A DNA stretch of 64,000 bases from Phycisphaerae bacterium. Its GTDB lineage: Bacteria > Planctomycetota > Phycisphaerae > Sedimentisphaerales > Sedimentisphaeraceae. Under the pieces are notes generated by a model. It saw only the letters and a list, made by a program, of their open reading frames with translations. It made no database searches and was not told the DNA's origin. The stretch's first letter is position 1. Each line of letters starts with the position of its first letter. This document shows positions 1 to 64,000 of the stretch, piece by piece. The position numbers and the translations under genes are program-made. Where the stretch lies: assembly GCA_027078365.1 (NCBI GenBank), contig JALWYQ010000042.1, forward strand, positions 1 through 64,000. The letters are read 5' to 3'.

Positions 1-35
1 TTGCAAGTCTGTGATTGGCAAGGCTTTAAGCACAG

Positions 36-109
36 CGAGGTCGAAGGGACTCGAACCCTCAACCTTCGGATCGACAGTCCGATGCTCTAACCAATTGAGC
101 TACGACCCC
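36..109 (-). tRNA. tRNA-Asp (GTC)
   Basis: Read on the minus strand, the segment folds as a complete 74-nt cloverleaf. The acceptor stem GGGGTCG pairs with CGACCTC (one G-U pair) and the discriminator is G. The anticodon stem TCGGA/TCCGA encloses loop CTGTCGA, giving anticodon GTC at 73-75, and the T-arm carries GGTTCGAGTCC. CCA is not encoded, so a nucleotidyltransferase must add it. A strong promoter lies just upstream. Confidence 0.96.
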
Positions 110-125
110 GTGCCAAAGAAGCGGT

Positions 126-154
126 ATATTATTAAAAGCCGGCGCTTGTGTCAA
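126..154 (-). promoter_or_regulatory. sigma-70 type promoter of tRNA-Asp
   Basis: On the minus strand TTGACA (149-154) and TAATAT (126-131) are separated by 17 bp. Transcription would start about 10 nt before the tRNA 5' end. The consensus -35, ideal spacer and position make this a convincing strong promoter. Confidence 0.8.
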
Positions 155-225
155 GGTATAAGCACAAAATATCGATGTTTTTATTCACAATTTCCAAAGA
201 GTTTTAGTAGCAGATATTTATCACG

Positions 226-1368
226 CTATTTTGCACATTTAAAACCAATACCCTCTAGTGTCTGCGCTATGTTGTTAGGTGCGTTGATTATGGTTGTGTT
301 TGAGAATTCCCTGCGAATCCTGTACTCTTTGCGCAGCCTGTCAAAATACTCTGCCCTCTTTTCAGGAGGGACTATTGATAATTTGAGCATGCTAGAATCG
401 TCATCTAGAATGTTATAAACGCTAGAGACAATCTGCTCTAGAATGTCTTGCTCGTCGCCTTCATACTCGTTGTAATCAATCGTTTCGATTGCAGGGGCTG
501 TGAGAAACTCATCAATTTCATGCTCTGGCACAATTCCAAAATGCTGGCAGCACGCCCTGTAAATCATCATAAGTCCCTTTATCTTGCCATCAAAGGAATA
601 GCCTGCGATGTGAGGTGTGGCAATATCTACTGCATTGAGCAAATCCATATCAACCTTAGGCTCATACTCCCAAACGTCCAAACAGACCCCGGCGAGCTTG
701 CCAGATTCTAGAGCCGCCTTTATAGCTTCCGTCTCAACAACCGCTCCGCGCGAGCTATTGAGCAAGAAAGCACCTTCTTTTAACTGCTCAAAAAATAGCC
801 TGTCGCAGAGATGGTACGTTGCGTCTTCGCCGACTTTCTCTAGCGGAGTATGCAGAGTTACAAAATCGCACTCAAGCACTTCCTCTAGCGGCCTGTACTT
901 TTCATCCAAGCTTGCTCTTTGCAAAGGAGGATCGTTTAAAACAACTTTCATTCCAAGCGCAGCTGCCCTCGTCGCAACACGAGAGCCCACATTACCAACG
1001 CCAACAATACCGATAGAAAAATCGCTTAGCTTGATGTCATTGGCTTGAGCAATATTAAGCAACGCTGCCACAATGTACTCGGCAACGCTCGTCGCGTTTG
1101 AACCTGGCGCAGAAGAAAAGCCAATCTGCGCTTGCTTTAGATATTCTTGGTCTATATGGTCAACCCCAATAGTTGCAGTAGCTACAAACTTAACACTACT
1201 ACCTTTGAGCAGCTCTTCGTTGACTTTCGTGATGCTGCGCACCAATAAAGCGTCCGCATCTTTGAGTAAATCGGGAGTGATTTCTCTACCTGCAACGGTT
1301 ACAACCTCGCCAAGATGAGAGAAACACTCTTTTACCGATGGTATATTGATATCTGCTATAATCTTCAT
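226..1368 (-). CDS. pdxB: Erythronate-4-phosphate dehydrogenase
   Basis: NAD-dependent enzyme of the DXP-dependent pyridoxal-phosphate pathway, oxidising 4-phosphoerythronate to 2-oxo-3-hydroxy-4-phosphobutanoate in the cytoplasm. The 380-residue protein has the usual PdxB length. It starts with MKIIADINIP, has the D-2-hydroxyacid dehydrogenase motif ATIGVDHID near residue 70, a Rossmann loop GIVGVGNVGSRV in the middle, the substrate segment LLNSSRGAVV, and TPHIAGYS with the catalytic His. The extra C-terminal dimerisation domain typical of PdxB is present. AAGGA lies 8 nt before the ATG. It is transcribed alone toward tRNA-Asp, away from the DUF89 gene. Alternative: another D-2-hydroxyacid dehydrogenase, but the N-terminus and C-terminal extension favour PdxB. 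Confidence 0.9.
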   Translation of the reverse strand: MKIIADINIPSVKECFSHLGEVVTVAGREITPDLLKDADALLVRSITKVNEELLKGSSVKFVATATIGVDHIDQEYLKQAQIGFSSAPGSNATSVAEYIVAALLNIAQANDIKLSDFSIGIVGVGNVGSRVATRAAALGMKVVLNDPPLQRASLDEKYRPLEEVLECDFVTLHTPLEKVGEDATYHLCDRLFFEQLKEGAFLLNSSRGAVVETEAIKAALESGKLAGVCLDVWEYEPKVDMDLLNAVDIATPHIAGYSFDGKIKGLMMIYRACCQHFGIVPEHEIDEFLTAPAIETIDYNEYEGDEQDILEQIVSSVYNILDDDSSMLKLSIVPPEKRAEYFDRLRKEYRIRREFSNTTIINAPNNIAQTLEGIGFKCAK

Positions 1369-1409
1369 TTTTCAGATCCTTAGTGCCAAGTAAATATTTT
1401 AAGGGAGTA

Positions 1410-1438
1410 ATTCTATTTGAAGCACTGAATAAAGACAA
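1410..1438 (-). promoter_or_regulatory. Candidate promoter of pdxB
   Basis: TTGTCT (1433-1438), a 17-bp spacer and TAGAAT (1410-1415) on the minus strand. The expected start is about 35 nt before the pdxB ATG. Found by eye. Confidence 0.5.
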
Positions 1439-1458
1439 CTAAAAAGCAAACCAAACAC

Positions 1459-1488
1459 TTGACATACAGCACACTTTTATACGAGAAT
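1459..1488 (+). promoter_or_regulatory. Weak candidate promoter for the DUF89 gene
   Basis: A consensus -35 TTGACA (1459-1464) is followed after 18 bp by GAGAAT (1483-1488), a poor -10. It would give a 5' leader of about 135 nt. Only the -35 box is convincing. Confidence 0.3.
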
Positions 1489-1601
1489 GCCGTTTTTAAC
1501 CTAGGGTAGCGATAAGAATTGCTTTTGAGTAGCAAGTAGAAAATTTTTGTTGTCCGGCAAGGAAGACGAAAAGGTTCGCTTGTCTGCCAAAATGAATTTT
1601 T

Positions 1602-1624
1602 AGAGGTGCCCTCTTAATTAGAGG
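1602..1624 (+). promoter_or_regulatory. AGAGG-CCTCT-AGAGG triad over the ribosome binding site
   Basis: The Shine-Dalgarno AGAGG (1620-1624) lies 4 nt before the ATG at 1629. A complementary CCTCT (1610-1614) sits just upstream, and another AGAGG (1602-1606) can compete for it. Two mutually exclusive 5-bp hairpins are therefore possible, one of which would hide the ribosome site. Regulation is inferred from base pairing only. Confidence 0.35.
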
Positions 1625-1628
1625 TAAT

Positions 1629-2480
1629 ATGAAAACCTACATAGATTGCTTCCCATGCTTTACAAGGCAGGTCATTGATTTTTGCAAGCTCATAACTAGC
1701 GACAGCGAAACTCATGAGAAAATTTTGCGCGAAGCGTTAATAAAGCTCAGCAAGCTTGATATGAACGCCACCCCGCCGCATACAGCAACCCAGATGTATC
1801 GCTTCATTAAAGAGGCTACCGGCGCGGTCGATCCGTTTGAGAAGCTCAAATTTGAGTTTAATAAGTTTGCGCTCGACCATCTACCGATGTTAGAGAAAGA
1901 GCTTGAGAAAAGTAGCGATAGGCTTGAAACAGCCATCAATATATCGATGGCTGGAAATATAATTGATATGGGAGTTGGAAACCACGTCAGCGAAGAGCTT
2001 GTACGTAAGACGCTTTTAGAAACTATAAACCACAAACTAGACACTCAAACTCTCGCGCAGTTCAAATCTGATATCGCAAGTGCAAAAAAAATCCTCTACC
2101 TTGGCGATAATTGCGGCGAGATTGCTTTCGATAAACTTCTAGTCCAAGAGCTTCCAAAAGAGAAACTCACCTTTGTTGTGCGCGGCATGCCAATTATAAA
2201 CGATGCGACAATGGTAGATGCTAGGCAGGTTGGAATGGATAAGCTTGTACGCGTGATAGATAACGGCTCAGACGCGCCTGGGACAATTCTTGAATGGTGT
2301 AGCGACGATTTCAAAAAAGAATTCCAAAAGGCAGATGTTATCATCGCCAAAGGGCAAGGAAACTACGAAACGCTAAGCGAAAACGATAGCAATATCTATT
2401 TTATCTTAAAAGCAAAATGTCCCGTCATCGCAAACCACCTAGGGGTGAGCGTTGGCACTTCTATATTTAAAGGTGTCTGA
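1629..2480 (+). CDS. DUF89 family protein (damage-control phosphatase, ARMT1-like)
   Basis: The 283-residue protein belongs to the DUF89 family, whose members are metal-dependent phosphatases thought to remove damaged phospho-metabolites. Visible signs are the N-terminal Cys pair in DCFPCF, typical of the prokaryotic subfamily I, the phosphate/metal motif LGDNCGEIAFD near residue 158, VVRGMPIINDATM, and IDNGSDAPGT followed by VIIAKGQGNYETL with conserved Asp and Asn residues. It is a soluble cytoplasmic protein. Its last 42 nt overlap the 3' end of alr on the opposite strand, so the two messages are complementary at their ends. The true substrate cannot be told from the sequence. Confidence 0.85.
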   Translation: MKTYIDCFPCFTRQVIDFCKLITSDSETHEKILREALIKLSKLDMNATPPHTATQMYRFIKEATGAVDPFEKLKFEFNKFALDHLPMLEKELEKSSDRLETAINISMAGNIIDMGVGNHVSEELVRKTLLETINHKLDTQTLAQFKSDIASAKKILYLGDNCGEIAFDKLLVQELPKEKLTFVVRGMPIINDATMVDARQVGMDKLVRVIDNGSDAPGTILEWCSDDFKKEFQKADVIIAKGQGNYETLSENDSNIYFILKAKCPVIANHLGVSVGTSIFKGV

Positions 2481-3620
2481 CACCTTTAATTCACGATGCG
2501 CTTGCTGGCTTATGCTTGTTAGGATTTCGTAGGTGATTGTGTTGTTGTTTTTTGCTAACGATTTTACACTTGCCAGAGAATTGTGGTCGTTATCGATTAT
2601 GGTTGCCATATCTCCAACTTCAACCTGCGCGATGTCTGTGATATCTACAACGATTTGATCCATACAGACCCTGCCGATAACCGGTGCGAATTCTCCGTTT
2701 ATCTTGACGCTTGAGATATTGCTGTTGCTGCGCAGATAACCATCGGCGTAGCCATAAAAAATGACTGCCTTTTTCGTTGGTCTTTGCGTTGTGAATGTTT
2801 TACCATAGCTGATATTTTGCCCTTTATCGACAGAATGGATAGAGACTATTGGTGCCTCAACTCTCACTGCCGGAATAAGCTCAATATTGGCATCGTCAAA
2901 GTATCCATACATGGCAATACCGCATCTAACCATATCGAAATGAGCCTCTGGCATTTTTATTGTCGCCCCACTGTTTGCCGCATGGATAATAACGTCGTTG
3001 CGGTTTATGAGATTGTTCTGGGCTAGAAACTTATTGAAGATATCAAGCTGAGAATATGCAAAACTCATATCTTCTTCGTCCGATGTGGCAAAATGAGTAA
3101 ACACGCCGGCTAAATTTAGAACTGGGCAAGAATCTATAAACTCAACCAGCTCGCCTGCTTGGTCTGCTGATATAGCCGCCCTTCCCATTCCAGTGTTGAC
3201 GTTGACGTGTAGATTTAGTTTTTTATTTGCTTGGGCTAAAATTTGAGCAATATATTTGGCTGCGTCAAGATTTGAGATTGTAGAGTGGTATCCCTTATCC
3301 GCGCAGCAGAGGATTTCCTCGGCGCCGGTGTGCGTGTTGAGAGGAGCAAATATTAAGATTGGAATATCCCCTACAAGAGAGTCTATATGGATTGCTTGAT
3401 AAAAACTCGCAACGGCAAAGAAATCAACTCTCTCTTTAACCAAACAAGAGACAACCTCTCTTGCGCCATGGCCATAGGCGTTTGCCTTAACGACTGCGCA
3501 AAACTTAGTATTATCAGCACAAAGTCCTCGCAGAGTTTCAATGTTGCTGCGCAGAGCATCTGGAAAGATATGTACGGTAAGGTCGTCTCTGTGAATATGT
3601 TTTTCGCTTGAATCTTGCAT
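2439..3620 (-). CDS. alr: Alanine racemase
   Basis: PLP enzyme interconverting L- and D-alanine for peptidoglycan. The 393-residue protein carries the PLP-lysine motif AVVKANAYGHG (Lys45), the N-terminal barrel with VNTGMGR and GVFTHFATSDEED, and the C-terminal beta domain with the catalytic Tyr in ISYGKTF and GRVCMDQIVVD. GAGG lies about 10 nt before the ATG. It is the last gene of the run aspC / membrane protein / GT2 / alr and starts 16 nt after the GT2 gene. Its final codons overlap the convergent DUF89 gene, an antisense arrangement that could affect mRNA stability. Peptidoglycan synthesis is now accepted for planctomycetes, so this is expected. Confidence 0.93.
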   Translation of the reverse strand: MQDSSEKHIHRDDLTVHIFPDALRSNIETLRGLCADNTKFCAVVKANAYGHGAREVVSCLVKERVDFFAVASFYQAIHIDSLVGDIPILIFAPLNTHTGAEEILCCADKGYHSTISNLDAAKYIAQILAQANKKLNLHVNVNTGMGRAAISADQAGELVEFIDSCPVLNLAGVFTHFATSDEEDMSFAYSQLDIFNKFLAQNNLINRNDVIIHAANSGATIKMPEAHFDMVRCGIAMYGYFDDANIELIPAVRVEAPIVSIHSVDKGQNISYGKTFTTQRPTKKAVIFYGYADGYLRSNSNISSVKINGEFAPVIGRVCMDQIVVDITDIAQVEVGDMATIIDNDHNSLASVKSLAKNNNTITYEILTSISQQAHRELKVSDTFKYRSANAHP

Positions 3621-3636
3621 ATTTAAAGAACCTCAA

Positions 3637-4380
3637 TCAGCCATCTTTGATTATGGAATTTCTAAGCTTAAAAATCTCTTTAAATGCTCTTAGGATTACT
3701 GATATATTCGCACCGCTAGACTCCCCATAGATTCTAGGCAGATGGGCGACTGGGCATTGAACAATTTTATAGCCACGTCGTTTTGCACGGGTGAGAATCT
3801 CAGCATCAATGAGCGCGCCGCTACTGTGCATTTGAATCTCATCAAATATGCTGCGCTTGTATAGCTTAAATGCGCAGTCTATATCTCGCAACCAAAGCCC
3901 TAACATCAACCGCACAAAAACTCCCCAACCAAAAGCGTTTACCTTTCTTAGGAAATGGTCTTGGCGATTTTCTCGATAACAAGAAACGATGTCTGCTGTT
4001 TTTATTAGAGGTAAAATTTCTGGCAAGTGAGAAATATCAAACTGACCGTCTCCATCAGTGTAAAATACATACTCTTTTGTTGCCGCTCTAAAACCAGACT
4101 GCAATGCTTCGCCATAGCCTTTATTTTTGTCGTGATGAATGGCAATGACCTTATCATACTTTAACGCAAGATCGTCAGCCAACTCACCGGTAGCATCACT
4201 GCTACCATCATCAACAATTATGATCTCGTAGTCATCTGTTATAGAGGCAGCTACTTCAATAGCCTTTTGCGTTAAAGAAGAGAGATTCCCAACTTCGTTG
4301 TAGCAAGGGAAAAAGATAGAAAGAGAGCTTAGATGATAATCGTCTGAGGCTATTAGGGTTTTATCCAAATTCTCTACCAT
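3637..4380 (-). CDS. GT2 glycosyltransferase, polyprenyl-phosphate sugar synthase type
   Basis: GT-A fold family 2 transferase resembling dolichol/polyprenyl-phosphate mannose or glucose synthases. The 247-residue protein shows SIFFPCYNEVGNLSSL at the N-terminus, the nucleotide-binding VDDGSSDAT, the metal-binding DGDGQFDI and a downstream DIDCAFKLY acceptor motif. There is no C-terminal membrane domain. The frame also opens 6 nt earlier with TTG, but the ATG at 4380 is preferred. That ATG overlaps the stop of the preceding membrane protein by 7 nt, implying translational coupling. Such enzymes supply lipid-linked sugar to GT-C transferases, and the upstream gene looks like one. The sugar is unknown. 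Confidence 0.82.
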   Translation of the reverse strand: MVENLDKTLIASDDYHLSSLSIFFPCYNEVGNLSSLTQKAIEVAASITDDYEIIIVDDGSSDATGELADDLALKYDKVIAIHHDKNKGYGEALQSGFRAATKEYVFYTDGDGQFDISHLPEILPLIKTADIVSCYRENRQDHFLRKVNAFGWGVFVRLMLGLWLRDIDCAFKLYKRSIFDEIQMHSSGALIDAEILTRAKRRGYKIVQCPVAHLPRIYGESSGANISVILRAFKEIFKLRNSIIKDG

Positions 4381-6671
4381 AGACAATTCTCTGACAATTC
4401 CGTTACTTGTGATTTTAAGTCACTCATGATTTCTTTATATTTCTTTCTATCCTTGATATCGCCATGACGCATTAAATAATTGCAACTCAGCATCGCAGAG
4501 TAAAGATGGCTAGTGTAGCCACTCTTACTTCTAAGTTCATCGGCTGAATCGCTAAACTCTTGTAGTATCTTTTTAAAGAAGGATACTTTGAGCTGTTCAG
4601 CATTTTCGCCGCGTAAGCCTGTAGCTATGCGCAACGGACCAATCGAAGGATTCTCGTGGTATATTTTATCTATATTTTGAAGGATACGTTTAGGACCTTG
4701 AGAAGACATAGACATAACCATATAGAACGTTTCTATCTCCAACCAGTTATAAGTGTGCGGATATTTAGTTTTGCCAGTGAATATCCCTGAAAAGAGAGCT
4801 TTTCCCTCTGGCGTGTTAGTGTCAACCATGATTTTTTGTCTATCATTGACAAAAACAAGCCGCCAATTAGGCATAGTCTCTAGAGCTTGCATTAAAGGAC
4901 GCTTCCACATACTCTTTGGCATAAGAACCAGCCACGCATCATACTTTTTGAGGATAGGCCTATACCAATCAACGAGCGCAAGTCTATCTTTCTCAGCAAA
5001 GTAGGTTCGTTTCAGGCGACTTGCATTGTATACCGCCATTTTACCAGCATTGCCGCCCATGAGAATATCTTGGTTATAGGTATTAAACATTTCAATGTCG
5101 TAAGCTGCCTGCGCACGGCCATCCATAAAGAGTTTAAGAGGAATTTCACCAGTCTTGCCGTCTGGCTTTTCAGCAAAGGCAATAAAACCACCTTCGGTCC
5201 AGTAATTAATCATATGCCCGCTTAGGTTGTTCTCTCTTATAAATGCGCAAGCATCGAACGGTTTGAGGTATGATGCCGTCATACGCATAAATATTGAATC
5301 GTTAGCACTTGCAGGGAATGGGTCGAGATAAATCCGTTTAAAATGCAAGCCAAATATAATTCCAAACACAACAACGACAGCGCCAACTGTGAAGGTCGCA
5401 GCGCGAATTAGCGGCGTCGGCATCTGTGAGATTCTAAAACTTGCCACCTTTCTGGCGTTGTACCTCATCGAGAGCATATTGTATATCTGATCAAGCCAGA
5501 GAGCCAAGAAAGGAGCGGTCACAAAGGCGGCGATTGGAATAAATCGCCTCGATTTTACTGCCATAAACAATGTGAAAATCACAATGGCAATGAGGCTAAG
5601 GTCTATACTTGGCCAAGAGGTTCCCTCTTCAAGGGAGATTCTATTCTTTTGAGCTTTCTTGAGATTTGCCCTGATTGGGTTTGAAATCCAGCTAAAGAAC
5701 CAAGCAAGGAATATCAGCCAAAACGCAAAGAACAATATCAAAAATGGCACCGACTCGCCAACTGGATTATCAAGTTCAAACGCACTGTGCCACTCACTAA
5801 CCTTGCGCCAGTCTTCGGCATGCTTGCTAGCACTTATAATAAAAGTGTGCGTAAGGTTTGTTAGGTGGTACGGGTTAAAGACAATCATAGCTAAAAACGC
5901 CACTATGCCTGCGCAGAGGGTGTGTATGAGAGCTTTTTTGTTTAAGTGCGGAATTGATTCTATCTTGAAATAGTGCGCAAGAAGGTTAATTGCGTAAAAT
6001 GGCACGAGAACAACAAACATATAGAGATAGCCACCGTGAACATTCGCCCAAAAAATCGCAAGTGGAACGGATAGCCATATATACCGATAGTCTTTGCGCA
6101 GAGTGAGTATTAAAATCATTATCCAGACAGGTACTAATAGATTAGAAAATACCGCTGGCCTGATATCTAAGAAAGTTCTTGAAACATATAAAGCGATACA
6201 ACACATCAGTGCAGACGTAAAACGACTAGCACCTATAAGTCTTGCCGTGAAATACAAACATATCATCACAAGATAATTGATGATAAATTTCCAAACAACA
6301 AGCATGTTGTAGTTTGGTTTTTCCGGTGAGCCAAATATTGTAACTAGCTTGTAGAAGATAACATGTGTTAGCCAGTTTTGATTTATCCAACCAGTTGGGT
6401 GCCATTTCTTTATTAGATTACGGCTCCACTTAGGATACTTTTCCAACTGCTCTTCGCTCGGGCCTGCCTTGTGAGAGTTGTAACTAAACGGCTCTACCGT
6501 ATCTACACCGTGGTTTACGAAGTGTCTTCCGCAGGCGAGCGCAACCCAAGTATCTCCTGCTGCAACCATATGAGTAGAAGCTTGGCTAGCGAAGATAAAC
6601 ATCGCTAGCCAAAGCAGAATTTTAAATACAATTTGTTTAGGACTTTTTTGCTCTTCTAAGATTTCAGCCAT
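4374..6671 (-). CDS. Polytopic membrane protein, GT-C glycosyltransferase-like
   Basis: The 765-residue protein has an N-terminal TM helix, a first extracytoplasmic loop with GDTWVALACGRHFVNHG and a WIN(Q)NWLTH segment, about ten further TM helices (WANVHGGYLY lies between two of them), then a roughly 300-residue soluble C-terminal region. This topology, with acidic residues in loop 1, resembles GT-C transferases that use polyprenyl-phosphate sugars, but I recognise no defined family. It overlaps aspC by 16 nt and the GT2 gene by 7 nt, so the three are translationally linked. Inference: it acts with the adjacent lipid-sugar synthase in glycosylating protein or envelope material on the outer face of the inner membrane. 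The specific reaction is unknown. Confidence 0.6.
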   Translation of the reverse strand: MAEILEEQKSPKQIVFKILLWLAMFIFASQASTHMVAAGDTWVALACGRHFVNHGVDTVEPFSYNSHKAGPSEEQLEKYPKWSRNLIKKWHPTGWINQNWLTHVIFYKLVTIFGSPEKPNYNMLVVWKFIINYLVMICLYFTARLIGASRFTSALMCCIALYVSRTFLDIRPAVFSNLLVPVWIMILILTLRKDYRYIWLSVPLAIFWANVHGGYLYMFVVLVPFYAINLLAHYFKIESIPHLNKKALIHTLCAGIVAFLAMIVFNPYHLTNLTHTFIISASKHAEDWRKVSEWHSAFELDNPVGESVPFLILFFAFWLIFLAWFFSWISNPIRANLKKAQKNRISLEEGTSWPSIDLSLIAIVIFTLFMAVKSRRFIPIAAFVTAPFLALWLDQIYNMLSMRYNARKVASFRISQMPTPLIRAATFTVGAVVVVFGIIFGLHFKRIYLDPFPASANDSIFMRMTASYLKPFDACAFIRENNLSGHMINYWTEGGFIAFAEKPDGKTGEIPLKLFMDGRAQAAYDIEMFNTYNQDILMGGNAGKMAVYNASRLKRTYFAEKDRLALVDWYRPILKKYDAWLVLMPKSMWKRPLMQALETMPNWRLVFVNDRQKIMVDTNTPEGKALFSGIFTGKTKYPHTYNWLEIETFYMVMSMSSQGPKRILQNIDKIYHENPSIGPLRIATGLRGENAEQLKVSFFKKILQEFSDSADELRSKSGYTSHLYSAMLSCNYLMRHGDIKDRKKYKEIMSDLKSQVTELSENCLW

Positions 6672-7843
6672 TTCTCAATGCGATCCAGTCCTTTATCTAT
6701 CTCTTCCATTGAGCAAGCAAAGCTAAGCCTCACGTTATTGTCGCAACCAAATGGCCCTCCCGGCACAAGAGCTACTTTTGCCTGCTCTAACAATGTTTGA
6801 GCAAAATCCATACTGTTTTTTATCTCAACACCGCCAATAGTCTTACCATAAAAAGAGCTAACATCAGGGAAGCAGTAGAATGCACCTGTTGGCTTTGGAC
6901 ATTTAATTCCATCAATCGCATTGAGGCGATTTGACATGTGAGCAGCACGTTTTTCAAACTCAACACGCATCTTTTCAACTTCATCACCTGCATTTTTTAA
7001 CGCAGCAAGACCTGCATATTGAACAAAACTAACTGCATTCTGAGTCATATGACCTTGCAAGCGAGACATTGCAGCAATAACATCTTTTGGACCAGCAGTG
7101 TAGCCAAGCCTCCAGCCTGTCATAGCGTATGCCTTGCTAAAGCCGTTGATTGTTATCGTTCTATTAAATGCATCTTCACTGATTGAAGCAAAGCTGTTAA
7201 ACTCTGTTCCATCGTAAACGAGTTTTTCGTATATCTCGTCTGATATGACCATTATATCTGTACCAACGAGTGCATCTGCAATAGCTTTTAGCTCATCGAA
7301 TGTGTATGTAAAACCACCTGGATTGTTTGGTGAGTTAAGCAAAAGCGCAACAGTTTTTGGAGTTATCGCTGCCTTTAATTCCTCAGCTGTAAGCTTATAT
7401 TCATTCTCTGGCTTAGTCTCAACCACAACCGCTTTACCGCCGGCAAGCTTAATCGCTTCTGGGTATGTTACCCAGTACGGAGCAACCATAATAACTTCAT
7501 CGCCTTCGTCAAGGATTGCTTGCATCGTCTCGTAAACAGAGTGCTTGGCACCAACATTTACGATAACCTGCGATGAATCATAATTTAGATTATTCTCTTT
7601 GCGCAGCTTATCAGCAATCGCTTCTTTGAGTTCTGGGATTCCAGGGGTTGCTGTATAGCCGGTTTTACCGTCTTTAATTGCCGCATATGCCGCCTCTTTG
7701 ATATATTCTGGAGTGTCAAAATCTGGCTCACCAGCACCATAGCTAACAACATCAACACCTTGGGCCTTTAGTTGTTTTGCACGCACAGTTACTGCCATCG
7801 TTGCAGAAGGCGGTACCGCCAAAGCTCTCTTGCTAATCTTCAT
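6656..7843 (-). CDS. aspC: Aspartate aminotransferase (class I/II, type Ib)
   Basis: PLP-dependent transaminase interconverting aspartate and 2-oxoglutarate with oxaloacetate and glutamate. The 395-residue product has SYGAGEPDFDTP near residue 35, the NSPNNPGG motif, YEKLVYDG with the coenzyme-contacting Tyr, SKAYAMTGWRLGY containing the Schiff-base Lys, and a C-terminal VRLSFACS with the substrate-binding Arg. The frame extends 18 codons upstream, but the ATG at 7843 begins the conserved MKISKRA segment and has GAGG 9 nt before it. It heads the aspC / GT-C / GT2 / alr run. Prephenate aminotransferase activity is possible in this subgroup. Confidence 0.9.
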   Translation of the reverse strand: MKISKRALAVPPSATMAVTVRAKQLKAQGVDVVSYGAGEPDFDTPEYIKEAAYAAIKDGKTGYTATPGIPELKEAIADKLRKENNLNYDSSQVIVNVGAKHSVYETMQAILDEGDEVIMVAPYWVTYPEAIKLAGGKAVVVETKPENEYKLTAEELKAAITPKTVALLLNSPNNPGGFTYTFDELKAIADALVGTDIMVISDEIYEKLVYDGTEFNSFASISEDAFNRTITINGFSKAYAMTGWRLGYTAGPKDVIAAMSRLQGHMTQNAVSFVQYAGLAALKNAGDEVEKMRVEFEKRAAHMSNRLNAIDGIKCPKPTGAFYCFPDVSSFYGKTIGGVEIKNSMDFAQTLLEQAKVALVPGGPFGCDNNVRLSFACSMEEIDKGLDRIEKWLKS

Positions 7844-7907
7844 AAGATTAAGCCTCACAAAAGTTAAAGTAATATTTAAGTTACAACATCTAAACAAAAG
7901 CGAGTTA

Positions 7908-7935
7908 TTAGAACATTATATTCTTGAAACGTCAA
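7908..7935 (-). promoter_or_regulatory. Candidate promoter of the aspC operon
   Basis: TTGACG (7930-7935), a 16-bp spacer and TCTAAT (7908-7913) on the minus strand, giving a leader of about 60 nt before aspC. The upstream DNA is strongly AT-rich. Confidence 0.5.
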
Positions 7936-8102
7936 GTGATTTTCCAATTAACCTAGTACCTACCACACCATTAAAATATTTCTGAAAATTAATTAAGATT
8001 TACTAATCATCTAACACAAACCTAACTTTGCTTAACTATGCTGGAGATGAGAGAAGTTCATTTAAATAATGCGATAACTAGAAAAAAGGATTACGATTTA
8101 TA

Positions 8103-8447
8103 ATGCAAGAGAACAATATTTGGAAAATTAGAACAATTAAAGATTATCCGCAAGCTCACACTCACATTATAATTGGCAAGGTCTTAGAAATGAGATCGGC
8201 GTGGGTAAAAACAATCTCACGAACATACCACTTTGGCTCTAGCGTTAGCAATATACGCGCAATCCGAGTTGGTGAGCTAATGACTCGCATTATCCCTTGG
8301 AATAGAATTGAAATAATCAACGAACTAAACAATAACTTTGATTTCAAAAATGCGAAACTAAAACTAAATGAAAAGAATGAGATTATTCTCACCGACACCA
8401 ATAATATCAAATGCACACTCGTTACATCTTACGACAATAAACATTAA
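8103..8447 (+). CDS. Hypothetical protein, 114 aa
   Basis: I do not recognise a named family. The protein is soluble, with no signal peptide or TM helix. It begins with WKIRTIKDYP, has a basic centre (HFGSSVSNIRAIRVGELMTR), then IIPWNRIEIINEL, and ends with an Asn/Lys-rich segment. AAGGA lies 12 nt before the ATG. It stands alone between divergent aspC and convergent gene 8582-10531, ending in a shared hairpin terminator. The coherent amphipathic pattern and the isolated position with its own ribosome site argue for a real gene. Function unknown. Confidence 0.6.
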   Translation: MQENNIWKIRTIKDYPQAHTHIIIGKVLEMRSAWVKTISRTYHFGSSVSNIRAIRVGELMTRIIPWNRIEIINELNNNFDFKNAKLKLNEKNEIILTDTNNIKCTLVTSYDNKH

Positions 8448-8509
8448 AACACTCTTAGCAAACTGTATAACTTCTTCGATTATCTATTGAGAAAATAAGA
8501 AGATACAAA

Positions 8510-8546
8510 AAAGCTAACCTACGCGTAAGTAGCGCAGGTTAGCTTT
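8510..8546. terminator. Bidirectional terminator
   Basis: AAAGCTAACCT (8510-8520) pairs with AGGTTAGCTTT (8536-8546), with a further GCG core in the loop. For the minus-strand gene it is followed by a run of six T (reverse complement of 8505-8512). It lies between two convergent genes. Confidence 0.8.
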
Positions 8547-8581
8547 GAACTAGTGATTATAAATTAATCTAATATGCTAAT

Positions 8582-10531
8582 CTAGTTACACTCAGGTGCA
8601 GAGCAACTTAGCCAGTTTGTCGCTAAGATTGCTATATCTTCGAGGTTTACATAACAATCTTGGTTTACATCACCGGCTGGATATGGGTGGTCTAAATCAC
8701 CACATCTTGGCTCTGGAGAATCAACTGAGAATGAATATTGCCCCAAATTATCGTATAGTTTAACATATATCACTCCAGCAGTAAGATTCACAGTAAAGCT
8801 AGTTGTAGCATCACTCCAGACATACACATGCTTAACTTGATGAAGAACTCCCAGTTCATCTTCCGTGTAGATATTCATACTCTTGTAGCCTTTATTGTAC
8901 TCGCCTGTAAGCGTAAAACCATACTCACCATCTTGAGCGGCTACAAAAGTAAACCAATCTTCATCATTGTGTAACGAAGAAATATATTCAACCTCTCCAT
9001 TAATTACAGTATTATCTTTTGGAATATCAATTGCCGTAGCCGATGTGTTTGGATAGTCATCGTTTTGAAGACCAAGATCTACAACCTCTAGAGTGTAATA
9101 TGAGCCAAGATATGAAGGATCAACGCTAACAAAAATTTTGTACGATTCACCAAACCAACTTGTAACTGTAGCTGTTTTTGACCAATCTAGCAAATAATTA
9201 CAATCTTGAGAATAGACTCTAAAATTAACATTAGTATTATCACTGCAAGTGAGCCTTATCTCGTACTTATGCAGTGCAACGGTATTAAATTCAAACCAAT
9301 CAGGCTCAATACTTCCATCTGGATTGTGTGTCAAGGTTGCTTCGATTGGTGCAGCATCGACAGTTATTGGGCTAGCGGTTGCACAGTCATTAGAATAACC
9401 ATCTGGAGGATAACTGCCAAGGTTTTCAATGCTGTAAGAATAATCTCCGTTGTTGTCATATAGCTTAAGGTAAACATCGTCGGCGCTCTCTATGAAAAAT
9501 GTTTTTTGACTCGTTTCGTTGCTCCACACATAATGATGGATAGTCTGATGCAAGTTAGCGAACTCATCAATTTGGTAGATATTCATCGATTTATAACCAC
9601 TACTAAGCTGACCTGTCAGAGTAACTCTATAGAGAGTGTGCGGGGTTGGCGTAAACTTAAACCAGTCTTGATCACTTTGATATGTTGATGCGAAATCAAC
9701 CGTACCAGAAATAACACTACCGTTTGCGACGATTGGATCTGCCGTATCTACAACATTAGAATAGTCATCGTTTTGAAGGCCAAGATCTACAACTCTAAGA
9801 GTGTAGTAAGTGCCAATGTATGACGGATCTCCACCAACAAGAATCTTATACGACTCTCCAAACCAACTCGTAACTGTAACTGTTTTTGACCAATCTAGAA
9901 CCTGTTCACAATCATCGTCATACACTTTGAAACTGACATTTGTATTATTACTATTGGTAATTGTAATTTGATACATATGCAAAGCAGTCGTTTCAAACTC
10001 AAACCAATCACTCTCTAGACTACCATCTGGATTGTGAGTTAGAGTTGCCTCCGTTGCTACTGCATCTACGATAATTGGACTAGCAGTTGCGCAATCATCA
10101 GAATAACCATCAGGAGGATATTGTGCAATCGTATCAATTTGAAATGAATAGGCGCCAGTATTATCGTAGAGTTTGATATATACATCATTGGAACTTTCAA
10201 TAAAGAAAGTTTGAACAGATGTAGCATTACTCCATACATAAGTATGGATAGTTTGAGTTAAATCACCAAACTCGTCTTCCTGATAAACATTTAAAGACTT
10301 ATACCCCATATTTAATTGACCCGTTAATGTTACACGGTAAAGCGTATTTGCCGTTGGTGTAAAGACAAACCAATCTTCATCATTACTGTCAATATAGCCC
10401 TGATACACTGTAGAGTCAGGTGAGATAGAAAATGCCTCATCAGAGGTGTTTCCATAATCTGGAGACTCCGCCGTAGCTAATGAAACTGTTAATAGTACTA
10501 ACAGAGCTGTGAAAAAACTTTTAGATTTCAT
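8582..10531 (-). CDS. Secreted multidomain protein with dockerin-like C-terminus
   Basis: The 649-residue protein starts with a Sec signal peptide (MKSKSFFTALLVLLTVSLATA). Two alternating domain types follow in the order A-B-A-B-A. The A units (about 120 residues) carry DEDWFVFTP, YRVTLTGQL and VYIKLYDN. The B units (about 105 residues) carry EATLTHNPDGS, DWFEF and VTSWFGESYKI. Both look like beta-sandwiches of the bacterial pre-peptidase C-terminal type. The end is a single dockerin-like calcium motif (GDVNQDC, VNLEDIAILATNWL) that is very common in Phycisphaerae secretomes. No catalytic domain is visible, so a binding or surface role is inferred. AGGAG precedes the ATG by 7 nt. It has its own promoter and structured leader. 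Confidence 0.8.
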   Translation of the reverse strand: MKSKSFFTALLVLLTVSLATAESPDYGNTSDEAFSISPDSTVYQGYIDSNDEDWFVFTPTANTLYRVTLTGQLNMGYKSLNVYQEDEFGDLTQTIHTYVWSNATSVQTFFIESSNDVYIKLYDNTGAYSFQIDTIAQYPPDGYSDDCATASPIIVDAVATEATLTHNPDGSLESDWFEFETTALHMYQITITNSNNTNVSFKVYDDDCEQVLDWSKTVTVTSWFGESYKILVGGDPSYIGTYYTLRVVDLGLQNDDYSNVVDTADPIVANGSVISGTVDFASTYQSDQDWFKFTPTPHTLYRVTLTGQLSSGYKSMNIYQIDEFANLHQTIHHYVWSNETSQKTFFIESADDVYLKLYDNNGDYSYSIENLGSYPPDGYSNDCATASPITVDAAPIEATLTHNPDGSIEPDWFEFNTVALHKYEIRLTCSDNTNVNFRVYSQDCNYLLDWSKTATVTSWFGESYKIFVSVDPSYLGSYYTLEVVDLGLQNDDYPNTSATAIDIPKDNTVINGEVEYISSLHNDEDWFTFVAAQDGEYGFTLTGEYNKGYKSMNIYTEDELGVLHQVKHVYVWSDATTSFTVNLTAGVIYVKLYDNLGQYSFSVDSPEPRCGDLDHPYPAGDVNQDCYVNLEDIAILATNWLSCSAPECN

Positions 10532-10619
10532 ATCTATTCTCCTCTCAAATTAGGCGTTTATATCTGAACGCAACTAACTATATTTTCTTCCTTCTAGCGA
10601 TTCATTAAAAGTGTGGAAA

Positions 10620-10644
10620 GCATAGGGTTGCCGTATCCTACCGC
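10620..10644 (-). promoter_or_regulatory. 5'-end mRNA hairpin of the dockerin-like gene
   Basis: Immediately after the predicted start site, GCG-G-TAGG can pair with CCTATGC (one bulged G, one G-U) around a 10-nt loop ATACGGCAAC. This leaves about 90 nt of leader before the ribosome site. I could not match it to a known riboswitch. It may simply stabilise the 5' end. Confidence 0.35.
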
Positions 10645-10651
10645 AGAGTCT

Positions 10652-10680
10652 ATTCTAATATGCATATCACTAAAAGTCAA
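10652..10680 (-). promoter_or_regulatory. Promoter of the dockerin-like gene
   Basis: TTGACT (10675-10680), a 17-bp spacer and TAGAAT (10652-10657) on the minus strand. This predicts a leader of about 115 nt. Confidence 0.6.
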
Positions 10681-10782
10681 TTACGTCCCATAAATAAACC
10701 GCTATCGCTAGGGTAATCACGGATTAATCGCAATGGCGTAACTTATTTTACAAAAATAGAGTAGTTTTCTTGGCCTACAAAA

Positions 10783-10815
10783 AAAGACTCGCAACTATCT
10801 GCGAGTCTTTTTTTT
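10783..10815. terminator. Bidirectional terminator after the sugar isomerase gene
   Basis: AAAGACTCGCA and TGCGAGTCTTT form an 11-bp perfect stem around ACTATC, flanked by an A-run and a T-run, so it can act on both strands. It ends the 12877-10842 transcript. Confidence 0.9.
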
Positions 10816-10841
10816 GAGTTATATTTTTTGAACAATAGCTT

Positions 10842-11696
10842 CTATGCCTTAATACGCCTAATCATATCGTTTAGCAGTTGGCCATACTTATAATAAGACT
10901 CGGCGAATTCTTCTTCTGTTCCGGTGGTGCCTGTAATGTTGTGAATAATCCTTGCCAAGTGAGGCTCGATTGAGATTGTGCCATCATAACCGTCTTCTCG
11001 GATTACTTTTGTCAAAATCTCTTCGAGCATTGCAGCACCTTCGCCACAATAGGTAAAGTTCGACGACTTACCGCCCTCTGGATTTGGGATTGCATCTTTA
11101 GCGTGGATGTAATCGAAGTTACCACGGATTGTATTGAAAAACTCCACTGGATCGTGGCCATAGCTAACCACATTGCCAATATCATAGAGGAGCTTGTAGG
11201 CTGGGCTATCAACCTCGCTCTTAATCTCTAGCATATTGGCTGCGCTCTTGCCGCCCCATCCGGTACAGTTTTCATGCAAGAGAACAATTCCATTACCCTC
11301 TGCAATCTTAGCAAGTTCCTTGCTGCGTCTTATCGCTTCATCACGCCAAAAGCCTTCTTCTACACCTTCGCCAACCCAACTCATAATGCGGATTGTTTTG
11401 ACGTTTAGTCTCTGCATCCTCTTTGCTGATATCTTCAAGTCAGAGACGTCTTTTGAGAAATCGCCACCTATATGACGCGACCAGTTACCAATCGCCGAAC
11501 CGAAACTCGCCACATACATCTCATTCTCTTCTAATGCACGCACTACATCGTCAAACTCTTTGTCTGACAACTCGCCCGCAACATTTTTATCATTAACTAA
11601 TCTAAGCTCAAGATGGTCCCAGCCTAGGGATTTATGAATCTTGATCTGAGCTTCAATAGTTTTTCCCGCTTCATCGGAAATTCCAGTGATAATCAT
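10842..11696 (-). CDS. Sugar phosphate isomerase/epimerase family protein (AP endonuclease 2-like TIM barrel)
   Basis: The 284-residue protein has the xylose-isomerase-like TIM barrel layout: GWDHLELR near the start, LKISAKRMQRLNVKTIRIMSW, VLLHENCTGWGG with the metal-binding Glu, LLYDIGNVVSYG, DYIHAKDA and GTISIEPHL. These are metal-binding positions of the family. An in-frame GTG lies 36 nt upstream (11732), but the ATG at 11696 has AAGGG at good spacing and starts the conserved MIITGISDEAG segment. It follows a Gfo/Idh/MocA oxidoreductase with a 35-nt gap. The pairing is common in inositol and rare-sugar catabolism, but the substrate cannot be assigned. Confidence 0.8.
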   Translation of the reverse strand: MIITGISDEAGKTIEAQIKIHKSLGWDHLELRLVNDKNVAGELSDKEFDDVVRALEENEMYVASFGSAIGNWSRHIGGDFSKDVSDLKISAKRMQRLNVKTIRIMSWVGEGVEEGFWRDEAIRRSKELAKIAEGNGIVLLHENCTGWGGKSAANMLEIKSEVDSPAYKLLYDIGNVVSYGHDPVEFFNTIRGNFDYIHAKDAIPNPEGGKSSNFTYCGEGAAMLEEILTKVIREDGYDGTISIEPHLARIIHNITGTTGTEEEFAESYYKYGQLLNDMIRRIKA

Positions 11697-11731
11697 TTCT
11701 AACCCTTTTATTTGGTGTTGTAACAATATCA

Positions 11732-12877
11732 CTATTGCGCATCAAAGAATTTCTTGGCTTCTGCCTTATCTAACGGCAAAGCAACTTCCTTTCCAGTAGC
11801 CGCTGAGATTTGAGCTGCCCAGCCAATTTCAGCAACAATTGAAGAATGTCTAAAGTCAAGGAAAGAACGTTTGTTATCTTTAACACACTCAATAAAGTGC
11901 GCTACACACCTGTCTGTCTGATGCTCTACAACATTTCCGCTATCTGGGGTGGTTGTGTCATCTGGCCAGCAAAGCTCTTCAACACCTTCAGATTTACACT
12001 TCTCTCTATCTAAAGGCCAAATCCATTTACCGTCTGTAGTTTTATTTGAGTAGTACCTAACCTTGTGAGTGCGATCTGTTTGGGAATCAAAGATAAATCC
12101 GCCCTCTGTGCCAGAGATATTGTGATAAGCGTCGTAGCCATTACTGCTGTCTATATTGCCAAAGCAGAAACCGGTTGCGCCGTTATCGAACTTGATGAGG
12201 ATATTGTAGATTGGCTCTACTTCAAAACCTCTAACTTGAGACTCAAGATTGGTCGCGTAAACTCCAACAGGTTTCGCCTGTGGGCTCATAAGGGTAACCA
12301 TAGTCGATAGCGAGTGAATAATACCCATACCAATCGCATCGCCCATAATCTCACGGCTAAGCTTCCAAACCTTATCGCCTGCAATATTTACAGGATGACG
12401 ATAATTAATCTGAATCTGAGTAATCTTGCCAAAATCACCCGCTTTAATCATATTCTTAAGATTGTGTTCCATCGTATCAAAATTGATTAGATAGTCCACA
12501 AACGTCTTGAGCTCTGGCTTCTCCTCGGCAAGTTGAATTTGCCTGCAAAAATCATCAAACTTAGTAGCACAAGGCTTCTCGCAGAAGACATGCTTACCAG
12601 CCTCTAAGGCAGCAATTGATTGAGGCCCGTGGAAACTGTTCGGGCTAACTAGCCAAACGGCATCAACATCTGGATTATTGATAATCTTATCAAAACTATC
12701 TACAAGTAAATCCTTACTCAAGCCAAGAGATTCCAAAACTTCTTCGCCTCGCTGAGTATTTGTCTCAAACAAAGCTACAATCTCAGCATCTGGATGGTCA
12801 ACAATTCTTTTCATCTGAACAGAACCCATCCAGCCAGCACCAACAAAACCTACTTTAACTATTTTTTTTTCAAGCAT
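11732..12877 (-). CDS. Gfo/Idh/MocA family oxidoreductase
   Basis: The 381-residue NAD(P)-dependent sugar dehydrogenase has an N-terminal Rossmann motif VGFVGAGWMGSVQM, VDAVWLVSPNSFHGPQ, and the family signature EKPCATKFDDF near residue 100. The C-terminal alpha/beta domain contains GDAIGMGIIHSL with the usual catalytic His position. GGAG precedes the ATG by 8 nt. It is the first gene of a two-gene unit with the downstream isomerase and ends in the shared terminator. There is no signal peptide, so it is cytoplasmic. The substrate is probably an inositol or sugar derivative. Confidence 0.85.
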   Translation of the reverse strand: MLEKKIVKVGFVGAGWMGSVQMKRIVDHPDAEIVALFETNTQRGEEVLESLGLSKDLLVDSFDKIINNPDVDAVWLVSPNSFHGPQSIAALEAGKHVFCEKPCATKFDDFCRQIQLAEEKPELKTFVDYLINFDTMEHNLKNMIKAGDFGKITQIQINYRHPVNIAGDKVWKLSREIMGDAIGMGIIHSLSTMVTLMSPQAKPVGVYATNLESQVRGFEVEPIYNILIKFDNGATGFCFGNIDSSNGYDAYHNISGTEGGFIFDSQTDRTHKVRYYSNKTTDGKWIWPLDREKCKSEGVEELCWPDDTTTPDSGNVVEHQTDRCVAHFIECVKDNKRSFLDFRHSSIVAEIGWAAQISAATGKEVALPLDKAEAKKFFDAQ

Positions 12878-12919
12878 TTCAAAAACTCCATTGATTATTT
12901 TTTTAGAGGTTCCCTAAAT

Positions 12920-14998
12920 TTACAAAAGGTCATGAATCTCTTTGGCAGATGCAGTCAGGATTTTAGCTTTTATCTCTTTATCTCCAAGAACCCTAGTAAT
13001 TGAGGCTAAAAATTCAATATGCGGAACCGGATCATTTTCTGGAGAGAGGATAAGAACAAAGATTTTGACTGGTTTATTGTCCATTGCTTCAAAATCCATT
13101 CCGTCTCGTTTAATTCCCATGACGGCAACAATATCTTTTATGCCAGCAATCTTAGCGTGAGGAAGCGCAATTGAATCGCCGATACCAGTTGTCATAATTT
13201 TCTCTCTTGCCATCAAAGCTTCTAATGCAGCTTTTTTATCAGGTATCAACCCCTTCTTGGCAACAACACCTAGTAGCTCCGCTATAACATCTTCTTTAGT
13301 TGTTGAAGTTAGATTTGTTATTATATGATCTTCCAAGATGTATTTGGCAAGATTGAGTCCTTTACGTTTACCCTGTGTGGTCACAGGTTTCGCAGCTTTA
13401 TTGTGCACTAGTTCACTAAGCTCTTCAGGTCGTACAATCTCGCTTACTTTTTGTAGTGACTTGCCAAACTCTAACAATGTTTCATAAAGAATTGTATGGA
13501 TATAATTTCTATTCTCTTCTCGATACGTAAACTTAAGCTCTTGAGAGTCTTGCTCTGCCAAAACAACAATATCTTTTTTCTTGAGAACATAGGCATTAAC
13601 CAAATCACTGCTTTGATCTTTAACTGTAAAGAAGCCCTCTCCAGAAAAGATATCAAGCAAACGTTTAATCACTAACGATGCGAGATACTCGCTCTTAAAC
13701 GAATGCGCGTAGGTCGTTACATTCTTAACCCCATCAAGCTCATTCTTTTCAGGTGATATACCCAGCATATCCATAAGCTTCTTTATAGTCGTTCCCTGCA
13801 CCAACAATGTAAACAGGATAAAAGTAAATGTTAGATGCAAGAGAAGTGCGCGATGTGGATAATCGAGCGGGATAGAGAAAACTAGAGCCACCGGCACAGC
13901 TCCTCGCAAGCCTCCCCAGAGAAGAATAGCTTGGTATGAGCCTGGAATTTTTCTGCTTGGCTTTGTAAATTTATTATAAAGCGGTATTAGAATATATATA
14001 ACGCATATCCTAGCCACGATTATAACTGGAATAGAAAGTAGAGTTATTCCCAGCGAATTGGTAATTGAATCTTCTGTGTGGAGAATGTTAAATTCTGTAA
14101 AACCAAGCAACAGAAAGACAAGGCTGTTCGCTGTGAATGAGAAATACTCCCAGAAATAATGCAAACTCTCACGATGGCGTCTTTTAATCGTAATATTAGT
14201 CATACCACTATAAACAAGCCCCGCCGTTAGAGTTGATATAACTCCAGAGGTGCCAAACTTATCAGCTAATATAAATGATAGATACGCAATAATAAGCGTT
14301 ACCGTGAATTGCAAAATCATATCACCTTTTTTCATTCGTAGCAAAAAGCTACCGACAAGACCGACAAGACCGCCAATAAGCACCCCGCCGCACAAGACAA
14401 GAACGAATGAAACCAACCCCGGTCCACCAAGATGCGCTAGATCGCTATAATTATCTATCTGCGTTTCTATGAAAATAGAGAATAAAACGATTGCAGTCGC
14501 ATCGTTAAAGATACTCTCACCATCAATAAGGGTTAGGAGCCTCTTTGGCGCTTTAACCTCGTTAAACAACGCGATAACCGCGACTGGGTCGGTAGCAGAT
14601 ATCAATGCCCCAAACAGCAGCGCACCGCCAAGGGCAAGTGGAGTGAAATATGGCAAACTAAAACCAATAACCCCGGCCGAGATGAGAATTCCAACCGCTG
14701 CAAGAAGCAAAATAGGCACTAAGTTTTTAAATAACACTCTAATATCGATATTAATCGCAGCATCAAAGATTAGGGTTGGAAGTATTATAAAAAGGATTGC
14801 ATCGGGTGATAGTGTAAGGTTGCGCATTGAAGAAAGAGCTTCAACATGCTGGGCGAGCATAGCCCACACTCCACCAATGATTACAAGCCCAATCGTATAG
14901 GGACATCTAATCTTTTTAAGAAGTATTGAAGATATCACCGCAACAGCCAAAAGACTGATGATAATCGTAACATTGAGCTCAATAATATTCTCGTGCAT
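12920..14998 (-). CDS. CPA1-type cation/proton antiporter fused to a PTS EIIA domain
   Basis: The first ~410 of 692 residues are a twelve-helix Na+/H+ antiporter of the NhaP/NHE group, with LIFDAAINID, the ion-binding ATDPVAVIAL, DGESIFNDATAIVLF and LWGGLRGAVPVAL. A hydrophilic region of about 130 residues follows. The last ~150 residues (from about 545) are a type-2 EIIA domain like PtsN/FruA EIIA: MTTGIGDSIALPHAK with the phosphorylatable His at 614, and VLILSPEND. The antiporter exchanges cations for protons across the inner membrane. The EIIA domain suggests control by phosphotransfer or nucleotide-independent signalling. AAGGAG lies 7 nt before the ATG. No PTS transporter genes are nearby. 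Confidence 0.87.
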   Translation of the reverse strand: MHENIIELNVTIIISLLAVAVISSILLKKIRCPYTIGLVIIGGVWAMLAQHVEALSSMRNLTLSPDAILFIILPTLIFDAAINIDIRVLFKNLVPILLLAAVGILISAGVIGFSLPYFTPLALGGALLFGALISATDPVAVIALFNEVKAPKRLLTLIDGESIFNDATAIVLFSIFIETQIDNYSDLAHLGGPGLVSFVLVLCGGVLIGGLVGLVGSFLLRMKKGDMILQFTVTLIIAYLSFILADKFGTSGVISTLTAGLVYSGMTNITIKRRHRESLHYFWEYFSFTANSLVFLLLGFTEFNILHTEDSITNSLGITLLSIPVIIVARICVIYILIPLYNKFTKPSRKIPGSYQAILLWGGLRGAVPVALVFSIPLDYPHRALLLHLTFTFILFTLLVQGTTIKKLMDMLGISPEKNELDGVKNVTTYAHSFKSEYLASLVIKRLLDIFSGEGFFTVKDQSSDLVNAYVLKKKDIVVLAEQDSQELKFTYREENRNYIHTILYETLLEFGKSLQKVSEIVRPEELSELVHNKAAKPVTTQGKRKGLNLAKYILEDHIITNLTSTTKEDVIAELLGVVAKKGLIPDKKAALEALMAREKIMTTGIGDSIALPHAKIAGIKDIVAVMGIKRDGMDFEAMDNKPVKIFVLILSPENDPVPHIEFLASITRVLGDKEIKAKILTASAKEIHDLL

Positions 14999-15043
14999 CC
15001 AAAAACTCCTTTTTTAGTCCATCTAAGAGCATTAAATCACGTC

Positions 15044-15072
15044 ATTTTACTATCATTTAGAAACTTAGCAAA
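15044..15072 (-). promoter_or_regulatory. Candidate promoter of the antiporter gene
   Basis: TTTGCT (15067-15072), a 17-bp spacer and TAAAAT (15044-15049) on the minus strand, about 45 nt before the ATG. Confidence 0.45.
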
Positions 15073-15180
15073 TACTAAAGGATATTTTTTCACAGTTAAG
15101 AAGATGGAGATTTATGAATGGGTGCGATAGAGTTTGGAACTGCAGATAAAAAAACAACTGCACTACTTTAACTGCTTTAA

Positions 15181-15251
15181 CCCAATTAGAGTTGAAACTC
15201 TAACGGGGCAAGCGCAAGTGAACCCTATTAGAGTTTGAAATTCTATCAGGG
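15181..15251. repeat. Two TTAGAGTT palindromic repeats
   Basis: Two direct copies of a small hairpin: 15181-15208 (CCC, then TTAGAGTTGAAACTCTAA, then GGGG) and 15223-15251 (CCCTATTAGAGTTTGAA, then ATTCTATCAGGG). Each is followed by GGGCAAG-GCAAG. Related hairpins occur at 22742, 22829, 28594, 28688 and 28725, so this is a dispersed family. Confidence 0.75.
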
Positions 15252-15383
15252 CAAGTGCAAGAGGCACAACGAAACGGATTAGAACTACTTATTTCATAAA
15301 AAACATAACCACTTAACCGCACATTGGTTGGCATTAAAGTGGTTTCCACAGACAGTGGAGAATAAGGGGTTGAACATTCGTAA

Positions 15384-15705
15384 GCCAAGTGGTATGTGCA
15401 TATTTTGCACATACCAAATCATTTTCATGTCATTTTGAAAATCGTAAATAATGCCGCAAATTCACCGACGTTGGGTGATATCATCGGTGCGTTTAAATCA
15501 ATTAGAATCGTTGAATATATTTTAGGATGAAAAAAATAATTGGAAACCATTTGATGGTAAATTTTGGCAACGCAATTATTGGGAACATATTGTACGCAAC
15601 AAAAATGAATATCAATGCATTAAGCAATATATTATTGATAATCCAGTAAAATGGAAAGATGATGAATTGAACAGTGATAGACCGACATATCAACAATATT
15701 TTTAA
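15384..15705 (+). pseudogene. Decayed REP-associated tyrosine transposase (RAYT, Transposase_17 family)
   Basis: Conceptual translation gives YVHILHIPNHFHVILK with the HUH (His-Phe-His) motif, then SPTLGDIIGAFKSI and a stop at 15529-15531. After a frame change it continues as NNWKPFDG, KFWQRNYWEHIVRN and QYIIDNPVKW and stops at 15703-15705. This order (HUH, GAFKS, FWQRNYxEHIxR, YIxxNPxxW) is diagnostic of RAYTs. The N-terminus is missing because a stop lies at 15381-15383. The frame break and missing start make it a dead copy. A REP/inverted-REP pair lies 25 bp downstream, as expected for a REPtron. There is no annotated gene in the 15000-15832 gap otherwise. Confidence 0.85.
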
Positions 15706-15729
15706 AGAAGGTGAATTACAAATAATACT

Positions 15730-15817
15730 GTAGGGGCGACCCTTGTGGTCGCCCAAAACGATACAATCGTCCAAATTAATATGGTATAAAAAGGGCAACC
15801 ACAAGGGTTGCCCTTAC
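15730..15817. repeat. REP/inverted-REP pair (BIME-like)
   Basis: GTAGGGGCGACCCTTGTGGT (15730 onward, ending TCGCCC) and its inverted relative ending at 15817 (reverse complement GTAAGGGCAACCCTTGTGGT, then TGCCC) face each other across about 36 bp. Each arm is itself a hairpin. The arrangement right behind the transposase relic fits a bacterial interspersed mosaic element mobilised by RAYT. Confidence 0.8.
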
Positions 15818-15832
15818 GATTAGCTAATTCTA

Positions 15833-16573
15833 CTATTCCAGCGACTCTCTTCTATGGCTTCTCAACATCATAGCGAATCGCGCAGCTACCCCACTGCCAA
15901 TCGCATATATCAGAGTAACAAACAATGAAGCGATAAAATAGAGAATAAATACAACTCCAAATCTTACTAACCATGTCCCATCGAGCTTTTGCATATAGAT
16001 CATATCTAATAGGGAAAGCAACATTGTTATTAAAAATGCAGCAATTAATGATGCAAGGAACGAGTATTTAACTTTACATCTCAAGATGATCGCAAGAACA
16101 CACACTATGAAAATAGAACTTCGCTCAAAATAATATAATAGTGGCCATTTAACATAACGATTAGGTTTTATGAATTTAAGAGTGTCGCTTTTAATTTCAT
16201 ATTTCAACAGCAACTCTGTGAATCTCTCTTGAGATAAGGATGTCCAGACCTTATGGTCTTTTGTGTCGAGAATAAAATAGCCAGACTCTGCTGTAATTCT
16301 AGGCTCATTTTGGTTGTAACGAGTTTCACCAACAACTAAATCTCCCTGTATAGTTATCGCAACAATCTCTGCTGGAACTCCATTTGAATAATGACCAAGC
16401 TCAAGCGACTCTGGCGGCGGAGAAATCCACACGCATCCAGAATGAGTGTTCACCAATCTATAGCCATTGGGCAAATTCGTAACATAATCACCAAGACCAG
16501 TTGCGTAGCTACTCGTTGCAATCGCAACAACGGTGAATAAACAGTAGATTATCTTTTGTGTATCCCTAACCAC
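15833..16573 (-). CDS. Hypothetical membrane protein, 246 aa
   Basis: No family recognised. An N-terminal hydrophobic signal (IIYCLFTVVAIATSSYA) is followed by an approximately 110-residue extracytoplasmic domain with TNLPNGYRLVNTHSG and RITAESGYFILDTKDHKVWTSLSQERF. Three TM helices follow from about residue 152 to 230, then a basic tail. The start is GTG with only a weak GGAA site. It lies 35 nt downstream of the 115-residue gene on the same strand, so the two may be cotranscribed. The extracytoplasmic domain looks like a small beta-rich module that reports stored values, but no function is claimed. Confidence 0.6.
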   Translation of the reverse strand: MVRDTQKIIYCLFTVVAIATSSYATGLGDYVTNLPNGYRLVNTHSGCVWISPPPESLELGHYSNGVPAEIVAITIQGDLVVGETRYNQNEPRITAESGYFILDTKDHKVWTSLSQERFTELLLKYEIKSDTLKFIKPNRYVKWPLLYYFERSSIFIVCVLAIILRCKVKYSFLASLIAAFLITMLLSLLDMIYMQKLDGTWLVRFGVVFILYFIASLFVTLIYAIGSGVAARFAMMLRSHRRESLE

Positions 16574-16608
16574 TATAAAAATTCCACATATCTGTTGAGA
16601 GCTTTCGC

Positions 16609-16956
16609 CTATTCCTCAAATTTATACACTCCATCATCTTTTACTATCCCTATTTCTGTATAACTAGGATAAGGTCCAACATATCCTATCTCACCGAGTT
16701 TTTGGGACTCTACTTCAACAAAGATACCACTCTCCGTTGTGATTCCATGTAAACGAACTTCCTTACTTTTCCCTTCTTGTAGTTTCTCGACCAGAATTTC
16801 TCCGCCAGGATATGATAGAACAATATTTTGCATGCTCGACCCACTCTTGTTAACAATGCACACAGTGGCCGGAGCTAAGAATTCCTCGTAAACATAAAAA
16901 CAAGAAGCAATCGCTAATACTAAAAATAACAAAATCAGAATCGTTTTTCTTTTCAT
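16609..16956 (-). CDS. Hypothetical membrane-anchored protein, 115 aa
   Basis: No family recognised. A single N-terminal TM helix or uncleaved signal (TILILLFLVLAIASCFYVY) precedes a ~90-residue domain. That domain contains VCIVNKSGSSMQNIVLSYPG, a pattern often seen in small beta-sandwich envelope proteins that start with an I-x-N-x-S strand. A Cys at residue 19 is inside the hydrophobic segment but does not make a good lipobox. GGAG precedes the ATG. It probably forms a two-gene unit with the downstream 246-residue membrane protein. Confidence 0.6.
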   Translation of the reverse strand: MKRKTILILLFLVLAIASCFYVYEEFLAPATVCIVNKSGSSMQNIVLSYPGGEILVEKLQEGKSKEVRLHGITTESGIFVEVESQKLGEIGYVGPYPSYTEIGIVKDDGVYKFEE

Positions 16957-17125
16957 TCCTCAATAGTCTCCATGTAAGGATCTCTACTATCGCACAACAG
17001 GCTTATAACCACGCACCTGCATAACCAAAGTTACTCAAATCCATTTATCTACATCTCAAACAAAAGAATATTGGTTTTCGCTGATAGCGAAAGTTAAACA
17101 CGTCGGGCTCACTTGCCCCACCGCG

Positions 17126-20100
17126 CTAACGGCGTCTCCTAATCCCCAAACAACCAAGAGCGAATATCGCCATTGTAATTGGTTCTGGAACAGTTAAAAC
17201 TGTGTGACCGTAGAGATCGTTATTCACGTCAGAGATATACTCAAGAGTATAATCTCTACCGATAGTAGCGTTCATAATGTTTCTCCAATCATTGACTGAT
17301 TCATCCCAAAAATAAACATTATCATCACCAGCAACAAGTGCAAGAAAATCAGCAATAGACGAATCTGCATCGCCCGCCAAAGCAAGCATACCGCCAGTAG
17401 AGATTCCAACAAAAGAACCTGCATAATTGTTTATTGTAAGAATTCCGTCAACCATTACGAGACCACCGTTAGTGATTGATAGAGAAGCTGCGCCACTACC
17501 ACCCATGTTTAATGAACCATTATCTACCCAACCAGAACCACTTTTATTGATAAGCCAACTTGAACCAACACCGTCAACTACTACATCACCTGCAGAACCA
17601 AAATAGTAAGCAATGTAGCCAGAACCACTTGTGGCATGTCCGCCATTAGTGATTGAGAGAGAACCGCTACCTTCATCTCCAATACTTAACCAGCCAGAGC
17701 TATCCCATCTTGAACCAACGCCATCAATGATTACCGTTCCCAAAGAATTCTTTGATATACCTATATCGCTACTGTAACTAGTAACAATTCCACCATTTAA
17801 TATACTAAGAGAACCTGTGCCATTATCACCAATACTAAGGTCTCCGGAACTATCCCATCTTGAACCAACACCACCAACTACCACGCTACCTACAGAATTA
17901 GCAGAGTAACCAATGGAGCTATAACCATTTGTAACATTTCCACCATTGGTAATTGACAAAGAACCGCTGCCATCATTACCAACATAAAGACTACCTGAAT
18001 TGTCCCAACTTGAACCAACACCGTCAACTACTACATTACCTTGAGAATATGCTTTGTAACCAATATAGCCATGACGATTTGTAACATTTCCACCATTAGT
18101 AATCGATAGAGAACCGCTACCATAATTACCAACACGTAACCAGTCAGAAGTCTCCAAACTTGAGCCAACGCCATCAACTGTTACACTGCCAGAACTTAAT
18201 CCGTGACCAATACTGCTGTAAACACTTGTAACAATTCCACCATTAGCGATTGATAGAGAACTGCTGGCATCTCTAGCGACAGTAAGATTTGAGTTATTCC
18301 AACTTGAACCAACACCATCAACCACCACGCTACCTACAGAATCAGAAGAGTAACCAATATAGCCATGATCGTTTGCAACATGCCCGCCATTAGTGATTGA
18401 TAAAGAACCGTTACCTTCATTGCCAACAAAAAGATCGCCAGAGTTATCCCAACTTGAACCATCACCAGCAACTACCACGCTACCTTGAGTATCACAAGAG
18501 TGACCAATGTAACCAGAGCTACTTGTAGCATGTCCACCATTAGTGATTGATAGAGAACCATTGCCTCCATTGGCGATATGAAGGATGCCAGAGCTCTCCC
18601 AACTTGAACCAACTCCATCAATGATTGCACTTCCTGAAGAGTCTTGGAATAGACCTATATCGCTATTACAACTTGTAACAGTTCCACCATTTAATATACT
18701 AAGAGAACCTGTGCCTCTATCACCAACCCTGAGATCGTTGGAGTTATCCCATCTTGAACCATCACCATCAACTGTTGCATTGCCTACAGAATCAGAATTA
18801 TTACCAATAATGGCAGAACCATTTGTCACATGCCCGCCATTAATGATTGATAGAGAACCATTGCCATCATTGCCAACATAAAGATTGCCTGAGTTATCCC
18901 AACTTGAACCAGCACCATCAACTATTGCATTACCTACAGAACCAGAGGAGTAACCAATGTAACCAGTGCTATTTGTAGCATGTCCGCCATTCGTAATTGA
19001 TAAAGAACCGCTGCCATCCTTGCCGACATAAAGATCACTGGAGTTATCCCAACTTGAGCCAATACCATCAACGACTGCGCTGCCTTGAGAATCTGCCTTG
19101 TAACCAATATAGCCAACAGCACTAGCAATTTTTACACCTTCCGTTATGCTCATAGAACCAGTGCCAGAGTAACCTGCGCCTAAATAGCTACTGTCATGAG
19201 CATCTAGGTTGATTGTTATATTCTGATCAGATGAATTATTCATTACAAAAGTTTGATTGAGCCCATGCGTAGACTCAAATACTAAATCAGCGTCTACTAT
19301 AAGTTCTTTTGTATTTATAGTTCCTGTTCCTTTTAGCTCTTGCGAGCCAGCTAAAAGAGATTTTGTAGTAAGCATACCTCCATTGAAATTGATTATTCCA
19401 TCGCCACTACCTATGTCTACACTTGTTTCACCGGCCACAGTAACCATTCCACCATTCGTAATTGATAGAGATCCGCTACCACTATTACCGACACCAAGGT
19501 CGCCGGAACACTCCCAACTTGAATCAACACCATCAACTACTACGTTGCCTTGAGAGCCAGAAGAAAAACCAATGTAACTAGAGCTACTTGTAGTATGTCC
19601 ACCATTAGTGATTGATAAAGAACCTGTACCTTCATTTCCAACACGAATACCATACCAACCGGAACTCTCCCAACTTGAACCAACGCCATCAACTACTACG
19701 CTACCTTGAGAGCCTGAAGAGAAACCAATATCGCTAGAGCCACTTGTAGCATGTCCGCCATTAGTAATTGATAAAGAACCTGTGCCTTCATTTCCAACAC
19801 TAATGCCAGTCCAGTCGGAAAACTCCCATCTTGAACCAACACCATCAACTAGCACACTACCTTGGGAACCAGATTCATAACCGATATAACCAGAACCATT
19901 TGCAACATATCCTCCATTAGTAATTAAAAGAGAACCGTTGCCTCTATAGCCAACATAAAGTTTCTTGAAACTCTTCCAACTTGAACCAACACCATCAACT
20001 ACCACGCTACCTTGAGAATCTGCCTTGTAACCAATAGAGCCACTATTACTTGTAACATTTCCACCATCAGTAATTAACAAAGAACCGTTGCCCTCTCCAC

Positions 20101-22414
20101 CGACAGAGAGTCCTGAGCTACTCCAACTTGAACCAGCACCATCAACTATTGCACTACCTACAGAACCAGAACACAAGCCAATACTACTAGAACTACCTGT
20201 AACATGTCCGCCATTCGTAATTGATAGAGATCCACTACCTTCGTCACCGACAAAAAGATAATCTGAACTCCAATTTGAATCAACGCCATCAACTATTGCA
20301 CTACCTACAGAACCCGCTTTGTAACCAATATAGCCGTAAGTGCTAGCAACTCTTACACCATCAGTAACTCCCATAGAACCATTTCCAGAGTAGCCTACGC
20401 CTAAATAACGGCTGTCATGGGCGTCTAGGCTGATTGTTATATCCTGGTCAGATGAGTTATTCATTACAAAGGTTTGGCTGCTACCATGTGTAGAGTCAAA
20501 TACTAGATCGGCATCTGCGATAAGCCCATTTGTATTTATAGTTCCCGTTCCTTTTAGCTCTTGCGTTCCCGCTAAAAGAAATTCTGTAGTAAGTGTGCCT
20601 CCATTAAAATTGATTATTCCTGCATCTACGTTTGTTCCACCAGATACAACCGTTCCGCCATTAGCGATTGATAGGGAACTGTTGCCACGGACAGTTAGCA
20701 AACTAGAATTCCAACTCGAACCAATACCATCGACTACTACATAACTTTGAGAGCCATAAGAGTTACCAATATAGCTATAATGATTTGTAACATGCCCGCC
20801 ATTAGTGATTGATAGAGAACCACTGCCATCATCATCGCCATAATAGCCACCGCCGATATAAAGAATATATAAGCTATCCCAACTTGAACCAACACCATCA
20901 ACTACTACGCTACCTTGAGAACTAATGTAGTCACGATAACTTTTAACATGCCCGCCATTAGTGATTAATAGAGAACCACTGCCATATTTACCGACAGCTA
21001 AACTGTCAGATATCTCCCAATTTGAGCCAACACCATCAATTATTACACTACCTACAGAACCTTCATTGTAACCAATATAGCCACGATTACTTGTAACAAT
21101 TCCACCATTAGTGATTGAGAGAGAGCCGCTACCATTGTAACCAATATAACCATAATCACTTGTAACAATTCCACCATTAGTTACTGAGAGAGAGCCGCTA
21201 CCTTTATAGCCGACAGTGAGTTCTCCTGAGTTATTCCAACTTGAACCAGCACCATCAACTACCACGCTACCTTGAGAATCTGCCTTGTAACCAATATGGC
21301 CACTATCACTTGTAACATTTCCACCATCAGTGATTGATAAAGAACCGCTGCTACTATTGCCTTTACCGATATAAAGGTCGCTAGAATTGTTCCAACTTGA
21401 ACCATCACCATCAACTACTACATTACCTACAGAACCTACCTTGTAACCAATATAGCCATCATCACTAGCAACTCTTACACCTTCTGTAACACGCATAGAG
21501 CCAGTGCCAGAGTAGCCTGCGCCTAAAATACCACTGCCATCGGCGTCTAGATTGATAGTTATATTCTGATCAGATGAGTTATTCATTACGAAAGTTTGAC
21601 TGACCCCATGTGTAGAGTCAAATATTAAATCAGTATCTACGATAAGCCCGTTTGTATTTATAGTTCCCGTTCCTTTTAGCTCTTTTGTTCCAGCTGAAAG
21701 AGATTTAGTAGTGAGTGTGCCTCCATCAAAATTGATTACTCCAGTGTAATCCTCACTGCTTACGCTTGTTCTGCCAGCCACAGTAACCATTCCACCATTA
21801 GTGATTGATAGAGAACCTGCGTCAGCATAAACGCCGACACAGAGACAATCGTAATTCTCCCAACTTGAGCCAACGCCGTCAACTATTACATTGCCAGCAA
21901 TTATGCCAGAATCACTTGTAAGATTTCCGCCATTAATGATTGAGATAAATGCGCTACCTTTATCACCATTGCCGATATCCAGAGCACCTGAACTGTTCCA
22001 ACTTGAACCAACACCGTCAACTATTACACTACCAGAACCATAATGGTCACCAATATTGCCAGGGCCACTTGTAACATTTCCACCATTAGTGATTAAGAGG
22101 GAGCCGTTACCATCTCTACCGATACCTAACCAGTCAAAGGTTTGCCAACTTGAACCAGCACCATCGACTATCACATCGCCTTGGGAACCAGTATCGTAAC
22201 CAATCGTGCCAGAGCCACTTGTAATATTTCCACCATCAGTAATTGATAGAGAACCACTACCAGTTTTTCCTATATAGGCATCCGTATATCGATTCCAAAG
22301 ATTTGGATTGGCTGGATCTACGTCACCCGAGAAAGTAACATCGCCGCAAGCAAATGTAGCTACGAAAAGATAGAAAACTGCGAAAAAAACGAAAGAACTC
22401 AAATTCCTCTTCAT
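17126..22414 (-). CDS. Giant PEP-CTERM protein of T5SS/PEP-CTERM-associated repeats (paralogue 1)
   Basis: The 1,762-residue secreted protein has a signal peptide (MKRNLSSFVFFAVFYLFVAT, cut before CGDVTFSG), DVDPANPNLW, then about 25 copies (hand count of the DGxGSSW motif) of a ~45-50-residue unit: SLSITNGGxVTS, GYIGYxxGSxGxVVVDG, GSSW, LxVGxxGxG. Three longer blocks interrupt the array with INFxGGTLTTKSL, ELKGTGTINT, DLVFDSTHG and FVMNNSSDQNITI, giving a higher-order repeat. The end is a PEP-CTERM signal: VPEPITMAIFALGCLGIRRRR split as VPEP, hydrophobic helix, RRRR. A beta-helix surface filament processed by an exosortase is inferred. There is no autotransporter barrel. GGGAG precedes the ATG. 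Confidence 0.9.
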   Translation of the reverse strand: MKRNLSSFVFFAVFYLFVATFACGDVTFSGDVDPANPNLWNRYTDAYIGKTGSGSLSITDGGNITSGSGTIGYDTGSQGDVIVDGAGSSWQTFDWLGIGRDGNGSLLITNGGNVTSGPGNIGDHYGSGSVIVDGVGSSWNSSGALDIGNGDKGSAFISIINGGNLTSDSGIIAGNVIVDGVGSSWENYDCLCVGVYADAGSLSITNGGMVTVAGRTSVSSEDYTGVINFDGGTLTTKSLSAGTKELKGTGTINTNGLIVDTDLIFDSTHGVSQTFVMNNSSDQNITINLDADGSGILGAGYSGTGSMRVTEGVRVASDDGYIGYKVGSVGNVVVDGDGSSWNNSSDLYIGKGNSSSGSLSITDGGNVTSDSGHIGYKADSQGSVVVDGAGSSWNNSGELTVGYKGSGSLSVTNGGIVTSDYGYIGYNGSGSLSITNGGIVTSNRGYIGYNEGSVGSVIIDGVGSNWEISDSLAVGKYGSGSLLITNGGHVKSYRDYISSQGSVVVDGVGSSWDSLYILYIGGGYYGDDDGSGSLSITNGGHVTNHYSYIGNSYGSQSYVVVDGIGSSWNSSLLTVRGNSSLSIANGGTVVSGGTNVDAGIINFNGGTLTTEFLLAGTQELKGTGTINTNGLIADADLVFDSTHGSSQTFVMNNSSDQDITISLDAHDSRYLGVGYSGNGSMGVTDGVRVASTYGYIGYKAGSVGSAIVDGVDSNWSSDYLFVGDEGSGSLSITNGGHVTGSSSSIGLCSGSVGSAIVDGAGSSWSSSGLSVGGEGNGSLLITDGGNVTSNSGSIGYKADSQGSVVVDGVGSSWKSFKKLYVGYRGNGSLLITNGGYVANGSGYIGYESGSQGSVLVDGVGSRWEFSDWTGISVGNEGTGSLSITNGGHATSGSSDIGFSSGSQGSVVVDGVGSSWESSGWYGIRVGNEGTGSLSITNGGHTTSSSSYIGFSSGSQGNVVVDGVDSSWECSGDLGVGNSGSGSLSITNGGMVTVAGETSVDIGSGDGIINFNGGMLTTKSLLAGSQELKGTGTINTKELIVDADLVFESTHGLNQTFVMNNSSDQNITINLDAHDSSYLGAGYSGTGSMSITEGVKIASAVGYIGYKADSQGSAVVDGIGSSWDNSSDLYVGKDGSGSLSITNGGHATNSTGYIGYSSGSVGNAIVDGAGSSWDNSGNLYVGNDGNGSLSIINGGHVTNGSAIIGNNSDSVGNATVDGDGSRWDNSNDLRVGDRGTGSLSILNGGTVTSCNSDIGLFQDSSGSAIIDGVGSSWESSGILHIANGGNGSLSITNGGHATSSSGYIGHSCDTQGSVVVAGDGSSWDNSGDLFVGNEGNGSLSITNGGHVANDHGYIGYSSDSVGSVVVDGVGSSWNNSNLTVARDASSSLSIANGGIVTSVYSSIGHGLSSGSVTVDGVGSSLETSDWLRVGNYGSGSLSITNGGNVTNRHGYIGYKAYSQGNVVVDGVGSSWDNSGSLYVGNDGSGSLSITNGGNVTNGYSSIGYSANSVGSVVVGGVGSRWDSSGDLSIGDNGTGSLSILNGGIVTSYSSDIGISKNSLGTVIIDGVGSRWDSSGWLSIGDEGSGSLSITNGGHATSGSGYIAYYFGSAGDVVVDGVGSSWLINKSGSGWVDNGSLNMGGSGAASLSITNGGLVMVDGILTINNYAGSFVGISTGGMLALAGDADSSIADFLALVAGDDNVYFWDESVNDWRNIMNATIGRDYTLEYISDVNNDLYGHTVLTVPEPITMAIFALGCLGIRRRR

Positions 22415-22578
22415 GGACTATCTCCCTTTCTTTGAATGTATTCCTTACAAAGTCTGCGCAGAACACAAGCAGACACTTTTCTATTTGCGAAAAAAGAGAT
22501 GGCCCCTGTGAATTGCCTTCCTTTCCTCATTTTCCCCTATCGGGAATCACTAAGTCAACATCGCCCGATAATAAAGCT
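22415..22578 (-). promoter_or_regulatory. Conserved leader of giant repeat gene 1
   Basis: The 5' untranslated region shares ordered blocks with the leader of the downstream paralogue (28343-28489): CTAGC, ATCGGGCG, GGCC(A/G)TCTCTTTTTT and GCAAAT. GGC and GCC before the T-run could form a weak intrinsic-terminator-like hairpin. A longer stem TATCGGG/CCCGATA is also possible. Conservation in non-coding DNA suggests either recent duplication or function. Confidence 0.45.
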
Positions 22579-22606
22579 AGTATAACTTATTGAGATGAAT
22601 AGTCAA
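22579..22606 (-). promoter_or_regulatory. Promoter of giant repeat gene 1
   Basis: TTGACT (22601-22606), a 16-bp spacer and TATACT (22579-22584) on the minus strand. The same boxes and spacing recur before the paralogue. Confidence 0.7.
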
Positions 22607-22729
22607 GTATATTGAGGAATGCGCAACCTTTTCACACTCCAATTAGGCGGTTTTAAGTTCATACGAAAACAACAATCTGGATTCATTCGTACATTAGTAG
22701 CTAATTCAAAGCATTTAAAAGGTTTTAAA

Positions 22730-22842
22730 ATCTGCGTTCACCCTATTAGAGCTTTCAATCTTATCTCTCAATCCACTCCGCAAACATCATCTCCCCAACA
22801 CTGAGCGGCACATAAAAGTATTTACTCAAACTCTAACAGGGT
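22730..22842. repeat. Duplicated intergenic block with TTAGAG half-palindromes
   Basis: Between the two giant genes this block contains TCACCCTATTAGAG (22738-22751) and ACTCTAACAGGGT (22830-22842), the two arms of the dispersed TTAGAG palindrome held about 80 bp apart. A block with the same order (CACCCTATTAGA, TCAATCCA, CCGCAAACAT, CACTGAG, ACTCTAACAGG) lies at 28592-28700, so the flanking DNA was duplicated with the gene. I see no gene in 22607-22903. Confidence 0.65.
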
Positions 22843-22918
22843 AAATCTGCGGTTTTCTTTTTATCTGCGTTCATCTGTGTCCATCTGCGGTTGCAATCTG
22901 CGTTTATCTGCGTCTTCT
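22843..22918. repeat. Tandem degenerate ATCTGCG repeat
   Basis: Six consecutive degenerate units of about 10-13 bp begin with TCTGCG or TCTGTG: TCTGCGG, TCTGCGTTCA, TCTGTGTCCA, TCTGCGGTTGCAA, TCTGCGTTTA, TCTGCGTC. The array runs into the last codons (RRRR-stop) of the second giant gene. A longer version lies at 28700-28858, and single units on the opposite strand (GATGGACGCAGA) lie at 41706 and 44157. Confidence 0.75.
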
Positions 22919-25900
22919 AATCCCCAAACAACCAAGAGCGAATATCGCCATTGTAACTGGTTCTGGAATTGCCGTAACAGTTAAGACTGTGTGGTCATAA
23001 AGATCGCTATTTACATCAGAGATATACTCAAGAGTGTAATCATCACCGAGAGTAGCATTTATGATATTGCTCCAATCGTTAATTGATTCATCCCAAAAAC
23101 GAATATCATCACTACCATCAACAAGTGCAAGAAAATCAGCAATAGACGAATCCGCATCACCGCTCAAAGCAAGCATACCGCCGGTAGACATTTCGACGAA
23201 AGAATCTCCATTAAGATTAGCGTCTATTGTAAGAACCCCATCAACGATTACAATGCCGCCATTGATTATTGATAGAGAACCGCTACCGCTATGGCCTATA
23301 TCTAAAGAACCATTATCGTCCCAATCAGAACCACTACCATTAATAAGCCAACTTGAACCAACACCATCAACTACTACATCACCTGCAGAACCAGAACAGT
23401 AAGCAATATAGCCAGAACCACTTGTGGCATGTCCGCCATTAGTGATTGAGAGAGAACCGCTACCTTCATCTCCAATGCTCAGCCAACCGGAACTGTCCAA
23501 ACTTGAACCGGCACCATCGATAATTACATACCCTTTAGAATCTTGCGATATAGCTATATCAACGTTGTAACTAGTAACAGTGCCGCCATTTAACACATTA
23601 AGAGAGCCTCTACCACTATCACCGATGTAGAGATCGCTAGAATTATCCCATCTTGAACCAACGCCATCAACTGTCACGCTACCTGCAGAAATAGAATGTT
23701 GACCAATATAGCCAAAAGCACTTGTAGCATGTCCGCCATTAGTGATTGAGAGAGAGCCTCTACCATAATAGGCAACACTTAACCAACCGGAGCTGTCCCA
23801 ATTTGAACCAACTCCATCAACAGTTGCCTCTCCAGTAGAATATAGTGATAAACTTATGTAACTGTTGTAACTAGTAACAGTGCCACCATTTAACACACTA
23901 AGAGAGCCTCTACCATTATCGCCAATATTGAGATCTCTGGAGCAATCCCAGCTTGAACCAACTCCATCAACAACTGCAGTGGCCAGATAAGTAAAGGATT
24001 TGCCAATGTAGCTATGATCACTTGTGATATTTCCACCATTAGTTATTGTGACAGAAGCACTCCCATCATTACCAATATAAAGTTTTTTTGAAGTCCAGCT
24101 GGAACCGTCACCATCAACTACCACGCTACAAAGATTATCATAACCAGCAACAGAGCCATAATCACTTGTTACGTTTCCGCCATCAGTAATCAATAGCGAA
24201 CCACTGCCACCATTACCTACATCAAGCTCACTAGATACCCAGCTTGAGCCAACTCCATCAACTACCACACTACCCAAACCGTATTTGTGAATATATCCAT
24301 AAGAATATCCATAACCAATACTACCATGGTCACTAATAACACTTCCGCCATTGGTGATTGATAGAGAACCGCTACCCTTATACCCAACCCATAACAGGCC
24401 AGAACTCTGCCAACTCGAACTAGCACCATCAACCGCCACACTACCTTGAGCACCTGCATAATAGCCAATATAGCAATCAGCAGTATTTGTAACATTTCCT
24501 CCATTAGCTACTGCTATAGAGGCATTGCCATGTTTACCAACATAAAGTAGATCAGAGTTTTGCCAGCTTGAACCATCACCATCAACTAATACACTACCCA
24601 CAGAATCAGAGTGGCGGCCAATTGTAGAAGTAGCGCTCGTAACATTTCCTCCATTGGTGATTGAGAGAGAACCACTTCCAGAATTACCAACATAAAGACA
24701 ATTCGAGCTATTCCAGCCTGAACCAACCCCATCAACCAATACATTACCTACAGAGCCCATCTTGAGACCGATATAGCCGTTGTAGCCAGTAACTACCACG
24801 CCACCCTTAACATTCATAGAACCATAGTCAGAACAACCTGCACCTAAAAAACCACTGCCATCTACATCAAGATTGATTGTTATATTTTGCTCAGAGGAAT
24901 CATTCAGTGCAAGTGTTTGAGTAAGCCCATGCGCAGAATCAAACAGCAAATCAGTATCTGTTACAATTCCATGAGTATTTATTGTTCCTATTCCTTTGAG
25001 CTCTTTTGCTCCAGCTAAAAGAGATTCTGTATCAAGCGTGCCGCTATCGAAATTGATTACTCCAGCTACACCACCAACTCTTGTCTCTCCAGCCGTAGTA
25101 ACTATTGCACCATTAGTGATTGATAATGCCCCTGTACCATACCTACCAACATAAAGACCTTCTAAATTGTGCAAACTTGAACCATCACCATCAACTGTTA
25201 CATTAGCCACAGAATCAGAGAGGTATCCAATCACGGTGGAGCTACTTGTAACGCTTGCGCCATTAGTAATTGATAGAGAAGCCTCACCATTTCCACCCAC
25301 AGTAAGACCGTCTGAGTTATTCCAACTTGAATCAACGCCGTCAACTACTACATTGCCTACAGAACCAGATTCACAACCGATGCAAGCAGAATCACTTGTA
25401 ACGTTTCCACCATTACTAATTGACAATGAACCACTGCCATACTTGCCAATATACAGATCGTCGGAGCTGTTCCAGCTTGAATCACTTCCGTCAACAACCA
25501 CACTACCGTGAGAACCCCTCTTGCAACCAATATAACCACCGACACTAGCAACTGTTAAACCATCTGTTACGCTCATTGATCCCGTACCAGAATAGCCTGC
25601 GCCTAAGAAGCCACTACCATTAGCGTCGAGGTTAATTGTTATATTTTGCTCTGGTGAATTACTCATTACAAAAGTTTGACTGAGCCCATGCGTAGAATCA
25701 AATACTAAATCAACATCTGCCACAATCGCTTTTGTGTTTATAGTCCCAACTCCTTCGAGCTCTTGCGAACCAGCTAAAAGAGATTTTGTAGCAAGAGTGC
25801 CTCCATTAAAATTGATTACTCCAGTGCCATCCCATTCGCCTATTTTTGTCTCACCACCCACAGTAACCATTCCACCATTACTGATTGATAATGTTCCTAC

Positions 25901-28342
25901 TCCGTATCTACCAATACTGAGATCCTCTGAATTGAACCAACTTGAGCCAACACCGTCAACCACCACGCTACCAGGGCCGTAATGGTAACTAATGTATCCA
26001 TTGTCACTTGTAACACTTCCACCATTAGTTATCGATAGAGACGCGCTACCATAATTACCAACAATAAGATCTCCAGAAGCCCAGCTTGAGCCAACGCCAT
26101 CAACTGTTACATTACCCACAGAATCAGCATCGTAACCAATCTTACCACTCTCACTTGTAACAGTACCGCCATCAGTGATTGATAGAGAACCATTGCCATA
26201 ATAGCCAACAGTAAGATCTCTCGATGTCCAACTCGAACCATCACCATCTACTATCATCTCACCTGTAGAACCTTCCCTATAGCCAATACATCCACAATTA
26301 CTTACAACAGAGCCGCCATTAGTGATTGATAGAGAACCGCTACCTGAAGATCCGACATGTATCCAATTAGATCGATCCCAAATCGAACCAACCCCATCAA
26401 CAACTACACTACCCACTGAACCTTCCCTAGAACCAATAGAGCAATCAGAACTTTGAAGATGCCCGCCATTGATGATTGATAGAGAACCGTTGCCAGCACC
26501 GCCGACAATAAGCCCATCGCCGTTACCATAACTTGGGCAGAACCAAGTTGAGCCAGCACCATCAACCGTTACACTACCGTGAGAACCTGCCTTGTAACCA
26601 ATATAGCCGTCACGACTTGCTACCATTACACCTTCTCTTATGCTAATAGAACCGCTACCAGAATAGCCTGCGCCGAGATAGGCATCGTAATCAGCGTATA
26701 GATTGATTGTTATATTCTGGTCAGATGAATTATTCATTACAAAGGTCTGACTAAGTCCATGTGTAGAGTCAAATACTAAATCAGTATCTACTATAATCGC
26801 TTTTGTATTTATAGTTCCCGTCCCTTTGAGCTCTTGCGAACCAGCTAGAAGAGATTTTGTCGTAAGCGTACCACCATCAAAATTGATTATTCCATTGCCA
26901 TCATATTCGCCTACGGTTGTCTCACGAGCAACAGTAACCTCTCCACCATTAGCGATTAATAGAGAGCCACTACTGCTACCGCTACCGATATGTAGTGAGC
27001 CAGAATTCCAACTTGAACCCACGCCATCAACTGTTACGCTACCTACTGAACCTGCCTTATAACCAACATAGCCACGAGTACAAACAACTGACACGCCTTC
27101 TGTTATACTCATAGAGCCAGTGCCAGAGTAACCTGCGCCTAAAATACCACTGCCATCAGCGTCTAGGTTGATTGTTATATTTTGGTCAGAGGAGTTACTC
27201 ATTACAAAGGTTGGGTTGAGCCCATGTATGGATTCAAACACCAAATCAGCATCTACTATAAGCGATTTTGTATTTACAGTTCCTGTTCCTTTTAGCTCTT
27301 TTGTTCCCGCTGTAAGAGTCTTTGTAGTAAGCGAACCTCCATCAAAATTAATTACTCCATCGCCATTCCCTGAGCTCACTCTTGTTTCATCAGCCACAGT
27401 TACAATTCCACCATTAGTGATTGAGAGAGAAGCTCTATCGCCATCGCCAATACTTAACCAGTCAAGATTCCAACTGGAACCAACACCATCTACAATTGCA
27501 CTACCCTGAGATTCGGAAGAACTACCAATCGCCACATAACGACTTGTAACATTTCCGCCATTAGTGATTGAGAGAGAACCACTACCCTCTTTGGCGATCC
27601 ATAAGAAGTCGAAATTTTTAAAACTTGAACCAGAACCATCAACCGCTACGCTACCTACTGAACCTACCTTGTAACCAATGTAGCATTTAGAAGTACTCGT
27701 AACATTACCACCATTGATGATTGAGAGAGAACCGCTACCGCTATCACCGACGTTTAACCAGCTAGAATTCCAACTTGAATTAACACCATCAACTACTGCG
27801 TTGCCTGTGGAGCCAGAAAAATAGCCAATATCGCCTGAAATAGTTGTAACATTTCCACCATTAGTTATTGAGATAGAACCTCTACCGCTAACACCTACAC
27901 TTAACCCGTTAGAATTCCAACTTGAACCAACACCATCAACCACCGCACTACCTTGAGAGCCAGAATAAAAACCAATGCGGCCAGACTTACTTCTAACGTT
28001 TCCTCCGTTAGTAATTGAAAGAGAACCGCTACCATAATTGCCAATGCGCAGCCAGTCAGAGCTTTGCCAATTAGAGCCTACACCATCGACTACTACATCG
28101 CCTTGAGAGCCAGAAGAATCACCAATATAGCTATGGTCGCTTGAGATACTTCCACCATCAGTGATTGAAAGAGATCCGTTACCAGTTTTTCCTACGTAGG
28201 CATCGGTGTCTTGATCCCAAAGATTTGGATTGGCTGGGTCTACGTCACCAGAGCTGGTAACATCGCCGCAGGCGTGAGCGGTTAAAAAAAAGATTGAAAC
28301 TGCGGCTGTGAAAAAAATGAACGAAACTAGATTCCTCTTCAT
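22904..28342 (-). CDS. Giant PEP-CTERM protein of T5SS/PEP-CTERM-associated repeats (paralogue 2)
   Basis: The 1,812-residue paralogue of the next gene has the same plan: signal peptide (MKRNLVSFIFF), HACGDVT, DVDPANPNLW, about 24 units carrying DGxGSSW (hand count), four longer INFDGGTL/ELKGTGT/DLVFDSTHG blocks (paralogue 1 has three), and a final IPEPVTMAIF, ALGCLG, IRRRR PEP-CTERM signal. An in-frame start 20 codons upstream exists, but the ATG at 28342 aligns with paralogue 1 and has AGGAAG at 9 nt. The C-terminal ~100 codons are close to identical in DNA to those of paralogue 1, which suggests recent duplication or gene conversion. A surface-exposed beta-helix is inferred. The partner exosortase is not in the window. 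Confidence 0.9.
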   Translation of the reverse strand: MKRNLVSFIFFTAAVSIFFLTAHACGDVTSSGDVDPANPNLWDQDTDAYVGKTGNGSLSITDGGSISSDHSYIGDSSGSQGDVVVDGVGSNWQSSDWLRIGNYGSGSLSITNGGNVRSKSGRIGFYSGSQGSAVVDGVGSSWNSNGLSVGVSGRGSISITNGGNVTTISGDIGYFSGSTGNAVVDGVNSSWNSSWLNVGDSGSGSLSIINGGNVTSTSKCYIGYKVGSVGSVAVDGSGSSFKNFDFLWIAKEGSGSLSITNGGNVTSRYVAIGSSSESQGSAIVDGVGSSWNLDWLSIGDGDRASLSITNGGIVTVADETRVSSGNGDGVINFDGGSLTTKTLTAGTKELKGTGTVNTKSLIVDADLVFESIHGLNPTFVMSNSSDQNITINLDADGSGILGAGYSGTGSMSITEGVSVVCTRGYVGYKAGSVGSVTVDGVGSSWNSGSLHIGSGSSSGSLLIANGGEVTVARETTVGEYDGNGIINFDGGTLTTKSLLAGSQELKGTGTINTKAIIVDTDLVFDSTHGLSQTFVMNNSSDQNITINLYADYDAYLGAGYSGSGSISIREGVMVASRDGYIGYKAGSHGSVTVDGAGSTWFCPSYGNGDGLIVGGAGNGSLSIINGGHLQSSDCSIGSREGSVGSVVVDGVGSIWDRSNWIHVGSSGSGSLSITNGGSVVSNCGCIGYREGSTGEMIVDGDGSSWTSRDLTVGYYGNGSLSITDGGTVTSESGKIGYDADSVGNVTVDGVGSSWASGDLIVGNYGSASLSITNGGSVTSDNGYISYHYGPGSVVVDGVGSSWFNSEDLSIGRYGVGTLSISNGGMVTVGGETKIGEWDGTGVINFNGGTLATKSLLAGSQELEGVGTINTKAIVADVDLVFDSTHGLSQTFVMSNSPEQNITINLDANGSGFLGAGYSGTGSMSVTDGLTVASVGGYIGCKRGSHGSVVVDGSDSSWNSSDDLYIGKYGSGSLSISNGGNVTSDSACIGCESGSVGNVVVDGVDSSWNNSDGLTVGGNGEASLSITNGASVTSSSTVIGYLSDSVANVTVDGDGSSLHNLEGLYVGRYGTGALSITNGAIVTTAGETRVGGVAGVINFDSGTLDTESLLAGAKELKGIGTINTHGIVTDTDLLFDSAHGLTQTLALNDSSEQNITINLDVDGSGFLGAGCSDYGSMNVKGGVVVTGYNGYIGLKMGSVGNVLVDGVGSGWNSSNCLYVGNSGSGSLSITNGGNVTSATSTIGRHSDSVGSVLVDGDGSSWQNSDLLYVGKHGNASIAVANGGNVTNTADCYIGYYAGAQGSVAVDGASSSWQSSGLLWVGYKGSGSLSITNGGSVISDHGSIGYGYSYGYIHKYGLGSVVVDGVGSSWVSSELDVGNGGSGSLLITDGGNVTSDYGSVAGYDNLCSVVVDGDGSSWTSKKLYIGNDGSASVTITNGGNITSDHSYIGKSFTYLATAVVDGVGSSWDCSRDLNIGDNGRGSLSVLNGGTVTSYNSYISLSLYSTGEATVDGVGSNWDSSGWLSVAYYGRGSLSITNGGHATSAFGYIGQHSISAGSVTVDGVGSRWDNSSDLYIGDSGRGSLNVLNGGTVTSYNVDIAISQDSKGYVIIDGAGSSLDSSGWLSIGDEGSGSLSITNGGHATSGSGYIAYCSGSAGDVVVDGVGSSWLINGSGSDWDDNGSLDIGHSGSGSLSIINGGIVIVDGVLTIDANLNGDSFVEMSTGGMLALSGDADSSIADFLALVDGSDDIRFWDESINDWSNIINATLGDDYTLEYISDVNSDLYDHTVLTVTAIPEPVTMAIFALGCLGIRRRR

Positions 28343-28489
28343 AGGCCATCTTCCTTTCAAAACACATTTCTCGCAAAGTTCACGTTGAACTTCCACGCAC
28401 ACACTCCATTTGCAAAAAAAGAGACGGCCTTTGAAAATAGCCTTTATTCTCTAAACCCCCTTCGAGCGATGACGCCCGATAGTAAGGCT
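28343..28489 (-). promoter_or_regulatory. Conserved leader of giant repeat gene 2
   Basis: Counterpart of 22415-22578. Shared blocks are CTAGC, ATCGGGCG, GGC-ATTTTCA, GGCCGTCTCTTTTTTT and GCAAAT. GGCT/GGCC followed by seven T resembles a short attenuator hairpin. The middle of the leader has diverged while these blocks stayed. Confidence 0.45.
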
Positions 28490-28517
28490 AGTATAACCTA
28501 TTGAAGCAAATAATCAA
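28490..28517 (-). promoter_or_regulatory. Promoter of giant repeat gene 2
   Basis: TTGATT (28512-28517), a 16-bp spacer and TATACT (28490-28495), with the same spacing and flanking sequence as the promoter at 22579-22606. Confidence 0.65.
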
Positions 28518-28539
28518 ACATTAAAAGATTGAAAAACTC

Positions 28540-28557
28540 GGACACCTGCAACCGGCC
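28540..28557. repeat. 18-bp dispersed repeat GGACACCTGCAACCGGCC
   Basis: An exact copy of 18 bp recurs at 30345-30362 inside a larger palindrome. Here it is a fragment next to the promoter of the second giant gene. Confidence 0.7.
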
Positions 28558-28699
28558 AAAAAACCAGCATAGTCAGCTCATATGCATCATTTGCGTCCAC
28601 CCTATTAGATTTTTTAATCGCACCTTTCAATCCACCCCGCAAACATAATTTCTTAGCACTGAGTAGCACACAATAGCATTTACTCAAAACTCTAACAGG

Positions 28700-28858
28700 A
28701 TAAATCTGTTTTTATCTGCGCTCGCCCTGTTAGAGTTTTAACTCTAATAGGGTTCATCTGCGCCTATCTGCGGTTGCAATCTGGGTTTATCTGTATTTAT
28801 CTTTAATCTGCGTTTACCCGTGTTAATCTGCGGTTGCAATCTGAGTCCATCAGCGGTC
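28700..28858. repeat. ATCTGCG tandem array split by a TTAGAG palindrome
   Basis: Degenerate units (ATCTGCG, ATCTGCGG, TTGCAATCTG and so on) repeat through this segment and touch the amrS stop codon. Within them at 28725-28752 lies CCCTGTTAGAGTT-TT-AACTCTAATAGGG, a near-perfect hairpin, as if the palindrome had inserted into the array. The 28518-28849 gap holds no gene. Confidence 0.75.
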
Positions 28859-29887
28859 CCAAACACCCGCAATCTTCTCTGCGCAGCTTGGGCATTTGCC
28901 ATTTTCTAAATGGTTGGCTACTACCTCAAAAGACCGGCGTTTTATTAGGGTCTCGCCGCAGTTTGGGCAAATGGTGTCTCTGCCAGACTCGCTTCTAACA
29001 TTACCAAGGTACACATAATCAAGGCCGGCGGAGCTAGCTATTTGGGCTGCCGATGTTAGAGTTGCAATTGGTGTTGCGCGTTCGCTATCCATTTTAAACG
29101 CCCCATGAAATGCGCTTAGGTGCCAAGGTGTGCTAGGCGATGTTTTCTTGGCTATAAACTCTGCGATATCGCGCAGCTCGCGGGGGTTGTCGTTTTGGTC
29201 TGGTACGATGAGCGTTGTGAGCTCTAGCCAAATATCGGTGCTGTTTGAAATCGTTTCGATATTTCTTAATACTGGTTCTAAACTGGCGTGGCAAACGTCT
29301 TTGTAGAAAGAGTCTGAGAAGGATTTTAGGTCTATGTTTATCGCATCAAGAAAGCCCTGCATCTTCTCAATCGCTTTCTCTGAAAAATAACCATTGCTAA
29401 CAAATATATTTTTAAGCCCATTCTCTTTGGCGATAATAGCTGTTTCTTGGGCAAATTCAAAAAAGATAGTTGGCTCAGTGTATGTGTAGGAAACACTTGC
29501 GCATCCTGCGCGCAGAGCCATATCAACAATCTGCTGAGGTGAATAAGAATCGCCGCAATCAAACAGACCACTAACATCGGGCTGGCTAATCTGCCAGTTC
29601 TGACAAAAACCACATTTAAAATTGCATCCAATCGCCGCAATCGAAAAGCTCTTTGTGGCGGGCAAGAAATGATAAAGAGGTTTTTTCTCGATTGGATCGA
29701 CTGCTAACGCGCAGAGCCTATCATAGTTTAGGCTGTAGAGCTTGCCGTCGATATTTTTGCGCACTTGGCAACGACCAAGCTGATTGTTTGAGAGCCTGCA
29801 ATAAAAATTGCAAAGCTCGCATCTAACAGCACTATCATCTAGAGGCTGCCACAAACTCGCCTCTTTGAGTTTTGTTTCTTCTCGCAT
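28850..29887 (-). CDS. amrS: AmmeMemoRadiSam system radical SAM enzyme
   Basis: The 345-residue radical SAM protein resembles pyruvate formate-lyase activating enzymes. It has an N-terminal Cys-rich segment (CELCNFYC and GRCQVR), the cluster motif CNFKCGFC with Cys88, Cys92 and Cys95, SYTYTEPTIFFE, LKNIFVSNGYF, INIDLKSF, and a C-terminal rubredoxin-like knuckle (CPNCGETLI and CPSCAEKIAGVW) typical of AmrS. AGGAGG lies 9 nt before the ATG. The usual partners (AMMECR1 and MEMO proteins) are not in the window. The biochemical reaction of the system is not established. It is transcribed alone. Confidence 0.85.
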   Translation of the reverse strand: MREETKLKEASLWQPLDDSAVRCELCNFYCRLSNNQLGRCQVRKNIDGKLYSLNYDRLCALAVDPIEKKPLYHFLPATKSFSIAAIGCNFKCGFCQNWQISQPDVSGLFDCGDSYSPQQIVDMALRAGCASVSYTYTEPTIFFEFAQETAIIAKENGLKNIFVSNGYFSEKAIEKMQGFLDAINIDLKSFSDSFYKDVCHASLEPVLRNIETISNSTDIWLELTTLIVPDQNDNPRELRDIAEFIAKKTSPSTPWHLSAFHGAFKMDSERATPIATLTSAAQIASSAGLDYVYLGNVRSESGRDTICPNCGETLIKRRSFEVVANHLENGKCPSCAEKIAGVWDR

Positions 29888-30060
29888 AAACGCAAAACCT
29901 CCTATTCTTAAATATCGCTAGTTGTTGATTGTAGCAACAAAAAAATACTGCGGCTATATAATAAATTCAACTACCAGGACTGGCACAACCAGCCCTAGAT
30001 GGCTCATCTCAGCAGCCCTCCATTTCAATTCCTTTGCGTTTAGTTGGAATAACGTTAATT

Positions 30061-30175
30061 AGGTGCCGCACCTAACGGAGCTAATCTGTTTTGTTGCATG
30101 TCATTTTTTCTACAAAGGTATTGCTCCGACGGAGCAAGATCTGCGATACAGTCTTGCTATAATCCCAGAGGGATG
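30061..30175. repeat. Degenerate intergenic repeat
   Basis: The segment contains AGGTGCCGCACCTAACGGAG, a TTTTTTCTACAAAGGTATTG core, GCTCCGACGGAGC (palindromic) and CCCAGAGGGATGACA. The pattern resembles non-coding repeats seen across several bacterial phyla, from memory only. No gene is visible in 29888-30516. Confidence 0.45.
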
Positions 30176-30187
30176 ACACCTTGTACC

Positions 30188-30391
30188 GTAAAATTGGGAC
30201 TGGTATGTTCTGCCCTTTAGGGTCGGTTGTACCTGTCCCGAATTTTACCGCGATTAGTAAAGACACACCAGTCTCCCGCGATTGAATGTAACGCACAAGT
30301 TTTACTGTGATTGAACGGTGCATGCAGACTGTGCCGTAAAACAGGGACACCTGCAACCGGCCGGAGGCCGAACGTACCAGTCCCGGTTTTA
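30188..30391. repeat. Two large GGGAC palindromes
   Basis: At 30188-30248, GTAAAATTGGGAC-T-GGTA faces TACC-T-GTCCCGAATTTTAC. At 30338-30391, AAAACAGGGAC faces GTCCCGGTTTTAC around CCTGCAACCGGCCGGAGGCCG. The internal parts of the two are related in inverted orientation (GGGACAGGTACAACCGACC versus GGGACACCTGCAACCGGCC). Each can fold into a long hairpin. Confidence 0.7.
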
Positions 30392-30405
30392 CTCAAGCCT
30401 CCTGC

Positions 30406-30465
30406 ATTCCAAATACCATCGCCCCTTTCAAGATCTTCGTGTTCTTCATTGTAGAATAGGTTTTA
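30406..30465. repeat. Dispersed repeat, CATCGCCCC...TTCTTCAT type, copy 1
   Basis: CCATCGCCCC-TTTCAAGATCTTCG-TGTTCTTCAT-AATAGGTTTTA recurs with few changes at 44806-44868, and a poorer version lies near 53450-53500. Confidence 0.6.
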
Positions 30466-30479
30466 TTCTTTGTCTCGGG

Positions 30480-30508
30480 TTGCTTTTATCGAGTCTATTA
30501 GATATACT
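30480..30508 (+). promoter_or_regulatory. Promoter giving a probably leaderless miaB mRNA
   Basis: TTGCTT (30480-30485), a 17-bp spacer and TATACT (30503-30508). The -10 box ends only 8 nt before the miaB ATG, so transcription should start at or next to the A of the start codon. There is no Shine-Dalgarno sequence. Confidence 0.65.
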
Positions 30509-30516
30509 GCCCGGCT

Positions 30517-31905
30517 ATGAAAGATAAAAAACTATACATAAAAAGCTTTGGTTGCCAGATGAATAAACTCGATGCTGGGCTAGTTACTGCCGCATTCGAG
30601 GAAGATGGCTATAGTATAACCGATACAGAAGACAATGCAGATGTTGTTTTGTTCAACACCTGCTCAGTCCGTGCGAACGCCGAGAACCGTGTTCATTCAC
30701 GGATTGGATATATAGGCCACCTAAAGAAGACTCGCCCCCATATGGTACTTGGGATTATTGGCTGTATGGCGCAGCGGCTTGGTGAAGAGTTTTTAAAAGA
30801 CACGGCTGTCGATATCGTCTGTGGCCCGAGCCAAATTCCAGACTTGCTCGGCATGGTAAACGATGTAATTTCAGAGAGAAAAAAAATAGTGAGTGTCTGC
30901 GCAGATGTTCGCGAAAAGCCAGACGCTACTATCTCAGAGACGCTAGACGAATTTGAGTATGCCTTCGACTCGAGCAAAGATCAAAAGACGAATCAGGCGT
31001 TTGTGCGTGTGATGCGCGGATGTAACAACTTTTGCTCATACTGCATTGTGCCGTTTGTGCGCGGGCCAGAAGTCTCAAGAAAACCGCAGCAAATTTTTGA
31101 TCAATGCAAAAAACTTGTCGATGAAGGGGCAAAACAAATCACCCTGCTTGGGCAAACTGTGAACTCTTACGAATACAGCGCAGGCGAGAAGACATACCGC
31201 CTGCCCGATCTGCTTGAGATGCTATCAGAGATTGATTCTCTAAAGTGGCTAAGATTTATAACAAGCTACCCAAACCTAAACCACGACGAAGACTTATTCA
31301 AGGCGATGGGAGAGCTTGATAAGGTTTGCCCATACTTGCACATGCCTGCGCAGAGCGGTTCGGATAGAATTCTAAAAGCTATGAATCGCCATTACAGCGC
31401 GCAGCAGTATCTAGACCAACTAGCCGTGGCAAGGAGCTACGTGCCTGATATCGCGATTGCTGGCGATTTTATAGTTGGCTTCCCTGGTGAGACGGATGAG
31501 GATTTTGAAGCTACGGTTGAACTTGTGAAAAAAGCGAACTACAAAAACATATTCGCATTCAAATACTCGCCGCGACCTGGAACCAAAACTGATAAAAAAC
31601 TCGAAGATAACATTCCAGAAGAAATAAAAAAGCTGCGCAACAATGAGCTTCTAAAGGTTCAAGAGCAAATTAGCGCAGAGTACAACAAAAGATACGAAGG
31701 AAAAATTCTCGAGGTTTTAGTCGAAGGACCAAGCAAGAAGGCGCATCTAAACAAGGCGCAAAATGCCAACAACCCACAGCTAATCGCCCGAACAGCAACA
31801 GACCATATCGTCGTGTTCAACGGCCCAGAGAGTTTAGCTGGAAATTTTGCGCAGGTAGAGATTGAAAAAACGATGCCGCTGACATTGTTTGGAAATCTGG
31901 TTTAG
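30517..31905 (+). CDS. miaB: tRNA-2-methylthio-N6-dimethylallyladenosine synthase
   Basis: Radical SAM methylthiotransferase acting on position 37 of tRNAs that read UNN codons. The 462-residue protein has the N-terminal MTTase domain with cluster-binding Cys13 (SFGCQMN), Cys49 (NTCSVR) and Cys83 (GCMAQR). The radical SAM motif CNNFCSYC follows with Cys169, Cys173 and Cys176, then PFVRGPE, LLGQTVNSY and AGDFIVGFPGET. The C-terminal TRAM domain includes EGPSKK. This is the full architecture and normal length. The start is fixed by the conserved beginning, and the promoter leaves no leader. It is monocistronic. Confidence 0.95.
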   Translation: MKDKKLYIKSFGCQMNKLDAGLVTAAFEEDGYSITDTEDNADVVLFNTCSVRANAENRVHSRIGYIGHLKKTRPHMVLGIIGCMAQRLGEEFLKDTAVDIVCGPSQIPDLLGMVNDVISERKKIVSVCADVREKPDATISETLDEFEYAFDSSKDQKTNQAFVRVMRGCNNFCSYCIVPFVRGPEVSRKPQQIFDQCKKLVDEGAKQITLLGQTVNSYEYSAGEKTYRLPDLLEMLSEIDSLKWLRFITSYPNLNHDEDLFKAMGELDKVCPYLHMPAQSGSDRILKAMNRHYSAQQYLDQLAVARSYVPDIAIAGDFIVGFPGETDEDFEATVELVKKANYKNIFAFKYSPRPGTKTDKKLEDNIPEEIKKLRNNELLKVQEQISAEYNKRYEGKILEVLVEGPSKKAHLNKAQNANNPQLIARTATDHIVVFNGPESLAGNFAQVEIEKTMPLTLFGNLV

Positions 31906-32035
31906 AGAAACGCTGATAGTCGCAAGGACGCCCACTCTCTTCTTATAGCTCGGGACAAGCGAAATCTTTTGATATCACAAAATTTATTACAGTAATAGAC
32001 ATTTAGTAATTATAACTAAATAACATCTTTTTTCC

Positions 32036-32065
32036 TTGCAAAAGTAAGTGTTTGCCCTTATTATG
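32036..32065 (+). promoter_or_regulatory. Candidate promoter of the small PEP-CTERM gene
   Basis: TTGCAA (32036-32041), an 18-bp spacer and TATTAT (32060-32065). This predicts a 5' leader of about 115 nt. Confidence 0.5.
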
Positions 32066-32076
32066 GGACCATGGTA

Positions 32077-32115
32077 GTTGCTCAAAAAAGGTGGATGAAA
32101 AGTAAAAGAGCAACT
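32077..32115 (+). promoter_or_regulatory. Leader hairpin before the small PEP-CTERM gene
   Basis: AGTTGCTC (32077-32084) pairs perfectly with GAGCAACT (32108-32115) around a purine-rich loop containing AAGGTGGATGAAAAG, which itself holds a ribosome-site-like sequence and ATG. It sits at the very 5' end of the predicted mRNA. Confidence 0.45.
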
Positions 32116-32188
32116 TAGGGAATTGATATGGAGCGATTTGTTACGCTACCTTATCAGACAATTAACATTTCAATGGGAAGGATGGGCG

Positions 32189-32797
32189 ATGAAAAAATTA
32201 ATTTTGGTAACGTTCCTGTGCGCGATGGTAAGCATTGTTTCTGCGACAACAACCCCTCTGGATGGCTGTAGCGACGTTGAAGTTTTCTCTATTGAAAACG
32301 GTGGCTTCCATTCAATGACTTGGGAATATGATGACGCAAGCAAAACATCATTTACGATTAAAGGCTATGGTTTTGCTGATTCATCATCACCTACTACAAA
32401 TCCAATCTGTGTAATTACAGGTGATCTAGGACCGAACAGTGAAGTAAGTAATGCTTCTGTTGTACTAGACAATACAGGTGCGGTAGGTTCAACATGGAGC
32501 GAGCTTTACAACGGCACATACGTTGTGACAGAAGCGGAGTTCACTGACTATGAATCGTTTAGACTGCTTATGACTGCTGGAGCATCTGAATGCGGAGAAA
32601 CAGCTAATCAGACATCGTACAATGGGCAAATCTATGATAGAGCACTAGAATTCCAAGGCCAAAGCTGGGTCGTAGATGATTATGCGGCGCAGCAATTCAC
32701 CAAGGCGCAACTCACAGTAGCTAGCGTCCCAGAACCAGCAACTATGGCTCTTCTAGGGCTTGGTGGTTTGTTTGTTACAAGAAGAAAACGCAATTAA
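32189..32797 (+). CDS. PEP-CTERM sorting domain protein, 202 aa
   Basis: Small secreted protein. The signal peptide is MKKLILVTFLCAMVSIVSA, followed by a ~160-residue beta-rich domain of no recognised family (ENGGFHSMTWEYDD, SFTIKGYGFADSSS, DRALEFQGQSWVVDDY). It ends in a PEP-CTERM signal: VPEPATMALLGLGGLFVTRR plus KRN. Exosortase processing and attachment outside the cell are inferred. The open frame extends 22 codons upstream, but the ATG at 32189 begins the signal peptide and has GGAAGGA before it. Upstream are a promoter, a hairpin and an overlapping 47-codon frame (see findings). Confidence 0.85.
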   Translation: MKKLILVTFLCAMVSIVSATTTPLDGCSDVEVFSIENGGFHSMTWEYDDASKTSFTIKGYGFADSSSPTTNPICVITGDLGPNSEVSNASVVLDNTGAVGSTWSELYNGTYVVTEAEFTDYESFRLLMTAGASECGETANQTSYNGQIYDRALEFQGQSWVVDDYAAQQFTKAQLTVASVPEPATMALLGLGGLFVTRRKRN

Positions 32798-32906
32798 TTG
32801 ATTTAATTTAGTGGTCAATGGTTAGTGGTTGGTGGTTAGGTGTTGCAAGCGTTGCGCAATGCTTATCTACGGTTCTAAACTCTACTACCCTTCATTATCT
32901 TGGTTA

Positions 32907-32946
32907 AAACGGATTGGACGATCCCTTGCTCTCGCCCAATCCGTTT
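32907..32946. terminator. Bidirectional terminator
   Basis: AACGGATTGG (32908-32917) pairs with CCAATCCGTT (32936-32945), flanked by A- and T-rich tails. It separates the PEP-CTERM gene from the convergent gltBD operon. Confidence 0.75.
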
Positions 32947-32982
32947 CGTTTGCGCCTTTAGCACCTCTAGCGTTAAATACCC

Positions 32983-34410
32983 CTATTTATCCCGCAGCCA
33001 AGCATCGATCGCTGCTGCCATTTTGCGGCCGGTGGAAATTGCTTTTACCACTAACGATGCGCCGAGGACGCTGTCGCCTGCGGAGAAGACTCCTTCGATG
33101 TTTGAGTGGAAATTTTCATCTACGACTATATTGCCGCGGCTATCAAGCTCTAGGCCAAGGCTCTCTATTGCGCCTTCATGTTCAACATGCACAAACCCCA
33201 CAGCCAGAAGCACTAGGTCTGCTTGAATTTCAAACTCACTGCCAGCGACCTCGCTCATCTGCCAACGACCTGTGTCGTCTTTTTGCCACTCTACTTCTAC
33301 GCACTTAATAGCACTAACCTTTGAGTCTTTGCCAATAATCTCTTTAGTGCTAATACACCATCTGCGCTCACAGCCCTCCTCTTGTGAGGTTGAAGTGCGT
33401 AGTATTGCTGGCCACATTGGCCATGGAGTAGAGTCTGGGCGAGACTCTGGTGGTTTTGGCAGAATCTCAAATTGATACACCTTCTTTGCACCTTGGCGAT
33501 TTGCCGTTCCCACACAATCGCTACCAGTATCGCCGCCACCAATAACAATGACAACTTTATCCTTGGCGTTTATTTGCGCATCAGAGGCATTAATCTCGCC
33601 AGTTACAACCTTATTCTGCTCGCCAAGCATCTCAAGAGCAAAATGCACACCATCTAAGTCTCTACCTGCAACATTAAGGTCTCGCGCAACCCCTGCCCCC
33701 ATAGTAAGGCAAACGGCATCGTAATCTTTCTTGAGGTAGCCTGCGGTAATATCAACACCAACGTTGACGCCGCCTTTAAACTCGACGCCCTCAGCTTTCA
33801 TCTGTTCAAAACGGCGGTCGATTATACTCTTATCGAGCTTGAAATTTGGAATTCCATAGCGAATTAAGCCGCCAAGATTTTCGTGCCTGTCAAAGAGTGT
33901 TACGCTATGGCCTGCACGGGCAAGCTGCTGAGAAGCCGCCATACCTGCTGGGCCTGCGCCGACTACCGCTACGCGCTTGCCAGTTTTTACAGGTGCAATC
34001 TGAGGCGCAATCCAGCCCTCTTGAAAGCCCCTCTCAGCTATCTGATACTCAATATGCTTTATCGTTACCGCTTCATCGTGAAGCCCAAGTGTACAAGCCG
34101 CCTCACATGGCGCAGGGCAAACCCTTCCTGTAATCTCTGGAAAGTTGTTTGTGCTGTGCAAAACTTTAAGCGCTTCTTTCCAGCGATTTTGATAGACATA
34201 ATCGTTAAACTCTGGAATCCTATTCGCTAGCGGACAACCATATCCATGACAGAACGGAATGCCACAATCCATACATCTTGCTGCCTGTTTGTGAATCTGC
34301 TCTGGTGAGAGAGGCACTAACATTTCATTATAATTCTTAACGCGTTCTTTGATTGAGAGATGCCCCTCATCTTGACGGCGATATTCTAAAAATCCTGTTG
34401 GCTTTGCCAT
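32983..34410 (-). CDS. gltD: Glutamate synthase (NADPH) small subunit
   Basis: FAD- and NADPH-binding beta subunit passing electrons to GltB. The 475-residue protein has the N-terminal cluster region with CMDCGIPFCHGYGCP and CPAPCEAACTLG, the FAD motif VAVVGAGPAGMAAS, and the NADPH motif VIVIGGGDTGSDC. The GVFSAGDSVLGASLVVKAI segment near the end closes the flavin site. The ATG overlaps the gltB stop by one base (TAATG), so translation is coupled. It is the last gene of the operon and ends in the hairpin at 32907-32946. Confidence 0.95.
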   Translation of the reverse strand: MAKPTGFLEYRRQDEGHLSIKERVKNYNEMLVPLSPEQIHKQAARCMDCGIPFCHGYGCPLANRIPEFNDYVYQNRWKEALKVLHSTNNFPEITGRVCPAPCEAACTLGLHDEAVTIKHIEYQIAERGFQEGWIAPQIAPVKTGKRVAVVGAGPAGMAASQQLARAGHSVTLFDRHENLGGLIRYGIPNFKLDKSIIDRRFEQMKAEGVEFKGGVNVGVDITAGYLKKDYDAVCLTMGAGVARDLNVAGRDLDGVHFALEMLGEQNKVVTGEINASDAQINAKDKVVIVIGGGDTGSDCVGTANRQGAKKVYQFEILPKPPESRPDSTPWPMWPAILRTSTSQEEGCERRWCISTKEIIGKDSKVSAIKCVEVEWQKDDTGRWQMSEVAGSEFEIQADLVLLAVGFVHVEHEGAIESLGLELDSRGNIVVDENFHSNIEGVFSAGDSVLGASLVVKAISTGRKMAAAIDAWLRDK

Positions 34411-37400
34411 TATTTATAAACCTCCTCAGTTGCTGGAGTAGAATCACTTTCCCTTTGCTCTCTGTCTCTGAGCCTATCAAGAGCCCTTCTATAATCAATC
34501 GGTATCACCTTAACGAACCTACCGACCAAGCCTTCCCAGTTGTCAAGAATCCATTTTGCCTTGGCAGAATCGGTCTCTTTGATGTGTTTTGTGATAAGGC
34601 TGTGGAGAAGTTTTTTGTCTTCTTCTTGCCACACGCACTCAATATCAACCATATCAAGATTGCACAAAGTATCAAAGAGTTGCATCTTATCAAACACATA
34701 CGCAATACCGCCGCTCATACCAGCCGCAAAGTTTCTTCCGGTAGAGCCAATCACGACAACAGTTCCGTTTGTCATATATTCACAGCCATGATCGCCAACA
34801 CCCTCGACCACCGCAGTTGCACCGCTGTTACGCACCGCAAACCGCTCACCGGCGACACCGTTGATAAACACCTCACCGCCAGTCGCTCCGTAAAGAAGCG
34901 TGTTACCAGCTATGATATTTTCATGCGGCAAGAATGTTGAACCGTCTGGAATTTTCACAACAATCTTACCACCACTCATACCCTTGCCAAGATAATCATT
35001 CGTCTGGCCAACAATACGAACGGTAATTCCTTTAGAGAGAAACGCACAACAGCTCTGACCAGCCGAGCCATGCGCATTTACTACTATCGTATCATCAGGC
35101 AAACCTTTTGGCCCGTGCGCCTTTGCTACGGTGCTACTTAGTATCGTAGCGAAAGCTCTATTTTGATTTCTAATCTCTGTTTCGATTACAACCTTCTCGC
35201 CCTTTTCTATCGCTGGCTTAGCCTGCTCGATGAGCTTCCAGTCGATATGGTCTTGAAGTTTGTCTGCTTGTTTTTTTGTTAGGTGTAGATCGCTATCGCT
35301 CGTTTCAACTCTATGCAATATCGCTGACAAATCAAGTCCCTGCGCTTTCCAATTGTCAATAGCATCTTTCATTTCAAGCAAATCGACACGGCCAACCATA
35401 TCGTCAAATTTTGCAAAACCAAGTTCTGCCATAATCTCACGCACCTCTTCAGCCACAAACATCATGTATCGCACTAGATGCTCAGGCTTGCCACTAAAGC
35501 AATTTCTAAGGCTTGTGTTTTGAGTGGCAATTCCAGCCGGACAGGTTCCAAGATGGCATTTTCTCATCAGTACGCAACCAAGAGAAACCAGTGCCGATGT
35601 TCCAAATCCAAATTGCTCTGCACCAAGCAATGCAGCGACAACAACATCACGGCCCGTGCGCAGCTGACCGTCTGTCTGAACTCTAATCCTATCGCGCAGA
35701 CCGTTTAACAACAACACCTGCTGAGTCTCGGCGAGACCAAGTTCCCACGGAACTCCCGCATGTTTGATAGAAGATAGCGGAGTAGCACCAGAACCACCCT
35801 CGCCGCCAGCAATAAGAACCTCATCGGCATTACCTTTTGCAACACCAGCGGCGATAGTTCCGACCCCAACCTCAGATACAAGCTTGACTGAAACCTTAAC
35901 GCCTGGATTAGAGCATTTTAAATCGTAGATTAGCTGGGCCAAGTCTTCGATAGAGTAGATATCGTGATGCGGAGGCGGTGATATCAAAGAAACGCCCGGC
36001 ATCGAGTTTCTAAGCTTTGCAATCTCAGGGGTAACCTTATGCCCTGGAAGATGGCCACCCTCACCCGGCTTTGCGCCTTGAGCCATTTTAATCTGAATCT
36101 CTTTGGCGTGGGTTAGATAGTTAATCGTAACACCAAATCGACCGCTAGCAACCTGCTTGATAGCACAGTTCTTATCTTCTCCATCTGCGGTGATTTTGTA
36201 TCTAGAAGGATCTTCTCCGCCCTCGCCAGTATTGCTCATAGCGCCGATGCTATTCATCGCAATAGCCATACACTCATGCGTTTCTCTACTTATAGAGCCA
36301 TGACTCATCGCACCCGTACAAAAACGCTTAACAATCTCGCTAGCCGGTTCGACCTCTGAGATATCAATACTCTTTGTTGGTTTGAATTTGAAAAGCCCAC
36401 GCAAAACGCAGAGATTTTTATCGTGAGCGTTTATCTCTTTTGAAAAACGCTGGTAAGCGGCTTTGTCGTTGTTCCAGACAGAATGCTGCAAATTAACAAC
36501 CGCCTCTGGCGTCCACATATGTTTCTCACCCTTGTCTCTATAGCTGTATTCGCCGCCAAAATCAAGCTCTGGCAAGGATTGATCTCTATATTCAAAACCA
36601 CTGCGATGTCTAGCGGCTGCATCTTGGGCAATTTCAGCAAGCGAGATTCCGCCAATCCTTGAGCTTGTGCCCGTAAAGAACTCATCGATTAAATCTTTGT
36701 TGATACCGATAGCTTCAAAGAGCTGCGCAGATCTATAACTTCTCAGCGTAGAAATACCCATCTTGCTCATCGTCTTTAGAATACCCTTTTTGATGGCTGC
36801 GATGTAGTTGTCTATAATCACTCCACCATCTAGATTCGCCGGTATATCACCAATCTCCTGCATCTGCGCCATCGTCTCAATTGCTAGATATGGATTTACC
36901 GCATCAGCACCAAAACCACACAGTAGCGAGAAATGATTAACCTCTCTAGGCTCACCGCTCTCAATAACAAGTCCAGCTTCACCCCTTAGCTTACTTCTTA
37001 ACAACCCATGATGAACCGCAGAGCTTGCAAGCAAGATTGGAATAGGAGCATTGTTTTCATCAACATTTCTATCGCTTATGATGACGATTGAAGCACCATC
37101 AGCGATGGCTTTTTTAGTATCTGCAAGTAGCTTATCAAGGGCAACACGCAAAGAATCCTCCAGGTCCTGTGCATGTGGGTCAAAGACGGCGTTTACAGTA
37201 GCGACCTTAAAATCCTTCCTGCCTGAGCTGCGCAATCTCTGAAGATCTTCATTGGTAAGAAATGGATGAGGAATCTTTAACTGCCTACAGTGCTCTGGAG
37301 TTTCGGCTAGAAGATTTCTTTTCTTACCCACAAACGACATAAGCGACATCACCAAACCTTCACGTAGCGGATCAATCGGTGGGTTTGTTACCTGAGCAAA

Positions 37401-38960
37401 CATCTGCTTAAAGTAACTAAACAAACTCTTTGGCGAATCAGACAAAACAGAAAGCGCAACATCATTTCCCATCGAGCCGATTGGTTCTTGGCCATTAATC
37501 GCCATCGGGGCAAGTATCATGCGCATCTCTTCGCGGGTGTATCCAAAACAACGCATTCTCTTGTAGAGCTGCTCAGAATCAACCTTATCTAACTCTGAAC
37601 CTTGAAACAAGCCGCGCAGCTCAATTCTATTATCGCTGAGCCAACGGCGGTAAGGCTTTTGCCTAGCAACTTTACTCTTAGTTTCAACGTCAGAGATAAC
37701 ACGTTTCTCTTGGGTGTCAACAATGAACATCTTTCCGGGTTGCAATCTACCCTTTTGACGGATATTTTCCGGAGCAAACTCTATAACGCCAACCTCCGAT
37801 GCCATTACAAGAGTATCATCTTTTGTGATTATGTACCTACAAGGGCGCAGACCATTTCTATCGAGCGTTCCACCGACAATTCTACCATCTGTAAAGATAA
37901 TCGCAGACGGGCCATCCCACGGCTCCATAAACGAGCTGTGATACTCATAAAAAGCTCTTTTGTCTGCACTCATATGATAGGTTGGACCAAAAGCTTCTGG
38001 AACCATCATCATCATACTGTGCGGCATAGAGCGGCCCCCATGAACGAGCAATTCTAGCGACGCATCAAAAGATGCCGAATCGCTATCGTCTGGATTTAGA
38101 ATAGGGAAGAGACTCTCAATCTCCTTGCCAAATAGCTCACTCTCCATGTTAAGTTCTCGAGAGGACATATAGTTTCTATTGCCGCGCAGCGTATTAATCT
38201 CGCCGTTATGGGCAATCGCTCTAAACGGCTGCGCAAGCTTCCAACTTGGGAATGTGTTTGTACTATATCTTTGATGCACAACAGCAAGGGCAGAAACCAT
38301 CCTCTCATCGCTTAGGTCTGGGTAATATGCAAATAGCTGGTGCGCCATAAACATACCCTTGTAGCAGATTGTTTTGCAAGAGAAAGAACAAGCGTAGAAG
38401 TCTTCTGCCTTTTCGCCGTACTTATCTTTGATTTGGTTCTCAGATTTTTTTCTAGCAATGTAGAGCTTTCTTTCAAAAGCCTTCTCTTCAATTCCACCGC
38501 CATCAATAAAGATTTGCTTTACCGCTGGTTCGGCAGATAGTGCAATCTCGCCTAGGCATTCGTTTGTAGTTGGCACATTGCGCAAACCAACAACGCGCAT
38601 CCCCAAATCTTCAACGTTTCTAGTGAGCAAACTCAAGCAGGATTTTTGCAAAGATTTATCCTTCGGCAAAAATAGCATGCCAACACCAAGCGACTCTTTT
38701 TCTGGCAAGCTAATCCCTAGCTTCTGCGCTTCCTCGCTGAAAAATTCATATGGAATCTGAAATAGGATTCCGGCACCGTCGCCTGTAATTTCATCCGCCG
38801 CAGCCGCACCGCGATGGTGAAGATTGAGCAAAATCTCGTTTGCGCGTTCTAGTATCGCATGTTCACGTTTACCGTTTATGTTTACGACTGCACCAACACC
38901 ACAAGCGTCATGTTCGTTGCGTTTTTCGTAAAGACCCTGATTTTCTGGAGCCCTGCTCAT
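34410..38960 (-). CDS. gltB: Glutamate synthase large subunit
   Basis: Ammonia-generating and ammonia-transferring subunit making glutamate from glutamine and 2-oxoglutarate. The 1,516-residue protein has a short propeptide ending at DACGVGAVV, where Cys20 becomes the N-terminal nucleophile of the class II amidotransferase. The central domain and the FMN synthase barrel follow (GEGGEDPSRYK, KPGEGGHLPGHKV, AGGEGGSGATPLSS). The 3Fe-4S motif CVLMRKCHLGTCPAGIATQ comes next, then a C-terminal beta-helix with repeated Gly motifs. AAGGA precedes the ATG by 6 nt. A sigma-54 promoter and an upstream palindrome shared with glnA predict nitrogen control. Confidence 0.96.
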   Translation of the reverse strand: MSRAPENQGLYEKRNEHDACGVGAVVNINGKREHAILERANEILLNLHHRGAAAADEITGDGAGILFQIPYEFFSEEAQKLGISLPEKESLGVGMLFLPKDKSLQKSCLSLLTRNVEDLGMRVVGLRNVPTTNECLGEIALSAEPAVKQIFIDGGGIEEKAFERKLYIARKKSENQIKDKYGEKAEDFYACSFSCKTICYKGMFMAHQLFAYYPDLSDERMVSALAVVHQRYSTNTFPSWKLAQPFRAIAHNGEINTLRGNRNYMSSRELNMESELFGKEIESLFPILNPDDSDSASFDASLELLVHGGRSMPHSMMMMVPEAFGPTYHMSADKRAFYEYHSSFMEPWDGPSAIIFTDGRIVGGTLDRNGLRPCRYIITKDDTLVMASEVGVIEFAPENIRQKGRLQPGKMFIVDTQEKRVISDVETKSKVARQKPYRRWLSDNRIELRGLFQGSELDKVDSEQLYKRMRCFGYTREEMRMILAPMAINGQEPIGSMGNDVALSVLSDSPKSLFSYFKQMFAQVTNPPIDPLREGLVMSLMSFVGKKRNLLAETPEHCRQLKIPHPFLTNEDLQRLRSSGRKDFKVATVNAVFDPHAQDLEDSLRVALDKLLADTKKAIADGASIVIISDRNVDENNAPIPILLASSAVHHGLLRSKLRGEAGLVIESGEPREVNHFSLLCGFGADAVNPYLAIETMAQMQEIGDIPANLDGGVIIDNYIAAIKKGILKTMSKMGISTLRSYRSAQLFEAIGINKDLIDEFFTGTSSRIGGISLAEIAQDAAARHRSGFEYRDQSLPELDFGGEYSYRDKGEKHMWTPEAVVNLQHSVWNNDKAAYQRFSKEINAHDKNLCVLRGLFKFKPTKSIDISEVEPASEIVKRFCTGAMSHGSISRETHECMAIAMNSIGAMSNTGEGGEDPSRYKITADGEDKNCAIKQVASGRFGVTINYLTHAKEIQIKMAQGAKPGEGGHLPGHKVTPEIAKLRNSMPGVSLISPPPHHDIYSIEDLAQLIYDLKCSNPGVKVSVKLVSEVGVGTIAAGVAKGNADEVLIAGGEGGSGATPLSSIKHAGVPWELGLAETQQVLLLNGLRDRIRVQTDGQLRTGRDVVVAALLGAEQFGFGTSALVSLGCVLMRKCHLGTCPAGIATQNTSLRNCFSGKPEHLVRYMMFVAEEVREIMAELGFAKFDDMVGRVDLLEMKDAIDNWKAQGLDLSAILHRVETSDSDLHLTKKQADKLQDHIDWKLIEQAKPAIEKGEKVVIETEIRNQNRAFATILSSTVAKAHGPKGLPDDTIVVNAHGSAGQSCCAFLSKGITVRIVGQTNDYLGKGMSGGKIVVKIPDGSTFLPHENIIAGNTLLYGATGGEVFINGVAGERFAVRNSGATAVVEGVGDHGCEYMTNGTVVVIGSTGRNFAAGMSGGIAYVFDKMQLFDTLCNLDMVDIECVWQEEDKKLLHSLITKHIKETDSAKAKWILDNWEGLVGRFVKVIPIDYRRALDRLRDREQRESDSTPATEEVYK

Positions 38961-39056
38961 TGTAAATCCTTAAAATAATCCCAGAGATGCCCTTGAAAGC
39001 TCAATAGCAACTCAAAATAACTTAATCCGATAAAAACAACCATCTTATGCCTTTAG

Positions 39057-39073
39057 AGCAAATATAGTGCCAA
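39057..39073 (-). promoter_or_regulatory. Sigma-54 promoter of gltBD
   Basis: On the minus strand TGGCAC-TATAT-TTGCT has GG and GC exactly at -24 and -12. It leaves a leader of about 85 nt before the gltB ATG. The same element precedes glnA. Confidence 0.8.
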
Positions 39074-39172
39074 AGACGTCATCTCAATACATCAAAATCA
39101 GCTATCCTGTTGTTATTGAGACACTTACGTAAATATCGTCATAAAAGCCTTCTAGCATTGATAATAGCAAAA

Positions 39173-39187
39173 ATACATTTTTGTAAT
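39173..39187. promoter_or_regulatory. Palindrome ATACA-N5-GTAAT, proposed activator site for gltBD
   Basis: ATACATTTTTGTAAT lies about 100 bp upstream of the -24 box and matches the glnA sites (TTACA-N5-GTAAC) in 8 of 10 arm positions. A much weaker copy may start 30 bp further on at 39203, matching the 30-bp spacing at glnA. Confidence 0.55.
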
Positions 39188-39230
39188 TTCACCTCAACGC
39201 AACTACTTTTTTGAACCCCCTACATTACAC

Positions 39231-39266
39231 AAAAAAAGAGGAACTAACCATTGGAAAGTTCCCCTT
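39231..39266 (-). terminator. Terminator after glnA (type III)
   Basis: On the minus strand GGAACT (complement of 39257-39262) pairs with AGTTCC, followed by CTTTTTTT. It lies 25 bp after the glnA stop. Confidence 0.75.
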
Positions 39267-39291
39267 TTAACAAACGAAATATTAAAAGCCA

Positions 39292-41397
39292 CTACTTAAC
39301 AAAGAGCATCTCTGAGTAAGTAGGCAATGGCCAATAGTCATAACCGCAAACAACTTCAGCTGCGTCAACTTTAGCCCTCAACTCATCCATCGCTGGCAAC
39401 ACTGAGAGCTTGTACGCATCTGCTCTCTTTTTCGCATCATCAATCGCGGTAGCCTCTTGAGACAACTTCTCAAGTTTCTGCGTTTTTTCTTTCACATCGC
39501 TAATCAAACCACAGAATTCATCTAACAACTCTTTTTGTGCGGTTGCGTCTGCGCCTGCGGCCTTCACATTAGCCACAGTGTTTGCCAAATCAGAAGAGTA
39601 TCTTAGCATAGCAGGCATAATTTGAGTCTTAACCATCTTCAAAGCAGTCTTAGCTTCGATACCAAGAATCATAGAATACGACTCTAAAAGAATCTCAACC
39701 CTAGCCTTAATCTCAGAACGATTCAAAACGCCATGCTTCTCAAAAACCTTAACACTCTCTTCTTCAAGATACGCCTCGAAACAGTCTGCACTGTTAGGCA
39801 TATTTGGCAGACCTCGCTTTTGAGCCTCTTCTACCCAATCTTGAGAATAGTTATCACCGTTGAAAACAACACGTTTATGATCATTAGCTATCCTAGAGAG
39901 AATCTTCTGAACGGTTGCTGGAATATCATCAGCACCTTCAAGCTCATCAGCGATATCGCAAAGCGCATCGGCAACAATTGTATTTAACACGACGTTTGGA
40001 CCAGCAGTCGATTGACTAGAGCCTGCCATACGGAATTCAAAACGGTTTCCAGTAAAGGCAAAAGGAGAAGTCCTGTTACGGTCGGTGCTGTCTTTTGGTA
40101 GATCTGGAAGAGTTGAAACTCCAAGTTCCAGCGTACCGCCCTCTTTAGAGCTTTTAGCAGCCCCAGAAGCAAGCTGGTCAAAAATATCGCCAAGTTGCTC
40201 GCCCAAGAAAACTGAAATAATCGCAGGAGGCGCTTCATTAGCTCCAAGGCGATGTTCATTACCTGCAGTAGCAACACTAGCTCTTAGAATCTTTGCATAT
40301 TTATCAACAGCCTTAATAACTGCGCACAAGAAAATCAAGAACGACATATTCTCATGTGGCGTAGAACCTGGATTTAACAGGTTAATGCCATCGTCCGTTG
40401 AGATTGCCCAGTTATTGTGCTTTCCAGAACCATTAACTCCAGCAAAAGGCTTCTCATGCAACAGACACGCAAAACCGTGATGCTCTGCTAGCTTTTGCAT
40501 AACCTGCATAGTGAGCTGGTTGTGATCAGTAGCGACATTAACAGTCGCATACACTGGCGCAGTCTCATATTGAGCAGGCGAAACCTCGTTGTGCTGAGTC
40601 TTAGAAGAAACACCAAGCTTCCACAACTCGATGTTAAGCTCACTCATAAAAGTAGCAACCCTATGATTTAGAGAGCCGAAATAGTGATCATCCATTTCTT
40701 GACCACGAGGGGCAGGCGCACCAAAGAGCGTACGGCCTGTTAGCATCAAGTCTAGACGAGCATCGTAGAAATCCTTATCGATAAGGAAGTACTCCTGCTC
40801 AGCACCCAAAGTAGCAACAACGTGCTTAGAAGTCGTATTACCAAGAGCCCTAAGAACGCGCATCGCTTGCTTATCCAGCGCATCCATACTACGCAACAGA
40901 GGAGTCTTTTTGTCTAGGGTCTCTCCCGTGTAAGAACAAAACGCACATGGAATAAACAGTGTCGTATTCTTACCATCTTCTTTAACAAATACCGGAGAAG
41001 TGCAGTCCCAAGCCGTATAGCCGCGAGCCTCAAACGTTGCACGCAAACCACCAGAAGGAAAAGAAGATGCGTCTGGTTCGCCTTGAACTAGCTCCTTGCC
41101 ACTAAACTCCATAACTATCTTGCCATCTCTAGTTGGCGAGATAAAGGAGTCGTGCTTTTCAGCGGTTAGCCCCGTCATCGGTTGGAACCAGTGGCAATAG
41201 TGGGTAGCACCCTTCTCTATCGCCCAATCTTTCATCGCATTTGCCATAACATCAGCAATTGCAGGGTCTAGATGAGCAGATTCGTCCACCGTTTTCCTAA
41301 AAGACTTGTAAACATCTTTTGGAAGGCGAGCCTTCATTACAGCATCATTGAAAACATTCTCGCCAAAAATACTCGAAACATCTACGGCCTCAGCCAT
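39292..41397 (-). CDS. glnN: Glutamine synthetase type III
   Basis: ATP-dependent ligation of ammonia to glutamate, dodecameric GSIII class. The 701-residue protein is close to the ~700-730 typical of GSIII and far longer than GSI. Signatures are [14 protein letters not shown] and the GSIII-specific [19 protein letters not shown], then [11 protein letters not shown] with metal-binding Glu, [14 protein letters not shown], and [16 protein letters not shown] with the adenylylation-independent ATP site. A C-terminal helical domain follows. GGGAG lies 8 nt before the ATG. A sigma-54 promoter and two palindromes lie upstream, so nitrogen-limitation control is predicted. The neighbouring gltBD completes the GS-GOGAT route. 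Confidence 0.95.
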
Positions 41398-41463
41398 AAC
41401 ATTTCTCCCTTTTACACAATGTTGATAAAATTTTTCGCAGTACCGAACTCAAGCAAAAGAATA

Positions 41464-41480
41464 AGCAAGATTGGTGCCAA
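41464..41480 (-). promoter_or_regulatory. Sigma-54 promoter of glnN
   Basis: On the minus strand TTGGCAC-CAATC-TTGCT has the invariant GG/GC pairs with the correct 10-nt separation. The expected start is about 55 nt before the ATG. Confidence 0.82.
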
Positions 41481-41565
41481 TATCAATACAAAAGTAAATA
41501 TTAAGATAAGTCTCTTACTTTCAAGAACTTACAAAACACAGCCGCAAAGCCCTCTCCCTAAAAAA

Positions 41566-41610
41566 TTACATAGTAGTAACCATTTGCGGCGAAAATTACA
41601 ATTTTGTAAC
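41566..41610. promoter_or_regulatory. Paired TTACA-N5-GTAAC sites upstream of glnN
   Basis: TTACATAGTAGTAAC (41566-41580) and TTACAATTTTGTAAC (41596-41610) start exactly 30 bp apart, near three helical turns. They lie 87-131 bp upstream of the -24 box, the normal distance for a sigma-54 enhancer. A related site precedes gltB. Confidence 0.65.
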
Positions 41611-41727
41611 TACCTTCCAACTAATTTGTCGGTGCATTAACTAAAACACTTTCACATTTATTAGAGGTCCTATCAGAAAAAACGACATGAAAATACTTAT
41701 CTCAGATGGACGCAGATATTTGATTTG

Positions 41728-41753
41728 TAGAGACGCATGGCCGTGCCTCTCTA
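41728..41753. repeat. TAGAGACGCA palindrome
   Basis: TAGAGAcGCAtGGCC and its reverse arm ending TCTCTA form a 26-bp palindrome with two mismatched pairs. Next to it at 41706-41717 is GATGGACGCAGA, one unit of the ATCTGCG repeat on the opposite strand. Confidence 0.65.
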
Positions 41754-41778
41754 TGGTAACTGTTGCGGAATTAAATTC

Positions 41779-41807
41779 TTGCATATTTGCTATTTAGTAG
41801 CTATCTT
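41779..41807 (+). promoter_or_regulatory. Candidate promoter of the DUF485/symporter operon
   Basis: TTGCAT (41779-41784), a 17-bp spacer and TATCTT (41802-41807), about 65 nt before the ATG at 41876. Confidence 0.4.
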
Positions 41808-41875
41808 TGTCGCCTAGATAACTAGACTTAAATCAATATGAACACTGTTTAATTATTTTAGGGAGGTCAAATTAC

Positions 41876-42160
41876 ATGCTACACGAACCAGCAGCAAAAA
41901 CCGGCAAGGATCCTGCGAGTCCTTACAAAATGAAATTGGGCGTGCAAATGTTTCTCATTTATGCAATCGTCTATTCAGGATTCGTGGCAATCAATGTCAT
42001 TAAACCTGTCTTGATGGAAAAAATCATATTTTTAGGTTTGAATCTAGCGGTGGTATATGGATTTGGCCTGATCATCTTCGCTATCCTTTTAGCTTTGATC
42101 TACACATCACTTTGTACAAAGAAAGAGATTCAACTCAAAAACGAGGAGGGTAACGAGTAA
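41876..42160 (+). CDS. DUF485 family membrane protein (YjcH-like)
   Basis: The 94-residue protein has two TM helices (MFLIYAIVYSGFVAINVI and GLNLAVVYGFGLIIFAILLALIY), a cytoplasmic N-terminus and a charged C-terminus. That is the DUF485 plan of E. coli YjcH, which is always found just before the acetate permease actP. AGGGAGGTC gives a strong ribosome site. The stop overlaps the next ATG by one base (TAATG), so the two proteins are coupled. Its precise role is unknown. It is assumed to assist the symporter. Confidence 0.85.
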   Translation: MLHEPAAKTGKDPASPYKMKLGVQMFLIYAIVYSGFVAINVIKPVLMEKIIFLGLNLAVVYGFGLIIFAILLALIYTSLCTKKEIQLKNEEGNE

Positions 42161-44076
42161 TGTTTATTTTAGCAGAAGTTCAACCGATGGCAGTTGCCAT
42201 CTTCGCTATGTTTGTAGGTCTTGTACTTGGGCTTAGTTTCTATTTTGCTCGCAAGGCAAAATCGGCTAGTGGATATTTCGCTGCTGGCGGAACTGTTCAC
42301 TGGGCAGTAAATGGTATTAGCTTCGCTGGTGATTACCTCTCAGCAGCTTCATTCCTAGGCATCTGCGGAATGATTGCAACAAAAGGTTACGATGGATTCC
42401 TCTATTCAATCGGTTATCTGGCTGGCTGGATTGTTGCCCTTTTTGTTGTTGCAGAGCCAATGAAGCGTCTTGGTAAATACACCTTCACAGACGCTCTAGA
42501 CGCAAAATTTGAATCCAAAGGTATTCAATTTGCCGCAGCGTTATCTACATTGATTGTTTCAGTCTTTTATCTAATTCCTCAAATGGTTGGTGCTGGCGTT
42601 TTGGTTACGCCTCTTTTAGGTCTTGAGCATTACGTTGGCGTAATTATGGTTGGTATCATCGTTATCACCATCGTCGCAACAGCAGGCATGACCTCAACAA
42701 CATACGTTCAATTCCTCAAGGGCTCGCTTCTTATCGTCTTCTCGGTGGTAGTAGTTGCTTACCTATGTCATGCTGGCTTAACTACCAAACCAGATCAAAG
42801 CGGCACAGTTCCTTTCTATGAATACAAAAGTCTCGCCGCAATTGAAGCGAATGATACAATTACCGTTGATGGTTATGAGTTCGCAGGCGAGTTCGCAGAT
42901 GGTCATTTTGTGAAATTAATCAAAGATGGCAAAACAAGTTGGTGGCTAAAACACAAAACAGAAGACGGTCTAAAACTTGAAGAAACTCAATGGATTACGT
43001 ACAAAGATGGCGTAAAGTGGATTAATGGTGCTGTTGCTTCAAAAGACAACACACTTCGTCAAGTCGGTAACCTTGAAAAAATCAAAGGCAAAACAGAAGC
43101 CACCGGCCCTATCAATCCTATAAAATTCTTAGCAATCCTTGGAGACAAAGAAACCGTTGTTAAGAGATGGGCCAAAGCACCAACATTTAAAGATGGCAAT
43201 GACGATGTAACTGTGTTCTATCCAAAATGGAATACAGGTAATGAGATTTTGCGACCTGGCCAAAAATTCAAGGTGGAGGGAACACCTCTCGAGAAAGCAA
43301 ACTTCGTGTCATTGATGCTTGCATTGTTCTGTGGTACTGCGGCCTTGCCTCACATTCTTATTAGGTACTACACGGTTCCATCTCCTGCATGTGCTAGAAA
43401 ATCAACAATCATTGCTATTGCAGCGATTGGATTCTTTTACATCTTGACCCTCTTTATGGGTCTCGGCGCGATGAGTAGTGGCGTTATAAATCTAGAGAGT
43501 GGAAATATGAGTGCCCCACTTCTAGCAAAATCATTTGGGCTATTCCTCTTTGCCGTTATCTCTGCGATTGCGTTTGCAACGGTCTTGGGTACGGTTAGCG
43601 GATTGATTGTTGCCTCTTCTGGAGCCATAGCTCACGATATCATCGACAGATTTATGGGCGTCAAGATGAGCGATAAACAAAAGGTGATTTCTGGAAAAAT
43701 CGCAGCCTTTGCCGTTGGTATCATTGCGATTGTATTGGGAATTATCTTTAAGGGAATGAATGTTTCCTTCCTAGTAGGTTGGGCGTTCGCTGTTGCAGCG
43801 TCTGCGAACCTTCCAGCGATTATCATGCTTTTATTCTGGAAGAAGACCACAGCAAAAGGAATCACCGCTTCAATTATCTTAGGTATGATTTCTGCGTTGA
43901 CAATCATTCTTCTATCACCAACAATGTACACTAGATACGGGCTAAATCCTGCGGATGCTCCAATCCCACTAGACAACCCAGGACTCGTCTCAATACCATT
44001 TAGTTTCCTTGTTTTAGTTGTTGTCTCACTAGCAACACAAAAAGACAACGCAAAGCTTGAAGCCCAAAAGGCATAA
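42160..44076 (+). CDS. actP: Sodium/solute symporter, ActP (cation acetate symporter) type
   Basis: Transporter of the SSS family importing a small carboxylate with sodium. The 638-residue protein has about 13 TM helices, with GGTVHWAVNGISFAGDYLSAASFLG near helix 2, TDALDAKFESKG and AGMTSTTYVQFLKG. After helix 6 comes a hydrophilic insert of roughly 160 residues (about 205-375, containing TVDGYEFAGEFADGHFVKL) before ALPHILIRYYTVP resumes the conserved core. E. coli ActP (549 residues) lacks this insert. The coupled DUF485 gene supports the ActP assignment. Acetate itself is inferred, and pyruvate or another monocarboxylate is possible. Confidence 0.82.
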   Translation: MFILAEVQPMAVAIFAMFVGLVLGLSFYFARKAKSASGYFAAGGTVHWAVNGISFAGDYLSAASFLGICGMIATKGYDGFLYSIGYLAGWIVALFVVAEPMKRLGKYTFTDALDAKFESKGIQFAAALSTLIVSVFYLIPQMVGAGVLVTPLLGLEHYVGVIMVGIIVITIVATAGMTSTTYVQFLKGSLLIVFSVVVVAYLCHAGLTTKPDQSGTVPFYEYKSLAAIEANDTITVDGYEFAGEFADGHFVKLIKDGKTSWWLKHKTEDGLKLEETQWITYKDGVKWINGAVASKDNTLRQVGNLEKIKGKTEATGPINPIKFLAILGDKETVVKRWAKAPTFKDGNDDVTVFYPKWNTGNEILRPGQKFKVEGTPLEKANFVSLMLALFCGTAALPHILIRYYTVPSPACARKSTIIAIAAIGFFYILTLFMGLGAMSSGVINLESGNMSAPLLAKSFGLFLFAVISAIAFATVLGTVSGLIVASSGAIAHDIIDRFMGVKMSDKQKVISGKIAAFAVGIIAIVLGIIFKGMNVSFLVGWAFAVAASANLPAIIMLLFWKKTTAKGITASIILGMISALTIILLSPTMYTRYGLNPADAPIPLDNPGLVSIPFSFLVLVVVSLATQKDNAKLEAQKA

Positions 44077-44094
44077 GTTTTTTAAAGACAGTAC

Positions 44095-44132
44095 AAAGAG
44101 CCTGCCCAGCAAATGGGCAGGCTCTTTTTTTT
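44095..44132 (+). terminator. Terminator after actP
   Basis: AAAGAGCCTGCCC and GGGCAGGCTCTTT form a 13-bp stem around AGCAAAT, followed by eight T. Confidence 0.95.
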
Positions 44133-44156
44133 GCATACAAAAACATTAACCGCAAG

Positions 44157-44196
44157 ATGGACGCAGACTGCAGTACGGGCGTATTGCAATACGCCC
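44157..44196. repeat. GATGGACGCAGA unit and 20-bp perfect palindrome
   Basis: GGGCGTATTGCAATACGCCC (44177-44196) is perfectly self-complementary. It is preceded by GATGGACGCAGA (44157-44168), just as the palindrome at 41728 is. Confidence 0.75.
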
Positions 44197-44322
44197 CAAC
44201 GGCGAAAGCTCGCAGGCAAAGGTTATGGCCTATTTTATTAAAAGAGGCTTGAAACCGCTTGACTTCTAGGGTAGATTGGATTTGGACTGGAAGAAGTTTA
44301 AGTTTTCACAGGAGTTCTTAAA

Positions 44323-44649
44323 ATGGCTCAAATCTCAAATGATATAAAGCTTAAAATAGATAGATTTGCTACACTTGCAAGAAAGCTATATCCAGTAGAA
44401 AAGATATTGCTTTATGGATCTTATGCACGCGGAACAAATCGAGAAGATAGCGACATTGATGTTGCCGTAGTTATTGATGAAAAAGATCACCTTAAAAGAA
44501 TTCCTATTACAGCTGGCTTACTTCGCTGCGCAAATGAGGTCGATTCTGCTATTGAACCTAAATGTATCTTTGGCGATGAATACAGAGAACATAGTGAAGC
44601 AAGCATATTAGCAGAGATTATTAATACTTCCCTTGAAATAAGCCTTTAA
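44323..44649 (+). CDS. Nucleotidyltransferase domain protein (MNT type)
   Basis: The 108-residue minimal nucleotidyltransferase has the signature LLYGSYARGTNREDSDIDVAVV, with G-S and the two metal-binding Asp of DxD near residues 49-51. AGGAG lies 8 nt before the ATG. Such proteins often act as the antitoxin of HEPN/MNT pairs, AMPylating the HEPN toxin. No HEPN gene is visible on either side, so this is an orphan or works with a distant partner. The neighbouring genes are on other transcripts, and a repeat-rich segment separates it from the symporter. Confidence 0.75.
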   Translation: MAQISNDIKLKIDRFATLARKLYPVEKILLYGSYARGTNREDSDIDVAVVIDEKDHLKRIPITAGLLRCANEVDSAIEPKCIFGDEYREHSEASILAEIINTSLEISL

Positions 44650-44805
44650 ATAAAGCTGATTGTTTTATTCCGTTTCATTTGCGTCGTCCGCGTCATTTGC
44701 GTTCCCTTGCGTTAATGCAGTTAAGGTTTTAGTTGTTAGGAAATAAAGCAGTTAAAAAGGTACGCAAACAAAAGTCTCAAGCGTTAATAGACATCGCTTG
44801 CAATC

Positions 44806-44868
44806 CCAAAGCCCATCGCCCCCCTTCAAGTCCTTCATGCTCTTCATGGTAAATAGGTTTTAGTTGTT
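44806..44868. repeat. Dispersed repeat, CATCGCCCC...TTCTTCAT type, copy 2
   Basis: CCCATCGCCCC-TTCAAGTCCTTC-TGCTCTTCAT-AATAGGTTTTAG matches 30406-30465. The upstream 44680-44715 is a GCGT-rich degenerate repeat. Confidence 0.6.
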
Positions 44869-44875
44869 CTCGCAT

Positions 44876-45721
44876 CTAGCATTTACACAAAAGACTAAGC
44901 TCACAGCTACCGCAGTTTTTTCCATAAACCCCGCTACAACCCTCGACGATTCCAATTCTACAAATCGCAAAATCGTACTTCACAGGATCGTCTGGAGAAA
45001 TCTTTGCAAACTCGCCGCTAACGGTAACGGCGGTTGAGAGTGATGCGGTTTTACTGTTGTGCATACCGAGAATTTTGCAGAGCCGAATCATATGCGTATC
45101 GAGCGGAACGATTAGTTTTGAAGCTGGTATGCTTTTCCAGATGCCGAGATCTACATCGTCGTCTCTAATCGCCCAGCGCAGGAACATATTCAATCGCTTA
45201 CAAGGGCTTTTTCCTGCGGGGTTTGCTAGAAGATATTTTAAGCCTCGCGTTGGCTCCTTATCTTGATTGCTCTGGTGCGTTAGTAAATCTCTGCAAAAAC
45301 CGCTCAGCGCTGGAATGACATTTTCGTCTGTGTCGCTGTAAAACTTTGAGAAATGATTTTCTAAAGAGCCGCTCTTTTCTATGCAATATTTGAGCAGGCT
45401 AAAAAGCTCTGCCATATCTTGACCAGTATTAAAGCGATGTTTGAAAGAAGAGAGTTTTTTTGCACTGCGCTTATCAAATGAAACAACAAAATCGTATGGG
45501 CTTTGCCCCATAATTGCAAAGAGCTTCTTTAGAGATGCCTGTATCTGCGCAACCCTGCCGTAAGAAAGCGTGGAAGCGACAAATGCCGCTATCTCAACGT
45601 CTCTTGAATCTTGATAATCGTATGCAAAAATCAAGGGATCGCTACCAATATAGCTGCGGCGATTGTATTTACTGTATATCGCTTCTAGAATTTCCTTTAT
45701 CTCTTTTTTGTCCAAACGCAT
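44876..45721 (-). CDS. TIGR02757 (DUF2400) family protein
   Basis: The 281-residue protein has family features: SDPLIFAYDYQDSRDVEIAAFVAS near the start, GRVAQIQASL, KYLLANPAGKSPCKRLNMFLRWAIR in the second half, and SKLIVPLDTHMIRLCKILG followed by a Cys-rich C-terminus (CRIGIVEGCSG and CGSCELSLLCKC). The last region resembles the cluster-binding end of HhH-GPD DNA glycosylases, to which the family is distantly related. Function is unproven. The frame extends 11 codons upstream, but the ATG at 45721 has AAAGGG at good spacing. Confidence 0.8.
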   Translation of the reverse strand: MRLDKKEIKEILEAIYSKYNRRSYIGSDPLIFAYDYQDSRDVEIAAFVASTLSYGRVAQIQASLKKLFAIMGQSPYDFVVSFDKRSAKKLSSFKHRFNTGQDMAELFSLLKYCIEKSGSLENHFSKFYSDTDENVIPALSGFCRDLLTHQSNQDKEPTRGLKYLLANPAGKSPCKRLNMFLRWAIRDDDVDLGIWKSIPASKLIVPLDTHMIRLCKILGMHNSKTASLSTAVTVSGEFAKISPDDPVKYDFAICRIGIVEGCSGVYGKNCGSCELSLLCKC

Positions 45722-45857
45722 TGAAGCCCTTTCGCCTTTGTTAGTTGCCTGCAAACAATAGTAACCTGATAGGATTAAATTTCAAAAAGAACTTTTAATT
45801 ATGCGAATTTTTCTATAGAATGAAACGTCTCTGTAAAAACTCTACATTGGAACTATT

Positions 45858-47138
45858 ATGATATTAACAGCTAAAAAATCTACAGTAAACGGAACTGTAT
45901 CAATACCGGCGTCTAAATCGCATACAATAAGAGCGGTTGCAATAGCCTCTATGGCTGATGGCACTAGCACAATACGTAACCCGCTCATCTCTAGCGATGC
46001 AATAAGCGCAATGAAATGCTATTTTGCACTCGGTGCTTCTATTGATAGTAACAATAGCGATAAATGGCTAGTCAAAGGCAACGGCGGTAATGTGGCAATT
46101 CCTGAGAGAATAATTGATGTTGGAAATTCAGGAACTACCCTTCGATTGGCGCTTGGCTCGGCTGCCCTGTGCAATCAAGGAGAGGAGATTAGCTTTACTG
46201 GTGACGCGCAGATACAGAGCCGCCCTATTGAGCCATTGCTAAAATCATTGACTGATTTGGGTGCAAAGGCGATTAGTCTCGGCGCAAATGGCAGAGCCCC
46301 TGCGAAGGTAACTGGCAAACTAAGAGGCGGCAAGACTACAATTGAGTGTGTAACTAGTCAATATCTCTCTAGTTTGCTTTTGGCATGCCCGCTAGCCGAA
46401 AACGACAGCGAAATTGAAGTTACCCTGCTAAACGAGCCTGATTACGTGCGATTGACTATGGATTGGCTAGACAAACAGGGAATTATCTACGAACACGACA
46501 ACATGAGAGTTTTCAGGATTAAGGGCTCACAGAAATACAAAGCCTTCGATGCGCCAGTTCCGGCGGATTTCTCTAGCGCAACCTTCTTTATGTGCGCAGC
46601 GGCGGCTATTGGAGGTGAAGTTGTTCTTGAAGGGCTTGATTACAGCGATTCTCAGCCAGATAAAGCGGTCGCGAGTTATCTGCACGATATGGGGGCTGAT
46701 GTAGAAATCTCTGGTAACCAAACGATAGTACGGGCAAAACAACTGCGCGGCATCGAGATTGATATGAATAGAACGCCAGACGCCCTGCCGGCGATGGCAG
46801 TAATGGGAGCGTTTGCTAAGGGTGAGACTAGGCTTTTAAATGTTGCGCAGGCTAGAAAGAAAGAAACTGACCGTATCTCATGTATGGCTAAAGAGTTATC
46901 GAAAATGGGGGTCGATATTCAAGAAAGAGAAGATGGGCTCATTATCAAAGAGAGCCGTTTGAAGGCCGCTGATATCTGTGGCCACAGCGACCACCGTATT
47001 GTGATGGCAATGGCAATAGCTGCGATGGGAGCTGATGGAGAAACTAAGATAGATAGCGCAGAGGCGATGAATATAACATTCCCTAATTATGTGGAATTGA
47101 TGCAAAGTATAGGTGGATTACTTGAACTAAATGATTAA
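45858..47138 (+). CDS. aroA: 3-phosphoshikimate 1-carboxyvinyltransferase (EPSP synthase)
   Basis: Sixth step of the shikimate pathway, joining PEP to shikimate-3-phosphate. The 426-residue protein has IPASKSHTIRAVAIAS with the S3P-binding Lys and Ser, LDVGNSGTTLRLALG-like IDVGNSGTTLRLAL, the VTSQYLSSLLLACPLA segment, PADFSSATFFMCAAA and RKKETDRISCMAKEL with the catalytic residues, and CGHSDHRIVMAMAIAAM. Length and motif order are standard. A chorismate-synthase-like gene follows after 40 nt on the same strand, so the two terminal steps of the pathway form an operon. Confidence 0.95.
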   Translation: MILTAKKSTVNGTVSIPASKSHTIRAVAIASMADGTSTIRNPLISSDAISAMKCYFALGASIDSNNSDKWLVKGNGGNVAIPERIIDVGNSGTTLRLALGSAALCNQGEEISFTGDAQIQSRPIEPLLKSLTDLGAKAISLGANGRAPAKVTGKLRGGKTTIECVTSQYLSSLLLACPLAENDSEIEVTLLNEPDYVRLTMDWLDKQGIIYEHDNMRVFRIKGSQKYKAFDAPVPADFSSATFFMCAAAAIGGEVVLEGLDYSDSQPDKAVASYLHDMGADVEISGNQTIVRAKQLRGIEIDMNRTPDALPAMAVMGAFAKGETRLLNVAQARKKETDRISCMAKELSKMGVDIQEREDGLIIKESRLKAADICGHSDHRIVMAMAIAAMGADGETKIDSAEAMNITFPNYVELMQSIGGLLELND

Positions 47139-47178
47139 TTGGTTACAATAGCTTGACTATTATATTGGAGAATTAAAA

Positions 47179-48510
47179 ATGTTAGGTTGTCACATAGGAA
47201 GAAATTTTCAGGTTTCAGTATCGGGCGGGTCGTACCAAGATGGGCTCACCGCTATAGTTCACGGCGCAGCACCTGGTATGCTCCTAACTGAGCAGGAGAT
47301 ATACGGTGATTTGCTTCTGCGCAAACCTGGTGCTGATGAGCTATCTAGCCCAAGAAAAGAGCCGGACTTGCCTGTTATATACAATGGCATAAATGCCGCA
47401 GACACAATTGAGGGAGCTGGCAATAAGAATCATACAAACGGCACACCTCTTACAATAGTAATTCCAAACCTTGATAGGCACTTTATTCACATCAAGCAAT
47501 ATCAAGACACTAACCGCACACCGCGACCTGGTCATGCCTCGTATGCTTCTTTTATGAAATACGGTGTAAACGATGACGCTATCGGCGCAGGTATCTTTAG
47601 CGGTCGCTACACTTCTACTATCGTTGCTGCTGGTTATGTGGCAAAGAAGATTTTAGCGAAGCTTGGTATAAAGGTGTTCTCTTACGTGAAAGAGGCCGCC
47701 GGTGTTGCTTGCCCTGAGATGGATTACAACGAAATTTACGAATTCACTCAGCGTTATAAGCAAATGCGCTGCGACCTTGATCCATTCTATCAAGAGGTTT
47801 ACGTTAGCGGTAGAATCAATATGGAGATGCGTTTCCTTGAGAAGATGAGAGTCCTTGCTGAAATCGAGAACGAAATCGACGATATTCGTGGCAAGGCTCC
47901 ACAGATGAGACCTCAAGAGATTGCGGACAAATATGGTGTTCACGAGATTCTATGCTGCCCTGACATGGACGCTTCAAACGCTATGGTTGACGCCTGTAAC
48001 GCAATTACAAGAACTGGCGATTCTTCTGGCGGTATTGTTGAGGTGGTTGTTCAAGGCGCGCCGGCTGGTCTTGGTGAGCCAGTCTTTAATAAACTTGATG
48101 CAGAACTCGGTCGTATGCTTGGTATTGGTGCGGTTAAGGGTGTTGAGATTGGAGCTGGTTTTAAGGTTAAAGATATGACTGGCTATGAGTGTAACGATCA
48201 GATGAGAAGCGAAAACGGCGAGGTTATTTTTGATTCTAACAATGCCGGCGGTATTACTGGTGGATTAACGACTGGCCAAGATATCGTTGTTAAGCTTGCT
48301 GTAAAACCAACGCCAACAATCGATAAGGACCAGCACACTATCGATAAGTACACCAAAGAAAACAAAGCTCTCTCAGCCATAACAAGACGTGACCCAACCA
48401 TCGTTGGTCGAATCTGGCCGGTTGCAGAGAATTACACAGCAATGGTAATGCTTGATAATTTAATGGCACATTACGGCTATCAAGCTATAATGAACGCTTA
48501 CAATAACTAA
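47179..48510 (+). CDS. aroC: Divergent chorismate synthase
   Basis: The enzyme removes phosphate from EPSP to give chorismate using reduced FMN. The 443-residue protein aligns without gaps to the AroC start, but the invariant His of GESHG is Tyr19 (SGGSYQDG). RPGHASY (His119) is kept. GAGIFSGR (136-143) replaces GGGRxSxR. The middle (about 195-262) is some 60-80 residues longer than in E. coli AroC, with charged helices. The C-terminal half is orthodox: GDSSGGIVEVV, GLGEPVFNKLDAELG, GAVKGVEIGAGF, SNNAGGITGG and DPTIVGRIWPVAE. It follows aroA by 40 nt, with GGAG 8 nt before the ATG. Either a functional variant or a subfamily with altered chemistry. Confidence 0.82.
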   Translation: MLGCHIGRNFQVSVSGGSYQDGLTAIVHGAAPGMLLTEQEIYGDLLLRKPGADELSSPRKEPDLPVIYNGINAADTIEGAGNKNHTNGTPLTIVIPNLDRHFIHIKQYQDTNRTPRPGHASYASFMKYGVNDDAIGAGIFSGRYTSTIVAAGYVAKKILAKLGIKVFSYVKEAAGVACPEMDYNEIYEFTQRYKQMRCDLDPFYQEVYVSGRINMEMRFLEKMRVLAEIENEIDDIRGKAPQMRPQEIADKYGVHEILCCPDMDASNAMVDACNAITRTGDSSGGIVEVVVQGAPAGLGEPVFNKLDAELGRMLGIGAVKGVEIGAGFKVKDMTGYECNDQMRSENGEVIFDSNNAGGITGGLTTGQDIVVKLAVKPTPTIDKDQHTIDKYTKENKALSAITRRDPTIVGRIWPVAENYTAMVMLDNLMAHYGYQAIMNAYNN

Positions 48511-48518
48511 GTTACAAC

Positions 48519-48552
48519 TTAGCCCCTCGCATAAAGCGTGGGGCTTTTCTAT
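48519..48552 (+). terminator. Terminator after aroC
   Basis: AGCCCCTCGC and GCGTGGGGCT form a stem with a T-G/T-G centre around ATAAA, followed by TTTCTATTT. The next gene starts 24 bp later. Confidence 0.85.
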
Positions 48553-48575
48553 TTACGGGTAAAACAAGGCATAAA

Positions 48576-50099
48576 ATGACAGAAGAAACAAACTGCGAGT
48601 CAAAGCAAGATAAGTTAGAAGAAAATCAAATTAAACCGGTAACTATCAATCAGCTCTCAGAGCCCATACAGAAGGCTGTTGCAAAAGCTGGCTGGAAGGA
48701 GCTCTCTAAAGTTCAGGCTTTGGCAATTCCTTACGCATTTTCAGGCAAAGATCTCATGGTTCAGTCGCACACTGGCAGCGGTAAAACTGGCGCATTTATT
48801 TTACCAATGCTAGATATGCTTGATTCTTCTAAAAAACAGTGTCAGGCTCTGATACTAGTTCCAACGAGGGAGCTTGCATCGCAGGTTTGCACTGAAGCTA
48901 ATATGCTATTTGAGGGTAGCAACCTTGAATGCGCAGCCGTTTATGGTGGAGTCGGCTACAAACAGCAGGTAGATGCCTTTAAAAGAGGCGTTGCAGTTAT
49001 CGTTGGAACGCCGGGGCGAATTCTTGACCACCTAATCAAAAAGAATTTGAGTTTGGAAAATCTAACAACACTTATCCTTGATGAAGCAGATAGAATGCTC
49101 TCAATGGGATTCTATCCTGACATGCAAAAATTGAAAAGGTTTATGCCTAAAAAGCCGCGCAGAAGCTTTATGTTTTCTGCTACGTTTCCTGTTAGCGTTG
49201 TTGGTGTTTCAAGGATGTTTCTTAACAATCCAGAAATGCTCAACCTCAGTAGCGACCATATTCATGCAATCGAAACAACTCATGAGTTTTATAACGTGGC
49301 AGTAATGACTAAAGACCGCTGGCTCATGAAACTTATCGAACTAGAAAATCCTGTATCAGCTATTGTCTTTTGCAACACAAAAGCAAAGGTTCACTATATT
49401 ACAGAGGTACTCAAGAGATTCGGTTACGATGCCGATGAGTTGACGGCAGATTTATCGCAAAGTCAGCGTGAGAAGGTCTTACAACGCATCAAAGAAAATA
49501 AGCTTCGTTTCTTGGTTGCCACAGATATTGCGGCAAGAGGCATTGATATTTCTAAGCTCTCACATGTGTTCCACTACGAAACTCCAGAAGACCACGAGGC
49601 CTATATTCACAGAAGCGGTCGAACCGGTAGAGCTGGCGCAAGTGGAAAAGTAATCTCTATCACTGAAGGCGTCGAGACTATTGAACTCAAGAAGATTGCT
49701 AGAAAATTCGACATAGACCTCAAAGAAATGCCTCTACCAGAGGATGATGAGATTGAAAGAATCGTCTCACAGCGAGTGATTGCCCTACTAGATATCAAGC
49801 TAAGAGACAGAGATAGCCTTCAAACCGAAAGAATGCAAAGGTTTAATGCCCTTGTAAAAGAGCTAAGCTCTTCTGAGGAAACCATCTCGCTTCTTACTAT
49901 GCTTTTAGATGATTATTACCATCAACAATTACATCAAGCAACAATCTTCGATGTCCAAGAGGAAACAGAAGAAAAGAAGAAAGAAACAACAAAAACTAAA
50001 GCCCGTAAGAAACGCTCTAATCGTTCACAAATGGCAAATAAACGCCACCGACGAGGTTCTAGACCTAACAGCTCAAAAGCTCCTCGCAAAAAAGAGTAG
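48576..50099 (+). CDS. DEAD-box RNA helicase
   Basis: ATP-dependent RNA helicase of 507 residues. Domain 1 has the Q-motif region (LSKVQALAIPYAFSGKD), Walker A SHTGSGKTGAF, PTRELASQV, TPGRILDHL, the DEAD box [10 protein letters not shown] and SAT. Domain 2 has [24 protein letters not shown] and HRSGRTGRAG. The last ~45 residues are highly basic (KKKETTKTKARKKRSNRSQ), a likely RNA-binding tail as in CsdA/RhlE-type enzymes. A role in ribosome assembly or RNA turnover is inferred. It is a separate transcription unit from aroAC, and a second DEAD-box helicase is at 62340-63680. Confidence 0.92.
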   Translation: MTEETNCESKQDKLEENQIKPVTINQLSEPIQKAVAKAGWKELSKVQALAIPYAFSGKDLMVQSHTGSGKTGAFILPMLDMLDSSKKQCQALILVPTRELASQVCTEANMLFEGSNLECAAVYGGVGYKQQVDAFKRGVAVIVGTPGRILDHLIKKNLSLENLTTLILDEADRMLSMGFYPDMQKLKRFMPKKPRRSFMFSATFPVSVVGVSRMFLNNPEMLNLSSDHIHAIETTHEFYNVAVMTKDRWLMKLIELENPVSAIVFCNTKAKVHYITEVLKRFGYDADELTADLSQSQREKVLQRIKENKLRFLVATDIAARGIDISKLSHVFHYETPEDHEAYIHRSGRTGRAGASGKVISITEGVETIELKKIARKFDIDLKEMPLPEDDEIERIVSQRVIALLDIKLRDRDSLQTERMQRFNALVKELSSSEETISLLTMLLDDYYHQQLHQATIFDVQEETEEKKKETTKTKARKKRSNRSQMANKRHRRGSRPNSSKAPRKKE

Positions 50100-50254
50100 C
50101 TTTGATAAAAAACATATTTTTCTACAACAGCTAGCTAGATACTGGTATAATGCTCAGGGTTTGGGGAGTGCCAAATATTAAATTTGCCTCCTGTATAAAG
50201 TGAAAGAAGCTGCTTTTCTATAATAGATTTGGGAAAATATTAGCCGTAAACATT

Positions 50255-52117
50255 ATGAATGAGACTGTTAAAAATGCCCCAAAACCAAGCAAGTCTTTTA
50301 TGACTGCAGGCCCGACGCTGCATTATAGCCATCCACACATCTACAGACAATGGTGGCTCACTATAATTGTCTATGCCGCTGTTTGTGTCTTCTGGAGCAA
50401 GATTATAACGGGTAGCGTCTCTTCAATTTCTCTAAATGTAGAAACACTACAAGGCCTTTGGCAGCTTGGTAAATATGTTGTCTATCCTATTAGCATTTAC
50501 GAGTATCCGTTGCATATATTTGTCCTTGGCACACTGATGGGGCTTCTGGCGGTTATTCCACTGTTAATGGCGCAATTGCTAAGTTCAAGATACAGCGTTA
50601 TCTTCATAATTATGGTTATCCTCATAGCCAAACTTCCAGGTCTTGCGATATTCTTGACCATCGGATGCGTCGGTATTGCCTCTAGACCGCTTAGATTTCG
50701 CTCAAGATTTATTTCCATGACGTTGTGTACTGCCCCACTAATCGCATATTGGTCGATATACGGTGGCACAAAGAGCGTCGATCCTGTCATATGGGGCTTC
50801 TCTTTTGCGCCTTGGATTTTTGCTTGGTTAATTGTATTGGCCGTCTCTGGAATTGTTCTAGGAATAGGTCATTTTACCCGCTACAAACCTGGCGTTACTT
50901 GGTTAACCTCCTTGATGCTCTTATTGATAAGTATTGGCGTCTTCAACATTGGAATTGGTTTTTCTGAAGCAGATTACCAAATATACGTTGCGCATAACAA
51001 CCCGTTTAAGATTGAAGAATTTCAATCTAAAACATTAACCCCTATTTTAGACAAGGTCGTAAAAGACCCCGTCTTGCGAAATTATTTAAACGCCTCCTTC
51101 TACTCCGATGAACCAATACTTCTGCGCGAACAACTCAAACGTGAGATGCAGGATATGCTCCGTTGGAATAGGTGGTCCGACTGGTTCTCTGGGGCCCTGA
51201 CAGACAAATTTATGTATGAGCAGAAACGCAAAGAGCTACTCGCTTCTTACGACAAATTTATTGAGAAACATCCATACAGCAAACGCGTTCCTATCGCTAT
51301 GTACTACAAGGGAATCTTGCGCGAAATGAGTCCGGATATTCGGCTCATAGGAACTAAAGAAAGACTGCGTTTCTACAGCGATTATCCAAAACAAGAAGTC
51401 AGACCAACTTGGATTAAGCTCTACACTGATTTTCCAACCTCACCAGAGTCGATTGAGGCAAGGTGGCGTTTTGCTATGTATCTAGCCGGAGAAAGTGAGT
51501 TTGAGACTGCATATGCGATGTGCAAAGAAGCACTCGAGATGCTCAAAGACGTTGAGAAAAAACTCGACGACCAAGTTGTCCCTGCGCGTAGAAAGATTTT
51601 CACAAAACCAAAGGATACCGCTCTAACAAGCATCTCGGCAAAGAGGTTAGAGCGAAGACTCAAAAAGCTAATGAAATTAATCGATGGAACAAACCACATC
51701 AAAAACGACCCACAAAGCTCTAAACGACTAGCTAGATTCATAATGCTAAATCCACATAGCATGAACTACAAACAACAACTCGAGAGACTGCTTGAAGAGA
51801 CAGCACCAAATGACCCACTACGTGAAAATATACTCTTAGCACTTGCTAAATTAATTGATGACCCTCTACTTAAAATTAAAAGTTTAGAAAATATCATAGC
51901 TTCATTCCCCGACACCGATGGTTGTATAAGCGCTAAATTTGATTTAGCAATGGTCAAAATCAAACTCTGGAAAGCAAAAGCTACCAATGAAAAGGATAAG
52001 CAAGCTTACCTCCAAGGTGCCAGAAAGATATTTGAAGAGCTTCTCTCAAAATACCCTAACAACATCTACGCTGATCAAATCATTACTATACTTGACGGCT
52101 TACCAAAGGCAAAATAA
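50255..52117 (+). CDS. Membrane protein with C-terminal TPR-like region
   Basis: No named family recognised. The 620-residue protein has about seven TM helices in the first ~240 residues (from WLTIIVYAAVCVFW to LTSLMLLLISIGVFNIGIG). A ~370-residue extracytoplasmic or cytoplasmic region follows whose helical pairs (TDFPTSPESIEARWRFAMYL, EFETAYAMCKEALEML, NDPLRENILLALAKLI, ARKIFEELLSKYPNNIYAD) look like tetratricopeptide repeats. It is followed 3 nt later by waaA on the same strand, so a role in envelope or LPS assembly is inferred from position. The ribosome site is weak. Confidence 0.65.
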   Translation: MNETVKNAPKPSKSFMTAGPTLHYSHPHIYRQWWLTIIVYAAVCVFWSKIITGSVSSISLNVETLQGLWQLGKYVVYPISIYEYPLHIFVLGTLMGLLAVIPLLMAQLLSSRYSVIFIIMVILIAKLPGLAIFLTIGCVGIASRPLRFRSRFISMTLCTAPLIAYWSIYGGTKSVDPVIWGFSFAPWIFAWLIVLAVSGIVLGIGHFTRYKPGVTWLTSLMLLLISIGVFNIGIGFSEADYQIYVAHNNPFKIEEFQSKTLTPILDKVVKDPVLRNYLNASFYSDEPILLREQLKREMQDMLRWNRWSDWFSGALTDKFMYEQKRKELLASYDKFIEKHPYSKRVPIAMYYKGILREMSPDIRLIGTKERLRFYSDYPKQEVRPTWIKLYTDFPTSPESIEARWRFAMYLAGESEFETAYAMCKEALEMLKDVEKKLDDQVVPARRKIFTKPKDTALTSISAKRLERRLKKLMKLIDGTNHIKNDPQSSKRLARFIMLNPHSMNYKQQLERLLEETAPNDPLRENILLALAKLIDDPLLKIKSLENIIASFPDTDGCISAKFDLAMVKIKLWKAKATNEKDKQAYLQGARKIFEELLSKYPNNIYADQIITILDGLPKAK

Positions 52118-52120
52118 CAG

Positions 52121-53416
52121 ATGAAATATGTTTTAGATATTGTCTATAGTATTGTTTTCTTATTACTGCTTCCCAAACTTCTTTTTAGACGTTTCACCCA
52201 GAACCGCTATAAAGATGGTTGGGAGAATCGCTTTGGCAAGGTAAAAAAGCGCACAGATAAAAAGACCATCTGGATTCACGCTGTTAGTGTTGGTGAAGTC
52301 AATGCAACAAGAACCATAATAAACTCTCTCAAAGAAGCTTTTCCCCAGTACGAGATAGTTTTGAGTACAACCACCGACACCGGCTTCTCTAGAGCAACCC
52401 AGCTCTACGGCAAAGAGCTTAGCGTATTCTTTTTTCCAATGGATTTTTCTTTTGTTATGCGCAGAGCATTTAAAAGACTCGACCCTGCAATTTGTCTTCT
52501 CATGGAACTAGAGGTATGGCCAAATTTCACGACGATTGCAAACGAGTCTGGAGCAAAGGTCGTTGTTGTAAATGGCAGACTCAGCGAAAGAAGCTTTCCA
52601 CGCTATAAATTAATACGTTTTGCAACAAAATGGATGTTTGGCAAGGTTACAATGTTTCTCTCTCAGAGTGATGAATACTCTCAGAGATTTAAGGCGCTTG
52701 GAGTTGCAAATGACAAAATCATAAACACCGGAACATTAAAATACGACACCGCCGAACTAAGCGATAATATAGAAGGCAAAGACGTTCTAAAAAAAGAAAT
52801 CTCTCTCGATGATGGTGAAAATTTGTGGGTTTGCGGAGGCACTGGCCCAGGAGAAGAAGAGATTATACTTGAGGTATTCTCTGAGCTTAGAAAAGATAAT
52901 GCGACCAAAGATTTACGACTTGCAATAGTCCCAAGAAAGCCTGAGAGGTTCAATGATGTAGCAAAACTTATAGTTGATGCTGGCTTCAAATTACACCGCT
53001 ACAGCGAAATAAAAGGTAAGAGCAGCTTGGAGATTGATAAAGACGCTATAATCTTGGGCGATACGATGGGTGATTTGCGCAAGTTCTATGCCCTTGCAAG
53101 TTGCGTATTCATCGGACGGAGCCTAACCCCAATGGGAGGTTCTGACATGATGGAATCAACTGCGATGGGAAAATTCACTACCTTTGGCCCATATACATTT
53201 AATTTCAAGCAGACAGTAGAGGCCCTTCTAAACGGCAATGGCGCAGTAGAGATCAAAGACGCAAAAGAGCTGTTTATGCAGATAGACAAAGCAATACAGG
53301 ACCCTCAATACAGAAATACCATCGCAACCAATGGTCAAAATGTAATCAAAAAGAATCAAGGCGCAACAAAAAAGACATTAGATGTTATATCCAAACTTCT
53401 AGAAACGTCCTGCTAG
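52121..53416 (+). CDS. waaA: 3-deoxy-D-manno-octulosonic acid transferase
   Basis: Inner-membrane-anchored GT30 enzyme adding Kdo from CMP-Kdo to lipid A precursor. The 431-residue protein has an N-terminal membrane segment (VLDIVYSIVFLLLLPKLLF), WIHAVSVGEVNATR, the acceptor-side LMELEVWPNF, VNGRLSERSF, and the C-terminal Rossmann domain with CGGTGPGEEE and ESTAMGKFTTFGPY. Its presence shows a Kdo-containing outer membrane. It lies 3 nt downstream of the membrane/TPR-like gene, so the two are cotranscribed. Confidence 0.92.
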   Translation: MKYVLDIVYSIVFLLLLPKLLFRRFTQNRYKDGWENRFGKVKKRTDKKTIWIHAVSVGEVNATRTIINSLKEAFPQYEIVLSTTTDTGFSRATQLYGKELSVFFFPMDFSFVMRRAFKRLDPAICLLMELEVWPNFTTIANESGAKVVVVNGRLSERSFPRYKLIRFATKWMFGKVTMFLSQSDEYSQRFKALGVANDKIINTGTLKYDTAELSDNIEGKDVLKKEISLDDGENLWVCGGTGPGEEEIILEVFSELRKDNATKDLRLAIVPRKPERFNDVAKLIVDAGFKLHRYSEIKGKSSLEIDKDAIILGDTMGDLRKFYALASCVFIGRSLTPMGGSDMMESTAMGKFTTFGPYTFNFKQTVEALLNGNGAVEIKDAKELFMQIDKAIQDPQYRNTIATNGQNVIKKNQGATKKTLDVISKLLETSC

Positions 53417-53515
53417 CGTTTCAAATGTTACTCAATGCCACCTGCATCTGGGCCCCCGTTCCACCTTCATGATCTTCTTGATTTATGAAAAAAGCAAAAG
53501 GTAATAAGACTCTAG

Positions 53516-54394
53516 TTAATTCATAGGCTCAAAATTGCAGTCTTCATCTATTCGATAAACTTTCGTGTTCTTAGACGGTTTTGGACGTGAAAACAATTTT
53601 TTGACCCTACTATCTGAAAGGCGAGCCTGTTTTGCATTCTTGATGGTAATGGTAAAAGAAACCTCTGCGTTGTTTGCAGTTATCTTGATCTTACGAGGCA
53701 AGCTTCGATGCGCATAACTATTGAATATCCTAAAGTCGCTCATCTCTGAAATTAGATAAGGTTGTTGTTTTTCGTTTAGATACTCAATCTTAACAATGCA
53801 AGATTTCTCCGTATCGATGAAATATCTGCGCAAGATTCGTCTTGAATCAGAGGCAACGCTAACTATCTCATATCTTTTATCAGATGAGAGTTCAATATTA
53901 TGACTACCACCGTCTAGATCTATAAATCCAAGCGACTCATAAATCATATCAGGGCTAAAGCCCATTGGTATTGCACAATTTGATTTTAATTGTTTCTTAT
54001 CTGCCCAGTAGTAGTCATCAACATCAGAGAATCTCAACCAACACCAAAAGTCCTTGTCGGTCAGACCAAAACGAAACACTCTACTCTTTAGAATATGATT
54101 GCTGGTAAAATATACCCTCTCTTGAGGATATAGCACGATATCAACTCTTGTAAGTTGCTCTTTTTTGTGCTTATTATTCTTGTCTAGATATTCAACAACA
54201 CCATCACCGTGAATCTGCAAAGGAACAATGAGTTTGCAACCAGAATTCAAGAATCTATACAGATAGTCTTTAGAAGCAGTGGCATCGATTTTCTCAGACA
54301 CAGGTATTGAGTTTGAATTGCACCCTGCGGATAAGATAGAAAACATGACTCCCAAAAGAGCTAAGACAATTAAAGAGATTCTATTCTGGGATGT
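53516..54394 (-). CDS. Putative lipoprotein, 292 aa
   Basis: No family recognised. If translation starts at TTG 54394, the product opens with a positively charged stretch and a hydrophobic helix (ISLIVLALLGVMFSILSAG) ending in a good lipobox LSAGC. A ~265-residue beta-rich domain follows (YLYRFLNSGCKLIVPLQIHGD, VYFTSNHILKSRVFRFGL, IGFIDLDGG-like SLGFIDLDGGSHNIEL). This fold pattern is reminiscent of outer-membrane lipoprotein carrier-type LolA/LolB beta sheets, but that is only an impression. An ATG start at 54541 would need 147 nt inside the upstream gene and is less likely. The start overlaps the upstream stop by 14 nt. Confidence 0.6.
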   Translation of the reverse strand, partial: TSQNRISLIVLALLGVMFSILSAGCNSNSIPVSEKIDATASKDYLYRFLNSGCKLIVPLQIHGDGVVEYLDKNNKHKKEQLTRVDIVLYPQERVYFTSNHILKSRVFRFGLTDKDFWCWLRFSDVDDYYWADKKQLKSNCAIPMGFSPDMIYESLGFIDLDGGSHNIELSSDKRYEIVSVASDSRRILRRYFIDTEKSCIVKIEYLNEKQQPYLISEMSDFRIFNSYAHRSLPRKIKITANNAEVSFTITIKNAKQARLSDSRVKKLFSRPKPSKNTKVYRIDEDCNFEPMN

Positions 54395-54875
54395 CAATTT
54401 GCAATATTTGACCGAGGTTATCTGTGAGTTCTTCAATTTGCTCCTCTCTGAGATTAGGATTGACCACTTGAGTAGTTCGTTTCTCACCGGCAACATTGAG
54501 CAACCAAATTTCTCGATTGTCTTGCATCTCTGATGAGACATACTTGAGGCGACGCTTTCTCATTAATATCAAACAGAGTACAAATCGAAAGTTAATCTTC
54601 TCTGAGTCCTCTTCATCTGCGAGTCTCTCGAAGAAAGTCATAATCATATCATCGTCAATGAAGACACTTTTCTTTTGGTCTGGATCTGGCATAAGAGCCC
54701 TCCAGAAATAAAAAACTTCTGGATGATTTTCTTGCCAGTATTGCTTGCAATAGTCTCGCCGTTCCAAACCTTGCTCTGTTTCAATCAATGCCGCGAAATA
54801 CTCATCTCCGGGTAAAATTTCTTTATTGCTCCCGCTACAACAACCTAGTGGTTTTTTTATTTCCCAGTCCGCCAT
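54381..54875 (-). CDS. Hypothetical protein with paired Cys motifs, 164 aa
   Basis: No named family. The soluble protein has CCSGS at residues 12-16 and RRDYCKQYW at about 40, a possible zinc-ribbon-like start. An acidic/aromatic middle (RALMPDPDQKKSVFIDDDMIMTFFERL) and a leucine-rich helix (FRFVLCLILMRKRRLKYVS) follow, then an acidic end. It resembles conserved planctomycete proteins I have only a vague memory of. GGA precedes the ATG at suitable distance. It sits in a minus-strand run between the HHH protein and the lipoprotein, with overlap of the latter. Confidence 0.6.
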   Translation of the reverse strand: MADWEIKKPLGCCSGSNKEILPGDEYFAALIETEQGLERRDYCKQYWQENHPEVFYFWRALMPDPDQKKSVFIDDDMIMTFFERLADEEDSEKINFRFVLCLILMRKRRLKYVSSEMQDNREIWLLNVAGEKRTTQVVNPNLREEQIEELTDNLGQILQIDIPE

Positions 54876-54892
54876 ACAGATTCCAATACAAA

Positions 54893-55252
54893 TTACTCAA
54901 AACATATAAAAGGAGTTATTCTCTCTATCTTTGCCTTTCCAAGCCCATTGATTTTAGTCAAATCGTTTGGCTTAGCAAAGGTTTTCTTGTTATTTGGATG
55001 TAGTTGCCTATATGCAACTATTTTGGCGGCTGTTTTGGGCCCAATACCGGGTAATAAACTCAGAGTATCCACGCTGGCAGTATTGACATTGATTTTACTA
55101 GTTATTGCATAACCGGTTTGAAATGCTATCTTGTGATAATAGGACAATGCTACGACAGTTGATAGGAATACCGATATAACAAAAAGTAAGCGAAGGCTAT
55201 TCATGAGAAGCCGCTCGTCCACCTTTAAATTGCCTTTATCCTCACGCAACAT
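54893..55252 (-). CDS. ComEA-like helix-hairpin-helix protein
   Basis: The 119-residue protein has an N-terminal membrane anchor (LRLLFVISVFLSTVVALSYY) followed by a ComEA-type double HhH domain: INVNTASVDTLSLLPGIGPKTAAKIVAY and LTKINGLGKAKIERITPFI. Such proteins bind double-stranded DNA on the outer face of the inner membrane for uptake. The ATG at 55252 lies 3 nt after the upstream stop. An internal ATG (55204) begins the membrane helix and is also possible. Neither has a clear ribosome site. No other competence gene is nearby, so DNA uptake remains an inference. Confidence 0.8.
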   Translation of the reverse strand: MLREDKGNLKVDERLLMNSLRLLFVISVFLSTVVALSYYHKIAFQTGYAITSKINVNTASVDTLSLLPGIGPKTAAKIVAYRQLHPNNKKTFAKPNDLTKINGLGKAKIERITPFICFE

Positions 55253-55255
55253 GTA

Positions 55256-56719
55256 CTATTTTTTTAACAAGAACTGCTGAAGTTTAACTATTGTTTTATA
55301 TGCCTGCTTGGAATCTCCAGCCTCATTGCATAAAGCAGAATTTGGCACGGACATATCTTTAGTGTCACTAAACGCCGAATATACGATATTGGTAATAAAA
55401 GGCTTACCAAGGGCAACCTTAACAATATTTTCTAGCCATTTTGCCTGCTGCGATTGATTCCAACCTTCAGCGTAATAACCACCAACATTTCCTGTTGATT
55501 TACTTGGTGCTGTTATAGATGTTAAATGCAAAGGTTTGGAAATAGCTGCAAAGCAATCAAGTCTAGATGATATCTGCATCATATCGCGCAGATACATTCC
55601 TGTTAAACCTTTGCCAAAATTGAGCTGAAGGCCAAGCACTTCGAAATTGATACCACTTTGCGATATCATATCAACATAAACGAGAGGAGGTATTGTTTTT
55701 TGATTCTTTGCATAGTACTCTCCCCACGGATACATAACCTCAATAATCTTCTTGCATTTAGCATCGGCTGCCTTAGCCGCAATAGTAGCAGTACGAGTCA
55801 TCTCTAGGATTTGCTCAAAGTTGAAGCCAAAGATATTACAGGCATTCATTCCCGCAATAACACGCCAATAGTTCACCCTCTTTGCGTATCTCTTAACTAC
55901 GGCGAATACATAATTGTACGCGTATTCCTGAATCTTCGGAAATGGGGCCTTCTCTTCAATCAACCAGTCTGGCAGATTAACCTTCGAGAAACAAAGCAGT
56001 GGCCCAAAATTGACAGTAACATTCCTAGACTCTAAAGTCTTAAAGAATTTATCAAGTTTAGAAAAATCGTATTCGCCTTTGTTCGACTCTATCTCTCTCC
56101 AACTTGATGGCACCGAGACGTATCCAAAGGTATCAAAGAAGTTTTTGATATAGCTTTTATCACTGAGCTTATCCGCTTGAAGAGTGCAGCCTAAAGTCTG
56201 TTTTCCAAAAACTCCTTTCTTTTGTCTAGCACTTAGATACGACTCTGCATATTTTCTGGCAAATAAATCTGACAAGACCATCGCCTCGTAAAGGCACTTA
56301 TCAGCAAGCAATGAACACTTCTCTGGCTCGGATATGGCGTTGACTGCTTCGATAAAGAGACTCTGGAGTTCTTGTAGTTTCTTACCGAATGAGTTTGTGT
56401 CGCTAAAAAATGCCCAGTCCTCACGTTTGATGGTAATCTGCATTATTCGCGATCTAGCAAGTTCGAGATTGAGATTGTATGGCTCTTCGCGATATCTTAG
56501 TTTGGTAGTCGGTAGCATAAACTTACCAAAACCTTTAACTTCCCAGAGCAGGCAAATCCCAGCTGAGTCTAGAGTGTCTGACTCTAGTTGCAAAAGGGAA
56601 TCTTTGAAAGTTAAGCTCTCAGAAGCGCGCAAAGGCGTTCTGTCCGAACCAAAGACATACGCTCCTGTATAATCAAAATTCTCCGCTCTTTTCCCATCAA
56701 TATAAATCTCAAACTTCAA
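55256..56719 (-). CDS. GH10-like domain protein, probably inactive
   Basis: The 487-residue cytoplasmic protein starts with TTG (AAGGA 7 nt upstream). The first ~150 residues are a beta-rich domain. Residues from about 190 on follow a GH10 endoxylanase TIM barrel (GYVSVPSSWREIESNKGEYDFSKLD, NVTVNFGPLLCF, YVFAVVKRYAKRVNYW). Where GH10 enzymes have VVNE (acid/base Glu) this has VIAGMN, and where they have TE (nucleophile) it has KPLHLTSITAPS. Both catalytic Glu are therefore missing, pointing to a binding or regulatory pseudoenzyme. There is no signal peptide, unlike a xylanase. It heads the run 56719-53516. Confidence 0.65.
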   Translation of the reverse strand: MKFEIYIDGKRAENFDYTGAYVFGSDRTPLRASESLTFKDSLLQLESDTLDSAGICLLWEVKGFGKFMLPTTKLRYREEPYNLNLELARSRIMQITIKREDWAFFSDTNSFGKKLQELQSLFIEAVNAISEPEKCSLLADKCLYEAMVLSDLFARKYAESYLSARQKKGVFGKQTLGCTLQADKLSDKSYIKNFFDTFGYVSVPSSWREIESNKGEYDFSKLDKFFKTLESRNVTVNFGPLLCFSKVNLPDWLIEEKAPFPKIQEYAYNYVFAVVKRYAKRVNYWRVIAGMNACNIFGFNFEQILEMTRTATIAAKAADAKCKKIIEVMYPWGEYYAKNQKTIPPLVYVDMISQSGINFEVLGLQLNFGKGLTGMYLRDMMQISSRLDCFAAISKPLHLTSITAPSKSTGNVGGYYAEGWNQSQQAKWLENIVKVALGKPFITNIVYSAFSDTKDMSVPNSALCNEAGDSKQAYKTIVKLQQFLLKK

Positions 56720-56836
56720 TTGGAATCCTTCACCAAAGTTTATTTTTCATAAAATACATCGTGATTATAGCACATCTTAAATTCAAAGCAATATTAGCGT
56801 ACATAAATTAACACTAATCTTGCAAAACTAAAAATG

Positions 56837-57292
56837 CTAAGAGCCAATAGTAGCGTTAGCCTTCTTTAGAGAATCGTGGATGACACTATTATTAGCTTGT
56901 ATAGCTGATGCCAATACCGATATCTGTTTGAGACTAAACTCAACGAGCGGATATTTTGTTTCAATATCAGCTAGAAATTGCGAATCTAAAGCTATGATAG
57001 CATAGCCCTTGCTGAAAGATTCTATCTCAATATCACAAGCAACAAAGCAATAGTCGCCACAATTAGCAAGAACAATTTCTTGACCATCAGCCAATCTCTC
57101 AAGGATAAGGGCTATCGCATCTTCATGTTCTTGCCAATCAATGAAGTCATTGGACTGATTAGTCCACATATTTCCAGACAAATCAGCAATGGCAACAGCC
57201 ATAGCATCCTCTGGCGTTGCATCCATAATCCTATGCGCAATCTGCTCATTAAGCATATCGGAAGATGAGAAGAGATTACTAAAAAAGTCCAT
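56837..57292 (-). CDS. Hypothetical protein next to a partner-switching module, 151 aa
   Basis: Not recognised. A soluble alpha/beta protein with an amphipathic N-terminus (MDFFSNLFSSSDMLNEQIAHRI), DAMAVAIADLSGNMWTN, IVLANCGDYCFVACDIEI and a helical C-terminus with LASAIQANNSV. The alternating strands and the C-terminal helix pair resemble small signalling domains of the GAF or roadblock kind, without a decisive motif. GAGGG lies 6 nt before the ATG. It is 130 nt downstream of the anti-sigma kinase on the same strand, so it may sense or modulate that module. Confidence 0.55.
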   Translation of the reverse strand: MDFFSNLFSSSDMLNEQIAHRIMDATPEDAMAVAIADLSGNMWTNQSNDFIDWQEHEDAIALILERLADGQEIVLANCGDYCFVACDIEIESFSKGYAIIALDSQFLADIETKYPLVEFSLKQISVLASAIQANNSVIHDSLKKANATIGS

Positions 57293-57421
57293 ATCGGTCC
57301 CTCAAAGAAGTTTTTTTAAATAATGCCCTGTTATCGGCAAAAAAAGATAGCTACTTTTCTTGGGACTAACTATCCGATATTATTCGGAAGTATCAGGTGA
57401 GAAAAAAATTTGGGAGACTTT

Positions 57422-57868
57422 TTATCGGTCTTTTTCTTCTTTCTTAGCAAACTTGACCATGTGGATTGAATTGCCACTATCGTTGTGTTCAACCAAATCC
57501 ATATACGATTTTATTAGAAAAAGCCCTCGCCCAGATGCCTTGCAGAGATTATGATCGCAACACGGATCTGGAACGTTCGATGGGTCAAATCCATCACCCT
57601 CATCAGAAACAACAATATCTACCCTATCGCCTGAAATAGAGTAAGTTAGATATGCCTTCTTTGATGGATCGCAGTTATTACCGTGCTTAATCGCATTAAC
57701 AACCGCTTCTTCTAATGCTAAATGAATAGCAAAGACTTCATCATTGGCAAAGTCGCTTGCCTTAATCGCATCTACGACTGCCTCACAAGCACAAGAGACT
57801 CGATCTAAAGAATCGATTTCTATAGTTTTAGCTCTCTCTAGTGGAAAGTCATTATTATTGAAATCCAT
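57422..57868 (-). CDS. Anti-sigma regulatory factor, HATPase_c_2 (RsbW/SpoIIAB-like)
   Basis: Serine kinase/anti-sigma type ATPase of 148 residues. The N box EEAVVNAIKHGNNCD binds ATP-Mg, VVSDEGDGFDPS is the G1 box, and SGRGLFLIKSYMD is the G2 box. A dimerisation helix precedes them. Such proteins bind a sigma factor or output protein and phosphorylate a STAS-domain antagonist. That antagonist is encoded 24 nt upstream in the same orientation. No sigma factor or PP2C phosphatase gene is seen in the window. The ribosome site is weak. Confidence 0.85.
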   Translation of the reverse strand: MDFNNNDFPLERAKTIEIDSLDRVSCACEAVVDAIKASDFANDEVFAIHLALEEAVVNAIKHGNNCDPSKKAYLTYSISGDRVDIVVSDEGDGFDPSNVPDPCCDHNLCKASGRGLFLIKSYMDLVEHNDSGNSIHMVKFAKKEEKDR

Positions 57869-57892
57869 GATAGATTCTTTCGAAGACTAAGA

Positions 57893-58249
57893 CTAAAAGC
57901 TTTCAGTTGCAGTTGCAGAATCTTGCATAATTGTAAAGATTTTATCGAGACGGGTTATCTTAAACACTCCCATTATCTTATCGTTTATGCCTGAGAGTCT
58001 AAGTGCGCCGCCTTTATCTTCTATAGTCTTTTTAAGCCTGATGAGTAAACCAAGCATAGCACTAGACAAGAACTGAACTTTTGAAAAATCCAGCACAAGT
58101 TTAATCTTATCATTATCGTCTATTACCGGCAAAACAGACTTTTCGATTGATTTAATATCTGCTTCATCAAGTATCTTCTCATAATTGAGAGTTACAACTA
58201 CAGCAGACCTTACATAATCTACGGCTATTTTAGGGCTTGCCTTGTCCAT
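57893..58249 (-). CDS. STAS-domain anti-sigma factor antagonist
   Basis: The 118-residue STAS protein has LVLDFSKVQFLSSAMLGLLIRL, with the phosphorylatable Ser in the FLSSAM loop, LSGINDKIMGVFKITRLDKI and a C-terminal acidic end. Its partner HATPase is the next gene, so the two form a partner-switching pair controlling an unknown output. An upstream GTG (58261) and ATG (58255) are in frame. The ATG at 58249 is chosen because GGAG lies 6 nt before it. Confidence 0.85.
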   Translation of the reverse strand: MDKASPKIAVDYVRSAVVVTLNYEKILDEADIKSIEKSVLPVIDDNDKIKLVLDFSKVQFLSSAMLGLLIRLKKTIEDKGGALRLSGINDKIMGVFKITRLDKIFTIMQDSATATESF

Positions 58250-58309
58250 TATCATCTCCACAAGTTTTTATGTATAAGGTGACTTCTAATATTATCGAGA
58301 AGATACACT

Positions 58310-59344
58310 CTAAAGCGCATCAGCCATTTCTGTAATTAACTGCTCGGTTTCCTGCCAACCGATGCATTCGTCAGTGATGGAGAGACCGTATTTAATCTCA
58401 CCATTGCTTATTGACTGATTGCCAGCCTCTAAGAAACTCTCTAGCATAATTCCAACAATAGAGCGATTTCCATTCTTCTTTTGCTCCATAACATTTCTCA
58501 GCGCAACCGACTGCTTAGTATAATCTTTTTTTGAATTAGCGTGGCTACAGTCAACCACCATACCCGTATGGATACCCTTTTTCTCGAGAAGAGTTTCGGC
58601 AAAGGCAATGTGTTCTGAAGCGTAGTTTGGACCGTTCGAACCACCACGCAAAACGAAATGGGCACATCTATTACCTTTTGTCTCTGCAACGACAACTCTA
58701 CCGTCACTGTTTATTCCAAAGAACGAATGGCGATTATTCGCTGCACTAATCGCTTGGGCAGCAACATACAAACTTCCATCGGTTGAGTTCTTAAATCCTA
58801 TCGGCATAGAAAGCCCACTCGCCATCTGCCTGTGTATCTGAGACTCAGTCGTTCTAGCTCCAATAGCAGCCCAAGCAATTAAATCTGTTATGTACTGCGG
58901 GACTATTGGATCTAGGACCTCTGTTGCAGCTGGCAAGCCAAGCTTTGTAATTTCGATTAGTATAGACCTCGCACGCCTCAACCCTTCAGCAATATCGTAC
59001 GAGCCGTCAAGATAAGGATCGTAAAGCATACCCTTCCAACCGATAGTCGTACGAGGCTTCTCAAAGTAGGCCCTCATTACAACAACAACCTTATCCGAAA
59101 CTTTCTTGCTAAGCTCGCTTAGTCTAGCGGCATACTCAAGAGAAGCCTGTGTATCGTGCAATGAACACGGTCCTACTATGGCTAACATCCTATCATCTTT
59201 ACGCAAGATGATATCCTCAATGCTTTTTCTACTCGAAGCAACGCTCTCGCTAAGCTCTTCAGTAAGCGGCAACACTTGCCTAAGCTGATTTGGCGTTATC
59301 AGCGGTTTAAAATCTACAATGTTTATATTATCTACAGGATGCAC
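58310..59344 (-). CDS. aroG: 3-deoxy-7-phosphoheptulonate synthase (DAHP synthase, AroFGH class)
   Basis: First committed step of the shikimate pathway, condensing PEP with erythrose-4-phosphate. The 344-residue protein has ILRKDDRMLAIVGPCSLHD, MRAYFEKPRTTIGWKGML with metal and PEP contacts, IGARTTESQIHRQMASGLSMP, and GFKNSTDGSL. The C-terminal VVDCSHANSKKDY has metal-binding Cys and His. The length is that of the AroF/G/H type, and the paralogue cannot be told apart by eye. GAGG lies 11 nt before the ATG. It precedes the STAS/anti-sigma pair by 60 nt on the same strand, an unexpected neighbour for a biosynthetic gene. Confidence 0.92.
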   Translation of the reverse strand: MHPVDNINIVDFKPLITPNQLRQVLPLTEELSESVASSRKSIEDIILRKDDRMLAIVGPCSLHDTQASLEYAARLSELSKKVSDKVVVVMRAYFEKPRTTIGWKGMLYDPYLDGSYDIAEGLRRARSILIEITKLGLPAATEVLDPIVPQYITDLIAWAAIGARTTESQIHRQMASGLSMPIGFKNSTDGSLYVAAQAISAANNRHSFFGINSDGRVVVAETKGNRCAHFVLRGGSNGPNYASEHIAFAETLLEKKGIHTGMVVDCSHANSKKDYTKQSVALRNVMEQKKNGNRSIVGIMLESFLEAGNQSISNGEIKYGLSITDECIGWQETEQLITEMADAL

Positions 59345-59456
59345 TCTTTACCTCACAATACAATCAAAGACCTAATTTTGGCAAAAACTTCCCTATCTGT
59401 CAACTACATAACGTAAATACTTTTAGGCGAAAGAACCTCTCTTTATCAAAAAAATA

Positions 59457-59484
59457 TTTACACGGTGATGTAAAACCTTATAAT
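59457..59484 (+). promoter_or_regulatory. Promoter of tRNA-Thr and larE
   Basis: TTTACA (59457-59462), a 16-bp spacer and a consensus TATAAT (59479-59484). Transcription would start about 25 nt before the tRNA. Confidence 0.75.
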
Positions 59485-59515
59485 CTTGGCTACTTTAGAG
59501 ATAGCTCTCTATTTA

Positions 59516-59588
59516 GCCGATGTAGCTCATCTGGTAGAGCACAGCTTTCGTAAAGCTGGGGTAGTGAGTTCGAGTCTCACCATCGGCA
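59516..59588 (+). tRNA. tRNA-Thr (CGT)
   Basis: A complete 73-nt cloverleaf. The acceptor stem GCCGATG pairs with CATCGGC and the discriminator is A. The D-arm has AGCTCATCTGGTAGAGC. The anticodon stem CAGCT/AGCTG has loop TTCGTAA, giving CGT at 59549-59551 (reads ACG). The T-arm is GTGAGTTCGAGTCTCAC. CCA is not encoded. Only two bases separate it from the larE ATG. Confidence 0.97.
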
Positions 59589-59590
59589 TT

Positions 59591-60406
59591 ATGACTACAA
59601 AAGACAAACTTGCAGTTTTACAGAATCGCTTGTTAGAGCTCAAGAGGGTTGCTATTGCATATTCCGGGGGCGTTGACAGCGTCTTTCTCTTAAAAATTGC
59701 AGTTGATACACTCGGCGCAACCAATGTCTTAGCATGCCTTGGTATTAGCGAATCACTTGGCGAACACATGTACAAAAAGGCGATAGAAAACGCTAAGGAG
59801 ATTGGGGTCGATGTTACCGAATTTGGTATCAAAGAGCTTGCAGATCCGAAGTATTCCTCAAATGATTCAAATAGATGCTACCATTGCAAAAAGCATATGT
59901 TTTCAAATCTAGCAAAGATTGCATCGGAGAATGGATTTAAACACATTCTCTGTGGCAATAACTACGATGACAATGATGATTACAGACCTGGTAGTAAAGC
60001 AGCTATTGAGATAGGGGTTCTCTCGCCAATTGCCGATGCTAAACTAACCAAAAAAGAGATTCGCGAGATTAGCAGGCAACTGTTTCTCAAATCAGCGAAC
60101 GAACCGGCATCTCCATGCTTGGCCTCTAGAATTAGCTATGGCCTAGAAATCACAAAGCAAAGGCTCTCTCAGATAGATAAGGCAGAGTCTTTAATGCGTA
60201 AGCTTGGTTTTGTTGAGTTTAGAGTACGCCACCACAACGAACTTGCACGCATTGAAATATCTCAAGATGATTTTGAAAAGATAATGTCGCTAAAGGTTCG
60301 CGAACAAATTGTAAGCGAGTTTAAAAAGCTCGGCTTTGTTTACATTTCTCTAGACCTTCAAGGATTTCGTTCTGGAGCTCTAAATGAGAGCCTGCAACTC
60401 TCTTAA
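59591..60406 (+). CDS. larE: ATP-dependent sacrificial sulfur transferase
   Basis: PP-loop enzyme that donates its own cysteine sulfur to build the nickel-pincer nucleotide cofactor of lactate racemase-type enzymes. The 271-residue product has AYSGGVDS (25-30), the CYHCK segment (96-100), and SPCLASRI with Cys176, exactly the position of the sacrificial Cys176 of Lactobacillus plantarum LarE. The C-terminal RVRHHNELARIEI is typical. An in-frame start upstream would run through the tRNA, so ATG 59591 is preferred. No Shine-Dalgarno exists, because tRNA-Thr ends 2 nt before the ATG. No larB/larC or racemase homologue is in the window. Confidence 0.9.
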   Translation: MTTKDKLAVLQNRLLELKRVAIAYSGGVDSVFLLKIAVDTLGATNVLACLGISESLGEHMYKKAIENAKEIGVDVTEFGIKELADPKYSSNDSNRCYHCKKHMFSNLAKIASENGFKHILCGNNYDDNDDYRPGSKAAIEIGVLSPIADAKLTKKEIREISRQLFLKSANEPASPCLASRISYGLEITKQRLSQIDKAESLMRKLGFVEFRVRHHNELARIEISQDDFEKIMSLKVREQIVSEFKKLGFVYISLDLQGFRSGALNESLQLS

Positions 60407-60505
60407 AAACACTGCTAAGCAAAGCTTCGGTCCGTATTTAGATTGTACTTGAAGAACTGCTCCTCTAAGAGTAAAATCAGGAATTATTTATTTTGGGAAA
60501 TCCTT

Positions 60506-61279
60506 ATGCTATCATATCTAAAATTAAAGAATATATTACGTGAGCTCAAACATCATGCACCATTTACAATATTTGGTGCCGTGGTGGGGCTTCTCTGTGT
60601 CTTTGCTGCTAGAAATGCATCTCACGAGACAAGCGAGAGGCTCTTTAGCGTTTTTCATCCACTGCACGTTTTTCTCTCTGCAATGGTTACTGCCGCCCTT
60701 TTCAAAATCAATGAACAAAAGAAACATTTTTTCACTGTTTTGCTTGTAGGCTTTTTTGGCTCCATCGGTATTGCAACACTTAGCGATTCTATAATACCGT
60801 TCTTTGGAGAAGATATTCTTGGTGTTTCTATTGTCACACATCATCACCATCACGAGCATTCTATCAGCGAAAGCGATACTCATAGCCATGAATTGGTAGA
60901 TAAGCAAACGCCAATTTCTCACGAACACAAGGCATGCGAGAATAAAACAATAATGCAAAGACTGCATCTTGGCTTTATTGTAGAGTGGTACAGCGTATTG
61001 CCGTCGGCACTGCTTGGAGTTTTTGTGGCTTACTTTATGCCACGCACAAAAGCACCGCACGCCGCGCATGTCTTGATAAGTACTTGGGCATCAAGCGCAC
61101 ACATACTAATGAACACCCACACCACACTCACTGCGAGTATGTGGTTAGGTCTTTTAATAGTCCTGTTTATTTCCGTGTGGTTGCCTTGCTGTGTTAGTGA
61201 TATAATCTTTCCGATGCTATTCGTAAAAGATTCAAGTGAGCGAGACGACTCTCACTCATGCGTATTTTGCAAACATTGA
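60506..61279 (+). CDS. His-rich polytopic membrane protein, possible metal transporter
   Basis: No family named with confidence. The 257-residue protein has about six TM helices. A cytoplasmic or periplasmic loop at roughly 114-155 holds five consecutive His in THHHHHEHSISE, then DTHSHE and SHEHK. TM residues include DSIIPFF and HAAHVLISTWASSAHILMNTH, with His and polar residues in the helices. The end has CCVSD and CVFCKH. A divalent-metal (Ni or Zn) transport role is inferred from the His loop and from lying 100 bp downstream of larE, which needs nickel. GGGA precedes the ATG. The frame extends 21 codons upstream, but a start there is unlikely. Confidence 0.65.
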   Translation: MLSYLKLKNILRELKHHAPFTIFGAVVGLLCVFAARNASHETSERLFSVFHPLHVFLSAMVTAALFKINEQKKHFFTVLLVGFFGSIGIATLSDSIIPFFGEDILGVSIVTHHHHHEHSISESDTHSHELVDKQTPISHEHKACENKTIMQRLHLGFIVEWYSVLPSALLGVFVAYFMPRTKAPHAAHVLISTWASSAHILMNTHTTLTASMWLGLLIVLFISVWLPCCVSDIIFPMLFVKDSSERDDSHSCVFCKH

Positions 61280-61334
61280 TTGTTTAAAAAGCTAGCTAAT
61301 TTGATGCTATTAGCACCGCTGGTTTCTAGATTCT

Positions 61335-62315
61335 CTAGAAGAGCAGTGAGACCATAGCTACGCTAAATATTAACTGCACAAGAAATATCAAAGCGCCTAT
61401 TGTCAACGCTGATTTTCCATCACGCATAATACTCTTGAACGTTATCTTTAAGCCTATGCCGCTCATCGCAATAATTAATGAGTAATGACCTATCTTCGAG
61501 AGAACTCCAATCGCACTCTCAGGCAAAACTTTAAACGTTGAAATCAAAGAAAACACCACAAAGCCGATGATAAACAATGGTATTGTTGGCCTCTTAACTT
61601 TTTGACCATCATCTTGGCGTTTGCTCTTGAAAAGAAAAATGAGAATAAAAACAAGCGGAAACAACATCAGTATTCTAGTCATCTTCACTATAGTCGCAAC
61701 CTGACCAGCACCGTCGCTTACAGAGAATCCAGCCGCAACAACCTGCCCGACTGCTTGAAGAGTATTGCCAATAAAAATCCCTGAGTTTATATCCGTAAAT
61801 TTAAAAATCACTGTTGCAAGAAATGGGGCTAGAAAGATGCCTATTGTCCCAAGAAAGTTTACAATAGCTACCGAGAGACCGACTTCTTCCTCGCTTGCGC
61901 CGATTATTGCTTCCGTTGCAGCAATTGCAGAACTTCCACACACGCCATTTCCAATACCTAAAAGCAGAGCGAACTTTTTATCGAAATTGAAAACCTTTGA
62001 TAGAATAATAGCAACTGTTATTGTAAGAGAGAGAGCTGTTACCACTAGAAGAATAGATTTAAATCCAAGCTTTTCTAGTATCAAAAAGTCAAGGCGCACT
62101 CCCATAAGTGCAATCGCTACTGAGAGGAGATTCTTTTCACAGAACGTAACTCCAGAGGCAAAAACCTTACCGGGTTTAACAATATTGCCAACCAAAATAC
62201 CTGCCAAAATAGCCAGCGCAACCGCCCCAAGAGGAATAATCGAAGATAGCAATATGGCTACTAGCCCAATAGCAACACAAAGCAACAATCCATAACCATA
62301 CGATAAATATTTCAC
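61335..62315 (-). CDS. YeiH family putative sulfate exporter
   Basis: The 326-residue membrane protein has about ten TM helices and the YeiH-type signature: PLGAVALAILAGILVGN, FCEKNLLSVAIALMGVRLDF, LLGIGNGVCGSSAIAATEAIIGA, GIFIGNTLQAVGQVVAAGFSVSD and MSGIGLKITFKSIMRDGKSAL. Family members are putative sulfate or thiosulfate exporters, experimentally weakly defined. The start is GTG with AGGAG 6 nt before it. It ends convergently 56 nt from the His-rich protein, and it is followed 24 nt after the DEAD-box helicase on the same strand, with which it may be cotranscribed. Confidence 0.85.
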   Translation of the reverse strand: MKYLSYGYGLLLCVAIGLVAILLSSIIPLGAVALAILAGILVGNIVKPGKVFASGVTFCEKNLLSVAIALMGVRLDFLILEKLGFKSILLVVTALSLTITVAIILSKVFNFDKKFALLLGIGNGVCGSSAIAATEAIIGASEEEVGLSVAIVNFLGTIGIFLAPFLATVIFKFTDINSGIFIGNTLQAVGQVVAAGFSVSDGAGQVATIVKMTRILMLFPLVFILIFLFKSKRQDDGQKVKRPTIPLFIIGFVVFSLISTFKVLPESAIGVLSKIGHYSLIIAMSGIGLKITFKSIMRDGKSALTIGALIFLVQLIFSVAMVSLLF

Positions 62316-62339
62316 TTTAAGCTCCTTCGGTATTATTAT

Positions 62340-63680
62340 TTAGAATCTACGCCTACTTCTCTTCTTTTTTCTTGGTTGCGTCTTTTTTGAGGCCCACGGT
62401 CTTCCTGAGCGTTTTTGTTTTGGCTTCTCTTTTGCAACATTAGACTCTCTAGTCTGATTAGCTCTAAAGCTATGTGGTTTTGCCTGAGCGTCCTTTTTGC
62501 TTCTTTGCGGTTTGGACTGAGTGGATATCTTAGTAGCAGCCCGGTCAGTTTTGTCGTATTCAAAACCATCTACTCTGCGTTCTGTAATCTTTTTTCCCAA
62601 GAGGCGTTCAATTGCCTTTAACTGTTTGATTTGGTCGAAGCTAACCAAGGAAATAGCAATTCCATCAAGACCTGCTCGACCTGTTCGCCCAATACGATGT
62701 ACATAATCCTCCGCAACAGCTGGCAAATCATAATTTACAACGTATGGGAGTCTATCAATATCAAGACCACGCGCAGCTATATCAGTTGCAACCAATACCC
62801 TAGCTTTTGAACTCTTAAAATCACTAAGGGCACGCATCCTAGCCGATTGACTTTTATCACCGTGAATAGAGACCGCATTGATTTTGTCTTTCTTGAGTTG
62901 CCTCGCAAGCCTGTCTGCGCCATGTTTGGTACGCGTAAAGACTAAGACTCTATCCCAGTTTTCATCCTGTATCAATTTGGAAAGAAGCTCACGTTTGTGG
63001 CAGTGCTGAGTTGGATACATAATCTGCTCAACCTTCTCGGCTACGGAGTTTCTTTCTGCAATATCTATCATCTCAGGCTCTTCGAGAAGCGATGTGGCTA
63101 GTTCCCTAATCTCATCAGAGTAGGTTGCTGAGAATAGTAGATTTTGCCGCTTTTGTGGGAGCAGATTTATTATGCGTTTTATATCGTGAATAAAGCCCAT
63201 ATCCAACATACGGTCCGCTTCATCAAGAACTAAAATTTCGATTCTTGATAAGTCAAGAACCTTTGATTTGGCGTGATCTAGAAGCCTACCGGGCGTTGCA
63301 ACTATAATATCAACGCCTCTGCGCAATTTTTCAGTCTGAGGATTCATGCTTACTCCACCAAATATCTGCGCCGATTTGAATGGAAGTTTCTTGCCGTACT
63401 TCTCCACACTCTGGCCAACCTGAGCAGCTAATTCCCGAGTTGGCGTTATAACCAGCGCTCTAGGAAAGGTTCTCTTGATACGGGTCAAATCTAGTAATTG
63501 CAATATCGGCAACACAAATGCTGCCGTTTTACCAGTTCCCGTCTGGGCTCCGGCAAGGATATCACGCCCTGCTATGATTGCTGGGATTGCTTTTTTTTGA
63601 ATTGGTGTTGCTTCTTTGTAGCCAAGTTCTGCTACGGTATCTAAAAGTTTGGCTCTAAGACCAAGATTGTCAAACGACAT
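62340..63680 (-). CDS. DEAD-box RNA helicase, RhlE-like
   Basis: ATP-dependent RNA helicase of 446 residues. Visible motifs are [105 protein letters not shown] and [10 protein letters not shown]. The short basic tail after about residue 375 ([24 protein letters not shown]) matches the RhlE subgroup. AGGAG precedes the ATG by 7 nt. The second helicase of the window (48576-50099) has a longer N-terminus and belongs to another subgroup. The shared cold or RNA-turnover role is inferred. Confidence 0.92.
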
Positions 63681-63750
63681 CTAATACTCCTATTTCCGAA
63701 AAATGGAAACTGATTAAACTAGGGTGAAATGCTCAAAATTAACTAATGCT

Positions 63751-64000
63751 TTAGTCTCGATTAAAGAAACAAGACATACTATTGCAAGCATCAATAATAT
63801 CTGCCACTGGCTGCTTGTCAATAAAAGCAAGACTAAGACTGCTAGAATCAATCCTTATAAATGCAGCAAATGCATTTAACTTGACCATACAGAATGAAGC
63901 ATCTGCAGGATATTCTAGCGTAAGTGCGGTCTGGTCTTCATAATCTTCGATTCTATCGATAATATCTTCAACCGGAACCTCGCACGGAAAATCAATAACG
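63751..64000 (-). CDS. Partial gene at the window edge, C-terminal 82 residues
   Basis: On the minus strand an open frame enters from beyond 64000 and ends with TAA at 63751-63753. The codons fit a soluble protein: IDFPCEVPVEDIIDRIEDY, TALTLEYPADASFCMVKLNA, FIRIDSSSLSLAFIDKQPV, ADIIDACNSMSCFFNRD. The coding character (acidic amphipathic helices, few rare codons) is good, and the segment was not otherwise annotated. No family recognised. The start lies outside the window. It stops 70 bp upstream of the DEAD-box ATG on the same strand, so it may share a transcript with that gene. Confidence 0.6.
   Translation of the reverse strand, partial: VIDFPCEVPVEDIIDRIEDYEDQTALTLEYPADASFCMVKLNAFAAFIRIDSSSLSLAFIDKQPVADIIDACNSMSCFFNRD

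Follow-up and report, generated by a model that had tools for sequence, protein, structure and literature searches.

Diverged tandem genes for giant TIGR04393 repeat proteins in an uncultured Phycisphaerae bacterium: part of a family of six genes sharing a promoter and a leader

Two giant repeat genes in tandem

The analyzed window, a stretch of 64,000 nucleotides, belongs to a draft MAG (G000, 2.29 Mb, 86% complete) and contains two giant genes arranged head-to-tail on the minus strand; this locus is referred to below as C42, after its contig. The genes and the domains of their products are as follows.

17126..22414, minus strand: copy 1, a 1762-aa TIGR04393 repeat protein with a putative signal peptide and a PEP-CTERM tail
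21503..21817, minus strand: copy 1, INFxGGTL module 1
20381..20680, minus strand: copy 1, INFxGGTL module 2
19160..19474, minus strand: copy 1, INFxGGTL module 3
17129..17470, minus strand: copy 1, C-terminal domain and PEP-CTERM, conserved in six genes
22904..28342, minus strand: copy 2, a 1812-aa paralogue of copy 1, start corrected to ATG 28342
27119..27433, minus strand: copy 2, INFxGGTL module 1
26654..26968, minus strand: copy 2, INFxGGTL module 2
25583..25897, minus strand: copy 2, INFxGGTL module 3
24824..25132, minus strand: copy 2, INFxGGTL module 4, variant INFDSGTL
22907..23263, minus strand: copy 2, C-terminal domain and PEP-CTERM

The open reading frame of copy 2 was first called as 22904-28402, with a GTG start at 28402; the most likely start is instead the ATG at 28342, because the resulting N-terminus, MKRN, aligns with the ATG of copy 1 and a Shine-Dalgarno sequence, AAAGGAAG, precedes it. 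Both proteins start with MKRN and have a basic start and a hydrophobic core that, read by eye, resemble a signal peptide, and both terminate in PEP-x-TM-RRRR. A profile search identifies 24 and 25 stretches of the 49-position TIGR04393 repeat in the two proteins, with scores of 1055 and 989 bits compared to the curated cut-off of 23, so that both qualify as repeat proteins. With ~24-25 repeats per protein, far over the cut-off, they resemble the TIGR04393 rpt_T5SS_PEPC proteins of NCBIfam, but differ from these in that a ~105-aa INFxGGTL module divides the array into blocks, and in being encoded by a family of six genes that share a leader (see below). Among the papers searched, none names the TIGR04393 repeat.

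The initial annotation described paralogous tandem genes with modular arrays, carrying three such modules in one copy and four in the other, and matching signal peptides, PEP-CTERM ends and promoters; all these features are found in both copies, the signal peptides as putative ones, and the module counts agree. Repetitive genes in a draft MAG could in principle be an assembly artefact of a single gene, but for these two this is extremely improbable: the copies are 28% divergent in nucleotides with intact frames, their module numbers differ, and a second tandem pair is present on another contig, C14.

Probable export, surface sorting and fold

The Pfam PEP-CTERM profile detects copy 1 with 25.7 bits, above the cut-off, in a genome search and, at borderline, with 19.6 against a cut-off of 20.7 in a whole-protein scan; the protein scan yields no Pfam match for copy 2. 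The copy 2 tail carries IPEPVTMAIFALGCLGIRRRR, aligned to the copy 1 tail, and both copies possess the features by which PEP-CTERM tails were recognized, namely a C-terminal PEP motif, a TM helix and a basic end. PEP-CTERM matches occur in 26 places in the host genome, including a cluster of five within 3.5 kb (G000:C34:37627-41107), and two exosortases are encoded on C45 and C15. In the putative signal peptide, the PEP-TM-Arg C-terminal tail and the presence of exosortases in the genome, as well as in forming transcription units of one gene each behind long upstream regions, the two genes resemble those for PEP-CTERM/exosortase (EpsH) proteins (PMC1569441).

The name of the repeat, which gave the 'T5SS' label of the initial annotation, suggests autotransporters, secreted by the type V route. 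TIGR04393 is indeed also found in autotransporters, one of them in the host genome, and the repeats match the PRK14849 autotransporter model, albeit far under the cut-off. However, in a profile search the PF03797 autotransporter barrel is absent from both copies, even though the barrel of a relative on C15, the positive control, is readily detected, and both proteins finish in a PEP-CTERM-like tail. A type Va autotransporter is refuted because the barrel is missing; the label thus stems merely from the name of the repeat, and type V secretion of these proteins can be considered exceedingly unlikely.

On C15 (L050 703-3799; G000:C15:47702-50798), an exosortase gene directly adjoins this true autotransporter (PF03797 barrel, E 2e-60; two TIGR04393 matches), and two closely similar PEP-type proteins are adjacent; both surface routes are found here side by side. 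A short TIGR04393 protein on C5 (L051 1216-2394) has a terminal dockerin-type domain rather than PEP-CTERM.

For a 357-aa stretch containing one INF module, AlphaFold2 gives an all-beta model (mean pLDDT 92.5, pTM 0.85) that reads as a solenoid; modelling of the C-terminal domain is poor, with pLDDT ~30 there. A search by sequence found no solved relatives. The best Foldseek matches of the repeat model are weak, i.e., TibA (E 1.2e-3) and antigen 43b (E 2.8e-3), with TM ~0.25, below the usual significance. TibA and antigen 43b are self-associating, beta-helical autotransporter passengers, or adhesins. The likeness to such passengers thus consists in the predicted all-beta solenoid, whereas the copies differ from them in having no autotransporter barrel and in the route of export and anchoring. 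A phage origin was rejected, copy 1 having no PHROGs match.

Copies 1 and 2 are probably long rod-like proteins attached to the cell surface. Given the putative signal peptide, the PEP-CTERM tail and the exosortases, the most economical reading is that they would form rods of the surface or matrix and serve in aggregation or attachment.

A six-gene subfamily

The two copies belong to a subfamily of six long-array genes on four contigs of the host genome. In addition to the C42 pair, this subfamily includes the tandem pair C14A and C14B (L047 3183-12637; G000:C14:25182-34636), of 1595 and 1368 codons, and single genes on C8 (740 codons) and C30 (658 codons). More distant TIGR04393 genes are present in the same genome outside the subfamily.

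Over all aligned codons, copies 1 and 2 show 64% amino acid and 72% nucleotide identity, and differ at 37% of four-fold sites. This four-fold difference of 0.37 speaks against a recent duplication; the comparison indicates that the copies are old, clearly diverged paralogues. The C-terminal domain, common to the six genes with 71-89% amino acid identity, does not single out the pair either. The domain of copy 2 is 87% identical to that of C14A, 84% to C14B and 83% to C30, but just 80% to that of copy 1 (83-84% in nucleotides). Since copy 2 is closer here to unlinked genes than to its neighbour, the 3' similarity is family-wide. The description of the 3' ends as nearly identical is not confirmed, and gene conversion as read from this domain was rejected, unlinked paralogues being as close or closer. 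Similarity between the 3' ends of tandem genes is no evidence of conversion before comparison with unlinked paralogues. The C-terminal tree joins the two C42 copies with support of 91/92, which is not decisive, and the tree of the N-terminus and leader separates them, with their grouping not rejected (p-AU 0.18), so that these trees do not settle whether the C42 copies are sisters.

Shared promoter and leader

Upstream of each copy lie a promoter and a leader.

22579..22606, minus strand: copy 1 promoter, TTGACT-16 bp-TATACT, read directly
22415..22578, minus strand: copy 1 leader, containing the TATCGGGCG block as well as UCUCUUUUU...AAGGGAGA, whose predicted pairing covers the Shine-Dalgarno sequence
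28490..28517, minus strand: copy 2 promoter, TTGATT-16 bp-TATACT, read directly
28343..28489, minus strand: copy 2 leader, with elements as in the copy 1 leader

The match between the copies noted in the initial annotation is real but not specific to the pair: all six long-array genes have TTGACT-like and TATACT-like boxes with 16 or 17 bp spacing, followed by TATTATCGGGCG. A search of the host genome for the core comprising the -10 box and TATCGGGCG, with at most three mismatches, identifies exactly the six long-array genes, with no match to a reversed-pattern control. In the congener G001, a draft MAG, the core is found at one family gene and at one site with no repeat gene behind it (L151 1480-1560; G001:C126), possibly a relic or a captured promoter; it was detected in none of three family-level and seven order-level genomes.

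All seven leaders have a minimum-energy fold (z -1.0 to -3.1) in which the Shine-Dalgarno sequence is paired, and the leader terminus, AAGGGAGA or a close variant, pairs with the upstream UCUCUUUUU. The helix is paired in 87.5% of cells compared to 57-65% for slid partners; its covariation is not above that of shuffles. An Rfam search of positions 14500-31000, up to E 5, finds no family matching either leader, so that a known riboswitch or sRNA was rejected; a sub-threshold CRISPR-DR41 hit (E 3.9) lies on the opposite strand, just upstream of the copy 1 promoter.

The PEP-CTERM promoters described in Proteobacteria are of the sigma-54 type, with a sigma-54/PrsR site (PMC1569441, PMC9850573), whereas the genes analyzed here have a sigma-70-like promoter and a structured leader. 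Because the leader is predicted to cover the ribosome-binding site, expression might be set after transcription, and translational control by hiding this site is plausible, if unproven. A bolder proposal, which we regard as speculative and rather unlikely in its entirety, is that the six giant genes constitute a post-transcriptional regulon, in which the U-rich strand of a genus-specific leader would mask the Shine-Dalgarno sequence, in the manner of an RNA thermometer or until a small RNA or a protein releases it, and would switch all the surface rods together, the rods themselves being reshuffled unit by unit.

The intergenic regions also contain dispersed repeats.

22730..22910, minus strand: dispersed repeat block downstream of copy 2, with CGCAGAT units and a CCCTGTTAGAG...CTCTAATAGGG element
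28589..28849, minus strand: dispersed repeat block of the same type, upstream of copy 2

In the window, CGCAGAT units and CCCTGTTAGAG/CTCTAATAGGG palindromes occur far more often than expected by chance, and they are distributed over the genomes of both congeners. The outer upstream block recurs at many unrelated loci; copies of it lie on C27 and in a congener. This outer part of the upstream intergenic blocks, previously taken as a feature of the pair, is thus a dispersed repeat and is ruled out as part of the duplication. A further dispersed intergenic repeat is located at 15179-15261. Upstream of copy 2, positions 28850-29887 encode a radical SAM enzyme of the AmmeMemoRadiSam system; the neighbouring radical-SAM protein has a 95% match on contig L097 of a congener, a Phycisphaerae MAG, the sole congener fragment found in a contig search with the flanking gene. 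This match assigns the window to Phycisphaerae.

Possible exchange between neighbours and array turnover

A patch specific to the C42 pair adjoins the C-terminal domain.

17471..17785, minus strand: last two repeat units of copy 1, with a 68-bp identical tract at 17616-17683
23264..23578, minus strand: last two repeat units of copy 2, with a 68-bp identical tract at 23409-23476

The last two units are 81% identical in amino acids and 82% in nucleotides between copies 1 and 2, compared to 50-63% in amino acids for every other family pair, including the positional orthologues C14A and G001-C242. A 150-bp block is 93% identical in nucleotides between blocks of 73% and 76%, and the 68-bp tract is the only identical one found in the 3' region of the copies. 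These patterns suggest that the neighbours underwent limited exchange, or that a terminal duplication is common to both.

A rival reading, a recent tandem duplication kept alike by ongoing gene conversion as a hypervariable surface system, would account for the pair-specific units and for the C14 tandem pair, in which repeat units of the two genes are 93% and 88% identical across the junction. It nevertheless appears improbable in view of the gene-wide divergence at both all and four-fold sites, of a C-terminal domain that is as similar, or more so, in unlinked genes as within the pair, and of an N-terminus and leader that do not group the copies, though without rejecting their grouping. From the claim of gene conversion there remains the terminal patch with its identical tract, which fits local exchange; the similarity of the 3' domain, being family-wide, falls away. 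Conversely, old tandem paralogues might have inherited the terminal units from the duplicated ancestor with no exchange after duplication, consistent with the high divergence of the arrays and the union of the copies in the C-terminal tree; we consider this doubtful, given that the 93% block amid less similar ones and the difference-free tract better fit later local exchange, and that the C14 positional orthologues no longer share terminal units.

The arrays were also said to expand or contract in register. Mean nucleotide identity between repeat units is 0.68-0.76 within genes versus 0.69-0.74 between genes, with best matches scattered; units of the same gene are no more alike than those of different genes, which does not support this claim. 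The C14 locus of G001 is syntenic with that of the host genome, with flanks of 7.7 kb and more than 14 kb at ~81-84% identity, increasing to 87% closest to the gene. The G001 gene is colinear with its counterpart through the C-terminal domain only; a deeper 90% match is ~890 bp (~six units) out of register, so that neither array length nor order is conserved at this orthologous sister locus. Because colinearity of the array is lost within flanks that are ~81-87% identical, the arrays appear to change between species. The contigs of G001 break off within the arrays, as they also do on both sides of the C42 locus, so that this indication of turnover comes from one partial gene, and repeat misassembly in a draft MAG is possible.

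Biological implications

Taken together, these observations are best, and with reasonable though far from full confidence, explained if the copies are two diverged genes from a family of six encoding giant beta-solenoid proteins of modular build, which would be Sec-exported, exosortase-sorted surface or matrix rods, with a shared promoter, possible co-control after transcription by a shared, genus-specific leader, array turnover and limited exchange. Under this explanation, each protein, by virtue of its putative signal peptide, would be exported by Sec; an exosortase would process the PEP-CTERM tail, leaving the protein anchored or released at the surface, where it would act as an elongated rod for adhesion or for scaffolding the matrix. 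The six genes have in common one sigma-70-like promoter and a leader of ~150-200 nt, both conserved in sequence; by its predicted fold, the leader would cover the ribosome-binding site. Recombination between units would lengthen, shorten and reshuffle the arrays over species time scales, as seen in the partial gene at the sister locus, and exchange between tandem neighbours would be limited, perhaps accounting for the one ~0.3 kb patch beside the conserved C-terminal domain.

What remains of the claims of hypervariability and conversion is a single short patch in the pair and between-species turnover at the sister locus. The pair is well observed and belongs to a type of gene family that is already known; this family varies a familiar theme and is not a demonstrated hypervariable system. 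Small and clean, with six genes, two tandem pairs and one congener, it allows array turnover, domain conservation and the shared leader to be separated.
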